The notes beneath the pieces were generated by a model. That model had not been told where the DNA came from. It made no database searches and saw nothing but the letters and a program-made list of their open reading frames with translations. The translations under genes were made by a program, and so were the position numbers. 64,000 nucleotides of DNA from Hemileia vastatrix (Eukaryota > Basidiomycota > Pucciniomycetes > Pucciniales > Zaghouaniaceae): positions 17,871,501 through 17,935,500 of the forward strand of contig JASXTE010000005.1 of NCBI GenBank assembly GCA_030280995.1, written 5' to 3'. Positions 1 through 64,000 of this stretch are shown here, piece after piece (the stretch's first letter is position 1; every line of letters starts with the position of its first letter).

Positions 1-658
1 GTCTTTCAGCTCTAGGTCTTAAGTTATAAGGTTTTGCCTTATTACTTACAATGTCATTGTTGTCACACATTTTCACATGGAATTTAAAAAATAGAAAGTT
101 TAGATATGAAAACTTCAAAAAGGAGTTTTATCAGTATTTATCAATACCACTGAAGACAATTTTATTGCTTACTTATTGGTATGAAGTGAATCTTTAAGTG
201 CCAAAAGTCAAATATGCTTTTTATGTGGTCACTTGATTTAACTGGTCTAAAATATGTAGCCGTGTTTTTATATTTGAAAGAAAACAACTGTCAGTAAGAT
301 TCTTTCTAAATATTTAATGAATGTTACAAACCAATAAAAAGAAAAGATTAAGAGTCCTGTTAAAAGAGAACAATTAATCAGTTTAATTGGTTTATTATCT
401 GCAAAGATCACAAATTTAATTGGTCTATTGACAGACTCCCACTAATAACAATTTTATGTTAAATTAGTGGTAAAATTGTTGATTCAATATCACAATTTCA
501 TTATATAACAGGGCTTCTTTTTCTGAAATCACTATATAAGTGACTCCAACCTGTTGTAATTATCCAAATATTTCTATAGGGATATTATTTACATGTACCT
601 TCTTTTGAAAATTTCACTTACTGGATTATAACAGAATTCTTGAGGAAAGGTCCCCAAT
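1..658. other. AT-rich stretch with no recognisable gene
   Basis: No open frame of useful length and no repeat shared with the rest of the window was recognised here. The sequence is uniformly AT-rich. It ends where a family-A LTR begins. Confidence 0.6.
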
Positions 659-2156
659 TGTCAGGCTAAGGTCAAGTACAAGGACATGAACTAGCTTGAA
701 TGGTCAGTTGTCTAGAAGATTTTAATGGTCCTATATGAATACTGTAATATAAATCCAATAAGTAGTAAAATATAATCAAAATTAAAGGTCTCAGTAATAT
801 AATTCTTACTATTTATATATGGCTTACAATCTTTGTAGTTGGTAGAAAAATAGATTTTATAATTCAGATACTATTCAAAAGTCTTATAAAAGTACTAATT
901 GATATGTATTGTAATTTATTTGGTTATATTGGTAAATTGTAAATGATAAAGAATGTAGAAACAAGACCCAAAAACCTCCTCCTTTTATACACACTGAGTT
1001 CCCCAATAAATCCCTTGATATACCATTCAATACACAGTAAAAGACGCCTCAAATACACTAATAGACCTGCCCATAAACATCCCTAGTGATCCATGACATA
1101 ATTAGACAAGTAACAACCGCCAAAATCCTGTAATAATAAGGGAATTCCATCAAAATTAAAGAAAAAGACAAAAAGAGAGTATATGCGTATAAAACAATAA
1201 TATAAAAGACTAAAGGAGACTTTTTAAGGTTAATAATAGCTTAATAATAAGGGGGATTTACTGTAGAAATAATGGGGCTAATCCTGACATTATACTATGT
1301 GAAATTCCCATTCAAAAATAACCAAAATTGACTGAGAAACCACCCAAAAACTTAAAAAAGAGCGTGAGATGTGGGGTAACTACATGCAGTTCTTGGCAGG
1401 CGCTTGCACGGGTAAATCCTTGACTAAAATTAGGCGAATTTAAGCGTGGTGATGAAATAAAGTGCCAAGAGTGAGGTTATTAATGAAATTAGTGCATATA
1501 AACAAGGTCAATGCACTATTAATTAAGCTAGGACACTAAATAAGTGCCTGTCGCCTATTTTAGTGTGATTCCCCACAGTGGGCGTAGAATGTGGGGTAAT
1601 TATAGTGTGAAAAAGCTAACTTTGCTAAAAATGAAGCTATTCACACAGGAAAAAAGCAGGCAGTATGTGGCCAGTACACAGAAGCCATTTCTGGCATAAA
1701 AAACACCAAATTTGAAAAGTGTTATTTTTATGCTTTTAAATAGCCAAATCAATAGTCCTAAATGAGCTCAATTGATCTGTCAAAGCGCATTTTTGATATT
1801 CTCAATTTTATAGCGCATATAGTCAACTTTTAAGTGGAATAAAGCGCATATCTTGTTTTTTGCATAAAACAATGAATATAACAGCTTTAAGTGTACTTAA
1901 AAATTATGTAGCCTTATACTTAACATTATTAAGATTACCCTAACATATTCCAACTTAATATTAAGTACATAAGACCTATAAAAGGTGGATATATGCGTGT
2001 ATATAAGGTGTTATAATGGCATTTTTTGTGTATTATCATAATTTTACTTATGTATACTGTTTGTGTACTCTCATTTATTGTTCCCATGTATAGTTCATGT
2101 GTTTAACTTAACTTATAAGCACTTTTTACTCATTCCTGGGGATATACAGGCTGAAA
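659..2156 (-). mobile_element. Solo LTR, family A (minus orientation)
   Basis: This 1,498-bp block is the reverse complement of the block at 51043-52542. On the plus strand it opens with TGTCAGGCTAAGG and closes with a decayed terminus (ctgaaa where the other copy implies CTGACA). The shared segments include the strings around GTGTATAAAAGGAGG (promoter-like), the tgtggggtaa stretches and a repeated tttatgcc/ggcataaa block. Ends of the form TGTCAG...CTGACA are typical of LTR retrotransposons. No internal coding region adjoins it, so it is read as a solo LTR. No clear 5-bp target duplication is visible: its right edge abuts a truncated family-B LTR, which suggests later rearrangement. Confidence 0.75.
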
Positions 2157-3495
2157 GTAAATATAAATGGTCTTACTACCTATGAATAAATTATTTATAG
2201 ATTAAACCTCAGAAAAATACTAATAAAACTGATACACTCAATTGTTAACTCACAATATTTGGATTGGTGCAGACTAGTGGTGGAAAATAGGCTAATAAGA
2301 TATAGTTATAGCTAATATAAAGATAATATCAATTTATAAGGGCTTTAAGATATTTTTTTATATTCTAATAATTGTTTAATATTTTTTATTTGATGTATAT
2401 TAAGTTAGTGATGTCTGATAACCCACCAAATCCTCCTTTACTTATACCAAAATCCACTGGAGTGCACAGACCTTCAATCCATATGATCTCACAGCTATCC
2501 CTGGAAGTTACAGCACTGTGAGCTCTCATCACCTCCCCATGGCATATACTTCAAGAAGTTTCACCACCAAGAACTCCATAAAGGGCCCTCCATCACAATT
2601 AATGATATCATACACCCATACCATTAATTGAGAAAATAGATATACGTGGATACCATAATGAAACAAGTAAAAAAACTCATCCAAATAGAATAAAGTGAAA
2701 CCCAAAGAATGTAAAGGAACCAAATCAACTGTCCAAGACCCCTATAACATCCCCAAGTATCCACATTAACCCATAAATCCATGAAGATCCATTAAAGGAA
2801 GCAGATTAAGTTGTCCAAACTGGATATATGCATCTGAAAAAGGTGTATATGCTTGTGTAGGCATTCTGAGTCCATTGAATACATCCATATGAGCTAAAAT
2901 AAGCAGAAAAATAAAGATTATAGGCTATTTAGAGGGTAAACCCCACATATATATCTATATACACTACACACTATAGGGGGTGGACTTGCTAGCAAGTCCC
3001 CAACCTGAATTCTGACCAATTTCTACTTGAACACCCACATAAAACTGTTCTTCCTAGTGGTGTTCATCCCTGATTTTATGGTTCCTTTTTCAATAGATTA
3101 ATGTGTTTTCAATCTGTGTTGAATTTGAGTCCAAGGTTGCAGACTTGCTAGCAAGTCCACCCCCCATTTTGCATGGTGATATGCATAGTATAACCGCATA
3201 TTTCACTGAATATGAGGTTTATGCATACATGAAAGCTTATGTATGTCTATAATTACTTAATATCACTTAAGATAAGTATATTACAGCTACATTAGCACCT
3301 TAATATATTTATGGGGCTATGGATAAGCTATTTAAACTAATAAAAGTCATATAATAGTATAATATATATACATAAGCATAATAACCATATATATAAGTAT
3401 CATAACCATATATTTAACTTATAAGCTTAATGAAATTAAGGTTATCTTACTTTAAACATAGGAAATACTCCTTCCTGGGGATACTTATGCTGAAA
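2157..3495 (-). mobile_element. LTR, family B (minus, end-truncated, split by a MITE)
   Basis: Outside the MITE at 2962-3178, this block is the reverse complement of the family-B LTRs at 8787-9958, 27078-28249 and 29632-37332. Matching landmarks are the ctccccatggc segment, the cagtgctgtaa segment and the U3-like start (cctggggata...ctga near 3480-3495). About 45 bp of one LTR end are missing where it meets the family-A LTR. Small open frames inside it (for example 2529-2723) are LTR sequence and not genes. Confidence 0.75.
2962..3178 (+). mobile_element. CACTA-like MITE, copy 1
   Basis: A 217-bp element flanked by perfect 3-bp target duplications (ata/ata). The left end reads CACTACACACTATAGGGGG and the right end, on the opposite strand, CACCATGCAAAATGGGGGG. 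Immediately inside each end lies GACTTGCTAGCAAGTC, part of an 18-bp palindrome. There is no coding capacity. It interrupts a family-B LTR. The CAC termini and 3-bp duplication fit the CACTA (EnSpm/CMC) superfamily. Confidence 0.8.
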
Positions 3496-3809
3496 GTACT
3501 GCTATTCCTACTTACAGAACCTTAATTACTCTCAGATACACAATAACCCACATTTAGAATATACCATTGACCATAGCACTAATATGCCACACATTCACTT
3601 AAGATTGAAAAGTATAAGCATATTATTGACCAATTTAGAATTTAAGATTTAGATAGAACAGTCAAATCAAGGCACACAAAGGGAGATGCAGTTGCCATTT
3701 AGATGTTACTTCTGTGCTTTGTGTATGGATTTATGTACTGGATTATGGAATAAAAGGTTGATTTTTACTTTGAGTGTCACATGGCATGTGACAGAAACTA
3801 AAAAAGGAA

Positions 3810-4991
3810 GATTATCTCATCATCATCAAATTCCTCAATATTAAATCAAATTAAGATGCATGTTCTGGATGTGAGAAGTCCACTTTCATCAAAGGTCAAT
3901 GGCTTCCTGTTGATGGAAAATGAAGTAAAAAGGAAAAAAAGGAACAATCAAAATCAATCCTAGGAAAATGAAGGAGAGATTAAAAATTTATCGATCAAAA
4001 TATAAAAAGGCTCATTTTTCTGCCTCTTCAACTGGCTTAGGTATTGATGATGATGAATTGGAGATTTAAATTACTAAATTTTCTGAAAATCTCAATTTCA
4101 TGTGTCATTTCTATGAGGAAATGGATAATATTTTTGGTTCCTAAGTTGATGTCAACCCTTGGTTTCCATGTGATACTACTAAGTATATACTCTCTGGATC
4201 TCAACCATCCAATAATCCTCCAGACACACCTGTACTTAAACAACATAAATCCCCTGAAGCTTCTAACCATAGTTCAGCTTAAGGTGATCCTGACTATCAA
4301 GCAGAACAATTATTTTGGAGCAGATCTGAGTCCTCAAAGCCCCCATGTTTTAATGTATGTTTACTTTTTATTTTTTTCATAAATTCTTCACTAAATTTAA
4401 CATTCTTTCTTTTCTAGTCTCCTCCAACTGAAACTCAAATTTCAAAAAAAAAATATTAACAATATCAGCAATGAGAATCCTGCTTTGCAAGCTGATTTAG
4501 ATGAACTTCCTGAACCCTCAAGCTCAAACTCCAAACTAAAGTGTCAAGCCACAACTTCAATGAGCTTGAGCTATCTTTTAAAATGTGATTATACTTCAAC
4601 CAGCTCTTTGGGCTCCCTTGAAAATTATTTTGAGAAAAAAGATATGAGTAAGAATTTTTCACTATATATCTTATTCAATAGCATATTTATTTATTTTTTC
4701 TATTCAATTTTTTCAGAAAATTCCTCAATATCAAAAAATGCACTTGAATTTGAGAAGATAAAGCTTGATTATATGCTAATGAAAGATCAACCAGCCTTAG
4801 ATTTGGAGGAAAAAGGTTTTTTCCTTCAATCAAACTTTGAAAAGGCCAGATATGATGAAGAGGAGATGAAAGAGTTGATCTTTGCTCAGAGAAAACAAAT
4901 GACTGTGAATTTCAAAGAGAAATGGCAAGTCCTGAATTGGAAAAGTAAGAATAAAATTATAAAAAAAAAGAATTCATTACAGAATGTATAA
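3810..4991 (+). pseudogene. Harbinger ORF2 protein remnant (H2)
   Basis: Broken frames here are homologous to the ORF2 genes of H1 and H3. Visible pieces in order are a trihelix/Myb-like N-terminal stretch (LNIKSN, then CSGCEKST, near 3820-3880), a basic segment KIYRSKYKKAHFSASSTG (about 3980-4030) with a downstream FMCHFYEEMDNIFG block, and an acidic/coiled-coil C-terminus (EFEKIKLDYMLMKDQPALDL, near 4745-4805). Stops and frameshifts interrupt it. Harbinger-type transposons commonly encode a second, DNA-binding protein that helps the transposase reach the element ends and the nucleus; assigning that role here is inference. The 168-residue open frame at 4485-4991 is its C-terminal half, probably with an unspliced intron inside (about 4645-4715). 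Confidence 0.6.
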
Positions 4992-5848
4992 ATAATGGCA
5001 AATCTTATGAGGGCATTTAAAAATTACTTGACCTTTTTAATGGATTATTTATTTTTTTGGGTAATGTTTGGTGCATGACATTAATGGTAAATTTTTTCTT
5101 ATTAAAAATAGTTATATCATCAGATTCTGTTAACATCATTTGTGCTTATTGGACTCTAGAATATCACACCTTTGAAATTTCAGATGGTGAAATAATGCTG
5201 AAACCTGTACAATTTTCATTTCTATATAGAGCTAAGTCAAAAAAAATCTTTATCTGTTTTTAAATTTTGGAAATACAGTTAACTGAATTTTATTGAGGTA
5301 AGGGGTGGTTATCAACAAAAATTTTCCAAGTTATCAATTTTGCATGTCAGATTTGAAAATTTTGCAATACCCTCCCCTGCATTTTAAAAAAGTAAGGGGT
5401 AAAAGTCACCAAAATTTAATATATTAACATAAATTTATTAATTAATAAATAAGATATTTCAAATTTACTAGTTTTAAATTAATGACAATTCCTAATGCCA
5501 AAATACAGATCAAGTCTATAAACAGAAGTTTTGGACTTTCCACAGGTATAGTCTAGAGGAATCCCATGAAATAATTTAATTTTTTCATGATTACCTGTTA
5601 TACAACACAAAGTTGTTGGAAAATTACTTCAATTTAGTAAATTGAAATAACAGATTTATTTATTAAGAATATATGAAATAATAATAATTATTTGGTGACT
5701 CTACACATCCTCATACTTTTTTTGATCTACCTAAATTTTTATTAAATTTATTACCTTTACCTTCTTTTTTTTAAATTGTTTATTTGTTGGATTAACTTTT
5801 AACTGATCTGAAACTATTAAACAAAATTTGTGAATTCTCAACAATATT
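4992..5848. other. H2 spacer between the converging ORF2 and TET-like genes
   Basis: No coding signal. It contains G/C-run repeats (aggtaaggggtggttatcaa...gcaataccctcccctg, 5295-5400) of the same type as the tandem repeats at the equivalent place in H1 (34050-34210) and H3 (58190-58450). It also has a block with cccatgaaa...ttcatgattacc (5560-5600) shared with H1 (33890-33950) and H3 (58610-58670). This shared noncoding block supports common descent of the three elements. Confidence 0.55.
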
Positions 5849-6345
5849 TCAAAGATAGAGGTGATTTCTTTTTTGGTGTTTATCATTAGAAGAGCTCCAA
5901 GCAGATTCTATCATTCCATTTCCTAAACCAAAATTAATTATACACTTATGATATGGAAAGTATAACCCATAAACTTTTATTTTAACAGGTGAAGGAATAG
6001 GTTTTCCAGTGATAGGATCAATATAAGAGAATATCCCTAAGGTAATATATTTGGCATCATTTGTATTGGTATGTATTTTGTTATAAAACCCAGAATGAGT
6101 TATTATATAATTTGAAAATAATAGATGTTTACTGCTAATTTCTTCCCATTCAAAGTCACACCAATTCAGTATTCCCACTCTTTCCACAAGTTCATAATTT
6201 TTCCAAAAGCTTTATTGCTGACTTTTTTAAGTTGAAGAGCAATAAAAGAATTAAAAGAAGGTAATGTGTCCCATTTTCCAAAATAATTATCTTTTTTAGC
6301 TTTAGATAATTTTTTTGAAAACAATAGATTCTTTTAGAATTAAAA
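5849..6345 (-). pseudogene. TET/JBP-like 2OG-Fe(II) dioxygenase remnant (H2)
   Basis: The 112-residue open frame ending at 5849 matches the C-terminal half of the H1 dioxygenase. Shared segments are GFYNKIH, GIFSYIDPITGKPIPSP, GLYFP and IINFGLGNGMIESAW. Further upstream on this strand (6190-6345) another frame gives the KWDTLPSFNSFIALQLKK region, matching RWDSLKSFNTFL in H1. The HxD iron site reads HTN, so the metal-binding aspartate is lost and catalysis is unlikely. Family knowledge: TET/JBP enzymes oxidise 5-methyl groups of pyrimidines in nucleic acid, and related genes are strongly expanded in basidiomycetes. It lies between ORF2 and the transposase, as in H1 and H3. Confidence 0.6.
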
Positions 6346-6385
6346 TGAGTGAAATAATATTAAGGGGGAAAGGGGGATATATCCA

Positions 6386-7332
6386 TGTCAAGGAGGGGAG
6401 AAATTTCAAAAGGTCCCTTTTGTTCTAGAAGATTTTCAACAGTCCAATGGCAGTGATAAGTGAAGGAGAGCTCAAGATTTTAAAAGTGTACTTATTTTGT
6501 TTCTTTTGTATTTAATTACCCAAAGAAAAGGTAAATAGTTTAATTATTATTATTAGGGGGTATCAAAGTTAGAAATTTGTAATTATTTAAAAGGTATTTC
6601 ACAACACAAAAAGAAAGCCACAAACTTGACATTCATTCTCAATAAAAAGGTTTTTTGGGGGCACAATATGGCATACTTTTAAAAATAATCATGTTTGATT
6701 TGGTGGAAAAAAGAGGCATTTTGAAATGGGGGACTTCTAACTTTGATACCCCCTATTATTTTGGTAACTTAGAGATACTAGATTGTAAATACTAAGAGAA
6801 GTAATAGTAGTAATAGACTGGTTGTATATAAAATAATTGATTGAAGTAAAGAATAGGATGAACAAAAACAGAGAGATTGAGAGGCCTTATATAGGCAAAA
6901 AGAGAGAAAATATGGAACCACAAGTCTACATACATGAGTAACTCGGAGAGATAAATCCCACAATATAGAAGTTTCAAATATTAAATTATTTTCTCATATA
7001 CAGTATTTATCTGTATACATCAATTTTAATTAAAATAATTTGATTTACTTAGTTTTCTGTATATGTCAAAGTACAAATAAAATATTTGATTTTAATATTT
7101 AGTGTTTTTATAGTTTTTAGTCTTCTTTTAAGTTGTCATTACAATGCTGTCAAGGGATAAAAAATGAGGGTAAATTAGAATTATATATTTACTTAATTTT
7201 ACTTATTCCTTAGTTAAAATATTATAAGTAAGTTAAAAAGTAAGTATAACTAGTATAATGAGAGGTAAAGGTGTTTCATACTCTAGTAAATAATAAATTA
7301 TTTACTGGGTAAGTCTAGTAGCATGGCTGACA
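6386..7332 (-). mobile_element. Divergent family-C LTR (minus), split by a mini-Harbinger
   Basis: Read on the minus strand it starts TGTCAGCCATGCTACTAGAC, close to the start of the LTRs at 16858 and 38306, and keeps the promoter block TTTGCCTATATAAGGCCTCTC (on this strand around 6880-6900). It ends at ctccttgaca near 6386. No internal region adjoins, and no perfect target duplication is evident. It carries the 198-bp Harbinger MITE at 6556-6753. The inferred order is H2, then this LTR, then the MITE. Confidence 0.6.
6556..6753. mobile_element. Mini-Harbinger (MITE)
   Basis: A 198-bp non-coding element with about 18-bp terminal inverted repeats, GGGGGTATCAAAGTTAGAA at the left and its complement at the right. 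It is flanked by TA on each side inside an AT-rich target. The repeat start GGGGGTATCAA is almost identical to the H3 termini (GGGGGTATCAATG), so H3-type transposase probably mobilised it. Confidence 0.8.
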
Positions 7333-7900
7333 AGAAAAGTGGGACAATACCCAGGTCAAGGAGGGATAAAAAGAGGATGATGGATAGAAAAAAAAGAAAT
7401 AACAGAGGGAAAGAAAAAAAAGGTTAGTTTTACCTAGATAATCAAAAAAAAAATCCTCTGACAAAAAATGAATATATAAAATAATTAAAATTATAATTAG
7501 CAAATATATAAGTAAAAATGAAAAAAATGATTTAACTGGATAGATGAGTTAAGAAAACAATTGACTTCAAATTATTTGAGGGATGCAAGAGGAGAAGAGG
7601 AAATGGATTTAACTGATGAAAGGAGAAAAGAATGACTGAAAAATTATGGGATGGCAGAAAAGATGCAATTTCATGTTGACTTAAAGAAGGAAAACAAAGA
7701 GACTTGAAAAGCAAATTCAAATTCAAATTCAATATGCAAAACTTAAATAACCATGACAAGTGAATAAAATATGCAACTTGATCATTTGAAGAGTATGAAA
7801 AAAAAAATTAAAAGGGTTGTGTTGAGAAGTTTAGGAGTGTTGTTGACATAATGATGGAGTGTATTCCAGTGGAAAGTAAGTTGTGTGAATCAAAGGGAGG
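7333..7900. other. H2 non-coding part downstream of the transposase
   Basis: AT-rich sequence whose minus strand has pyrimidine-rich runs homologous to the block after the transposase in H1 (31340-31560) and H3 (60160-60640); shared words include caacatgaaattgcat and ctcatctatcc. The open frames in it are low-complexity and not conserved. Confidence 0.5.
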
Positions 7901-10170
7901 TAGTAATTGTAGATCAAAATTTATAATAATTTAAGAATTAATTAAAGCTAAATCTCCCAATGTGCTTGTATGATTGGATGATTTTTTTTGGCCTTATGCT
8001 AGTGGTTTGAGAAATAGAAGTGTTGGATATAGTGGGAAGTGTTTTGACTTCTTTATCTTCATACAACTCTAACCATTGATCTTTGAGGTCAGCAAGTAGG
8101 TTATGAATTATAGTGCAGCACAGAATCCAGTTGATCACTGCCTCCATTTTGAGTTTATTTCTAAGAAGACTTCTTCATTCTCTTAACCTACAAAAACAAC
8201 CTTTTAAGATTTTAATTAAATGTTCAATTCAGACTCTTTACTCTTCCAAATGATTGATGAACTTGGCATTTTGACTTTCTTCTGAAGCTGCTCCCCAAAA
8301 ATCAGGAAGTACATACTTCCCATTCACATAAGTAGAATCTACCAGAAGGTACCAATCTTTATTAAAGAATTTTTTAGGTTCTTTTGAAATTTGCATCCTT
8401 TGGATGACATATGAATCATGACAGGATCCAGGATAGCCATCAAAGAAAGATATAAATATTTTGTTGATGTCACATATAAGCTGAACAGAAATTGAATATC
8501 TATAGAGAAGAGATAATTTTTTGTGTTAGTATGAAAGAGATTGAAAGGTATTAAAAAATAAGCTACCTCTTTTTTTTTGGTCAGAGTCATTATTTCCACC
8601 TTTAGTAGGTTTCTGGCTCAAAGGAATAGCTGTACCATTAACAAAATAAATACATCCTGTGAACCCCTCTGCTTTCATAACCTGATATGATTCAAGTTCC
8701 TCTTCTTTTGTTGGCCAGGTGAGAAGTTGAGATTCCAAGGAGTTGATAGCAGTGATGCATCATTTTGTATAAGTGCTAACAGAACCTGTCAGCCTAGGTA
8801 TCTCCAGGACTGAGTAATTCTTATGTTTAAAATAAGATAACCTTAAATACATTAAGCTTATATCTTAAAAATAAGGTTAAAACACTTATATATATGTTTA
8901 TAATACATATATATATAATTATTACACTATTATATAACTTATAGTAGTTTAAATAGCTTATCCATAGCCTAATAATACTTATTAAGGTGTTAATGGAGTC
9001 ATAATATATTTATCTTAAGTGATATTAAGTAATTATTGACATACATAACCTTATATGCATACATAAATCTCATATTCAGTGAAATATGCAGTATATTATG
9101 TATATTTAGGTCTATAAGTGGGTTTTAGCCTCTTAATAGCCTATAACCTTTGTTTTTCTGCTTATTTTAGGTCATATGGATGTATCCAGTGGATTCACAA
9201 CGCCTAAAGAAGCATATACATCTATTTCAGGCGCATGTACTCATTTTGGACAACTTAATCTGTTTCCTTGGATGGATATTCACAGATTTATGGGTTGGGA
9301 GGTCATTGCTGGGTTAATATGGATGCGTGGGGATGTTATTGGAGGCTTGTACATTTAATTTGTTTCCTTTATATGCTTTGGGTTTCATTATATTCCCTTT
9401 GGATGAGTTATTTTACTTGTTTCTTTATGGTATCTGCTTTTATCTGGATTTTCTATCTATGGTATGGGTCTGTGTTATCATTAATTGTGATGGAGCGCCC
9501 TTACTGGAGGTCTGGATGTTGAAACTGCTTGAAGTGGACGCCATGGGGAGGTGATGGGCCCTCACAGTGCTGTAATTGCCGGAGATAGCAGTGACATCAT
9601 CTGGATTGAAGGTCTGTGCACTCCAGTGGATTTTGGTATAAGGAGGGATTTGACGGGTTATTGATCATCACTTACTTACTACAATTCAATTAAACATTTA
9701 AACACAATTATTATCATTTAAAAATATATTATAAAACCTTTATAAGTTGATATTATCATTATATAAGCTATACCTATATTTTATTCATCTATTTTTCACC
9801 ACTAGCACACATTTTAATCCAAGTATTGCAAATTTTATTTGAGTATAGCTATTTTATTAGTCTTCCCCTGAGGTTTAATCACTAAATCATTTATAAATAA
9901 GTAGTAGGACGATTAATAAATACTATTAAATCATACTTATATACTAGATATACTGACAGAACCATACCTTAAATTAAAGACATTTTCCAAAACATTTCAA
10001 GGCAGCTCTATTACCATTAGAGCCCAAACAACATAATGTGATGACTGATTGAATTGAAGGATCACATTGTTGTGAAAGACAGGGTGATCCTGAATAAACT
10101 CAAAACAATTGAAGGAAACATTCCTGAGAAGTCTTGTACCAAACTGTTTAAAACTGGGCACCAGTAGGTT
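7900..10170 (-). pseudogene. PIF/Harbinger DDE transposase remnant (H2), split by an LTR
   Basis: Minus-strand pieces match the H1 transposase. The N-terminal part lies at 9959-10170 (FIQDHPVFHNN), the centre at 8526-8738 (GFTGCIYFVNGTAIPLSQKP), then a CHDSYVI-type block near 8390-8440, and the C-terminus at 7938-8147 (CTIIHNLLADLKDQW). The first catalytic residue is changed (FVDGT to FVNGT) and frames are broken. A family-B LTR with a perfect 5-bp target duplication interrupts the coding sequence at 8787-9958. Family knowledge: DDE_Tnp_4-type enzymes cut and paste DNA with three acidic residues. This copy is dead. Confidence 0.8.
8787..9958 (+). mobile_element. Solo LTR, family B, with 5-bp target duplication
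   Basis: A 1,172-bp LTR, TGTCAGCCTAGG...CTGACA, bracketed by a perfect gaacc/gaacc duplication (8782-8786 and 9959-9963). The flanks rejoin as one Harbinger transposase pseudogene, which proves insertion. It is the same length as, and closely similar to, the LTR at 27078-28249 that terminates chromovirus G1, so it is probably a solo LTR of the G1 family. Small frames inside it (9176-9554) recur in all family-B copies and are LTR sequence. Confidence 0.9.
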
Positions 10171-10191
10171 TAAGAAAGGTTTGGATGGTGT

Positions 10192-10640
10192 ACTTTTTTT
10201 ATTTTATTTTATTTTTATTTTTTATTTTATTTTATTTTTTTATTTTTTTGGTGGTGGTGGTGGTGGTGGTGGTGGGGGGGGGGGGTGGGGTGTATGAAGT
10301 ACTTTTGAAGCTTTCTTTGGATAAAAAAAAATAAAAATAAAATAAAATAAAATAAAAATAAAATAAAATAAATAAATTTTTTTTTTTTTTTTGATAAATC
10401 TTTTCTTTTTAAAAGATCAGAGAATCAGAATCACTATATCAGAGAGTCCCCCAAAGCAAAGAGATCATCTATGAACCTCATTTGCTTGATATAATTTATC
10501 ATGATTTAGAAGTGTGAGGAAAAAGACATACAACTCTTATATATAAGGTAAAAAAAAAAATTAAATTTAAAATTAAAAAAAAATTAAAATTAAAAAAATA
10601 AAAATAAAAATAAAATAAAATAAAAAAATTGTAAATGATC
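10192..10640. repeat. Low-complexity T-rich / GGT-G-run / A-rich tract
   Basis: A T-rich arm of TTTTA-type units (10192-10249) is followed by about ten GGT repeats and a run of twelve G (10249-10290), then A-rich TAAAA units (10321-10380) and further A-rich tracts to 10640. The T-rich and A-rich arms are complementary and could pair around the G-rich loop. Confidence 0.85.
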
Positions 10641-10754
10641 TACATACAATGTGTAGGAGTAACAAAGCGTTCATACTAAAGAGTGCCACATATGAATAAG
10701 GATGATCACTGACCAATAAGTGTAATGGGACTTGATAATAAACTCAGTACTTTG

Positions 10755-10926
10755 GGTTGACAAAGTGCAGATTTGAGTGAAATAAGTGACTTGGTTCATG
10801 TTTGAAATCCACCAGCGTGTTGGGGCTATAATGTGTTTCAGAAATCCCGCACTTGGATAAGTGCCGATTTGGTCAAATTGAAGTGCAGATTTGTAAGTGC
10901 GGATTTGCCAGAACTGACACCCCCCT
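10755..10926. repeat. H2 right subterminal repeats and terminus
   Basis: Four copies of AAGTGC-N-GATTTG lie in about 150 bp, starting near 10758, 10858, 10881 and 10896, followed by the putative Harbinger terminus tgacacccccc. Clustered subterminal words of this kind are usual transposase-binding sites; that role is inferred. Confidence 0.5.
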
Positions 10927-11220
10927 ATTCACTTACAACTAATCTCGCAAGCTTTCCAGGATTATTTATTTTAGCCACCTACCATTTATGTTGACTTTAA
11001 AGGTGTGACAGGAATATATATAGTCTTCACCCAAATTCATTCCAAGACCACGACTGATTGCCATTTCAACAAAGGTACCTATTTATCTCCAATCAGGAGA
11101 TATCTGTCTATCTCTAAAATCATGCCATACTCTTTCCTTAATACTCAAGGGGAGGGACTTTTTGGCTATAAAACGCTAGTTTATTTCTTTTCTTTTTTTT
11201 TTCTTTTCATGTTTATAGCT

Positions 11221-14200
11221 TTAAACACTATAAACACCACTAACAGAAGCGCTAGCATTCTGCTCCGGCCTTGCACTAGACTCTTCTCCAAGCCTATTAT
11301 TACCAGCATGAAATGAATTATCTTCAAATAAGGTTCTCTCTAAGCCACTGCTTATCCGACTAACATCTAACATTTCCTCATCTTGCTGTTTAGGCGGCAT
11401 GGATGAATCGCCTGCACTACATTCTGATGAAAGTAATTTTCTTATTCTGTTAGCCGCTTTAGGGTTTAAATCTTGAGCGTACGTCAGTTCGCGTACAGCT
11501 AGTTCTCGTTCCCCTAAAAGAAGATGGACTGTTCCGAGTAAGTAGCGAACATTGAATTCATCTGGGATCTGATCGCTCAAGACAGTCAAATCCCGCTTTG
11601 CCGACTGAAATTAGGATATTCAGAAATAAAAAAAAAACTTCATCTATAAACAATGTCTCGTGAAGACGATATATATAAGTTCATACCTGATATTGTTTGA
11701 GCAAAATTGACACCCTAGCTCTGACAAACCTACAAGTGCAAGTTTTGGGGCTCAGAGCTACTGCAGTTGAATAGGTTCTTTTCGCCTCCACCAACTGGTC
11801 CATTTTCTCCATCACCTTACCCACTGCGCAGACCACTAGTGCATTTTTATTATTGAGCTTCCGGGCTTCTTGAAAATAAAATCCGGCTAGTCTGTATTTT
11901 CCTTGCCTAAAGTACACTTCACCAATTCCATACCAAGCATTGAAATGCCGTGGAGACCTACGAATTGCTTCTCGAAAAAAGGTCAAGGCCCGGTCCCATT
12001 CTTGCAAAGAGATACATTCATGCCCTGATAGAGTAAACGGGTAGCTGAGATGTGGACCGAGCTGAGAGGCTCTTCTAAAACACTGTAACGCGTTTCCATG
12101 GTCGTCGGTTCTACTAAATACGTTTCCAGTGGCTATCCACGTTTCAACAGAATGGGGATAAAGAAACTGTAGTTCTTGTGCGAGGGATGATAACAGAATT
12201 GTACGACGAAGGTGCCAAAGAATTGTGGAATAGATATCCATGTGCTCCAGCAGGAATGGAAAACTCTCGCGAGCCTTTTCAAATGCCTTTGCAGCCTTTG
12301 TAAAGGAACATAAGTGGCTCAGAGTCAATGTCTCGTAAATTCAATCAAGTATAAAAAGCTAGGTAGAAGATAGACCACTCACAGCGTGGTAATCTAATAA
12401 ATCAAATTTGGCTCTTCCAATCAAAACAAGAGCTCTCCAGCTGTTTTTCTGTTCTGGCGTTAGGCCACTCAATGCATCCAGCACACCAGTAGAATCATAC
12501 TTTGCTAAACACAACATTGCCTTGCCAAACCTCTGGAGCAATTCTACCAGCCAGTCAATGGCAGCTTCGTGTTCTGAATCGACTTGGTCATTGAAATTTA
12601 TTTTTGCTTCAGCACCCTCAGCGTCTCCACTGTCATGATCATCAATATCTTCTGCTTCTACCTCCTCTTCGTCTTCTCCGAGTTCATCATCATTATCAAG
12701 TCCACTAGCAGTCTCTAAGGAAGCTGAAGGAAAGCCAGCAAGCAAATGAGTCTTACACCGTTTTTTCTTTCTTGAAATATGGATGGATGATAGTGCACTG
12801 TGGTTGTTTTTTAACTTTGTATTTTTACTAGCGAGTTCCTCGGGCTCACCTTCAACACCTTTACTGCCATTGATGCCCTTCAGACCAAGTTTGGCAGGCA
12901 TTTTGCCCAGATTGGACACCCGAGTATGCAACATGTTACGTGTCCGTGTTCTTTTGCCCCCTGGAGTAGAAAGTTCTCTGACTGATCTGTCGAATTGATC
13001 AATACTGTCCGCTGGTGTGACGTGCGATGCGTGAGGAGTAGGGTGAGTTAAAATGGGTAATCTAAAATGTTGGGGTATGCCAGCAGGAGAAGGAGGAGGA
13101 GGCAGCTCAGATGAAGCCAATGAGCCAAACCGAGAGCTTGCGAAAACCTTCGAAGGTATGATATGTGGGGGCGATTGGTGGGGTTGGGTTGAGGCATTCG
13201 GTTGACTCGGCAAAGAAGGAGCAGAAATGCTGGGAAAGCCCTGTTGAGGTTTTTTATGGAATCTAGCAAGATGCAATCCACCACGAGCAGCATCACCAAA
13301 AAGACTGTCCTCAAATGACGAATCGCTCATATTAAGAGAGGAAAAATTGGCTGCAGAAGATTGAAGGCGGCCAAAAAGATGAAATTGACTATTAGTTTTT
13401 TTTTTGAGGGGTAATCGAGGCGTTTCAGGGGTTGATGATGTAGCAGCAGGATCTGTAGGATTTACAGCTGGTTTGTTGCTGGTAGACAAGGCAGTGGGAC
13501 CATGTGTTTGAGTGCTCGACACCGTAAATTGTTCCCTGGATGAGAGTTGCGGTAAGAAAGCAATACTTGAAAACGCAGTCTGACCCAACAAAAAAAAAAA
13601 AAAAAAAAAAAAAAGCAACCAACTTGGAAAAAATTGAGATATCAATCGGATTTTCCGATGCTGCTAGACCTTCAAAAGCTTCCCAGCAAAGATGACCATC
13701 AGGTTGAGTTTGAAGAGCCTTTCTCCAATACAAATCAGCTCGCTGATAATCATGGGATTGGTGAGCTAAGGAAGCAATAAGACAAAACGAGGTAGTCTGT
13801 GTTGGGAGAGGGTTGCAAGGTATTGGTAAATTCTCTGTACCAATAAAAAAAAACAGAAAAGGTTAAAGTCCAAATGGCTCATTGAGAAAAAGAAAGAAAG
13901 AAAGAAAAGGAGAGAACGGGAAATGACCAACCTAAAGGGTGATCGATACCCAAAGTTTGAATGGCTTGTGCGAGGGTTTCCTGGCCTTCTTTTGGTCTAC
14001 CAACTTGTTCACAGGCTTGAGCATACAAAGTCGCGCAACGAATGCTAGAATCCTTGGCTGGTCTCTGGGCAGGAACATGACTTGACTGCTGGCCGTGGAG
14101 AAAGTCTGGTGAATGGGAATGATAGACAAAGTGAGTACCAGATATGAAGAAAGGGTTATCAGGAGAAGAGATAGTCCGCACCCAAGGAGTGAGTGGGAAG

Positions 14201-14659
14201 ATTGTGGTTTAGTTTTCCTTTTCCTTTCCCTTTCCATTTCAGCGGTGAAGGGTTAGGACATGATTCAAGGTATGTAGACTGAGGGAGTACCAAGGTATTG
14301 GCCAAGACATGAATAGCCACTTTTGGAAGACGAGATCTGAGAAGACACAAAGCCCAGAGCCAAGTGGATAGCTCAGAGTGAGGGATGAGAGCATGAAGAC
14401 GCTCGGCATAAAAGAGAGCGGTAGAAGTAAGGGAAGAGGAGAGAGCCTTGTAGGATATTGAAAAGAGCAGATGGACCAGCGAGTCAGTTGGCTGAGTGGG
14501 AGGATGGGTGGAAGTGTTGGGCATGATGGCAGTAGAGTGTGATGGGAGAGTGAGGAGGAAGTTGTGGATGGAGAAAAGAAAAGGATGAAATGCGGCGTTT
14601 TGTACTGCCTTCCAGTCACTTTCTGATGAAATGAACACCAATCCCCAAAGCAGATCCAT
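11221..14659 (-). CDS. CDC27: Anaphase-promoting complex subunit 3 (CDC27/APC3), TPR protein
   Basis: CDC27 is a TPR scaffold subunit of the APC/C ubiquitin ligase. In the family it binds the C-terminal tails of the Cdc20/Cdh1 activators and helps drive mitotic exit. The suggested exons (minus strand) are 14659-14182, 14105-13932, 13834-13620, 13579-12383, 12295-11687 and 11604-11221. The introns are 76, 97, 40, 87 and 82 bp with GT..AG ends. The phases agree and give 1,018 residues. The N-terminal TPR block has FYAERLHALIPHSE and CATLYAQACEQVGR. A long acidic/Ser-Pro disordered insert follows (about residues 290-650), which makes the protein longer than the usual 750-850. The C-terminal TPR array has MDIYSTILWHL, FTLSGHECISLQEWDRAL and HFNAWYGIGEVYFRQGK, all hallmarks of APC3. 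The start is the first Met of the frame; a later Met (near 14524) is possible. The 14105/14182 junction is the least certain. The 40-bp intron is mostly a T run. Only clear host gene here; GC content is higher than in the flanks. Confidence 0.9.
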
Positions 14660-15228
14660 AAGTAATCAAAAACCTGCTTTAGTTGCTTGTTACTTTGGCG
14701 CTCTAGCCCAGAACTTTCTCCCTAGGCATCTAATGACAAGTTCAAGCATCGCTGATTGTCTTGTCTGCTTCAGGAGAATCCTTCTTTCTAACAAAGGCGC
14801 CTCAACCTTCTGAATGTCTCCCCTTTGTGATAATGGTGCTCTTTTTTCTCTCATTTGAAAACCTCATCAAATACCGCCACGTGTCTTCATTCTGCATCAA
14901 ATTGATAGTCCCACCGGCTCTCGATCCGTACCATTTCTGCACAGTTGTTTATTCAAGGCCATTGTTTAATGTCTTGGAAGAAAATCAAGCCAACGTTTTG
15001 ACTTGGATATCTAAATTACACAAATTACCAGTTTCAATCCAAGCATTCACTTGCACTATCCAAACATTTGTGCTATAATACCACTGGGTGTAACCAATCT
15101 ATAATGATTGCATATAAAATGTGTAATGATAAACAACCCCCCTCCTTTTTTTGTTTTTGTTTCTAGCTTGGGATCATCAAAGTTTTGGCTTGTTTTGCTT
15201 CATGCACATTGCCACTTTATTACACATT
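14660..15228. other. CDC27 upstream intergenic region
   Basis: Moderate-GC sequence upstream of the CDC27 start, probably holding its promoter. A CACGTG E-box-like word lies at 14878-14883. The 105-residue open frame at 14761-15078 has no recognisable motif and is not called as a gene. Confidence 0.5.
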
Positions 15229-15412
15229 TGTTATGCCCAACAGCATAACAGAAATATCCAGTATAGTGTAAGGAATGATACATCCGCGACGTTTATTGAG
15301 TTCTGGTTATTGAGACGGAGACGATGGTAGTTTTGGTGTATCACGTATGTATTTTTTCTCATCAACTGCTATTTGTATTCATGTTGGCTGCGGCGGAGTG
15401 GAGTACATAACA
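15229..15412 (+). mobile_element. Possible short LTR (TGTTATG...CATAACA)
   Basis: A 184-bp interval starts TGTTATGCCCAACAGCATAACA (a hairpin in itself) and ends ACATAACA, giving inverted TGTTATG/CATAACA termini as in many Copia LTRs. No target duplication is seen (acatt on the left, cccgc on the right) and no internal domain is attached, so the call is tentative. Confidence 0.25.
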
Positions 15413-15637
15413 CCCGCCTCTCACCTAATCCAATTAGTCTATCAGCAGGCATAGGTTTAACACAGTTCTATGTAAGAATAAAGAGAAAAGAGGATAAAAG
15501 TAAAGAGAGAAGAGAAGAAAAAAGAAATAAAATAAAATAAAAACTAATTTGTCATCACTTTATCTTCGATATTAGGATAATGTCGAAGCCACTTTAAGTC
15601 TGTTTACTGAGTTTTCATGAGGAATGAAACTTGCAGG

Positions 15638-15757
15638 TGTAGATGGTTAACATCATAGACTTAACTAAGTACTCAACTACCAGATTTAACATATGTATAT
15701 AAATGTGATGTTGAACTTAAGTAATATGAAAAGCAATCATAATAAACTACCATCTCA
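15638..15757 (+). mobile_element. 120-bp Copia-type LTR (5' copy)
   Basis: The block TGTAGATGGTTAAC...ACCATCTCA is 120 bp. An interrupted LTR of exactly the same length and closely similar sequence lies at 38293-38305 plus 46969-47080, directly after a Copia RNase H domain. The left flank here is gcagg and the right flank of the other copy is acagg, a 4/5 match to a target duplication. The two may therefore be the 5' and 3' LTRs of one Copia element now split by nested insertions. If not, this is a separate copy of the same family. Confidence 0.6.
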
Positions 15758-15767
15758 GGTTATGGGC
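15758..15767 (+). promoter_or_regulatory. Half-tRNA-type primer-binding site
   Basis: GGTTATGGGC follows the LTR end directly. This word is complementary to the anticodon-arm region of initiator methionine tRNA. Drosophila copia is known to be primed by a 5' half of that tRNA through a comparable site. Here the match is ten bases, so the call is supported but short. Confidence 0.5.
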
Positions 15768-16857
15768 ATTTCCCGCCTACATTAAATACTTAAATCGCTT
15801 TCTCTAAAATCAGGTGTCCCTACCTTAGGGGATTTTATCTTAAAAAAACCTTTTTATATCTTTCTCTTTTATTTTTTTTCCCTTCTTCTCTTCTCATCTT
15901 TGCATTTTATTTCCATTTGTTTCTCTCTATTGACAACTTTTCAATTCACAAGGACATATTTCCAGTGACTATAATTATTTACTTGTGTAATGCATGAGCT
16001 ACTTATCAATGATGTAAAGCATCAGAAAAGCAAGTTATAGTTATAAATCTACATATTATACTGTGTCTGGTATATATATCTTCAATAAATTTTTTAAACT
16101 TATCTTAACCTACATACCACACAATAGAAAATCATTATATTAAAAAAGGAAAAAATTCTATGATAATATCATAAAGAATAATAACCATGGATTGATATTC
16201 CATAAAAATGGTTAATAAAATTTTAAGAGAACTTAAATCAGTATTCATTCATCAAAATATATTCTTTTTGTCTTTGTAATTTATTCCAAACAAATTTTTT
16301 GAAAGTTGAATCTATATATCTAATTCCAAAACCACTATTAAGTTCACTCTTAGACTTTTTAAGCAATTATATATATATATATATATATATATTATTTATC
16401 AAAAATTGAAATAAAAAATAAAAACATAATTTTATTTACCTTTAATTATTTAAATATAGAGTATGTTCAGAATACATTGTGGTTACTTGTGAAGGTTAGA
16501 AGATTTGAAGTTGGAATTATGAGTTTTTAGAAAGGCAAATATTGTAAAATTCTTTCATAAATATTTATTACATAGTTTCAAATGTTGAAATCTACAAGCT
16601 AATAGGATTTAAAATTATATTGAGATTTAAAATCTGTTTTCTACTCAAGTAAAATAAAATAAAATGATGATATCAAACTTGAAATTAAGTTTATACTTTT
16701 GATATGCTCTATCTTCAATTTTATTGATAGTGCATCAAAAATATAATAATATTTTTTTCATACATCACTTTTTACATAAAAGATAGTTTTATCATTTTAT
16801 GCATTAAACATTGCTTATATAAAATTAACATCTATGTCCACTGTTTATGACTATTAA
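15768..16857. other. AT-rich stretch, no gene seen
   Basis: If Copia-1 began at 15638 this should hold gag, but no frame of 60 or more codons and no gag, protease or integrase motif was found. It includes an AT dinucleotide run at 16371-16392. Confidence 0.6.
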
Positions 16858-17685
16858 TGTCAGCCAGGCTACTAGACTTACCCAGTGAAATAATTAATTA
16901 TTTACTGGATGAAGCCGCACCTTATCATCTTTAATTATTATTTATTTAATTATCATTTAGTTACATTAAAATTAGTTATAAATTAACTAGTTACAGAATG
17001 TTAAAATTAAATTAATTAATTAAATAAATAAGTAAAATTAAAACTATAATTTTGTCCCTTATATTTTTCTCTAACACCGTGCTCAATTGACAGGTTGGGA
17101 AAAATAAAACTTTATATTTAAAAAAATAAAAATACAAAGATAAAATAAGATTTAGATATTCAAATAATATTAAATATATACAAAAAAATCAAATTTCTTA
17201 TTTGGAATTGACATTTACAGTAAATATTAAAAATATTGATGTATTTCTGACATACTATGTAAATACATCTTTTTGACGCCTTCTTTTTGGAATAACTTTA
17301 TTATTTGAAATACTCTTTCTGGAATGTTCTTTTTCTCTCTCTCTTCCTACTGTTTTTAGAATTTGATTCCCGTGCTTTGTCTCTCCTTTGCCTATAAAAG
17401 GCCTCTCTTTTTGTTGTCTTTTGATCATTCTATTTTACCAAACCATTTTATTACAACAATAACCAATAAAAACTTATTCTTATATTCTATATCATTAGTA
17501 TTTACAATAGCGTAATTCTAATTTATAAATTATATTAATATTTTAATCCTACCTCTTTTTATTGAGTAAAACAATCATCTTTGAATTAAGAAATACGTAC
17601 AAATTTGTTGAGAGTCCATTTAAACCTTTTAAATCCTCGTAGAACTTTGTACCAAAACTTCTAGACTAAAAGCGTAACTTTGACA
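16858..17685 (+). mobile_element. Solo LTR, family C, with 5-bp target duplication
   Basis: An 828-bp LTR, TGTCAGCCAGGCTACTAGAC...TTTGACA, between perfect attaa duplications (16853-16857 and 17686-17690). It is the same family as the LTRs of chromovirus G2 (38306-39070 and 45942-46968) and the solo copy at 25123-25926. No coding region adjoins. Confidence 0.9.
17393..17399 (+). promoter_or_regulatory. TATA box of the family-C LTR
   Basis: TATAAAA in the context TTTGCCTATAAAAGGCC, about 290 bp before the LTR end. The same block is kept in all family-C copies (TATATAAGG in G2), as expected for a retrotransposon core promoter. Confidence 0.6.
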
Positions 17686-19129
17686 ATTAATCTATATAAT
17701 AAATTTTTTTAGAAGAAAAAATAACATCAGTATATACTGACTTTGAAATTATTTAATTTAAAATAGTTTACAGCTAGATAATGAAGGGTGATTTCATTTT
17801 TGAATATGAATCATAGATGTCTTATTTTGTCAATTTTAATTCTTTTTGAGCTAAAATTTATCCACTGCAACTTATGTAAGAATAATAACTATTATTATTG
17901 AAATTTACATGAGAAAGTATGCCTATTATTCAAAATAAAACTTTTTCTAATGGTGTTTTTCAATCATTCTTTCCATTCATATCAATAAAAAAAAACTTTT
18001 CAATTTGCTGATGTTTTAGTTTTTGATATCCCCAAGGTTTATATCTCAGGTGTACTATTCACAAAATTATTAAAAATATAATTTTTGAAATACATGATAA
18101 ACTTGAAAGTGAGGGGGCATTAAATTTTTAAAAATAAATTCTAAATTCAGGATGGATAGTATTTTTTCTATTTTCACAATTGAACAATTTTTTGTTTCAA
18201 TAAATCCAGAAAAAAAATTTTGTTGTAAGCATATTATATTAGATTTATTTTGATTTTACATACTATATTTTCAAGATTCAGGTTTAATATTTCCAGTGAA
18301 AGTTAATGTGAATGTGAATTTTAAGTAAGCTTGAAGAAATTTAATCAATAGGCATATTGGATAAGTAAAATAATATTTTGCTCCACTCTTGAATCATCCT
18401 GGGCTAAAAAATATCTTGAATAAGGTTTTTTTCGGTCAATTTGGATTTAAGTAGGATTAAGTGAGGTTTAATAAAGGACAGATAAAAGGCTAAATTCATT
18501 ACTAGTGACTTTTTTCTCAAAATTGTTATAAAATATGTATCATTCCAGAATCAAACTTCACTAAAGTTGACTTCAAACAGAGATACTTTCTAGCAGCACA
18601 ACACCATATTTACAAAGGTGTACAATACCTCAAATATTACTCATAATATAGCAAGGCAAGGAATCTACAAAATTCACATTTAAGACAAGGATTTATATTT
18701 TGAATTTGAAATTGAGAAATGGAATATTATTTTCCAATTTAAATATCTATTAGTCATTTTACCAAAATTTTTCAGTAATCAGATTGAATTTTGATGGTAT
18801 TTTATTGTAGATTAATCATGTTGAGGAGCCATTTACTCAAAATTACTGGTTTTGGCTCTGATATTCCATGTGAAATTCATTACAAATCTTTTTGAAAGTT
18901 AATAGCTGACATATTGGATATGAAAAATCTTATGTTAGATCAAAGTGAGCTCAAAAGGAGTTCAACTCATGATCAAATTAGGATTTTGCAAGATCAAACA
19001 GTAATCAATGTAGGTTCATCTTGAGCTCAATTTGTGACAAATCTTTGACAAAATGTAAGGCCAAACAATTTCTTCCATGGTGATAATGTGTGCATAATTC
19101 AGGCATAGATTTGTGGCTCAACAGAGTTC
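17686..19129. other. AT-rich stretch, possibly internal sequence of a CACTA-like element
   Basis: No gene recognised. Its right end carries GAGTTCAA and gagctca words leading into the CACTA-like terminus at 19130-19172, so at least part of it may belong to a larger CACTA-type element whose left end was not found. Confidence 0.4.
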
Positions 19130-19172
19130 AAGCAAGGGGTATTGCTAGCAATACGCCCCCAATTTTTTTGTG
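19130..19172. mobile_element. CACTA-like right terminus
   Basis: The order GAGTTC, then GGGGTATTGCTAGCAATACGCCCCC, then GTG at 19170-19172 mirrors the right ends of the MITEs at 46376 and 53007: GAGTTC repeats, a palindrome centred on TTGCTAGCAA, a C run and terminal GTG. The palindrome core differs (GTATTGCTAGCAATAC here, GGACTTGCTAGCAAGTCC there). It appears to be the end of a related but distinct element. Confidence 0.5.
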
Positions 19173-20590
19173 GTCATGTTAAGCTTGTCTTTACATGATG
19201 ACAATGTACATAGGTTTATTAATCCCCAGGATAATACTAGTCACATTAAAATGGAACCAAATGAAGTAAATCTTGAGCCTGATTATGAGTCTTCTGAATT
19301 GGACACAGAAAAAATTGAATATTTCTTAAAAGAAAATCCAATGAAATCAAAAATCATTAGAAAATTATTATTAAGAATTGAAAAATTGGAGGAATTCTCT
19401 AGAGAGTCTAACAATAATACAGAAAGTGTGTTATTACACCTCACACAATAATTGAGTACCACAACCAATAGGTTAAAAATTATTGAAATTCAAATAGTAA
19501 ATTGACCAATGAAAATAAAAGATTAAGCTCTGAGATAAAGAATTTACAAAATATATTATAACATTCTCAGAATATTATGGCTACCATAGAGGGATGTGTA
19601 AAATTGTCTTTTTCAAATGTGAATGATAACTTAACACATGTACTTGTAATAAAAGATAGGTTAAAAAGAGTAGGAATTTAAATAGCTAATATTTTAAAAA
19701 TTACTGATAAAGTAAAAGATAATACCTCCTATTTGGAAAGAGTACCATTTTTAATGAAATACTCAGATGATAAACCAATGATTGAACATGAAAATAGTGT
19801 CATGGGCTCTGAGAATATAAAGTCAGTAAAGGATGAAATAAATGATCATCTTACTAAAGTAAGTGAATTACTTAATATTCCTCAGGTTAAGGAAGCAAAA
19901 AATAACCAAAAGAACTGGACTAAGTTAGATCAGTACCCTTATTTTGACTGGGATTCAAAGTCTGATTGGCAACAATTCATTCAGAGAATTGATAACTTAA
20001 AATTTTCATACAAATTACCTGATGCAGAAATTACATCAAAATTGATATCTTTATTTAAAGATGTGACCTAATTATGGTTTGAATCTGTATTGAGTGAGGG
20101 AATTAACTACTCCTGGAATGAATGGAAGGTACTAATTGAAAGGAAATTTGGTGGCCCAAAATTTAGAATCACTCAACAAAGATTGTATGAAAAATCTAGA
20201 TATAATCCAAATGATTGAGATAAACCCATGGTTTGTTTAATGAATTTAATAAAAAAATGAAAGCCATGGATCCAACAATGTATTATGACAATTGGAAAGA
20301 AAAAATAATATATAAATTGCCTATATCAGTCAAAGACATTATTGTAGCTAAAACTGAAACAATCAGAGATACTTATGGGTTTATTAAAATATGCAATGAA
20401 ATATTATTAAACCACAAATATGAAACCAGGTATAATAATTACAAGAAAAGTGTTGAGGTGGTAAAACCTACTACAAATAAGTTACCAGTGGAGAAAAAAA
20501 AACCTTCAGTTCCCCATGTCCCTAAAAGACAAGAAAATAACACTTGTTACAAATTTAATGAACTTTGGGCTAAAGTTTATACTTTTAAGT
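19170..20590 (+). pseudogene. G1 gag, first copy
   Basis: Frames at 19170-19451, 19733-20071 and 20233-20592 make a broken Ty3-type gag. Recognisable blocks are QKNWTKLDQYPYFDWDSKSD, RIDNLKFSYKLPDAEITSKL (capsid-like), LWFESVLSEGINYSW, YKLPISVKD and FIKICNEILLNHKYETRY. They match the second copy (21454-22400) and G2 (41282-42214). The zinc knuckle is decayed (only CYKFNELW remains). Gag packages the element RNA in cytoplasmic particles. A stop replaces the residue before LWFE, and at least two frameshifts follow. Confidence 0.75.
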
Positions 20591-20599
20591 AAAGAATAA

Positions 20600-21240
20600 A
20601 TGTTATTGAAAACTCACAAGATTCTGAACCCAGTAATCATGAAGATGAAAAGGAGGAATCTAGTGAGGATTGTAAAAGTAACATTTCTTACAGTGATGAT
20701 AAAAATGAGATATATGTATTAGAATACAATATCATGTTCCTGAATGATGCAATACCTCATACAGATACATATTTAACTTCCATTGAAGAAGCTGAAATTA
20801 GCCAAGATGTATCTTATGATACTTACAAAATAACACCTATTAGGGCGCCTGTTATTATATCTGGAAAAGAAATGAATGCCATTCTTGACACTGGGGCTGC
20901 AGGTAGCGTAGTTTCTATTAACACATTAATGAAACTTGATATTAAGTATAAAGAAAAACTAGAAACTGTAAAGACAAAGAGCTGGAGGGGTTTTGGTTCA
21001 GTATTACATCCAATTGGCAAATACAAAGCTGCTTTATTCTTTAAATATAATAATGTATATGTAAGAGCAGTGTGTGAATTTGTGGTAATTGATAATAATA
21101 ACTGTAGTGATTGGTTTATTATTGGCAATGACTTATTGACCAAATTTGGCATCAAACTAGATCCTGAAAAGTTTCTTCACTATAGGCGTAAATGGGAAAA
21201 TAAAATTCAAGATTTACTCTGAAAAATCAGTTTATTCAAT
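20600..21240 (+). pseudogene. G1 aspartic protease, first copy
   Basis: The open frame 20734-21222 holds the retroviral-type aspartyl protease motif ILDTGAAGSVVS near residue 50 and the linker WFIIGNDLLTKFGIKLDPE. The active-site DTG is intact. The end is frameshifted: the GMNGK-KFKIYS stretch expected before RT is found in another frame around 21185-21225. Instead of RT, a second gag begins about 230 bp further on. Confidence 0.75.
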
Positions 21241-21453
21241 TTCTCCTAAAGAAGAATAACTGCAAGGTGGAAAAACCACCTCTGAAGTGGTAGAATCAGA
21301 AAATGAAATCCAAAAATCCTCAGAAAAATTGCATGAAGCACATTTATTAAATCTGAATCAAGAACTAGGTTATCTTTTGCACAAACAAATCAGAGTGTCT
21401 CTTATCTGTTAAAAAGATTAACTAAATTTGAGATTGAAACTCATAATCTACTA
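21241..21453 (+). other. Junction between the two G1 gag-protease units
   Basis: Broken coding-like sequence linking the end of protease 1 to the start of gag 2. No LTR, terminal inverted repeat or target duplication was seen here, so the repeat is more likely a tandem duplication or recombination than a nested insertion. Confidence 0.4.
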
Positions 21454-22400
21454 ATGAATCAGGATAATCATAAGTATACACAGTATAATAATAATCCTTT
21501 CATTGGAAAAAATGAATCTCAATCATTTCCCATACCACCACAAGTAAAACCATCTGGTGGTAGTGTCAAGTCTAAAAAAACAAATGTAAGTCACAAATCC
21601 ATGGAAGAGGATATACAAGACCATTTATCCAGAGTAAATGAGTTATTGAATTTACCTAAGATTAGTGAAACAAAATCCAATCAGAAGAACTGGCCAAATA
21701 TTGATCAGTACCCAACTTATGATGGAAAAGCCAGCTCTTATTGGCAACATTTTATTCAAAGAATTGACAAAATAAGATTCTCATATAAGTTACCAGATGA
21801 AGAAATAACATCAAAATTAATTTCTCTATTTAAGGATGTTGCTTTATTATGGTTTGAAGCTGTTTTGAGTGAGGGTAAAGATTACTCTTGGGCTGAATGG
21901 AAACAACTAATTGAAAAAAAATTTGGGGGTTCTAAAATTCAGACTCACTCAGCAGAGACTTGATGAGAAAACTAGGTATAATACGTTGAATGGTGACAAA
22001 CCTATGGTATTTATAATGAATTTAAATAAAATATTAAAAACCATTGAGCCTAACATGGATTTTAACTTATGGAAAGATAAGATAATATATAAATTACCTA
22101 TATCTGTCAGAGAAATTGTTGTAGCTAGAACAATTAATGTTACTGAATATTCTGACTTTATTAATATTTGTAATGAAATATTATTAAACCATAAATGTGA
22201 AGCAAGGTACACCACTTATAAAAATAATAATGAACCTGTGTAAAATCAGAATTGAAAAACACTTCAGGAGAAGCAGAAAAAACCTACTGCACCTGTAGTA
22301 CCTAAAAAGTATGAAACTAATACTTTTTATAAGTGTAATAAGCCTTGGGTTAAAGGTCACAAATGTGAGAAGTATATAAATATTGTTGAAAATCAACGTG
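21454..22400 (+). pseudogene. G1 gag, second copy
   Basis: Frames at 21454-21963 and 21911-22243 again encode gag: NQKNWPNIDQYPTYDGKASS, RIDKIRFSYKLPDEEITSKL, LWFEAVLSEGKDYSWAEWKQ, IEPNMDFNLWKDK and INICNEILLNHKCEARY. A knuckle of the type YKCNKPWVKGHKCEK (2319x-2237x frame, around 22325-22375) keeps most Cys/His ligands (the first Cys is replaced). One frameshift near 21950 separates the two frames. It resembles gag 1 closely but not identically. Confidence 0.75.
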
Positions 22401-22439
22401 AATCTGAAACTGAAACAGAGAAAAGTAAAGATTCCAGTG

Positions 22440-22990
22440 ATTATGACAGTAATATCTCATATAGTGATGAAAATGAAGTCTGTATGTTGGAAGATGATTT
22501 GTCCAACTTTGAAAATCCAATATTTAATATGGACTCAAATGAATCTTTAATAAATTTTGTAGATGCTGTAATCATTAAAGATATACAAGCTGATAACTTT
22601 ATAATGACACCTATCACGGTTCCAGCTATCATTTCTGGTGAAAATGTTAATATAGTAATGGACACAGGAGCTGCTGGTTCTGTTGTTTCTACAAATACAT
22701 TACTGAAAGTTGATAGTGAGTATAAGTCAAATCTTGAAACCATTTAAAGTAAAAATTGGAGAGGTTTTGGATCAGTACTACACCCCATTGGTAAATACAA
22801 AGCTGCTGTTTTCTTTAAACATCAACATGGTTATGTTAGAGTAAGTTGTGACTATTAATAATGGATAATACTAATTGAAGTAACTGTTTTATCATTGGAA
22901 ATTACAATGTGACTAAGTTTGGTGTGAAATTAGACCTTGCTAATAATAATTTTACAATTGGAATGAATGGTAAAAGGAAATTTAAAATAA
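22440..22990 (+). pseudogene. G1 aspartic protease, second copy
   Basis: The frame 22484-22747 has VMDTGAAGSVVSTNTLL (DTG intact). After a stop, the linker SKNWRGFGSVLHPIGKYKAA continues to about 22830. A further frameshift leads to NYNVTKFGVKLDLANNN, GMNGKRKFKI and the RT region. It processes the polyprotein in the intact family. Confidence 0.75.
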
Positions 22991-24530
22991 ATTCTTTTAA
23001 CAACGTCTTACAAATTGAGTCAGTGATAAATATTCCATGCAAAGGAAGAGAATCCAATGAAATGGATCTTATGGAAACAGAAATTTCAAAAGCATCATTT
23101 GGCACTCAGATATATAAGGCTTATAAAATAAATATTTTGGACTTAATAAAAGCATTTCCAATGTATTTTGCACATGGGACCAATGAACTTGGCCTTGTAA
23201 AAGATCATGAGATGAAAATTAGTTTAACCTGTGATATGGATAATATTCCTGCTAGTATTAAAAAGAAACCATACCCTGCTTCACCAATGAAGAGGAAAGA
23301 CATAGAGAAAAATATTAAGATGTTATTAAATATGAACATTCTTGAGAAGGTTGAAACTACACCACAATATTATGTAATATCACCAGTGCTAATTTCTTAT
23401 GAACAAGATAAAGCAAGACTGTGGGTGCTTATAGAGCATTAAATACATTTACAGTAGATGATATTTATCCCTTTCCAAGGATTGCCTCTATACATGCTAC
23501 CCTTAAAGGTGCTAAGTATATAAGTTGCCTAGATGGAAATAAAGGGTACCATCAGATTCCTGTAGAAAAGAATTCACAGAACTTTTTTTTGATAACAACA
23601 CATATGGGAATTTATAAATATGTCAGGATGCCATTTGGACCAAAAAATGCTCCTTCAGTATTTCAGAAGTTAATGGATATAAAATTTCACAATGAAATGA
23701 TTGAAGGATTGTTAATGGTATACATTGATGACATCATAGTGTTCTCTAAGACATATGATGAACACTTAATCCATTTATAGAAGGTATTTCAAAAAATAGT
23801 TGAAATAAAAATGACCCTTGAATTGAAAAAATGTAAATTTGGGTTTGAGTCTTTAAAAGTGCTTGGTCATATTGTATGTGGCTTACAAATATTTGTAGAC
23901 CAAAATAAGATGGCTGAAATCAAGAATATTGGAATTCCTCAAAATTTAAAGGATGTACAATCTTTTCTTGGTATGTGTGGTTATTATAGACAATATAAAG
24001 AGAACCACCAATTAATTGACACACCATTGACCACACTGATAAAGAAATCAGAAGCTCTCATTTGGAATAATGAAAGACAACAGGCTTTTGATAAGTTGAA
24101 AGAATGTTTGATGACGGCCCCTATCATGGGATTACCAGATTTCAAATTGCCTTTTTTATTGTACACAGATGCAAGTTTCATTGGTCTGGGTGCTTCTTTG
24201 CATCAAAAACAACTTATTGAAGGGAAAACATCAGAAGTAGTAATTTGCTATACTTAAAGTACTCTAAGAAGTAGTGAATTGAAATATGGTGCTACTCAAC
24301 TTGAATATTTTGCAGTATTATGGGCTCTTGAGAAGATAAATTATTACCTTGAGGACCAAAAATTTGAGCTAATAACTGACTTTAGTGCAGTTAAGTCACT
24401 CTTAAACATGAAAACCCCTAATAGACATATGTTTAGATGGCAATTAGCTCTACAAGAGTACAGAGGACGGATGACTATTACACATAGATCAGGAACCTTA
24501 CACTCTAATGTAGATCTATTATCTAGAGTA
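22909..24530 (+). pseudogene. G1 reverse transcriptase and RNase H
   Basis: Frames 22909-23442, 23421-23780, 23811-24257 and 24279-24530 give a Ty3-type RT: KKKPYPASPMKRKDIEKNI, ALNTFTVDDIYPFPRI, GAKYISCLDGNKGYHQIPV, MPFGPKNAPSVFQKLM and the catalytic box YIDDIIVFSKT. The connection (GHIVCGLQIFVDQNKMAEI, FLGMCGYYRQY) leads to RNase H (LLYTDASFIGLGASLHQKQ, ATQLEYFAVLWAL). Breaks are a frameshift at about 23430 and stops near 23780 and 24257. It makes cDNA from the element RNA in the intact family. Confidence 0.85.
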
Positions 24531-26600
24531 CCTATACCAAATAATGATAATAATCCTGCTTATGTTCCTGATACAGAGATTATTGAAATTTATGGCATTT
24601 ATATTGTAGATCTTGAGGATGAATTTATGCAATCAATTCTTGATAATTATGCTTCAGATCCTGAATTGAGTAAGCTTACTAAAATATTAAATGATCCATC
24701 TAATGCTTCAATGAGTGTTTTAATAAAAACATTGCCACATAAGTTTAAAGAAGCATTAGAAAAAGGAAAATTTTCCATTGAGGATGGTTTTATATGTTAC
24801 AGGAAGAAATTAAGAAATGTAATTGTAATCCCCCCTTCAATGAAGGAGTTAATGTTAAATATATGTCATGATAATATATTAGCAGGTCATTTTGACTTCC
24901 ATTAAAAATTAACCAGAGTAAAATATACAGCTTGGTGGATTAACATGTCTTATGATGTTCAAAAATATGTTGAGACATGTGATTCTTGTCAAAAATCTAA
25001 AAGATTAACAGGCAAACAAGCTGGTTTATTACAACAGCTTGAGAAACCAAAAGCTCCAAGGGAAATTTTCAACATGGACTTTGTAACATGTTTTCCAATA
25101 GCAGGGCATAAGAGTTATAACTTGTCAGTCAGGCTACTAGACTTATCCAGTAAAATAATTAATTATCTTACTGAGATGAAGCCACGCCTTTTAAATCCTT
25201 ATTAATAATCAATTATTTATTACTTACTTACGTATTACTTACAATCAACTAGCTAAGTAACTTAAGTAGTTTTAATAATTAATAAAAATAAATGTCCCAA
25301 ACATTTTTACTCCCTAACACTGTGCTCAATAATACAGTTGAGAAGGGAATAGAAATAGTCTTAAAAATAAAATAAAATCTAAAAAAAATTCAAATTCCTT
25401 TATTAAGAAATTTAAATTTCATTTTAAACAACATTTTAAATCAAATGTTTGATACTAAGTGTGACAATCTAAGTGAACTCAAGTTTTATTTCAAATAAAA
25501 ATGATACCATTTATTGATGCACCATTTAGTATATCTTTTTATGTTTCACATACTCTCTTTATATTTAGTTTTTTCCTCTCACACCCTTTTATTAGGTGGT
25601 GTTAACTCCATGTTTTTATCTCTCACATTTTGCCTATAAAAGGCCCTCCATTTTTGTACTTTTCGAATCATTCCTTACTTACTTACCAATTTATATAACA
25701 CATGAGTTAAATCAAATTTTTTAATATTCTTTATACCATTAGTATTTAAAATCCTGTAATTCTAAGATATAATTTATAATAATACCTGAAGTAATACCTC
25801 TTTTAACTTGAGTAAGATAATCAAAAAGATAAAGAAATTTGTTCCAAGCTTTGAAAGTCCAAAAATCCACTTAGAATCCTTGTAGAACCTTCAGATAAAC
25901 CTTCTAGACCAAGAGACCCATCGACATAACTCCTGCTGGGTAATTGTAGATAGATTTACAAAATTGTGTAAATTTATTCCTACCCACAAAGAGGTTTTCT
26001 GCAAAGGACTTAGCTTTTTTATGGTGGACACAAAAGTTGAATATAGCAGGTTTCCCCAAAGCAATAGGTTCTGAAAGAGATCCAAAATTTACTTCTGAGT
26101 TCTGGAAATCACTTATGGATGTTTCAGGGTGTCAATTAAAGCTTTCTACAGCACACCATCCACAAACTGATGGGCTAGCAGAAAGAATGATACAAACTTT
26201 AGAAGATATGATATGAAGATATTGGATTTTTGGTCTTAACTTTAAAGACAATGACAAATTCACGCATGATTGGGTAACCCTTATGCCGGGTTTAGAATTT
26301 TCATACAATAGTACAGTACATTCTATCACTGGCAAAAAGCCATTTAATTTATGGTTGAGTTATGTACCTATACCCCTGCTAAAACTCTTAATAAAATACC
26401 TAGATTAGATATCCATCCATGTACTAAGTCTTTTCTTCAGATGCAAGAATTATTCAGAAAACATGCTCAAGAATGTATAAATAATGCATTTGAGTATGAG
26501 AAGAAAAGATGGGATAAAGCCCATAGAGAAAAAATGTTCAAAGAGGGTTATTGAGTCCTTATTTCTACACTAAATTTCAATTTAAATGGTAATCTTATAT
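24531..26600 (+). pseudogene. G1 integrase, split by an LTR
   Basis: The zinc-binding HHCC region is present: ICHDNILAGHFDFH, then TCDSCQKSKR around 24865-25000. The core starts NMDFVTCFPIAGHKSYN at 25072, is interrupted by the family-C LTR at 25123-25926, and resumes with SCWVIVDRF at 25932. The second half (ERDPKFTSEFW, HHPQTDGLAERMIQTLEDM) carries the remaining catalytic Asp and Glu, in shifted frames, with a stop after DMI. Removing the LTR and one taact repeat restores the reading across the junction. Confidence 0.8.
25123..25926 (+). mobile_element. Solo LTR, family C, inside the G1 integrase
   Basis: An 804-bp LTR, TGTCAGTCAGGCTACTAG...CATCGACA, with a perfect taact duplication (25118-25122 and 25927-25931). 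Its insertion point lies between the codons of a KSYN-SCWV motif that is uninterrupted in G2 (44860-44880). Confidence 0.92.
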
Positions 26601-26689
26601 TGAAGGATCCATTCATTGGACCATTTGTGGTTAAAAAGGTGGTAGGTAACAATGCTGTTGAGGTTATTCTATATGCACCATATGATTGA

Positions 26690-26956
26690 AAACATCCAGT
26701 ATTTCCTATTTCTCTTTTAAAACCATACCATTCTAATGATACTTCTCTATTTACAAGAAGATCAGGAAGGCATAAACAGCAACCTGAAGAAATAGTTGAA
26801 AAGGCAGAAATTGAAAAGATACTTAAAAAGAGACACCTTACTAAAGAAAATGGAGTTGAGTATCTATTAAGATTTAAAAATTAATCAAGTGAATATGACC
26901 AGTGGATTCCAGAAAATGAAATCTCTGATCTTAAAAACCTCTTGAAAAAATATTAA
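26690..26956 (+). pseudogene. G1 C-terminal chromodomain
   Basis: The segment EEIVEKAEIEKILKKRHLTK, followed by VEYLLRFKN and SSEYDQWIPENEI, is a chromodomain with its conserved aromatic/acidic pattern; one stop interrupts it after RFKN. The frame ends at TAA 26954-26956. Chromodomains at the end of Ty3 integrases direct insertion to particular chromatin, which places G1 among the chromoviruses. Confidence 0.8.
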
Positions 26957-27077
26957 TCAAAGTAATTATGTTTATTCAGTATATGTATTATAGAAAATTA
27001 AAAAACTTTTCTATTCACTCCTTACTATTAATTAAAATGTCTTAACATTTTTTTATTGTTTTTTTTGGGTGATGGTG

Positions 27078-28249
27078 TGTCAGCCTAGGTATCTCCAGGA
27101 ATGAGTAATTCTTATCTTTAAAGTAAGATAACCTTAAATACATTAAGCTCATATCTTAAAAATAAGGTTAAAACACTTATTTATATGTTATAATACATAT
27201 ATATATAATTATTACACTATTATATAACTTATAGTAGTTTAAGTAGCTTATCCATAGCCTAATAATACTTATTAAGGTGTTAATGGATTCATAATATATT
27301 TATCTTAAGCGATATTAAGTAATTATTGACATACATAAGCTTATATGTATACATAAATCTCATATTCAGTGAAATATGCAGTATATTATGTATATTTAGG
27401 TCTATAAGTGGTTTTAGCCTCTTAATAGCCTATAACCTTTGTTTTTCTGCTTATTTTAGGTCATATGGACGTATTCAGTGGATTCACAACGCCTACAGAA
27501 GCATATACATCTATTTCAGGCGCATGCACTCAGTTTGGACAACTTAATCTGTTTCCTTGGATGTATATTCATGGATTTATGGGTTGGGAGGTCATTGCTG
27601 GGTTAATATGGATGCTTGGGGATGTTATTGGGGGCTTGGAAATTTAATTTATTTCCTTTATATGCTTTGGGTTTCATTTTATTCCATTTGGATTAGTTAT
27701 TTTACCTGTTTCTTTATGGTATCTGCTTTTATCTGGATTTTCTATTTATGGTATGGGTCTGTGTTATCATTAATTGTGATTGAGGGTCCTTACTGGAGGT
27801 CTGGGTGTTGAATCTTCTTGAAGTGGACGCCATGGGGATGTGATAAACTCTCACAGTGCTGTAACTGCCATGATAGCAGTTTCATCATCTGGATTGAAGG
27901 TCTGTTCACTCCAGTGGAATTCAGTAAACGTAAGGGAGTATTTTGACAGTTATGAGACATCACTTACTTACTATACATTAAAAAAACACTACAACACAAT
28001 TATTGTCATACGTGAATATATTATAAAGCATTTATAAATTGATATTATCTTTATATAAGTGATAACTATATTTTATTATTCTATTTTCCACCACTAGCAC
28101 ACATAAAATCCAAGTATTGTGAGTTTATTTGAGAATAATTATTCTGTTAGTCTTCCCCTGAGGTTTAATCAATAAATCATTTATCAATAAGTAGTTGGAC
28201 CATTAATATTTTCTATTAAATCATACTTAGATACTAGCACACACTGACA
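27078..28249 (+). mobile_element. 3' LTR of G1 (family B)
   Basis: A 1,172-bp LTR, TGTCAGCCTAGG...CTGACA, starting directly after the G1 polypurine-like tract. The flanks (tggtg, gtacc) do not match each other, which excludes an independent solo insertion and supports a 3' LTR. Length and sequence match the solo LTRs at 8787-9958 and 29632-37332, whose families are therefore assigned to G1. Confidence 0.75.
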
Positions 28250-28309
28250 GTACCTCTTAACTATGTTAGATATTGGCTCTAGCTATGGTAATGTAGAAAT
28301 AATTGAGAA

Positions 28310-29145
28310 AAGATGAACTTAATTATATAATTAAAAATTACATTATGTGGTTACAAAAGAGAACAAATTAACTGTCAAAACTTTAAAGAGCAATACTGGT
28401 GGTGAGTTTGTTAATAAGCATCTACAAGAATGGTTATATCTCCATGGTATAGACAATGAATGTTCCTTACCTTATTATCACAAGCAAAATGGGGACATTG
28501 AATGTTTTAACCAAACCATTTTTGACATGGTAGAACAATTTTTTTACACAGGGGCTTACACAAATCTTTTTGGGGACCAGGTTTTAAATGGGTAGTATAT
28601 ACACATAATCAATTGCCAAATACGTGCAGCAGTGACATGACTCCTTATGAAAAACTTATAAAGTCAAAACCAAGACTTGATCACTTGCATATTTTTGTTT
28701 CAATAGCTTATGTACATGTACCAAAAGAGACAAGAAAAAAGCTAGATAGCAGAATCAAGAAATGTAGAGTAATTGGTTATTTGAAACACTCAAAAGGTTT
28801 GTTATTTATAGAAATAGACACAGGAAAACTAATTTCATCAGCTTGGGCAACCTTTTCAGAAACTGCGCCTAAGCTGAAATATAAAAACTCAGATGACAAT
28901 AATAAGGAAAACAAAATGGGAATAGATTATATTACTAACACACTGACTTTTAATGATTTCAGCCCTGAAGAAGAAATTATTGAACAAGATAAATTAGTGG
29001 AAAATATAGAAATGAGCTGTAAAGCAATAGCAAATAATTTACCAAATACATTTTTACAGGCAATAAAGTCAAATAACAAAAAGGAGGGGCTATTAGCGTG
29101 TGAAGATGAAATGGGTAATATATTGAGAATGGATGTTTAGGTAGA
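28310..29145 (+). pseudogene. Copia-1 integrase C-terminal part
   Basis: Frames 28347-28595 and 28613-29140 hold TLKSNTGGEFVNKHLQEWL, where the normal Asp is Asn, and the catalytic-Glu block PYYHKQNGDIECFNQTIFDM. The C-terminal GKKR-like region follows: TPYEKLIKSKPRLDHLHIF and RIKKCRVIGYLKHSKG. A stop lies at about 28595 and another at 29140. The start is arbitrary because the upstream half is absent. Confidence 0.8.
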
Positions 29146-29631
29146 AAGTTTACTACCAGAAAATATAAGATTTACTGATGATAAATGGGTTTTTGCTAAA
29201 AAACTAGACAACAAAAGGAAACTGTTAAAGAGAAAAGCTAGGTATGTGGCTAAGGGTTTTTCACAAAATAAGGGTATATACTATGCAGAAACCTTTGCAC
29301 CAACAGCTACTTTTACTTCTCTACAAATTTTACTAACAATGGCTGGAGCTTACAACTGGCCGGTTCACAGTTTTGATTTAGTTTCAGCATATCTGAATTC
29401 ACCAATAGATGAAGACTTGTGGGTAAAAGCACCACCGGGTTTGGAAGAGAGGAAGGCAAAGTATTCAAACTAAAAAAATCTTTGTATGGAACAAAGCAAG
29501 CAGCAAGGTGTTGGTGGAAACACTTAGAGTCTAAATTGTGTTCAATGAATTATATACCAAGCTACTATGACAGTTACATGTACATACTTCAAGATCAAAT
29601 AAATGATGGAATCTTGTGGATTCATGTAGAT
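29146..29631 (+). pseudogene. Copia-1 reverse transcriptase, N-terminal part
   Basis: The frame includes KGFSQNKGIYYAETFAPTA, HSFDLVSAYLNSPIDEDLWV and KLKKSLYGTKQAARCWWKHL, ending ILWIHVD exactly at the LTR insertion. A one-base shift at about 29460 joins two overlapping frames (29246-29473 and 29419-29658). The missing second Asp of the catalytic box is supplied by the first codon after the LTR (37338). Confidence 0.85.
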
Positions 29632-29737
29632 TGTCAGCCTATGTATCTCCAGGACTGAGTAATTCTTATGTTTAAAATAGGGGGTCTCAAACTTGACCAA
29701 ATATGCCACATAAACACACCACAAAAAAGTACCAAAC

Positions 29738-29800
29738 ATGCCATCAAAAAATGAAATACACCTGCCCTGGACAGGTGTATTTTGATGGCGTCTTTGGTCC
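29738..29800. repeat. H1 left subterminal hairpin
   Basis: GCCATCAAA, then AAATACACCTG, a short spacer, and CAGGTGTATTTTGATGGC form an imperfect inverted repeat that contains two copies of the subterminal word. Probable transposase or ORF2 recognition site (inference). Confidence 0.55.
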
Positions 29801-30017
29801 CAAAGACACCATCTTTTGGGCAAAACAAGCCATCAAAACACTCCACTCCTTCTTCTTGATTAGTCAGCACTAGGTACAGACACGCCATCACCTTAGATTT
29901 TTTTTCCACCTAATTCTTAAGGGCGTATTATTCAACATGTGAAAAACATGACTTCCCACCAATTAAGCAGCCCCTTCATCATACACTCGCCCTTAATCTT
30001 CATCACCGCTCATCAAC

Positions 30018-31284
30018 ATGCCACTTTCAATCCGTCAACAGCTTCACATCCTTGCTACTGCTGTAGCCCTTGATCTATTGGATAGTTCTGATATTAATTC
30101 CGATGCTGAACTGGACTTTGCTTACATGTGTGACATGCTGGATAATCGCTACCTAGTATCCAGAACTCCTTCCATACAAAACCAACCACGATATTACCTT
30201 GATGTTCTTTCCAAAATTCCTGAAATTAGCTTTAAACAAATGTTCCGTACAACTTTGCCTGGATTTCTCACCTTACATGAATTTATAAGAGATCACCCAG
30301 TTTTCCAGAACAATTCTTGTTGTCCACAAAGAGATCCTGCTATTCAACTATCTGTTGCACTTTGTCGTTTTGGCTCAAATGGTAATGGTACTGCTTTAAC
30401 CTGTCTTGAAAACCTCTTTCAGATTAGTCAAGGAACCATTCACCTTTATACAAAGCGTGTAATTACTGCGATTCTTTCCCTTGAAGATCAACTTTTGACA
30501 TTGCCCAATAAGAATGAACGCTTGGAGAACTCTCAGGTGATGCAAAAATAAGGCTTTCCTGGTTGCATTGGTTTTGTTGATGGTACCACCATCCCATTAA
30601 GTCAAAAACCTGCTAGAGATGGAAATAACTATTTTGATTGTAAAAAAAGGTTTGGATTATCTCATTTAAAATTTCTCATTTTAACCTCACACTAATCTTT
30701 TCCTTTTTGGAACCTTCAGATATTATATTGCTCTTCAATTGGTTTGTGATATCAACAAGAAATTTATTGCTTTCCATTCTGGCTTCCCTGGGGCTTGTCA
30801 TGATTCCTCAGTATTTCAACAAATGTCTATTTCTCAAGAACCTCAATTTTTTTTTGATGAGAACCAGTATCTTCTTGCGGACTCTGCTTATCAAAGTGGA
30901 ATTTATGTCATCCCAGCTTTTCGTGGTACTGGTGATGAAGAAAGTGAAAGATCAAGATTCAATAATCATTTTGCCAGATCCCGTGTCAGAATTGAGCATG
31001 CAATCGGTATACTGAAAGGACGTTTTTCTTCTCTAAGAGAAATGAGATCTCAATTACGGAATGAAAATGAAATGAAGGTTGTCATACAGTGGATTAAAGC
31101 TTGTCTCATATTGCACAATCTCCTTGCAAATTTGAAAGATGAATGGAGTGAACTCTATGAAGATGAAATTCCTGAACCACCTCCTCCTATTGAATCTCAT
31201 AATACTTCTTCATCCTCCCAATCCAATGCCATGCGTTCCAAAATACTACCCATCACCCTTTCCCATTTTCAAGAACTAGATTGA
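30018..31284 (+). pseudogene. PIF/Harbinger DDE transposase (H1), one in-frame stop
   Basis: Two exons, 30018-30649 and 30720-31284, joined by a 70-bp GT..AG intron, make 398 codons. One TAA (30549-30551) stands where homologues have an acidic residue before GFPG. The DDE_Tnp_4 (HARBI1-like) catalytic residues are all present: FVDGTTIPLS (first Asp), YLLADSAYQSG (second Asp) and RVRIEHAIGILKGRFSSL (Glu). N-terminally come DHPVFQNNSCCPQRDPAIQL and the helix-turn-helix-like QISQGTIHLYTKRV. The enzyme cuts and reinserts the element in the nucleus. The sequence is much better preserved than the H2 and H3 copies, so H1 is the youngest of the three. The start is the first Met after the left subterminal region. 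A stop-suppressed or corrected allele could be active. Confidence 0.9.
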
Positions 31285-31293
31285 CTATTTTTT

Positions 31294-31540
31294 TTGCATA
31301 TTGAATTTGTTTTTGAATTTGCTATCAATGTCTCATTTTGTGGTGTGTCATTTGTTTCACTTCACCAGCTCAACATGAAATCGCATATTTTCTCAAATCA
31401 CATATTTTGTCAGTGTTTTTTTTTTCATTCATCACTCATATCCTTTTCCTCCTCTCCTCAAACATCCCTCTGTTTCTTAGGTTGCTTTTATTTTCTCAAC
31501 TAATCTCACCAGGTAAGTCATTTTTTCAATTTTTATGATT
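31294..31540 (+). other. H1 spacer after the transposase
   Basis: Conserved non-coding block shared with H2 (7540-7780, minus) and H3 (60400-60640, minus), recognisable by the caacatgaaat-gcat word and pyrimidine runs. Small open frames here overlap each other and are not conserved. Confidence 0.5.
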
Positions 31541-31672
31541 TTTACTTTGCTAATGATGTTTTTTTTCCTTTTCCTTTTCCTTTCTTTTTTTTTTTTTTTT
31601 GTAAGTGCTTCATTTTTTGGTTTTCAAGGTTATACTGATTTTTGTTTGTTTTTTTTCTCTCTCTTTTGTCTT

Positions 31673-31705
<33 letters not shown>

Positions 31706-31870
31706 CTCCAGCTTTCCCCCTTTCCCCCTTTTTTTTCTCTCTCTCTGCTTCAAGTTTCCCTCTTTTTTCCCCCCTCAAGCACCCTTTCCACCCCCTCACC
31801 ACCCCTTTTTCCCCCTTTTCCCCCCTTTCTTCCCCCCTTACCACCCCTCTAGCCCCCCCTGCTACCCTCG
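31541..31870 (+). repeat. Pyrimidine-rich tract with CT microsatellite
   Basis: Almost pure C/T on the plus strand, with (CT) repeats at about 31675-31705 and C4-C6 runs to 31860. Open frames on both strands here are low-complexity artefacts. Confidence 0.85.
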
Positions 31871-31876
31871 ATAACA

Positions 31877-31940
31877 AATTGTTAACAATTCGTTAGCGAT
31901 TTGTTTACTTAATGATAACAAATCGTTACCGATTTGTTAT
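31877..31940. repeat. Palindrome pair at a strand-composition switch
   Basis: AATTGTTAACAATT (31877-31890) is a perfect 14-bp palindrome. ATAACAAATCG (31915-31925), loop TTAC, CGATTTGTTAT (31930-31940) is a perfect 11-bp-arm hairpin. They sit between the C-rich tract and the G-rich minisatellite. Confidence 0.85.
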
Positions 31941-31947
31941 TGGTAAG

Positions 31948-32062
31948 TAAGGGGGGGGGAAGGGGGGAAAAGGGGGGAAAAGGGGGGAAAAGGGGGGAAA
32001 AGGGGGGAAAAGGGGGGAAATGGGGGGAAATGGGGGGGTATGGGGGGATATGAGGGGGGGTG
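31948..32062 (+). repeat. G-rich minisatellite
   Basis: Roughly eight 10-bp units of the form AGGGGGGAAA, followed by more G runs. It is complementary in type to the C-rich tract on the other side of the hairpin. Such G runs can form quadruplexes. Confidence 0.85.
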
Positions 32063-32094
32063 GGATGATTTATTATGCAATAAAATACTAATTT

Positions 32095-32430
32095 TTTTTA
32101 AATTTTTTTTTTTAACGAGAAATTAAGAAAAATAAATTGGCTATTGGGACTAAATAAAAAAATTATTTTTTTTGGGATCATTTTTTTGGGGGTTTTAGGA
32201 TCTACTTTTTCCTATTGGGACTTAAAAAAAAATTTTTTTTTTTTTTGGGGATTTTTTTTTTGGCATTTTCAGTTCAACTTTTGGCTTTTGGAACTTGAAA
32301 AAAAAAATTTTTTTTTGGATCTTTTTTTTGGCGTTTTCAGTTCGACTTTTGGCTATTGAAACTTGAATTTTTTTTTTTATTGGTTCTTCTTTTTGGTGTT
32401 TTTGGAATAACTTTTGGTATGTCTCTTCTA
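32095..32430 (+). repeat. T/A-rich tandem repeat, about 65-bp unit
   Basis: Three to four imperfect units, each containing TTTTCAGTTC-ACTTTTGGC, TTG(G/A)-ACTT, an A run and a T run. It lies directly upstream of the TET-like gene, so it may act as its promoter region; this is only a positional inference. Confidence 0.7.
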
Positions 32431-32529
32431 TTTTATACTATATTTCTTTTTATTTATTTTATTTCTTTTCTTTAGATAAATATGAAATAAAATTTGGAGT
32501 TACCAGAAAAATAAAGTATTTCTTCACTA

Positions 32530-33788
32530 TCATCATCATCACTTTCTTCTCTTTCTTCCTTGTCTTCCTCATCACTTTCATCACTTTCTTCTTTATCATC
32601 ATCATCACTTTCTTCATTATCATCTCAAACATCAAAAAATGATTCATCTTCAAAAATCAATTCGAATTTATCAAATAATAACGAATCTTCATTATCCTTT
32701 AATTCAAAAAAAATTTTTAGAAGAAAACAATTACTTGAAAGTTTTTTTGGAAGTTTAAGCAATATCACTCTCTTCAAAACGACTATCTTAAAAAAGAAAA
32801 AACAATATCCAGAAGATCTACCAGAAAGTACAAAATTTCTACCAAAATCAGGATCTGATCAACTTGTCACTGTTATTTCAAATCTTTTTGAACCCCAATT
32901 TATTTTTCGTGTTCATTCTTTTCATGAAATTCCAAATAAAACATTTGAAAAATTATCAATTCTCATATCTACTTTATATCAAATGGCATTAGCTCGACAA
33001 CCTTTAAAAAATAAAAATCTTTCTGGTGGTCATATGTATGGAATTGGTTGGAGACCTGGATTTTATGAAGGATTTTTAATGGGTAAGTTTTTTTCCAATT
33101 TTTCCAAATTTTTTATTAATCTTCTTTTTTTTTAAATATTATTTTATTTTAATTTTATATAGGAATTTACTCATTACTTAGAAATCTTAGTCCTAAAGAA
33201 ATGGAAGAAGATCTTCAAAGATGGGACTCATTAAAATCCTTCAATACTTTTTTAATTGGACAAGTAAAGAAACTTTGTATACATGCTTTTAAAATTAATA
33301 ATAAGCTGGCCAAGAAATTTTGAATCCCCAATTGGACAGAAGAAGAATGGAATCAACTTAACGATGGAGATGTTTTTGCTTCTAATGTTGTAATAACTTT
33401 TGGTGGATTTCATAATAAAATTCATTTGGATGATAAAGATATCAACTCTCTTACCTTTGTATTATTCTCCTATATCGATCCCAAAACTGGAAAACCAATC
33501 CCTTCACCTTCTCCTTCCATCAGAGGTCATGGCTTATACTTTCCCGATCATCAAACAATAATTGATTTTGGGACTGGAAATGGAATTATTGAAACAATTT
33601 GGAATTCATACTCCCATAATCATCAAACGACTTAAGCACCTCCTGGTTTGGAATCTTGTGATCAGTTCACCCACTTTGGTTGTTCCTTTCAAATCAATAG
33701 AACTTTGGTAGATTGGGTTAAAAAGGTAAGAGAAGAAGGTAATGTAAAAAATAAAATATTAGATAGAAAAAGAAAGTATGGGATCTAA
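32530..33788 (+). pseudogene. TET/JBP-like 2OG-Fe(II) dioxygenase carried by H1
   Basis: A Ser/Leu-rich low-complexity N-terminus (32530-32640) leads into a conserved body: SDQLVTVISNLFEPQF, HMYGIGWRPGFYEGFLMG, an intron at 33083-33162 (GT..AG), then RWDSLKSFNTFLIGQVKKL. The catalytic core reads GGFHNKIHLDDKDINSLTF, FSYIDPKTGKPIPSP and TIIDFGTGNGIIETIW. The HxD iron site (HLD) is intact, and HNHQTT probably provides the distal His. This pattern fits the fungal Tet-like 2OG-Fe(II) oxygenases, relatives of enzymes that oxidise 5-methylcytosine or thymine in DNA. Two in-frame stops (after AKKF and after HQTT, the latter where H3 has Lys) break it. No ATG start was found upstream; a TTG at 32560 opens the frame. 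Same relative position as in H2 and H3. A different 2OG-oxygenase activity cannot be excluded. Confidence 0.65.
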
Positions 33789-34049
33789 AAAGATTGTTAA
33801 GTTTTATTCTTACTTCAAGAATTAATGTATAACCAATCATATGAGATAATCAACTTACTTAAATTAATGGGCCTGTTGACCGTGCTGTTGTGTAAAAGGT
33901 TATCATGAAAATTAATTTTTTCATGGGGTTCATATATGCTACATTTAGGTATATGAATGGCCATTGTTTAACTTTATTCTTTAACTCATATGATTGGTTT
34001 ATATGTTAATTTGTGAAATGAGAATAAAATTTGGCAATCTAGAACCCTA

Positions 34050-34210
34050 CTTTAATAAAACACAGGGGGGGGGTATTGCCATTTTTTTTTTGCAATCAAA
34101 AAATGGTGATCCATCCCCCCTACTTTAATAAAAAACAGGGGGGGGTATTGCCAATTTTTTTTTTGCAATCAAAAAATGGTGATCCATACCCTAGTAAAAT
34201 GCCGGGGATA
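34050..34210. repeat. Tandem repeat between convergent genes of H1
   Basis: Two to three units of about 77 bp: ctactttaataaaa, an aca-G run, GTATTGCCA, a T run, TGCAATCAAAAAATGG, TGATCCAT. Similar repeats occupy the same place in H3 (58190-58450) and a worn version is in H2 (5290-5410). Confidence 0.75.
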
Positions 34211-34539
34211 GTATTGCCAAATTTTTATAATTAGTCAAAAAATATTTGTGAATTTAATTAACTTGTGATTTGTGAATTTAAGAATCTTGTGGATAGGGGT
34301 TAATGAAGCCATTGAAAATCCCTAGTTGAACAAATGATCTAAATTTCCATGCATCCCACGCATACTCAGATTCTATAAAGTATCAAGGTATCAACACATT
34401 TGCTTAAATATAATATTTCATATCAATTACATTTCATCTTAAGAAAAAAAAATAAAAACAATTGATAGAAGACTTTCATGTAGATATAAAAGAAGAAATT
34501 AAGAAAGAAATAGGCTAATAGAAATTTAAAATTTATATT

Positions 34540-35769
34540 TTATTTCATAAAACTAAGTAACTCTTTAATTTTGTCATTTGATTTCTTGGCATTAACACAT
34601 GCAGTCAAAAAACTATAGTTTCTGGATTTTTCCATATCCACTTGCTTCATTTTGAATTCTTCAGCTTGTAACTGAAATTTAGAATTTTCCAATTGAAACT
34701 GATTATCTCTGAACTTTTCATCGTCCTCCCTTTGAAATCTTATCTTCTCCCTCTCAATTTGCATACTACGTTCTTCCTTTTCCTGTAAATGAAACCACTT
34801 TTTTTCCTCAAATAATAATTTTCGTTCTGCAGATTTTTAAATAGACTCTATCTTCATAATCTCTACATTAGCTTGTTCCTTGTCTGCTATAAGTTTATCT
34901 TTATATAAAAAGGGGTTAGCTATAAAAACTACATTAGTAAATCCAAAAAAAAAAAATACCTTGTTCACGTTTGTTAACAAGCTCCCCATAGGCCGAAAAA
35001 AGAACCTTTGATGTAGACTGAGGTGTGAAAAAACTACTAGAAGCCCTTCTCTTTCTTCTATTACTACCTGATGGAACTGGTTCCTCATCTTCTAATCTTT
35101 CATCATCAGATAGTTCCTTAAAATTTGAAGGATTTGATGGGCCTTGAGTCTGAATGATAAATAGAGTAGATTATAAATGCCAAAAAAATATCCAAAGTAA
35201 TTGAAGCTTACAATGATGGGTTCATCCTCCTCAGGATAATAATGTAAGGTGGGCTCATCATCTTCAGGAGAGCTGAGTAAAGGATCTAAAGGTAAATCTT
35301 GATTGTTTGTATTTGGTTGAACTGGTTTAGGTGCTTGAGATGTGTACAAGGGATTGATATCGGGTCTTTGTCCAAAGAGCTCATCCATTTGACAATAAAG
35401 AGGACACATAGTTTCAAGCTTCTCAGAAATAGAAGTGATACCTTGTTTCTCGTCATCTTCAGTAACTCCAAAGCCAGTTGAAGAAGGAGCCATCTTTGCC
35501 TTCTTATATTTACCTTGATAATTTTTAAATTGTTCTCTCATTTGCTTTGTTGTCAAATCCATCTTACCTATAGTTTTTGATTTTAATTACAGTGCCATTT
35601 GATTATAACCTTTCAGTTTTGATGCAGGTGGAAGACCAACTCGGGTAGCCTTTTCACAACCAAAGCAGGCTTCAAAATTGGATTTAATTTTTAGCCAGTT
35701 GATTATGATCTGAAGATCAGCTGTTTTCAATTGAGTAAATTTTTGAGAAGCAGTTGTGGTACGAGGCAT
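34540..35769 (-). pseudogene. Harbinger ORF2: trihelix/Myb-like and coiled-coil protein (H1)
   Basis: Minus-strand order: the N-terminal frame 35587-35769 has IIINWLKIKSNFEACFGCEK and RVGLPPASKLKGYNQMA. A single TAA follows, then MREQFKNYQGKYKKAKMAPS and ISEKLETMCPLYCQMDELFG, completing a trihelix/SANT-like DNA-binding module. An acidic linker follows, then a basic segment (RRKRRASSSFF, likely nuclear localisation), and finally a long charged coiled coil (34540-34900; EKIRFQREDDEKFRDNQFQ) ending DKIKELLSFMK. Probable introns lie at about 35150-35210 and 34905-34975. PIF/Harbinger elements usually encode a transposase and such a second protein that cooperate in the nucleus. Here it faces the transposase and TET-like gene. 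The function is inferred by family. Confidence 0.7.
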
Positions 35770-36199
35770 GATAAATGAGAACTATGAAAAATATATAAGT
35801 CTGTGAATAAAGAAAAGTTTTTTGAATAAATAAAAAAAACCTAACTACGTTTATGGATTTGAAAAGATATCCTGAAGCAGAAATAAGAAGATGTTAGGAT
35901 AGAAATCTGAGCAGGAAGTGTTGTGAAAGAAGGGGATGAAAAGTGTAAAACTTACTGGGGTAAGATGGATAAAAATTTTTATCGGAAAAGTAGGAGGGGA
36001 AAGATGGGTTGTGCGGTGAATTTTGGGGATCTATGTATAGTTGGGCTGAATCGTGGTTGGAAAAATTGAGCTAAAGTAGGACGTATTTGACCCCAAGTTT
36101 GAGATGTCAGGTACCAAATCAGCCATGTTTGATGGCATGTCTGGGTGGCGGGTTTGAGATGAAATCCACCAGGAAGATTTTCTCAAGTTTGAGACCCCC
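35770..36199. other. H1 right subterminal region
   Basis: Non-coding. It carries CAAGTTTGAGA twice (36092 and 36184), TTTGATGGCATG at 36128 and GAAATCCACCAG at 36161; the last word also occurs near the H2 right end (10807). It ends in the 16-bp inverted repeat. Confidence 0.6.
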
Positions 36200-37332
36200 T
36201 AATAAGATAGCCTTAATTACATTAAGCTTATTACTTAAAAATAAGGTTAAAATACTTATATATATGGTTATAATACATACATATAAAATTTTGACACTAT
36301 TATATGACTTATAGTAGTTTAAATAGCTTATCCATAGCCTAATATTACTTCTTAAGGTGTTAATAAAGTCATAATATACTTATCTTAAGTGATATCAAGT
36401 AATTATAGACATACATAAGCTTATATGTATACATAAACCTCATATTCAGTGAAATATGTAGTTATATTATGTATATTTAGGTCTATAAGTGGGTTTAAAC
36501 CTCTTAATAGCCTATAACCTTTACTTTTCTGCTTATTTTAGGTCATATGGACGTATTCTGTGGACTCACAAAGCCTACACAAGCATATACACCTATTTCA
36601 GGCACATATATCCAGTTTGGTCAACTTAATCTGCTTCCTTGGATGGATTTTCACGGATTTATGGGTTGGGATATGATTACTGGGTTAATATGGATACTTG
36701 AGGATGTTATTGGGGGCTTGCACAGTTAATTTGGTTCCTTTATATGCTTTGGGTTTCATTATATACTCTTTTGATGAGTTATTTTGCCTGTTTTTTTATG
36801 GTATCTGCTTTTATCTGTTTATTCTATTTATGGTATGGGTCTGTGGTATCATTAATTAAGATGGAGGGTTCTTACTACAGGTCAAAGTCTTGAAACTGCT
36901 TTAAGTGGACGCCATGGGTAGGTGATGGGCCCTCACAGTGCTGTAATTGCCGTGGATAGCAGTGACATCATCTGGATTGAAGGTATGTGCACTCCAGTGG
37001 ATTTTGGTATAAATAAGGGAGGATTTGATGGGCTATTGGACATCACTTACTTACTAAACCTCAAAAAACATGAAAAAACAACTATTATCATATATAAATA
37101 TATTATAAAGCATTTATAAATTGATATTATCTTTATATAAGCTATAACTATATTTTATTATTCTATTTTCCACCACTAGCACGCATATAATCCAAATATT
37201 GTGAGTTTATATTAAGAATAACTATTCTATTAGTCTTCTCCTGAGGTTTAATCACTAAATCATTTAACAATAAGTACTAGGACCATTGATATTTACTATT
37301 AAATCATACTTAGATACTAGAACACACTGACA

Positions 37333-38265
37333 TATATGATGGAGTTATAACAGGTTCCAGCAAAGAGATATTAAAAAATTTTCAAAAAAAACTGTCAGTA
37401 TTAGTTAGAATAAAATGGGAAGAAGAATTAAATAACATTGTTGGGGTTAAAGTAGTACGTAAACAAAGTGGTTTCATCCTCTTGCAACAACTACTGATTA
37501 ACAATATTTCTGATTTTTTTGAGGGAGATCCAATTAGGAAATCAACAGTCTTACCTAAAGATTGTAAGTTAAAAAAAGGTACTGGGGAAGAATGAAAGAG
37601 TACTGAATTTTTAAGTTTGATTGTCTCATTGAACTATTTGGCTGTAGAAACTAGACCCAACATGCCTTTTGCAGTAAACTACCTTGCAAGATATGCAAAT
37701 CATTCAAATGAGCAGCATTGGGAGGCATTAATGCGTTTATTTCAATATGTACTCACAACTAAAGACTGTATGTTTCATATTTTTCCAGACAAAAACAAAG
37801 GACTAGAGGCGTATGGCAATTCAAACTTGAATGATGATCTAGTAAGATGTACCAATGGAGGAATTATATGCTATATGGGAGTACTGGTGGACTGGTCATC
37901 TAAACAAAAACATTTAGTGGCCCTGTCTACCTGCAAGTCTGAGTTAGTGGCTTTGACAGAAATAACAAAAACCACAATGTGGATTTAGAATATGCTAGAG
38001 GACATTAAAGGTAAAGAAATTAAAACAACACTACATTGTGATAATGAATTGACTGTTAAAGTGGCAGCTGAACAACTATCAAACAAGAGAATTTGACATA
38101 TGGAAAGGAATTTTTTCTATGTCAACTCACAACTACATAAAAAGAGAGATGTAATAAAATGGATTGGAACAAAAGAACAAAAGGCTGATATATTGACAAA
38201 AAACCTAGGCCCTAATTTAATAGAGAAATCTAGACAATTAATCAATGTTTACAGCGGTTTTTAGG
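37333..38265 (+). pseudogene. Copia-1 RT C-terminus and RNase H
   Basis: Reading resumes DDGVITGSSKEILKN after the LTR and continues with IKWEEELNNIVGVKV and a Copia RNase H: YLAVETRPNMPFAVNYLARY, HWEALMRLFQYVLTTKD, SNLNDDLVRCTNGGIICYMG, WSSKQKHLVALSTCKSELVA and EQKADILTKNLGPN. It ends at a TAA near 38264. Internal stops lie near 37595 and 37988. The RNase H removes the RNA template during cDNA synthesis. Confidence 0.85.
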
Positions 38266-38292
38266 ATGGCAGAATGTAGTTGAGCAGGGGGG

Positions 38293-38305
38293 TGTAGATA
38301 GTTAA
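38293..38305 (+). mobile_element. Copia-1 3' LTR, first 13 bp
   Basis: TGTAGATAGTTAA follows the purine tract gagcagggggg. The remaining LTR continues at 46969 after chromovirus G2. The last five bases are the G2 target duplication. Confidence 0.8.
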
Positions 38306-39070
38306 TGTCAGCCAGGCTGCTAGACTTTCCCAGTAAAATAATTGATTATTTACTGGATGAAGCTACCCCTTATTATTTTAATTTTATTAATTATTTACAT
38401 TAAATTTACATATAAAAAATCAACTAATTAAAAAATGGTAAAGTTAGTGAATAATTAAAATGTCCCTTATATTTCTATTTTCTAACACCGTGCTCAATGA
38501 CAGGTTAAAAGAAATAGAAACTAATATTGAAATAAATTGCAATAAAAATTTAAATAAAATTAACTACCTACAAAAAATTCAAATTACTTATTTAAAATTG
38601 ACATTCACAGTAAATTCTAAATACATTAATCTATTTCTGTCATATACAGTAAATACACCTTTCTGACACCTTTTTAGAACAACTTTATTATTTGAAAATA
38701 CTCCTTCTGGAATATTCTTTTTATCTCTCTCTCATACTACTGTTTTTAGAATTTTATTACCGTGCTTTGTCTTTCCTTTGCCTATATAAGGCCTCTCTTT
38801 TGGTTGTTTTTTGATCATTCCATTTTTACTAACTTATTTATTAAATCTACTTAAAATATTTATTACTATCTATTATTGCATTTAGTACTTACATTCACGT
38901 AATTTTTATCCATTAATAAGAATAATAATTTAAAATTTTACTACTTTCTATTGAGTAAATATTATATAAGATAAGGAAATACGTACCCCAAGTTTGAAAT
39001 TCATAAATCCCGTTGTTACCACCATTGGACCACCGTGAAAAACCTTCTAGACTTGATAGACCCCTTGACA
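38306..39070 (+). mobile_element. 5' LTR of G2 (family C)
   Basis: TGTCAGCCAGGCTGCTAG...CCTTGACA, 765 bp. It contains a TATATAAGG core promoter at 38783-38791. The sequence just after it (actgaggccctttcagg) would be the primer-binding site, but no tRNA 3' end was recognised in it. Confidence 0.92.
38783..38791 (+). promoter_or_regulatory. TATA box of the G2 5' LTR
   Basis: TATATAAGG in the conserved context TTTGCCTATATAAGGCCTCTC, as in the family-C copies at 17393 and 46697. Confidence 0.6.
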
Positions 39071-39189
39071 ACTGAGGCCCTTTCAGGATGGTCAATGGCT
39101 CATTGATATCTTGAAGCCGGCGACCAAGGGACCATTGACAACAAAGTGCCGATGGGACAAGTATACAACAAAGACAACAAACGTCATCA

Positions 39190-39230
39190 GCTACGTGACT
39201 TAATTTTTTCTGCGACCGGGAATTGAACCG
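39190..39230 (-). other. tRNA T-arm-like sequence
   Basis: On the minus strand this reads GGAGCGCGGTTCAATTCCC followed by GGTCGCAG, with a canonical pol III B-box core (GGTTCAATTCC). No A box, cloverleaf or terminator accompanies it, and it is more than 120 bp from the LTR, too far for a usual primer site. Either a tRNA fragment or chance. Confidence 0.3.
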
Positions 39231-39499
39231 CGCTCCAAAACTTAAGTTCATATATTGACTATAGTCACATATATTTGTGGTAATTATATTGATTACTATT
39301 TGTGTGTCACTTTGCACTTTTCATACTCTACTTATTTCCTTTTACTCATCACTCTGTAAGAGGCATTAATTTAATCATTTATATGGGGAGGTGTCTGGTA
39401 ATTTGGAATTTTTATTTTTTCCTAGTTGAAAAAGATAGAACTATAGTGTTCTTAGTCGTAGAATTAATATAAAATATTTTATTATTTTTATATTATATT

Positions 39500-39800
39500 T
39501 TTTTCAGTTGACATTGTCCTGATAAATTAAAATAATATTGTTGTTCCAGTTGACAAATTGTCCTGACAATAAAATATTAAAATTAATGAAATTAAATTAT
39601 ATTAAAATTACTTCAGTTGACATCAAGTCCTGGTAATTAAATATTCTTCAGTTGATTTTAATCCTGATAATTATCAATATTTAATTTATTGGTTAAACAA
39701 TAAATTTTGTTTCTTCAGTTGATTTCTTTTAATCGTGGTTATAAAATTATTTTAAATTAATAAAAATTGTGATTATTATTTCAGTTGATTTTTGTCCTGA
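39500..39800 (+). repeat. Interspersed repeats in the G2 leader
   Basis: Six copies of TTCAGTTGA(C/T), five of them followed within about 10-15 bases by a TCCTG-like word, start near 39505, 39546, 39612, 39649, 39716 and 39780. They lie in the untranslated leader before the first ORF. They resemble splice-acceptor or packaging repeats; the function is unknown. Confidence 0.65.
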
Positions 39801-39899
39801 AGATTTTTAAATTTTTTTTCTTATTTTTCTTTTAAAAAGCAAAAATAAAACTAATACATTTAATATTTCCTTACCTCAGTTCAAGTTAAATTTAAAAAA

Positions 39900-40820
39900 A
39901 TGACTGATCAAGGTGTTTCTGTTACCCCTGAAGAGGAATTGGATCTGATTGATTATGATGAAGCTACTTCTGTAAGTTCTCCCTTGACTACAAAATTAGC
40001 TCAAATTAATCAATTATTAAACCAATCAGGATGTGGAAATGGAGGAAGTGGAAATACTAGTGGAGGCAAATGCTCAGGAACAAAAGCCTTCCATCAACCC
40101 ACTAGAAAGACTTCCCAAAGGCTTCAAAATAAAAAAAATGCCTTTACCTCAGCAAGTAAAGAATCTCTGCACCCACATAAAGGAACTGAGGACAGAGAAC
40201 TTAAGACTGAGAGCAAGAACAGACTCACTAGAAGAAAAGGTAAGAGAAATAGATGCCTTTCTTCAAGCGAAGAGGAGACCTCCTCCCCCCAGGGATCTTC
40301 CACAATTGGCTCCCCAGAAACCAGAAAAGGTGGAAGTTTCAAAGTGGCAGTGGGATTATCTGTCTCAACAGCAGCAGCCACAAATGCCTCAGGCAGGTCT
40401 GTCAAGACCCAGTCAATTCAACCCAACACATCCTTGCCCTTATCAAGGAGGCAGAAAAAGAAAAAACAATATTCAGATCTTTCCCAAGCCTTGGTAAGTC
40501 CCTCTATTGAATCTCAAGTACCATTTCTTGTTACTGTTCCAGTTACTTCAGGTAATTCTGGCAGAGATGAAACTATGAGACCAGTAGAAGCTGATAAGAG
40601 TAGACAAATCACTCAATATTCTAATGTATCTAATCCTTTAGTTTTAATTTCTACTTCAATGATAAATCCTGATATGGCTATTATTGATGAAACACTTGAG
40701 CCTGAGTTTTATGAGAATCTGGAAAGTTACTCTGTTTCTTTATTGAGAAACACTCCAGATGTAGCAAAAATTAATGATGAATATTTGAGAGATATTATTG
40801 CTAAAAAAATCATATTATGA
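39900..40820 (+). CDS. G2 first ORF (306 residues), function unknown
   Basis: The open frame starts at an ATG right after an A-rich leader and ends at TGA 40818-40820. The N-terminus (PEEELDLIDYDEATSVSS) and C-terminus (MAIIDETLEPEFYENLESY) are acidic and gag-like. The middle (about residues 45-200) is Ser/Lys/Thr-rich and disordered. That middle overlaps a 154-codon open frame in another phase (40033-40497), which looks more protein-like. A pair of compensating frameshifts is a simple explanation. The segment is richer in G and C than the rest of G2. It lies where retroelements encode the N-terminal part of gag. Confidence 0.5.
   Translation: MTDQGVSVTPEEELDLIDYDEATSVSSPLTTKLAQINQLLNQSGCGNGGSGNTSGGKCSGTKAFHQPTRKTSQRLQNKKNAFTSASKESLHPHKGTEDRELKTESKNRLTRRKGKRNRCLSSSEEETSSPQGSSTIGSPETRKGGSFKVAVGLSVSTAAATNASGRSVKTQSIQPNTSLPLSRRQKKKKQYSDLSQALVSPSIESQVPFLVTVPVTSGNSGRDETMRPVEADKSRQITQYSNVSNPLVLISTSMINPDMAIIDETLEPEFYENLESYSVSLLRNTPDVAKINDEYLRDIIAKKIIL
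40033..40497 (+). CDS. Overlapping 154-residue ORF in G2
   Basis: Open in the frame one base ahead of the 306-residue ORF. It has a predicted coiled coil (VKNLCTHIKELRTENLRLRA, SLEEKVREIDAFL), a Pro-rich stretch (RRPPPPRDLP) and Gln-rich QQQQPQMPQ, ending RKRKNNIQIFPKPW. The composition suggests a genuine former coding sequence, possibly the original gag reading in this interval or a captured host fragment. No family was recognised. Confidence 0.45.
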   Translation: MEMEEVEILVEANAQEQKPSINPLERLPKGFKIKKMPLPQQVKNLCTHIKELRTENLRLRARTDSLEEKVREIDAFLQAKRRPPPPRDLPQLAPQKPEKVEVSKWQWDYLSQQQQPQMPQAGLSRPSQFNPTHPCPYQGGRKRKNNIQIFPKPW

Positions 40821-42214
40821 AAAACATGCAATTAACTCAGAAATATAATAGTTTGCTAACTGAACATGGTTACCAAGCATTGAGGAGTGAGTTACAGAGA
40901 GTTTCTGATGATTTGTTTCATTACAAAGTAACTCATGAAAAGAAAGTTGCATTATGGCAAAATATCAAAAATGATTTGTCTAAACTACAAGATACTGTGT
41001 CTGCCTGTTTCCAGGAGCTAGAGGTAGATAAGATGAACCTGAAAAGATTGAGTGATCATTACTAATCTTTTCAAAATAAAAACCAGTTATATTTTGCAAC
41101 AATCAATGAGAGTTTATCTAGTCTTCCAAGGGTGAAAACCAGACTAACAAACATTGAAGAAAAATTGAATTCATTGTTTAATGATCAAAAATATTCTGAA
41201 ATTTCTTTGAAGGAACATATGGTACAGGATGCTCCAAGTTTACCTGTTGCTAGTTAATCTAAAGTAAAATTAGATTCCAAAATGTCTGTTGATACCACTG
41301 AGTTTCCATCAAAAATTGATGATGCACCAGGATCTTCAACAGAAGGATTAAACAATGAGATTACTGCACAATTGAAGAAGTTACAGCTGCTTCTTACTCA
41401 GAAACAAGCTAATACAAAGGAGACTCCTTCAAATCAAAAGAATTGGCCAAAACTTGACCAGTATCCAACATTTGATGGTGATTCTTCTTCTGATTGGAAG
41501 CAATTCATTTGCAGAATTGATAACTTAAAAAATTCTTACAAACTCCCAGATGATGAAATTGTGTCTAAGTTAATTTCTTTATTTACCAATGTAGCCCTAA
41601 TTTGGTATGAATCTGTTCTCTTGGACAAGAATTACTACTCATGGGAAGATTGAAAGAAATTTATTAAAGCACAATTTAGTGGCTACAAGTTTAGGATGGC
41701 TCAACAAAGGCAGTATGAGGAAACTAGATATAATTCTTATACTTATAAACCTATTGAGTCCTTAATGAAACTTGTAGAAATATTGAGGGCAATGGACACA
41801 AATATGGAGTTTGAGTTATGGAAGGACAGGATCCTTTATAAATTACCAATGTCTTTGAGAGACTTAATAGTGGCTAGGACTGAGTTCTCCAGAGAACCTT
41901 CTTCCTTCATTAATATTTGTAATGAGATCCTTCTAAACAACAAGTATGATGCCAGAAGATTCATTCCTAGAACCTCTTTGGAGAAACCCTCCACTTACCA
42001 ACAGAAACCTCTGGAAAAGGTTGGTAAACCTTCTGCCCCTGTTGCACCTAAAAAGTATGCAACAAACACTTGCTTCAAGTGCAACAAGCCTTGGAAGAAA
42101 GGCCATATTTGTGACAAGAAGATATATCTTGTTGAAGAAACTGAGGAGCATGCTGATGACACAAAAGCACTGGATGATACTTCAAGTGATTTTGCCAGCA
42201 ATTTTTCATATTAA
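40817..42214 (+). pseudogene. G2 gag
   Basis: Frames 40817-41065, 41282-41653 and 41696-42214. Contents: a coiled coil (LRSELQRVSDDLFHYKVTHE), a short block of stops, then NQKNWPKLDQYPTFDGDSSS, RIDNLKNSYKLPDDEIVSKL, MEFELWKDRILYKLPMSLRD and the zinc knuckle CFKCNKPWKKGHIC (CX2CX7HXC). A TGA at 41654 replaces the Trp seen in G1 (EWK). Gag forms the particle and binds RNA in the intact family. Confidence 0.8.
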
Positions 42215-42229
42215 TCTCAAAAAGAAATC

Positions 42230-42760
42230 TTGATTCTGGAAGAAGATATTCATTATTTAAATACTATTGATATTGATAATAATTATTTTTCTATGGTTGA
42301 GGATGCTGAGATCATAAGGAACATTGAGGATAGCTCAATTGTTATTGCCCCTCTCAAAGCACCAGTCTTGATTAATGGAACCAGCATTGAAGCTGTTCTG
42401 GATTATGGAGCTGGAAGAAGTGTAGTATCTGAAAAAGCACTTGCTTCAGTGGATCAAGACTATAAATCAAAACCTATTCCTATCATTTCTGAAAATTGGA
42501 GAGGTTATGGCTCTGTTTTGTCCTCCACTGGTAAATACAAAGCCACAGTGTTTTTTAAAGATAACCATGGTTTTGTAAGAGCTTTATGTGATTTTGTTGT
42601 CATGAAAATGAAAACTTAAGCAGTTGGTTTATTATAGGAAATGATATTTTAACCAAGTATGGCATAAAATTGGATCCTTCAAACCAATGTTTTTCAATGG
42701 GGATGAATGGGAAGAGAAAATTTAAGATTTACTCCCCCAAATAATTATTAAAACCAGATT
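42230..42760 (+). pseudogene. G2 aspartic protease
   Basis: The frame 42230-42619 contains VLDYGAGRSVVSEKALA, the counterpart of the DTGAAGSVVS motif in both G1 copies. The active-site Thr is Tyr here, so activity is doubtful. WRGYGSVLSSTGKYKA follows. A frameshift at about 42610 leads to IGNDILTKYGIKLDPSN and GMNGKRKFKI before RT. Confidence 0.8.
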
Positions 42761-44320
42761 TGAACACATGTAATTCTGTGGTTATATATAAAGGAAGATC
42801 TACAAAAGAAATTCTTGCCCTTATGTCTGAAATTGACAATGCTTCTTTTGGAGAATAACTTTCTGGTTAGTATAAAGATTCCATTATTAAATTGATAAAA
42901 TATTTTCCTATGGCTTTTGCTCATGGGTCACATGGACTAGGATTAGTTAAAGAAGAAATGAAACTTTCATTATCTTCTCCATTAACTGACATACCACCTA
43001 GTTTAAAGAAGAAGCCTTATCCTGCTTCTCCCACAAAGAGAAAAGATATTGAAGACAACATCTCTACCCTTTTAAAAATGAATATTATTGAAAAGGTAGT
43101 TGAAACACCTAAATATTGTGTTATCTCACCTGTCATAATTTCTTATGAGAAAGATAAATCCAGTTTATGTGGTGATTATAGAGCATTAAATACTTATACT
43201 GTTGATGATATCTATCCTTTACCTAGAATTAGCTCTATACATGCTACCTTACAGGGTGCTAAATATATCAGCTGTCTGGATGGTAACAAAGGATATCACC
43301 AGGTACCTGTTGAGAAGAATTCCCAGAATTTTCTGATGATTGCTATTCATATGGGTATTTATAAGTATGTTAGGATGCCATTTGGCCTTAACAATGCCCC
43401 TTCAGTTATTCAAAAAGTTATGGATAACACATTCCATCAAGAGATAATTGAAGGATGGCTGATGATTTATATTGATGATATCATTATATTCTCAAAAACA
43501 TTTGAGGACCATCTTAACCACCTGTGTAAAGTGTTCCACAAAATGGATGAAATAAATATGACACTTGCCTTGAAGAAATGTAAATTTGGTTTTCATTCCT
43601 TAAAAGTGCTTGGTCATGTTATTTCAGGGTTACAGATATGTGTTGACCAAAACAAAGTGGCAGATATACAACAGGTGAAGGCTTCTACCACAGTTAGAGA
43701 GCTCCAGAGTTTTTTAGGAATGTGTGGATACTATAGACAGTATATTAAAGATTACCAAGTCATAGCTTTACCCCTTACCCAATTGAATAGAAAGGATGTT
43801 GCTTTTGTCTGAAATAGTGAAAGACAGAGAGCTTTTGACACTATGAAACACCATTTGATGTCAGCACAAATTCTTGCTTTACATGACTTTAATCAACCAT
43901 TTATTTTGTACACTGATGCCAGTTTTGTTGGTCTTGGTGCTGCCCTCCATCAAAAACAAGTGATGAATGATAAAGTATCAGAAGTAGTAATTTGTTATAT
44001 TTCAAGAACCTTGAGAAATATTGAATTGAAATATGGTGCCACTCAGCTTGAATGTTTAGCCGTAGTGTGAGCTTTAGAAAAGTTACATTATTACCTGGAT
44101 GACCAGATATTTGAACTTGTAACTGACTGCAGCGCAGTTAAATCCCTTTTAAACTTGAAAACACCTAACAGACATATGTTCAGATGGCAGTTAGCTGTTC
44201 AGGAATACAGAGGGAGAATGACAATTATTCATAGAGTTGGTATTGTTCACTCAAATGTGGATATGTTATCAAGGTTACCTTTACCAAATGATGACTCTAA
44301 TCCTGCTTATGATCTTGAGG
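42761..44320 (+). pseudogene. G2 reverse transcriptase and RNase H
   Basis: The frame 42892-43812 is a nearly intact Ty3 RT: LKKKPYPASPTKRKDIEDNI, GDYRALNTYTVDDIYPLPRI, SCLDGNKGYHQVPVEK, MPFGLNNAPSVIQKVMD and YIDDIIIFSKTFEDHLNHL. After a TGA at 43810-43812, RNase H follows (FILYTDASFVGLGAALHQ, ATQLECLAVV), with another TGA before ALEK. Both TGAs stand where G1 has Trp. Confidence 0.88.
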
Positions 44321-45656
44321 ATGAAATTGTTCATATTCATGGGATATATGTGGTTGATATGGAGGAAGAGCTATTACAGCTTATTCTGGATTCATATGAT
44401 AAGGACACTGACTTAAAAAAGTTATGCACCATATTAAATGATCCAAAGAATGCTTCAATACAAGCATTAATTAAAACCCTTCCAACAAATTACCAGAAGG
44501 CTATTGAGAAAGGAAAATTTTCAATTGATGAAGGATATCTATATTATAGAAGAAAGTTGAGTAATGTCATTGTTATTCCTCCTTCTATGAAATAATTCAT
44601 CTTGAAAATTTGTCATGATGACATATTAGCTGGACAATTTAATCTTGAAAAAACAATGATCAGAATTATAAACACTGCTTGGTGGGTTAATATGTCTGAA
44701 GACACCAAATTATATGTTGAATCTTGTGATTCTTTCCAAAAATCAAAAAGATTGGCTGGTAAAAGAGCAGGATTAATGCAACATATTGAACCTCCTGATG
44801 CACCATGGCAGATAATTAATATGGATTTTGTAACAGGATTAACAATTTCTGGAAAAGACAGTTATAACTCTTGTTGGGTTATTGTGGACAGATTCACAAT
44901 AATGTGTAAATTTATCCCTACTTACAAGGATGTTTCTACTAAGGAATTAGCTTTCTGATGGTGGTCTCATATGTTTAATACTGCTGGTTTTCCTAAAGCC
45001 ATTATCTCTGACAGAGACCCTAAATTTACTTCTGAATTTTGGATGTCTCTGATGGATGTTTATGGTTGTGATCTGAAACTTTCTTCTGCCCATCAACCTC
45101 AGACTGATGGTTTAGCCGAAAGAATGATCCAGACTTTAGATGACATGATAAGAAGGTATTGTGACTTTGGCCTTGAGTATAAAGACAATGACAGATTCAC
45201 TCATTATTGGGTTACCTTACTTCCTGGGTTAGAATTTGCTTATAATAGCACTGATAATTCTGTTACTCAAAGAAAGCCTTTTGAGCTCTGGCTTAGATAT
45301 GTTCCAAATACTCTTGCCCAAATTCTCAATAATAGAATACCTAAATTGGATTTACATCCTGGTGTTAAATCTTTTCTTCAGATGCAACAACTTTGAAGAA
45401 TTCATGTTCAAAAATGTGTTGAAAAATCATTTGAATATGAGAAGAAGAGATGGGACATATCCCATAAAGAATATACTTTTAAAAAGGGTAATGAAGTGTT
45501 GATTTCTACAGTCTACTTTAATTTACAAGGTAGTAACAAATTGAAAGACCCATTTGTTGGACCATTTGTTGTCAGAAGAATGATTGGAGATAATGCAGTT
45601 GAAGTTATTTTGTATTATTTATATGACACAATCATCCTTTTTTTCCAATATCTCTT
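44321..45656 (+). pseudogene. G2 integrase
   Basis: The zinc-binding region is damaged (GHF is GQF and CDSC is CDSF, around 44630-44745). The core has NMDFVTGLTISGKDSYNSCW, ISDRDPKFTSEFWMSLMDVY and SSAHQPQTDGLAERMIQTLD, so the DDE residues are present. Stops lie near 44593, 44956 and 45394. The C-terminal GPY-like part (LKDPFVGPFVVRRMIGDNAV) is at 45540-45600. It joins cDNA ends to host DNA in the intact family. Confidence 0.85.
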
Positions 45657-45908
45657 TTGAAACCTTACACATCCAATAGTGATTTATTTCTAAAAAGGAG
45701 GGGAAGACCAAAGAAAACCCCCAATGAAATTACTGAGGCAGCAGAAATTGATAAGATTTTGAATTACAGAATAGTCACTGCTGAAAAAGGTACAGAATAT
45801 TTATTAAGATTCAAGAATAAATCATCAGAATATGATTCCTGGATACCTGGGAAGGAGATATCTAATCTTCCTACTCTGCTAAAGAAATATAAAAAGAAAA
45901 AATCATAG
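45657..45908 (+). CDS. G2 C-terminal chromodomain (83-residue open frame)
   Basis: KRRGRPKKTPNEITEAAEID resembles an AT-hook and is followed by a chromodomain (ILNYRIVTAEKGTEYLLRFK, SSEYDSWIPGKEISNLPTLL) and a basic tail ending at TAG. The chromodomain is uninterrupted here, unlike in G1. In the intact element it is the C-terminus of integrase and targets chromatin. As an isolated frame it is a fragment and not a separate gene. Confidence 0.7.
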   Translation: MKPYTSNSDLFLKRRGRPKKTPNEITEAAEIDKILNYRIVTAEKGTEYLLRFKNKSSEYDSWIPGKEISNLPTLLKKYKKKKS

Positions 45909-45941
45909 CATTTTTTTATTGTTTTTTTTAGAGTGAGGGAG

Positions 45942-46968
45942 TTTCAGCCAGGCTGTTAGACTTACCAAGTAAAATAATTAATGATTTACTGGATGAAGCC
46001 ACGCCTTATTATTCTAATTTTATTAATTATTTACATTAAATTTACCTATAACAAATTAACTAATTACAAAATGGTAAAGTTAGTGAATAATTAAAATTAA
46101 TATTAAAATGTCCCTTATATTTCTATTTTCTAAAACTGTGCTAAATGACAGGTTATAAGAAATAGAAATTAATATTGAAATAAATTACAATGAAAATTTA
46201 AATAAAATTAACTACCTACAAAAAATTCAAATTACTTATTTAAAATTGACATTCACAGTAAATTCTAAATACATTAATCTATTTCTGTCATATACAGTAA
46301 ATACACCTTTCTGAAACCTTCTTTTTAGAACAACTTTATTATTTGAAAATTCTCCTTCTGGAATATTCATTTTCTCACCACACAATATGGGGGGCGGACT
46401 TGCTAGCAAGTCCGCAACCTTGGACCCAAACTCACCATAGATTGAACACACATTGAGCTATTGATAAAGGAACCATACAATCAGGGATGAACACCACTCA
46501 GAAGAACAGTTTTAGGTGGGTGTTCAAGTAGAGTTTAGTATGGGTTCAGTATGAGTTCATTCTGAGTTCCAACTGAGTTCCATCTGAGTTCAGGTTGAGG
46601 ACTTGCTAGCAAGTCCACCCCCTATATTGCGTAGTGTCTCTCTCTCTCATACTACTGTTTTTAGAATTTTATTGCTGTGCTTTGTCTCTCCTTTGCCTAT
46701 ATAAGCCCTCTCTTTTGGTTGTTTTTTTGATCATTCAATTTTTACTAACTTATTTATTAAAACTACTTAAAATATTTATTACTATCTATTATTGCTTTTA
46801 GTACTTACATTCACGTAATTCTAATCCATTAATAATAATAATAATTTAAAATTTTACTACTTTCTATTGAGTAAATATTCTACAAGATAAGGGAATATGT
46901 ACCCCAAGTTTGAAATCCATAAATCCCATTGTTAATGCCATTGGACCACCGTGAAAAACCCCTTGACA
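45942..46968 (+). mobile_element. 3' LTR of G2, carrying a MITE
   Basis: It starts TTTCAGCCAGGC (TGTCAG mutated to TTTCAG) after gagtgaggga and ends CCTTGACA. It is 1,027 bp long, or 766 bp without the 261-bp MITE, matching the 765-bp 5' LTR. Confidence 0.92.
46376..46636 (-). mobile_element. CACTA-like MITE, copy 2
   Basis: 261 bp with a perfect tct/tct target duplication; the empty site is seen in the 5' LTR of the same element (38730-38745). Ends are CACCACACAATATGGGGGG and, on the other strand, CACTACGCAATATAGGGGG, each followed by the palindrome GGACTTGCTAGCAAGTCC. The interior near the right end has GAGTTC words at about 11-bp spacing. Confidence 0.93.
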
Positions 46969-47080
46969 GTTAACATCATATACTTAACTAAGTAATCAAC
47001 TACCAGACTTGACATATGTACATAAATTTGATGTTGAACTTAAGTAATATGAAAAGGAATCATAATAAACTACCATCTCA
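46969..47080 (+). mobile_element. Copia-1 3' LTR, remainder
   Basis: Continues from 38305 after G2 (gttaa repeated) and ends ACTACCATCTCA. With the first part and one gttaa removed it is 120 bp, identical in length to 15638-15757. Confidence 0.8.
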
Positions 47081-47308
47081 ACAGGGACATCCGAAAAGCA
47101 TGACACAAAATCGCAAAAAAAGAATTTTTTTGACAGGCCCAAAGACTGACCTGTCAATTTTTTTGACAGGCTGCATGCCGTGTTTGTGGCACTGGGGTTA
47201 TTTTTGCCCAATTTTCCCCTTTTCCCTCCCTTGTCCATTTTCCGTCCTCCTTGCCAAGATCTTGGATCCTAGAGTTGTGTCTACCACTGGTGAGTTTCCC
47301 TTTTCTAC
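47081..47308. other. Non-coding stretch with hairpins
   Basis: Contains TTTTTTGACAGG twice around GACAGGCCC...GACCTGTC (47128-47157), a small inverted repeat. No gene recognised. Confidence 0.4.
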
Positions 47309-47470
47309 TTTTCATTTATTTTATTTAATTTTCTTTTCTAGGTTATCTCAAAGCTCTTTGTCCCGTCATTCCTCCCATCTATCCTCCTCATCCTTATCAT
47401 ATGTATGTATTTTATATTCTTTTTTTTAACATTCTGACACTTTTTTTTCTACTTAGGACTTCCCTTTGCA
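47309..47470 (+). repeat. Left copy of an inverted repeat around the mariner gene
   Basis: About 160 bp, matching the reverse complement of 49478-49641. It has an exon-like layout: TTTTCTAG, about 60 bp including ATCTATCCTCCTCATCCTT, then GTATGTATTTTATATTC, and ACTTAG at its right end. Confidence 0.7.
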
Positions 47471-48430
47471 TTTTATGTCATGTTTAATCCAAGCAACATA
47501 TTAAATTTTCTGGAGTCTCCTCATACTGATTTTGATAAATTTTTTGAAAATGATAATCACTAAGTGTGTGAAAGAAATTTATTCAGAAATTCATCAAGCA
47601 AAAGGGGTAATATGAAGTAAGGATGTTGTATGAAGAAATACATGAGAGGGATAGGTAGGGAGGATGAAAGTTAGAGAATCAAACAAGAGAGGAAGTGATG
47701 AAAAAACTAAGAGAAAAAGATAACTATGTCTAAACAGGGAGTAGGAGATGGGGTGAGAGACTATGAGCAATGTTGATGAAAATGACTGGCAAATAAAAAA
47801 ATAAGATCCTGTGCAATTTAACTGCTATGAACATCCTTTTAATCAAACCCAATAAACAACCTTGAAACCAAAAACTGAACCAGATGTCTGGTTCATCATT
47901 TTTTCTTCATGTGTGTAGCAAGTGAAAGTAAAACTAAAAACACACATTTAATAAGAAAAATAAAGAAAATTAAACTGCCACAAGAGGGTACCCAAGAAAA
48001 TACATAAGAAATGAGTAACCAATATAAAAAGAAAATTCTTATGAAAAATGAGGTAAAGGAAGATGAAAATATGGGGTTTAGAAGTGGAATGAAAGTTATA
48101 TGATAGCAACAGACAAACAAAAAACAGGGATCTCTGAAGAAGTAACTACTGAAGTAATTCCCTGGGCTCAAAAAGAGTCACTCCCTGAATCACACCCATA
48201 AGTCAACCCTGAAACCAAAAACTGAATAGATGTCTGGTTCACCATTTTTTTCCCCTTTGATATAGAGTTTAAATTTCATCATCATGAATTTCATATTGTT
48301 AAACAGTGAAGCATTTAAGAACAACAATATATTTTAATTAATTTTATATGGTGTGTAAAATCCTATAAATTATATATTATTTAGGAAAAGTAACTACTAG
48401 CCCTAAAAATTTTCTCATTTATTGAGGTGT
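47471..48430. other. AT-rich stretch with a 345-bp-spaced direct repeat
   Basis: No gene recognised. The words GAAACCAAAAACTGAA and ATGTCTGGTTCA occur together at 47863-47896 and again at 48209-48241. In the first copy GAACCAGATGTCTGGTTC folds into a hairpin. Confidence 0.5.
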
Positions 48431-49412
48431 GAAGACAGTTCTCACCATTAATTCTATTATTTTTTGGCCTTCTTCAGAATTACCTGACAATTGAACATAA
48501 CGGAACAATTTACTTTTTAAGGAAGAGAACACCTTTTTATTGGATTAAAATCTGGTGAATAAGGTGGTAAATAGATAAGTCTACAGCCCTGTTTCACAAT
48601 AATATCATTCACACGCCCATTTTGGTGGATAGGAGCATTTTTCATCACAAGTATACTACATGGCCCAGGGAAAGGGTTCATGAGAGGAAGCTGAAAAAAA
48701 AATTGGTCATTTTAAAATTATATAGAAACCAAAAATAAAAAACTATGTAACAAAACATTTCTAAAAAATATTAAAAGTGAAAACAATTTACATTCTCCTC
48801 TGGAACAACTAAACCCACCAAACCAGACATTGCTATACCAGGCAAGACATTAAATTGACGTGTCACCCTATCATGGGTAATCCATGGGGTAGAATCTCCA
48901 ACCACTGCCCATCTAGTGTTAGGTTTCACGCACTTTTCCGTGACCCCAAACTCCTCTACAAAGAAAAAATGAAAAAATAAGCTCAAAAACCCCCAAAAAA
49001 CACACACCAGTAAAAACGAACCACCTTAGGTCAACATGTGAAATTAATGAAGGATAAGTTCCCCTGGCAACCTGATTCTGCTGAGGATCAACTTTCTTGC
49101 TCATTTTAAGCCTCTTGGTGAGTTCTACTTCAATAGTGGTTAGCAAGATAGATATTTTATGCTCTTCATGCCTAACATTCAAAAGTTCTGAAATATAAAC
49201 TGTAGAGTTTTGTTTAACTTGCTCAAGCAGAAATTCATGTTGTTCTTCATTTAAACCTAAATTTTGACCTTTTTTCAGGTAGAGGTCAGGGTGAGTAACA
49301 ACAGCTCTAGTAGTGTTGTACAACTTGATCCAGAAGAATAAAGAACTTCAAGAAATTGAAGAACAATATTTGGTGTTGATTGCTTCAAGTGTAAGTCCAT
49401 TTAATGCTGCCA
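48431..49412 (-). pseudogene. Tc1/mariner-type (DDE_3) transposase remnant
   Basis: On the minus strand the N-terminus (MAALNGLTLEAIN, then THPDLYLKKGQNLGLNEEQ) starts near 49412. Helix-turn-helix-like sequence follows, then the core GVTEKCVKPNTRWAVVGDST and RQFNVLPGIAMSGLVGLVV (48771-48960). The C-terminal block is MNPFPGPCSILVMKNAPIHQ and IYLPPYSPDFNPIKRCS (48540-48690). In active members the second block has VMDNAPIH and the third ends in Asp or Glu after NPI; here these are Lys and Lys, so the enzyme is dead. Probable introns lie at 48960-49020 and 48700-48790. Inverted repeats flank it at 47309 and 49478. Confidence 0.8.
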
Positions 49413-49477
49413 TTACAACAGATAGTTTAAGTTAAGGATCATATTGACAATACATTTATTGGGGCAATCAGAGGCAG

Positions 49478-49641
49478 AAGGGAAGGCCTAAGTAAAAAAA
49501 AGTGTCAAAATTTTAAAAAAAAAAGAATATAAAATACATACGTATGACAAGGATGAGGAGGATAGATGGGAGGTATGATGGGACAGAGAGCTGTGAGATA
49601 TTCTAGAAGAGAAAAAAAACAAAAAATAAATGAAAACTTAA
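49478..49641 (-). repeat. Right copy of the inverted repeat around the mariner gene
   Basis: Complement of 47309-47470, with the same exon/intron-like borders (CTAG, GTATGTATTTTATATTC, TTAG). It lies upstream of the transposase start and may be its first exon. Confidence 0.7.
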
Positions 49642-50700
49642 TGCCATCAATTTTTGTAACTTGTTGATGATGCTACACATGGTAGGGGACTGAATGACCA
49701 GTTAACTGAGAAACCTAGTAGCGTGATGAAACACCCACCCATCAATTTGGAGTGTTCACCTCCCCAGTTGGCATTGCTGTAGCCTACCAATTTTAACTTT
49801 TTTCTATCATTTGAATGGTCTGGATATAAGTGTAGAGTATTGGTCTTTTGTGTTTTCCAGGTACCCTAGGGGGTGTTTAAGTGCTTCCCAGTGTTTGTTA
49901 TTAGTGAATTTTGCAAAGCGTGTGAGATAGTTCACTGAAAATGATAGTTTGGGTCTAGTGCCACTTGACACATAGCTGAGGGATCCAATTATTGATAAGT
50001 ATTCAGTGGAGTAAATAGGCTTAGATTCTTCCGGTGATGAGTTCAGATTGCAGGAGTTGAGAAGCGGTTTTGATTTGATAGAGGCAAGAGCGTTATTTTT
50101 GGTTAGGATCTTTTTAATTAATTGTTCTTGTGATAGAATGAAGCCATTGTCATTCACATTGACAATTATTCCTACAATCAATTCTATTTCATTCTGCCAT
50201 TTTATTGTAAGCTCATTTTCTAGTAGTTTTTTGGAATTGAGAAAGTGTCAATGTGTCTGTTGCTGTAACCAGACTGTCATCAATGTGTATCCAAACGATT
50301 GTGCTTAAGTCTTTTGTGTGTAGAAAATAAAGGCTTGTATCATAAGGGGATAATGAGTCTCCATGGGATCTGAATTTGCCAGATATGTGTTTCCACCAAC
50401 AGTGTGCAGCTTGACATGTTCCATATAATGCTTTTTTTAATTGGGTTGCCTCGCCATCTTAAATTTTGAAACCAGCTGGATCTTTTACCCATATTTCCTC
50501 AACTATTTGACTATGTAGATATGCAGCTGTTACATCAAATGAGTGAGCTGGCTACCCATTAATTGCTGTGATGGTTGAGCATGAGTCATTGAGAAGTAAA
50601 TTTTGCTTTAAGAGCAAAAGTTTCATACACAGGGGGAAAAATCCCTGAGCTAGATGTTGAGTTCAGTTTTTGGTCACAGGGTACACTTCTGGGTCTGATT
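49642..50700 (-). pseudogene. Copia-2 RT/RNase H fragment
   Basis: Minus-strand Copia pol, from SFDVTAAYLHSQIVEEIWVK (about 50550-50490) through LKKALYGTCQAAHCWWKH and the catalytic region VWIHIDDSLV (about 50290) to MIVGIIVNVNDNGFILSQEQ, SSGTRPKLSFSVNYLTRFAK and HWEALKHPLGYLENTKDQ (49807-50181). It ends in an RNase H block (VGYSNANWGGEHSKL, 49700-49790). The domain set resembles Copia-1 but the sequence is clearly different. No LTR is attached. Confidence 0.8.
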
Positions 50701-51042
50701 TACAGAGTGAACCTGTTTGAGCTCTTTATTTTTTTTAAAAACAGACTTTGACATCCCTCTTTCAGACCTAATCTCCCCCTTTCTCATCCTGTCTCCACCT
50801 TTATCACCCCAAGTTCTAGTTGAACACTCATCCACTGCTCATAATTATTTTGTAAAAAGTGCCTCTTATACCGTCCTCTTTTCTTTCTACTTTTTAGCCT
50901 CAATACCACCCCATCCTTATTTTTCATAATGGTACATATCCTTAGCTTTTTCTTAACTCCCTTAAATTTCCCTCTCTAAATATTCCTAGCCTCCTCACCA
51001 CTTCACTCCCTTACACCTCCCGTCCGATTTCCTCCCTCTCCT
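50701..51042 (+). repeat. Pyrimidine-rich low-complexity stretch
   Basis: Dominated by C/T on the plus strand; no gene. A similar pyrimidine-rich tract resumes after the family-A LTR (52543-52700), which suggests the LTR inserted into one tract. Confidence 0.6.
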
Positions 51043-52542
51043 TGTCAGCCTGTATATCCCCAGAACTGAGTAAAAAGTACTTATAAGTTATGTTAAAAAC
51101 ATGAAATATACATGGGAATAATAATTAAGAGTACACACACAGTATACATAAGTAAAATTATGATAATATACAAAATATGCCATTATAACACCTTATATAC
51201 ACGCATATATCCACCTTTTATAAGTCTTATGTACTTAATATTAAGTTAGAATATTTTAGGGTAATCTTAAAAACCTTAAGTTTAAGGCTAAATAATTTTT
51301 AAGTACACTTAAAGCTGTTATTTTCACTGTTTTATGCAAAAAACAAGAAATGCGCTTTATTTCACTTAAAAGTTGACTATATGCACCATAAATTTGAGAA
51401 TATCAAAAATGCGCTTTGACAGATAAATTTGTCTCATTTAGGACTATTTATTTGGCTATTTAAATGCATAAAAATAACACTTTTCAAATTTGGTGTTTTT
51501 TATGCCAGAAATGGCTTCTGTGTACTGGCAGCATACTGCCTGCTTTTTTCCCATGTGAATAGATTCATATTTAGCAAAGTTAGCTTTTTCACACTATAAT
51601 TACCCCAAATTCCACACCCACTGTGGGGAAACACTATAATAGGCAACAGGCGCTTATTTAGTGTCCTAGCTTAATTAATAATGCATTGACCTTGTTTATA
51701 TGCACTAATTTCATTAATAACCTTACTCTTGGTGTCTTATTTCATCACCACACTTAAATTCGCCTAAATTTAGTCAAGGATTTACCCATGCAAGCTCCTG
51801 CCAAGGACTGCATGTAGTTACCCCACATCTCACGCTCTTTTTTGAGTTTTTGGGTGGTTTCTCAGTCAATATTGGGTATTTTTGAATGGGAATTTCACGT
51901 AGTATAATGTCAGGATTAGCCCCATTATTTCTACAGTGACTCTCACCTATTATTAGGCTATTATTAACCTTAAAATCTCCCCTTTAGACCTTTATATTAT
52001 TGTTTATTATGCATATATTCTCTTTTTATCTTATTTCTTAATTTTAATGGATTTTCCTTATTAATACAGGATTTTGGCGGTTGTTACTATTCTAATTATG
52101 TCATGGATTACTGGGAATGTTGATGGGAATTTCTATTAGTTGTTTAGTGGCGTAATTAACTCTTTATTGGGTGGTACATCAAGGGAATCATTGGGGAACT
52201 CATTGTGTATAAAAGGAGGACAATTTTTGGTTGTATTTCTTCATTCTTTATCACTTACAATTTAACCAATATAACCAAATAAATTACAATACATAACAAT
52301 TATTACTTTTATAAAACTTTTTGAATAGTATCTGAATTATAAAATCTATCTTTCTACCAACTACAAAGATTGTAAGCCATGTATAAAATTAGTGAGAATT
52401 ATATTACTGAGACCTTTATTTTTGATTATATTTTACTACTTGTTGGATTTATACTACAGTATTCATATAGGACCATTAAAATCTTCTAGACAACTGACCA
52501 TTCAAGCTAGTTCATGTCTTTTTACTTGACCTCAGCCTGACA
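51043..52542 (+). mobile_element. Solo LTR, family A (plus orientation)
   Basis: 1,500 bp, TGTCAGCCTGTATATCCCC...CAGCCTGACA. It is the inverted counterpart of 659-2156, about 49 kb away. The flanks (ctcct and ccctt) are not a clean duplication. No internal region adjoins. Confidence 0.85.
52208..52214 (+). promoter_or_regulatory. TATA box of the family-A LTR
   Basis: TATAAAA in GTGTATAAAAGGAGG, about 330 bp before the LTR end, conserved in the inverted copy (near 980). Confidence 0.55.
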
Positions 52543-53006
52543 CCCTTTCTGCTTTGCATTTATTTACTTTGCTACACCTCCCCTCCCTTATCTCTCCTTC
52601 CACTTGCTTCCATTCCCTCTCCTTCCCCTTCCTCTTGCATCTCTCCTCTCTCTCTCCCCTTCCTCTTGCTTTTCTACCCATCCCCTCCACTTAATGTCAC
52701 TACCTGCCTCCAAAATAAATTCCCAAAAAAATTAAAATAAATAAATAAAGAAAAAACCAAGTAATAAAAAAAGAAAAGAATAAAAAAACCAATAAGTAAA
52801 GCCAATAAGAACTAGAAAAATAGTAGCCACCCAAAGTTATACTAGAAAAACAATCAAAGAAACTATAACTAAATTATAAAGACTAAATTTAAAATAATTA
52901 AAGCAATTATCTAATAACTAAAGAAAATGTTAACTGAAGAGAACATTAAATACTCTACACTAATATTTGAAAACTTTTTCTACAACATTAACTGTCTCTG
53001 AGATAA
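52543..53006. other. Low-complexity C/T-rich then A-rich sequence
   Basis: C/T-rich to about 52700, then A-rich with AAATAAAT-type words. No gene seen. Confidence 0.6.
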
Positions 53007-53267
53007 CACCACACAATATGAGAGGTGTACTTGCTAGCAAGTGCAAAAACTTGGACCCCAACTCACCACAGATTGAACACACATTGAGCTATTGACAAAG
53101 GAGCCATACAATCAGGGATTAACACCACTCAGAAGAAAAGTTTTAGGTGGGTGCTCAAGTAGAGTTCAGTATGGGTTTAATATGTGTTCAGTCTGAGTTT
53201 CATCTGAGTTCCATCTGAGTTCAGGTTGGGGACTTGCTAGCAAGTCCACCCCCTATATTGCATAGTG
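53007..53267 (-). mobile_element. CACTA-like MITE, copy 3
   Basis: 261 bp with a perfect taa/taa duplication. Ends are CACCACACAATATGAG and, complementary, CACTATGCAATATAGGGGG. The left palindrome is worn (TACTTGCTAGCAAGTGC) and the right one is intact. Confidence 0.92.
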
Positions 53268-53432
53268 TAAGTTTACTATTATCAAGCTCATTAGGCTAAT
53301 AATAAAATGATAAATAAAACAATTTTTTTTTCATCACCAAAGAGAAATGAATTAACTTGCATTAAATCAAACTTATTAACTTCTTGAGAAAAAAAAATAA
53401 CAGTCACATGTTAAATGATACAATCCTGCTAC

Positions 53433-53451
53433 CTGTCTGCTATGCAGACAG
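53433..53451 (-). other. Hairpin near the presumed Helitron 3' end
   Basis: CTGTCTGC, loop TAT, GCAGACAG: a perfect 8-bp stem. It lies downstream of the Helitron helicase on the minus strand, where Helitrons carry a terminal hairpin. The expected CTRR terminus right after it was not found. Confidence 0.45.
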
Positions 53452-53484
53452 TCAGCAGCCTTGCACACACATTGTATGGTAAGA

Positions 53485-53730
53485 ATCATTATACATTTGG
53501 GCCTTTGGTCCAGATGTTAATCATAATAATGTTGAGTAATCATTATTGGAATGATTATACACCCAGAGCTTTGGCCCATATGTTTGTCTTAACTGTGTTG
53601 AATATGTATTATTGGTATGATTACACATCTGGTCCAAAGGTCAAGATTTATGTTATAACAGTGTAAAATGTGCATGATTGACATGATTACACATCCAGAC
53701 CTTGGTCCCAGATGTGAGTGATGTTAGCCT
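53485..53730. repeat. About 66-bp tandem repeat, nearly four units
   Basis: Units begin ATGATTA(C/T)ACAT near 53486, 53551, 53616 and 53682 and share TTGGTCCAGATGT-like and TTGAATAT-type words. It lies downstream of the Helitron helicase. The 83-codon open frame across it is a product of the periodicity. Confidence 0.75.
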
Positions 53731-53803
53731 TGGATGGCATCAAGGCTAAAGATCATTATAAGCATATTATTTTTATTAAACTCCCTTACTTTCACAATAA
53801 ATA

Positions 53804-55380
53804 TTAAATACAGTTATTCAGGAATTCTTTGTATACAACATTTACTGCCCTTCCTTTAGTTTTATCAGGTAGTAGTACATGGGAATTTCCACTGTAATTT
53901 TCCCTTGAAAGTGCTACATGTAACTGACAATGTGCAGAAGCTGGTGATTTCAGGTTAAGACCTATGATGACTAAAGATTGACCTTTGGCCTTGTTGATTG
54001 TCATGCCATAAGCTAATCTAATAGGTAGATGAAATCTGCACAGTGTGAAAGGAAGACTAGAATTGTGTGAACTCACCAATTTCATCCTTGGGATAAACAC
54101 CCAATTTCCTTCATATGTTCCAGAAATTATGTATTCTTCTATAACGTTTCTTTCAATCTGTGTAACCACCAGCCTGGTTCTATTACATAAACCTGCAGCT
54201 GGGTCAATTTTACAAAGTAACATGATTGGGAAACCCTTCTTTAGTGACAAAGAGTTTAGAGAAAAATCTGATGGATTGATGGTTTTTAAGTAATCTATCA
54301 GAAATAGGTTGTTTGGTGATCAATAATAAGCTATGGCTTGATCAACACTATGAAAAGTTGAGATTCTTCCTTGTAGAATATTCAGAACCAATTTTTTAAC
54401 TTTGTCTACATCCACATCTTTTGCGGCTAGGATGACCCTACTTTTAAAGTACTGTAGCAGGGAGACTTCATCACAGTTTTCCAAAGAGCTAATTACAGGG
54501 TATACCACAGTGACTGATTCTTTTACCCCATCAGGCCCACTGGAAACACAGTGTTTAGAAGGAATCTCCACCAAATCTGGATTTGGTGTTCTTCCTTCCC
54601 CAATTTTAAGAATCCACTCAGAAAAATGGGTAGCATCTTGTGATTGCTCATCATTCATTCCTGTCTGAAAAAGCCTCATGTTGATGGTCAGGTGGAGCTT
54701 CTTAAATTTTTTCCAGATAGTGCTTTGAATTAGAGTTGAAGATAACATCTTTACTCTTGAGCCTTTCAGTACAACTGGAAGGAGTTGTCTAAAGTCCCCT
54801 GAAGAATGACATAAAATTATAAGAAAGGAATATTTTTTGGCATCAGTACAAATTTATGATAATGGAAATGGAATTATATATTTATCCATTTAATGAAAAA
54901 GAAATTTTAATAGTTGGATGTTAGTTGAAAATGCATACCAGAAAAAAGCATAACAACTCCCCCAAAAGCAAGATTTTTTTTCAGAATATCCTGTAAACTT
55001 CTATCCACCACCTCAGCACAATGGCAATTTTGTGCTGGAGATTCATCCCATATAATTAATTTTGTCATCCTAAAACGTTTAGTTAGGTCACTCTGTGATT
55101 TTATATGACAATATGAATCTTCATTTATATCAAGTGGAATATTAAGCCTTGAATGAGCTGTACTTCTCCCTTCTAAAAGTATAGATCCTATCCCAGAAGA
55201 AGCAACTTCTAGAGAAATGTGTCCTTGACTTCTGAACCATGCCAGGATCATTTTTCCAACAAATGCTTTACTAACTCCCCCAGGTCCATCCAAGAAATAT
55301 ATACCACCCTCTCCAGATGCATGGGCTTGCGTAACTGCATCAAAAGCATTTTTCTGGTCTATGTTGAACAAATGATACTG
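53804..55380 (-). pseudogene. Helitron PIF1-like helicase domain
   Basis: Walker A is DGPGGVSKAF, where functional members have GPGGTGKT. Walker B is LIIWDESPAQ; then come LTINMRL, FPIMLLCKIDPAAGLCNRTR and the C-terminal PIRLAYGMTINKAKGQSL and HCQLHVALSRENYSG. Frames are 54907-55371, 54320-54748 and 53804-54250, interrupted near 54770-54900 and 54260-54310. In Helitrons this SF1B helicase unwinds DNA during rolling-circle transposition. The Walker A change suggests loss of ATPase activity. Confidence 0.85.
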
Positions 55381-55389
55381 ATTTCTCCA

Positions 55390-56386
55390 TTTTTAAGTAA
55401 GCTCCTGCCTGTCCCATGACTTTTCCTCTAAGATGAGGTGACCTGTAGATAGATGAAAGTGTTGTGTTGGCTCAGGAAGTCCATATTCAATTTAAGAGAA
55501 AACTTTTTTATTAATCAGGAGGCACTAATAAGATTCAAAGTGTAATATCTGATTTTTTGTTTGGAAGGCTTAAAATGTGAAACTTTATTTGAAGTTAATG
55601 TTGGAAGTTTTCCCCAAGTGCCAAAATGGGTGATTCAAGAAGACCCAATGGATCAGCAGGATGGTTCCAGACTAGAATAGAAGTGAACAGTTGTCTGAGT
55701 TGATGCCCAGTCTTTATTTATGATGCTTCATCCACACAATTATTGTATTCAGCATCATCTTTCAAAACACCATATGCCAAGCAAGCAGCCTTGAAGGTTG
55801 AATATTGGACACCATGCAAATGTCTCATAGAGTCATAGCTTATTGGTTCAGCCACATGGTAAAGCAGAAGGCACAAGTAAAACCGTTCGTGAGAATTTGG
55901 TCCACAGAAGGCAACCGGCCCAATGGCTGTGTCTCTTTAATAAATTTTTCACTTCTTTTTACTTCTGTGCACCAAAATTAAATAAGGAAAGAGTAGAATT
56001 ATAGAAGAACATCCTAAGGACTCACACATTCCAAAAAAAAACTGGATTAGAGCATCAGGAAAAGTGACTCCCTGAGCCACCTCGTCAGTTGAGGGATTAG
56101 AGCATTCTGTAAACCACTCTGTTAGGGTGATTTTCCTGCTTCCCAACACATTACCTTCAGTTGTAATCTCCCCCCTAAGATTAAATATAACTGCCTGTTG
56201 AAATGAAAAGTGAAGCTTTAATCATGTAACTTCTGATTCATGACCATGAAATGGAAAAGCAAACAATAGCCATAATGCTTCAAATGCTGTAACATACCTA
56301 CCATCCAGATATTCCTTGGCCTCATATATTATTCCATCTGTCTACAGGACCATTTTGGAAGGGTCATGACCCTTGTACACATGGTA
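55390..56386 (-). pseudogene. Helitron Rep-helicase linker region
   Basis: Broken minus-strand frames with VYKGHDPSKMVL (56345-56385), DGRYVTAFEALWLLFAFPFH (56240-56310), TLTEWF (about 56115) and HLHGVQYSTFKAACLAYGVL (55770-55840). These are typical of the conserved stretch between Rep and helicase in Helitron polyproteins. The N-terminal neighbour of VYKGHD lies across H3, at about 62360. Confidence 0.75.
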
Positions 56387-56399
56387 AGGGGTATCAATG

Positions 56400-56759
56400 T
56401 TGACCAATTTTCAATTAAATTAATTGCCAATAGAAATCATTATACCCCAATTATCTTCAGCAATTATTTTTGCTAATAATTGGGTTATTAGACCTTTTAC
56501 GTGTCAATGTTCACCTCTATCTGACATTATTATCCTCAATTTTTCATAACCACATCTTGGATAACTCTCTAGATTTGTCAGACTCCCTAACTTTCTGCGC
56601 ACTCCCATCCTGTCTAATCATTTCCGTTCAAAACCCCTCCCCATCTCATCTGTTTTTTCTTCTCCTTTTCATCTTTAAATATCTCAACATTCCCCATCAT
56701 AATAGATCTTCTCAAAGGCAGCCTTGACCCAATTTTTCTTCAAATCCCATTACTCCCTC
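56400..56759 (+). other. H3 left subterminal region
   Basis: Non-coding; becomes pyrimidine-rich from about 56500. The 85-codon open frame at 56470-56727 is low-complexity and not supported as a gene. Confidence 0.45.
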
Positions 56760-58049
56760 TTTCACCTGCTCAGCTGAGAAATCAAAGACTGTTCAACTAA
56801 AAAAAAAGATGATCATCTCATACTTATCAACTGGCTAAAATTAAAAACTAGTTATGATTTTTGTTTTGGTACTGAGAATGCAACTAAAGTAGGACAGCCC
56901 CCTGCATCAAAAATCAATTGCTATCTTCTAATGGCCAATGAATTTTAAAATAAGACAAAGGGAAGGATCAATTTTTTGCCTAAAAAGTTGTCTGAAAATT
57001 TCAAGCATTACTAAGCCAAATACAAGATGCCAAAGACTCTTTCATTTTCTATAGGTTTTGGTATTACCGACATCAATATAATTAAGGGCACAAAGTATAT
57101 AGATGATAAACTTGATTTGCTATGTCCATACTTTAAAGAGATTGATCCTATTTTTTGAGAGAGAGCTGATGTTAATCCTACCAAAATTTTGGATGGTGAA
57201 GATGTTATCTCTGAACATGATGTTGAAAGAAATATTTTCCCATCCTCTCCCTCCACTAAAGCCTCCACTGTTCTGAATTCAACAAATCTAGATAGCTTTC
57301 CAATAGATTATTATGGCTATATAAACCAATGTGATCCCACTCCAGTAAGTTTTTATTTCTTCTCTAGTTGTTTTATTTTTTTTATTTCTTAAAAGGCTAA
57401 TGAACAAACCCAGGATCCTCAAGCAAGTGAGTCTGTAGCTAGCATCAATGATGAAGAGGAAAATGTTATCTCCAAAAAAAGTAAAGACCGTCAACTACTT
57501 TGAATTTCAACAGTCATAGAAAGCAAAACAGAGATAGTTTTTCCCAAACCCCTTTTTCTTCCATTGATTATTTTCTGGAGAAATGTGAATCTGGTAAGTG
57601 ATAGCATACCTCTTAATAATTAAGTGAGCCTTTCTTCTCTTTTGTTAATATTCCTTTTCACTCTTGGTAAAGTTTAAGTTGCAAGAGATACTCTCAACTT
57701 TCAAAAGAAACAATATGAGCTCTCTTTACAAAGGGATGATAGGGCACAAGACTTGGAGGAGAAGAAATTCTAGCTTTCTTTACAGAGGGATGGGAAGATA
57801 CAAGACTTGGAGGAGAAGAAATTCAAGCTTTCTTTAAAGAGGGATGAGAGGGCACATGAATTGGAGGAAAGGAAAATTGAGATAAAGAAAGAGGAGAAAG
57901 CTTTTGAGTACAATTTCCTATTGGATAAAATGAAAATTAAGTATCAACTTGAAGAAGGTTCAAAAAAGAAAGATTTCTTGAGAGATTATGTTAAAGCTAA
58001 TAAATCTATTGAGGAAATTGAACGCTTAATGAAAAAGTTTGATAACTAG
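56760..58049 (+). pseudogene. Harbinger ORF2 protein remnant (H3)
   Basis: N-terminal trihelix-like blocks LINWLKLKTSYDFCFGTENA and VGQPPASKI (56820-56930), then KLSENFKHY, FSIGFGITD and DKLDLLCPYFKEIDPIF (56985-57155), and ADVNPTKILDGEDVISEHD. A probable intron lies at 57345-57395. A C-terminal coiled coil follows (LKRDERAHELEERKIEIKKE, 57807-58049) that starts with a duplicated QDLEEKKF-type unit. It ends EEIERLMKKFDN. It corresponds piece by piece to H1 34540-35769, with more stops. Confidence 0.65.
57700..57860 (+). repeat. Short coding tandem repeat in H3 ORF2
   Basis: The words AGCT(C/T)TCTTTA-AAGGGATG and CAAGACTTGGAGGAGAAGAA repeat two to three times at about 60-bp spacing, expanding the coiled coil. 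Confidence 0.65.
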
Positions 58050-58189
58050 TTTTTTTTATTTTGTTTACAAAGTTTTCTCGATAGAATGCATTAAAGCTAA
58101 TAGTTTATCCTTTGCACACACTTCTCACTGAGATTTGAAAAATTCACTGCAAGAAATCTAAGGGTGAACTGCTAGCAATCCCCTCTCCT

Positions 58190-58450
58190 GAACTTTAGAG
58201 TCTCCTAATTATTTTTGACAATAACCTCCCCTGATCTTTACCATAACAGGGGGTGGGGATCACCATTTTTTTTCTAAGTCAGAAAAAAATTTATGACAAA
58301 AAAAATGGCAATACCCTCACCTGTTTTTTACCATAACAGGGGGTGGGGAAAATCATTTTTTTTCTAAGTCAGAGAAAAAATTTATGACAAAAAAAAAAAG
58401 GCAATAACCTCTCCAGTTTTTAATTGAAGTAGGGGCATAGATTGCCAAAA
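58190..58450. repeat. Tandem repeat between convergent genes of H3
   Basis: Two and a half units of about 118 bp: ACCATAACAGGGGGTGGGG, a T run, CTAAGTCAGA, an A run, TTTATGACA, an A run, GGCAATA-CCTC. This is the counterpart of H1 34050-34210. Confidence 0.75.
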
Positions 58451-58789
58451 TTTATGTTAATTGCTAAATAAATTTGAAAACAAGTCTTATAAGATAATTA
58501 ACAAACCTAAATTAATGAAAAATCAAGTAAAAATCTGAGTGGAAATTGTCTGTGACCAAAGTCAATGAAATCAAACACAAATGCATACATGAACCCCAAG
58601 AGAAAAACATATTTCCTCATGATTACCATTATACAACACACGGTAAATGGATTATTAATTTAGGTAAGTAGATTATCATATGTGACTTGTAAAATGTTAA
58701 TTTGGGAAATGAAAATAAAATTTGACAACCTATATTACACCCCATACTTTTTCTTTTTACCTAATGTTTTTTGTTTTACCTCACCTTTT

Positions 58790-59130
58790 TCTCTTACCTC
58801 ATCAATCCTATTGACCAGCTCCCTATTTATTTGAAAATAAAATCTAAAATGTGTGGATTCTTCACAGGATTCTAAGAAAGGTGGTGCTTTAGTTGTCTGG
58901 TGATTGTGAAGATTAGAATACCATTTCCTGTTCCAAAGTCAATAATGCATTGATGGTCTGGAAACTATAGACCATGTAATTTTGTAGATGAAAAGAGTGA
59001 GGGGATAGGAAGACCATTTTTTGGATTAATTAATGAGAATATTCTAAATTTGAGTGAGTTGAGATTGTTTTTATCCATGTAAATTTTGTTATAAAAACCA
59101 CCAAAGGTTACTGTGACATTAGAAGCAAAT
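58790..59130 (-). pseudogene. TET/JBP-like dioxygenase remnant (H3)
   Basis: The minus strand reads FASNVTVTFGGFYNKIYMDK, FRIFSLINPKNGLPIPS, FPDHQCIIDFGTGNGI and, in another frame, NHQTTKAPPFLESCEESTHF. This parallels the H1 gene (FASNVVITFGGFHNKIHLDD and so on) closely. The HxD site is YMD, so the iron-binding His is lost. A stop and a frameshift are present and the N-terminal half is missing. Confidence 0.6.
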
Positions 59131-59807
59131 TTTCAAATTTGCACAAAAACTTGAACAGTGATGATGAAAAGTCCAAAAAGAGGGAGATAGAAGCCTATAT
59201 ATTAATCAGATAAGAGATTCAGAATCCTTATTATCTAATTATGCAATATATAAAGGTGAAATAAGATAAGTGAAATTTGGAAAAAAAGGCTCAACTTCAA
59301 AGGTCAATATCTCAGCAACCACTGAACCTAATTCAAACCTGTTTGTGGGAAAAAAGAGATAAGCTTTAGTAGATTCTTCAATAAAAGGAAAAGTGATTTA
59401 AATAAATCTAACCCTAATTTGTTACATAAAAAATGAAATAAAAATCTAAATTGGGAAAAAAAAGGCTCAACTTTAATGGTCAATATCTCAGCAACCACTG
59501 AACCAAATCCAAATCTGTTTGTAAGAAATTTAAGGTAGCCTTCAGGAGATTTTTCAGTAAAAAGAAAATTAGATTCAAATAAAATTAATCCTAATTCCAA
59601 GTCTGATTTTCAAAATTTTACAAAAACTTGAAAAGTGGTAATGGAGATGAGAACAAAAGGAGTTTAATAAGTTCACTGTTATCCAGATAACAGTCATACA
59701 TATATTTAAGTATGAAATTTTCATAAAAGGAATGAAATATCATATAGGCATGAAAACAGGAGATGAAACTTACCTTGATTGAAAAGTAGGAATAAAAGAA
59801 TGAGAAA
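59131..59807. repeat. H3 internal stretch with a duplicated about 180-bp block
   Basis: The words GGTCAATATCTCAGCAACCACTGAACC occur at 59301 and again at 59480, each followed by TCTGTTTGT/CTGTTTGT and an AAGAGAT-like stretch, giving a direct repeat of about 180 bp. No gene. Confidence 0.65.
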
Positions 59808-60046
59808 CACTATGCAATATTGGGGGTGGACTCGCTAGCAAGTCCCCAACCTGAACTCAGACTGAACTCATACTAAAGCCATACTGAACTCTACTTGAAC
59901 ACCAAAATAAGACTGCTCTGTTGAGTGGTGTTCATCCCTGATTGTATGGCTCCTTTGTCAATAGCTTAATTTGTGTTCAATCTATGGTGAATTTGAGTCC
60001 AAGGTTGTGGACTTGCTAACAAGTCCGCCCCCCATATTGCGCGGTG
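59808..60046 (+). mobile_element. CACTA-like MITE, copy 4
   Basis: 239 bp with a perfect aaa/aaa duplication. Ends are CACTATGCAATATTGGGGG and, complementary, CACCGCGCAATATGGGGGG. The palindromes are GGACTCGCTAGCAAGTCC (left) and GGACTTGCTAACAAGTCC (right), each with one change. It is the same orientation as copy 1 and inverted relative to copies 2 and 3. Confidence 0.93.
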
Positions 60047-60648
60047 AAAGATTGATGTTGGAATTATGGGGAAATTGAGTATGGAGTAAGTGAAATGCAT
60101 AAAGAATGTGAAATTTATGAGTTTTAATGACATGGAGCCAAAAAAAAGTGAAATAGGGGAAAGGGGGGATAATGACCATGCCAAGGTGGGATGAAGAGTA
60201 GGGTGATGGAGCTAAAAAAGAAAGTAAAGAGGGAGAGAAAAAAAGGTTAATTGTACCATTGAAATCAAAAATAACCACTTAAAAAAAGTTTAGATACAAA
60301 AAATAAAAAAAAATTATAATAAGTAATCAAAAAATCAAAAAAAGAAAAAAATTACTTACATAGAGAGATGAGATGAGGAAATAAATGAAACCAAATTGTT
60401 TGAGGGATATTGGAGGAGAAAAGGAAAAGGAATTGAGGGATGAATTAAAAAAAGAAACAGTGAAATATTATGCAATTTCAGGAAATATGTGATGTCATGA
60501 TGAGCTGGTGAAAGAAAACAAATGAGCCATTCAAAAAAGAGATATTCACTATAACTTCCAAAAAAAATGAATATGTAACAAAAAAAAATACCAAGCCAAG
60601 TAAATAAAGTATACAAAGTGGAAATTTGAAGAGTATGAAAACAAAAAA

Positions 60649-61871
60649 TTAAAAGGGTTGTGTGCCAAAATGGTGGAGGGTGATTGGCATAATGATAGAG
60701 CATATGTTAGTCGGATGAATGTTTTGTGATTCAAGGGAGGGGAGAGCCGGTGCTGGTTCAGGATCCTCTTCTTCATAAAGGTCATTCCACTCATCCTTTA
60801 AATCAGCTAGGATATTGTGGAGTATAATACAAGTCATAATCCAATTATTTGCAGTCTTGATTTCTATTTTTTTTGAAATTGGATTCTGAGTTCCCAGAGA
60901 CTAGAAAATCTTCCCTTTAAAATCCCTATAGCGATTTTAATCCATACTCTTGATTAGGCAAAGTGATAATTAAAGGTGGATTTGGGGCCATTTTCTAATA
61001 TTGAACCACAGAAAGCAGATATAATGTACTTTCCACTTGCATCTGCTGAGTCTGCAAGGAGGTACTGAGATTTGTCAAAGTTTGAGTCACGAATTTAAGA
61101 AATCCTCATTTTTTAGAATACAGAAGAGTCATGACATGAGCTGGGGCACCCAATATGAAAATCAAGAAAATTTTTGCTGATGTCACAGACAAGTTGAACA
61201 GCAATACAGTATCTAAAAAGAAGATAAAAAGCTTGTTAATGAAATATTTGAAATTGGGGAAAATGTTTAAGAAACTTTTTTTTGAAATCAAAATAATGGC
61301 TGCCATCTAGAGCAGGAATTTGACTCAAATGTATAGTTGTACCATCAACAGAACCTACACATCCAGGTAAAACTTTGGCTTGCATTACTTGAGAGGATTC
61401 AAGTCACTGTTGTGGAGTTGGCCAAGCAAGTGTTTGAGACTTGAAAGAAAGGATATCAATCATGCAGTGCTTGTTATATAATATGACGGTACCATATCCT
61501 ATGGTAAAGATATTATCTAAATGTCTTTCAGCTGCGCCATTTCAATTTGAACCAAAGCAACATAGTGCGACAGCAAGTGGAAAGGCAGGATCACGCTGTT
61601 TGTTATGGGAATTATTATGGAAAATAGGATGATTGGAGATGAGTTGAGAAAGTTTGAAAAAAGAATCAGGAGAAGTTTGAAATGGTTGAGTGAAGTTTAG
61701 TTGAGGAATGTTGAGAATGGAGCAGAGAACATATCTGGGATCATGATAAAGATTTGGCCCCCTTATGATGATGTAACGCTTTTTGGAAAGATAAGACATA
61801 TAAGCTAAAGTGTCTTCCAAACCAGAGTCAGAATCAGAGTCAGCAGCTAAAACTAAAGTGATAGCATCCAT
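60649..61871 (-). pseudogene. PIF/Harbinger DDE transposase remnant (H3)
   Basis: The N-terminus is at 61542-61871 (MDAITLVLAADSDSDSGLED, ISNHPIFHNNSHNKQRDPAF). The core follows with VDGTTIHLSQIPALDGSHYF (first Asp kept), a 60-70-bp intron, VQLVCDISKNF, CHDSSVF, QYLLADSADASGKY (second Asp kept) and VWIKIAIGILKGRFSSL, where the catalytic Glu is Lys. The C-terminus (ILHNILADLKDEWNDLYEEE) ends at 60649. Stops lie near 61540, 61410 and 61100. Same gene structure as H1. Confidence 0.85.
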
Positions 61872-62189
61872 AGCTGAGTGAAGCTACTTCCTAGTAGAGA
61901 GGTGCTTCATTATTTTCAGTAGAAGGCTTAGGTGATGAGTGGGAAGTGGGAATTCACCACCAAATGAGCAGGTGGGGTGTGTAGACAGAAAAAAATGTTA
62001 TGTGTTTGCCACCAAAATTAAGTATCATAGAGTGAAGAGACACATAAGGATGAGAAAAAATGTTATGTGTTTGCCACCAAAATTTAGTATCATAGAGTGA
62101 GGAAAGACTTAAGGATGGAATGAGCAATTATAAGTCATGTGACTTTCTTAAAAATCCATCATGGATGTGATGAGTTTGGGATCAGGAAT

Positions 62190-62354
62190 TAGGAACAGAA
62201 ATTGGGGTATAAGACGGGATAATGCATTATCCTGAATTACTTATCCACTAGTCCAGGGGCTAGTGAATGAGAATCTTCCATAATTAATAATGTCAGATCA
62301 CAGGAAAAAAAATTCCTGATCCGTAATTACGGATCCCTGAACATTGATACCCCC
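62190..62354. repeat. H3 right subterminal region with palindromes
   Basis: GATCCGTAATTACGGATC (62318-62335 approximately) is a perfect 18-bp palindrome just inside the terminus. GGATAATGCATTATCC lies further in. Both are plausible binding sites for the element-encoded proteins. Confidence 0.6.
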
Positions 62355-62369
62355 TATTTTTAGAGATAA

Positions 62370-64000
62370 TTGACTGAAGATATTTTAGTTTCCACTTCCA
62401 CATTTATACAACAATTAAATCTTCTAGAGAGATAAAATTATAAGGCACCACATTTTGATTTGTGTATTGAAATCTTCCTTCAAATTGTTGAAATTTTCAC
62501 CCACCATTTCTCCTACAATATAAATTATATACATCTTTATCCATCTGTGTTGTGTCATTATTTTTCTAGGGTATCTTTTCAAACATTTCCCATCTTTCAT
62601 ACATGAAGCACATGATTTTTTGGAGCCACAGAGTCCATGGAGCATACAGGTTGTTATTTTTTGAAAAAGTACAGGATCCTTCTCAGTGTCTGGTAACTCT
62701 TCTGACAAAATTGAATGAATGTTGTCCATTATACCTGGGTTGTCCTCTGAATCCAAGAATAAAAGTTTATGTGCATGTGGTAGGCTTCTCTTCTGAAACT
62801 CAATGACATATACATGTGCTAAAAAAAATCCAAAAACTCCCCTTATCCATAGTTTTCAACTCCTACACAGATCCCCTTTTAGAAATTCTTTCAAACAGCA
62901 TCAATGTTTAGTGTGGACAACCTGGAAAGCAAGTTTGGCCTATCCTGAGCAGTTTTACCTTCAAGAATTATATCTTTTATCTCCTTCCAGTTTGGACTGC
63001 AAGTGATTGTTATAGAAAGATCTGACTTTCTAAATTTCTGTACTATTTCCATAGCATCATAATATAGCCGATCCATGTATCATAGTCCCCCTACAAAAGA
63101 CAAATACAAAATATTTTGCTTTCCTACTTGATTGAGATCAGTCCCATTATTGATAGCATCTTCCATACCACAATAAAGGTCTTCACAGAGTTTATCCTGA
63201 TTTTTAGAGAGGTAGTGCAGTCTCTTTTGTTCCATTTGAACATAAAAATCAACGAAGTACTCCTGAAATAATGAGCCAGATAAGTGCAGAAGAGGAAACC
63301 CATTTGGATGGTAGTGTGCTCTTTATTCAAAATATTGAATTTGAGAGATATTTTTTGATCCTCTTCTACCATGAAAAACTTCATATACAGGTACATGCAA
63401 ATTTAGAAGTACAAAGAAATATAAAATTTATATAAATTAACTTAAATGGACTGAAATAAAAACAAATATATTAAAAAAACACACCTGGTTCCTTTTCATC
63501 ATTCATATCTCCATTCAGCTATTTCCTTACTATGAAGGAAATCCCTAATTGCCATCCAACCTCACCATAAGGGAAAAGAAGTGAAAATTTCAATGGGAAT
63601 AGCTGGGATGTAATTCAGATATCCTTTGAAGGTGGCCATCTCTTTGCACCAGAATGATATACCTAAAGCCTTGAAACTCCTCACCACTTCCATGCATAAT
63701 TAAACCTACTTCATTGCATGCAGGTTAGTTATAGAATCATAGGTCAAAATTTGGTGGGGAAGTACTTTTGAGGCAGAGTTTGATAGGGGAGTTGGACTGA
63801 GAAATTCTTTCTTGAGCCATTTTGAAAAATGCAACAAACAGATTGCGTCTGTCTAAAATTTCTTGCAAAGACATAACTAAAGGGATGAGAGCATTTCAAT
63901 GCACATTCTCCACTAGTTGTAGGGCCTTCTGTAGAGGATCATTCTGAGTAACATATATTTGTGCAAATTTTGTAGCACCATTTACTGGTGGTAGGAGTGT
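62370..64000 (-). pseudogene. Helitron Rep (helitron-like N) region, partial
   Basis: Reading from the window end: LLFPYGEVGWQ (about 63560), QEYFVDFYVQMEQKRLHYLS (63200-63260), RLYYDAMEIVQKFRKSDLSI and TITCSPNWKEIKDIILEGKT (62891-63076), then ILSEELPDTEKDPVLFQKIT, MLHGLCGS and CMKDGKCLKRYPRKIM (62560-62720), and NCCINVEV near 62400. These are Helitron-like N and Rep signatures, including the HG and CMKDGKC motifs next to the HUH endonuclease. Stops and frameshifts are frequent. The 5' part continues beyond 64000. Confidence 0.85.

What the first reader, a model, noticed from the sequence alone, without database searches (positions are those of the whole stretch)
29680..36199. PIF/Harbinger transposon with a built-in TET/JBP-like dioxygenase gene
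Between well-defined Harbinger inverted repeats, H1 holds the transposase, a trihelix/coiled-coil ORF2 and a third gene resembling fungal TET/JBP 2OG-Fe(II) oxygenases (HxD = HLD, DPKTGKPIPSP, IIDFGTGNG). Established knowledge: TET/JBP genes are expanded in basidiomycetes and have been linked to Kyakuja-Dileera-Zisupton (KDZ) transposons. I know of no description of them as a standard Harbinger component. If the enzyme oxidises methylated bases, it could let the element reset methylation silencing of its own DNA. That function is inference.
Basis: partly seen in the sequence, partly recalled or inferred. Interest (0 to 1): 0.87.

Follow-up and report, generated by a model that had tools for sequence, protein, structure and literature searches.

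The report
Jumping gene carrying its own TET-like enzyme
This stretch of a rust-like fungal genome holds a DNA transposon that carries, besides its transposase and a probable DNA-binding protein, a gene for a TET-like enzyme that may oxidise methylated DNA; such transposons were first described in print in December 2025, so this is a variant of a known kind.

Summary
Observation confirmed. H1 (29679-36200) is a 6.5 kb PIF/Harbinger element with exact 17-nt outer inverted repeats, a DDE_Tnp_4 transposase, a PF20515 Tet-like gene and a reverse third gene. H1 is dead: in-frame stops break all three genes. The TET-like gene belongs to the element: two diverged relatives in the window and eight copies at 92-95% elsewhere in the 748 Mb genome carry it; its frame is open to the natural end in 2 of 9 family copies.

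It is not new. Kojima 2025 (PMC12730594) describes TET+ Harbingers of rusts as 'PHISTA' and proposes the same anti-silencing role. These elements differ in both features used there to set PHISTA apart: they duplicate 3 bp (AAT/ATT, 14 of 16 end pairs, with empty sites), not TA, and the third protein shows a sub-threshold Myb/SANT signal. Copies decay by C-to-T at CpG 17-fold above other C, most at TCG. Against: the H1 end motif occurs 361 times, far more than the TET+ copies found; enzyme activity is untested.

The parts
29676..29678 (.). 3-bp target duplication AAT, left
   Evidence: same letters right; paralogous empty sites
29679..29707 (+). left terminal inverted repeat, AGGGGGTCTCAAACTTGA...
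30018..31284 (+). transposase gene, intron 30650-30719; DDE_Tnp_4; in-frame stop at 30549 in H1
32482..33788 (+). Tet-like 2OG-Fe(II) oxygenase gene (PF20515), intron 33083-33162; HLD and HQTT motifs; in-frame stops at 32488, 33321, 33633 in H1
34540..35769 (-). third gene (ORF2): N-terminal domain with sub-threshold Myb/SANT-like signal, C-terminal stretch that looks like a coiled coil (by eye); several exons; in-frame stop at 35587-35589 in H1
36172..36200 (-). right terminal inverted repeat
36201..36203 (.). 3-bp target duplication AAT, right
3962..10141 (-). H2: diverged, broken relative; Tnp 10141-7986 (split by a solo LTR at 8787-9958), TET 6315-5766 (HTN in place of HxD), ORF2 from 3962 in reverse
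   Evidence: tblastn; for the LTR
56386..62355 (-). H3: diverged, broken relative with both inverted repeats; Tnp 61901-60667, TET 59129-58738 (YMD in place of HxD), ORF2 from 56949 in reverse

Best explanation
H1 is a dead copy of a PIF/Harbinger DNA transposon whose standard gene set is transposase, a TET/JBP-like dioxygenase in the same direction, and a probable DNA-binding partner protein in the opposite direction. The TET-like gene was present before the families in this genome diverged and has been kept by selection at the protein level. Most likely mechanism (inferred): the enzyme oxidises 5-methylcytosine on the element's own DNA, probably brought there by the partner protein or the transposase that bind the ends, and so relieves methylation silencing or lowers methylation-driven C-to-T mutation. 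Shown here: the anatomy, the recurrence, the conserved Fe(II) ligand motif, low dN/dS between families, and CpG-directed decay of copies. Inferred: substrate, targeting, benefit to the element. Odds: about 0.95 for the anatomy, about 0.55 for the mechanism.
Against: 7 of 9 family copies have a broken TET frame, and within the family dN/dS is 0.32-0.61 (3 pairs), so recent copies are mostly drifting. The end 17-mer occurs 361 times in the genome, so most units with these ends may lack the gene; of 5 facing pairs within 10 kb among the 100 listed sites, 2 are TET+ copies, 3 were not read (two only 3.4-3.7 kb long). A rearranged derivative with a TET frame broken by a shared TGA has multiplied. 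Copies decay at CpG although they carry the gene. The TET model is poor (mean pLDDT 59, no Foldseek match at E 0.001, top matches are prolyl hydroxylases, unrelated folds score as high). No 2OG-binding Arg/Lys was identified. No activity data.
Confidence: 0.6

Rival explanations
1. The TET-like gene is a passenger: captured by the element, useful to it little or not at all, and spread because it sits between the ends.
For: Broken in 7 of 9 family copies; a derivative with a broken frame is abundant.
Against: dN/dS 0.19-0.25 between families (8 of 8 pairs); conserved Fe(II) ligands in 25 of 32 matches; open frames remain in 2 of 9. The other two genes are broken in many copies too, so breakage does not single out TET.
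Confidence: 0.2
2. The enzyme mainly blocks methylation-linked mutation (RIP-like, TCG) of the element rather than reactivating its transcription.
For: CpG and above all TCG decay of family copies; Kojima 2025 offers the same idea for Puccinia (section 4.2).
Against: Decay is strong despite the gene; no TET-free elements of equal age were compared.
Confidence: 0.15
3. The protein is a 2OG oxygenase of another substrate (protein or RNA), not a DNA base oxidase.
For: Best Foldseek matches are prolyl and lysyl hydroxylases.
Against: PF20515 is named Tet-like; CMD1 with 5mC-DNA is among the near-tied structural matches with one of the longest alignments; model too poor to decide.
Confidence: 0.12
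4. The TET-like gene sits in H1 by nested insertion of an unrelated element.
For: None found.
Against: Same order, orientation and intron in family copies at separate insertion sites and in diverged families.
Confidence: 0.02

Closest known systems
PHISTA: TET+ Harbinger families of Pucciniales (Kojima 2025, PMC12730594)
   Same: Harbinger-type transposase, TET/JBP dioxygenase and a third protein, in rust fungi; TA on both sides of the G-run ends (15 of 16 pairs).
   Different: Here the duplicated target is 3 bp (AAT/ATT), with A and T as the last bases of the element, by 14 of 16 end pairs and by empty sites; the third protein gives a sub-threshold Myb/SANT-like signal, where the paper says none contains Myb/SANT. 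His sequences were not held, so identity of lineage could not be tested.
Nuwa and canonical PIF/Harbinger (as summarised in PMC12730594)
   Same: 3-bp target duplication; transposase plus a probable Myb/SANT-like partner.
   Different: An added TET gene; the target is AWT, while TWA is what I recall as canonical (no call).
Other TET+ fungal transposons: KDZ, hAT7, IS3EU, EnSpm, ESTA, Helitron (PMC12730594)
   Same: PU-type TET genes are shared among these superfamilies, per that paper.
   Different: Other transposases, ends and target duplications.
PF20515 proteins of Puccinia and Austropuccinia (P0026, P0028, P0030, P0034, P0038-P0039, P0041-P0042)
   Same: 35-48% identity to the L010 TET exon in the rows named by source; same domain.
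   Different: Their genomic context was not seen.

Membership tests
PIF/Harbinger superfamily | DDE_Tnp_4 transposase | tested here: met
   PF13359 E 4.3e-22, 78.9 bits against cut-off 24.8
PIF/Harbinger superfamily | terminal inverted repeats | tested here: met
PIF/Harbinger superfamily | 3-bp target site duplication | tested here: met
   14 of 16 end pairs; clean 5-nt gap (3 bp + A + T) against paralogous empty sites for H1, L014, L016 and one pair in L028; L025 fits with a split gap; the small element at 6556 gave only a 71% alignment
PIF/Harbinger superfamily | second protein with Myb/SANT-like domain | tested here: inconclusive
PHISTA (Kojima 2025) | TET/JBP gene in a Harbinger element | tested here: met
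PHISTA (Kojima 2025) | TA dinucleotide target duplication | tested here: not met
   TA flanks in 15 of 16, but empty sites show 3 bp AWT
PHISTA (Kojima 2025) | third protein without Myb/SANT | tested here: inconclusive
PHISTA (Kojima 2025) | transposase inside the PHISTA clade | not testable with these tools
   the paper's sequences are in supplements that were not available here
TET/JBP 2OG-Fe(II) dioxygenases | PF20515 domain above cut-off | tested here: met
   82.8 bits for the H1 piece, 108.8 for L010, cut-off 27
TET/JBP 2OG-Fe(II) dioxygenases | HxD...H Fe(II) ligands | tested here: met
   25 of 32 matches; the 7 others have lost one or both; invariant His columns
TET/JBP 2OG-Fe(II) dioxygenases | 2OG-binding Arg | tested here: inconclusive
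   no invariant Arg or Lys after the distal His in the alignment
TET/JBP 2OG-Fe(II) dioxygenases | double-stranded beta-helix fold | tested here: inconclusive
TET/JBP 2OG-Fe(II) dioxygenases | oxidation of 5mC or thymine in DNA | not testable with these tools
   needs an enzyme assay

The most novel reading that the evidence does not exclude
TET+ Harbingers of rusts are ordinary two-protein PIF/Harbinger elements (3-bp target duplication, Myb/SANT-like partner) that took up a TET gene once before the families here diverged; the partner protein that binds the ends also delivers the oxidase to the element's own DNA, making a self-targeted demethylation device. The separate class 'PHISTA' with TA duplications would then rest on reading the element's own terminal A and T as duplicated target.
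Probability: 0.35. Interest if true: 0.6.

Novelty: new variant of a known kind. Interest (0 to 1): 0.42.

Why it matters
A transposon that carries an eraser of the host's silencing mark is a direct case of an arms race at the level of DNA methylation. This genome offers what a test needs: TET-open, TET-broken and perhaps TET-free copies with the same ends, in a host whose copies show CpG and TCG decay. The 3-bp duplication and the partner protein also bear on how the published class should be drawn.

Tried and rejected
Nested insertion of the TET gene: rejected by recurrence. PDHQT as distal His: rejected, that His varies. TA target duplication: rejected by empty sites. A planned systematic sample of end motifs to count TET-free units could not be read, and the genome-wide transposase search did not complete, so the share of Harbinger copies with the gene is not known. 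No solved TET (as opposed to CMD1) was among the 50 rows shown or. A paper search for PF20515 and 'Tet-like 2OG' found 0 papers.

Full report
What is there. The window is 32.5% G+C and lies in an unnamed assembly of 747.6 Mb in 791 contigs. H1 runs from A at 29679 to T at 36200. Its ends are exact inverted repeats for the outer 17 nt of the G-run motif. It sits 45 nt inside a long terminal repeat whose other copies in the window lack it. Left to right it holds a transposase gene (30018-31284, intron 30650-30719, DDE_Tnp_4 E 4.3e-22), a Tet-like 2OG-Fe(II) oxygenase gene (32482-33788, intron 33083-33162, PF20515 E 4.6e-23 for one piece) and a third gene on the other strand (34540-35769). H1 is not functional: each gene has at least one in-frame stop. 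I did not read through them; pieces were searched apart and open copies elsewhere were used.

The gene belongs to the element. tblastn with the H1 pieces finds two more, more diverged sets in the window, H2 and H3, with the same order and orientation; identities are 44-61% for transposase pieces, 50-62% for the main TET piece and 38-39% for the ORF2 piece. In the genome the main TET piece has 9 matches at 92-100%, H1 included, and the next is at 70%; only 150 of 10397 first-look candidates were scored, so counts are lower bounds. Of the 8 other close copies 7 have both end repeats and 6.5-7.3 kb length and one is cut. From the remaining 141 matches I picked 20 loci, with a preference for open frames: 9 have transposase, TET and ORF2 in the H1 layout, 5 lack the transposase hit, 3 lack the ORF2 hit, 3 have neither. 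The intron position is shared by all 20 loci, of 31, in which both exon edges were hit.

State of the gene. In the 9 family copies the TET frame is open to its natural end in 2 (L010, L016), the first exon of ORF2 is open in 5 of the 8 copies that have it, and the transposase frame has no premature stop in 2 of 9 (L010, L013; L010 also lacks the usual stop at codon 399). HxD and the distal His are both kept in 25 of 32 TET matches; H2 has HTN and H3 YMD. Between families dN/dS is 0.19-0.25 in 8 of 8 comparisons; within the family it is 0.32-0.61 in 3. Synonymous difference between families is 0.57-0.67 for TET and 0.73-0.77 for transposase pieces; this could mean later exchange of TET or only different codon constraint.

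Target duplication. Of 16 end pairs, 15 have TA on both sides, but 14 also have the same three letters, AAT or ATT, outside an A and a T that close the element; all 8 full H1-family copies do so. The failures are H3 and a pair in L031. Joined flanks are 5 nt longer than paralogous empty sites for H1 (seven places, in two of which the gap is shifted by the aligner), L014, L016 and a pair in L028; L025 fits with the gap split in two. This is 3 bp of target plus the element's own A and T. A 2-bp TA duplication would leave 2.

Host pressure. Across 8 full family copies, C-to-T at CpG is 0.162 per site and copy, against 0.0096 at other C (G-to-A 0.160 against 0.0071), and 0.29 at TCG. The TCG bias is what Kojima 2025 cites for Pucciniomycotina. 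So methylation-linked mutation acts on these elements although they carry the gene.

Against a simple story. The 17-nt end motif has 361 exact sites (166 and 195 by strand; reversed control 0; 100 listed), of which the 8 full copies explain 16. Among the 100 listed there are 5 facing pairs within 10 kb: two are L013 and L014, three were not read, two of them only 3.4-3.7 kb apart. A rearranged 3.75 kb repeat with a TET block carrying a shared TGA and an antisense transposase piece (L032-L034, 97% alike) is among the many 66% matches. So carrying a working TET in cis is not needed for spread.

Comparison with print. Kojima 2025 (PMC12730594; I read the abstract, part 1 of the text, sections 3.1, 3.4, part 1 of section 4 and the legends; no supplements) reports fifteen TET+ Harbinger families from six Pucciniales, names the lineage PHISTA for TA duplications, says the third proteins lack Myb/SANT, and proposes escape from methylation silencing. 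New here, as far as the paper searches show (listings only beyond that paper): the 3-bp duplication with empty sites, the Myb/SANT-like signal in the third protein, and the CpG/TCG decay measured on TET+ copies. Because a naming feature of PHISTA was tested and not met, I call this a TET+ PIF/Harbinger element, close to PHISTA, and do not file it as a PHISTA member.

Noticed in passing
window 6556-6753: A 198-bp element with the same kind of ends (GGGGGTATCAAAGTTA) and ATT duplication, nested in H2: a short non-autonomous relative.
   Followed up: partly
window 8787-9958: An LTR-like unit, TGTCAG...CTGACA with GAACC on both sides (read by eye), splits the H2 transposase; the same LTR hosts H1.
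   Followed up: partly
L032, L033, L034 (L033 oriented 2926-6667): A 3.75 kb rearranged repeat, 97% alike, with a TET block that shares an in-frame TGA and an antisense transposase piece; it seems abundant.
   Followed up: partly
window 31883-32078: Long G-run and C-run tracts facing each other inside H1, between transposase and TET genes.
   Followed up: no
window 11221-14721, minus strand: ORFs that look by eye like a Cdc27/APC3-type TPR gene; CpG observed/expected 0.57 there against 0.205 for the window.
   Followed up: no
window 53804-55392, minus strand: ORFs that look by eye like a PIF1-type helicase, perhaps of a Helitron.
   Followed up: no
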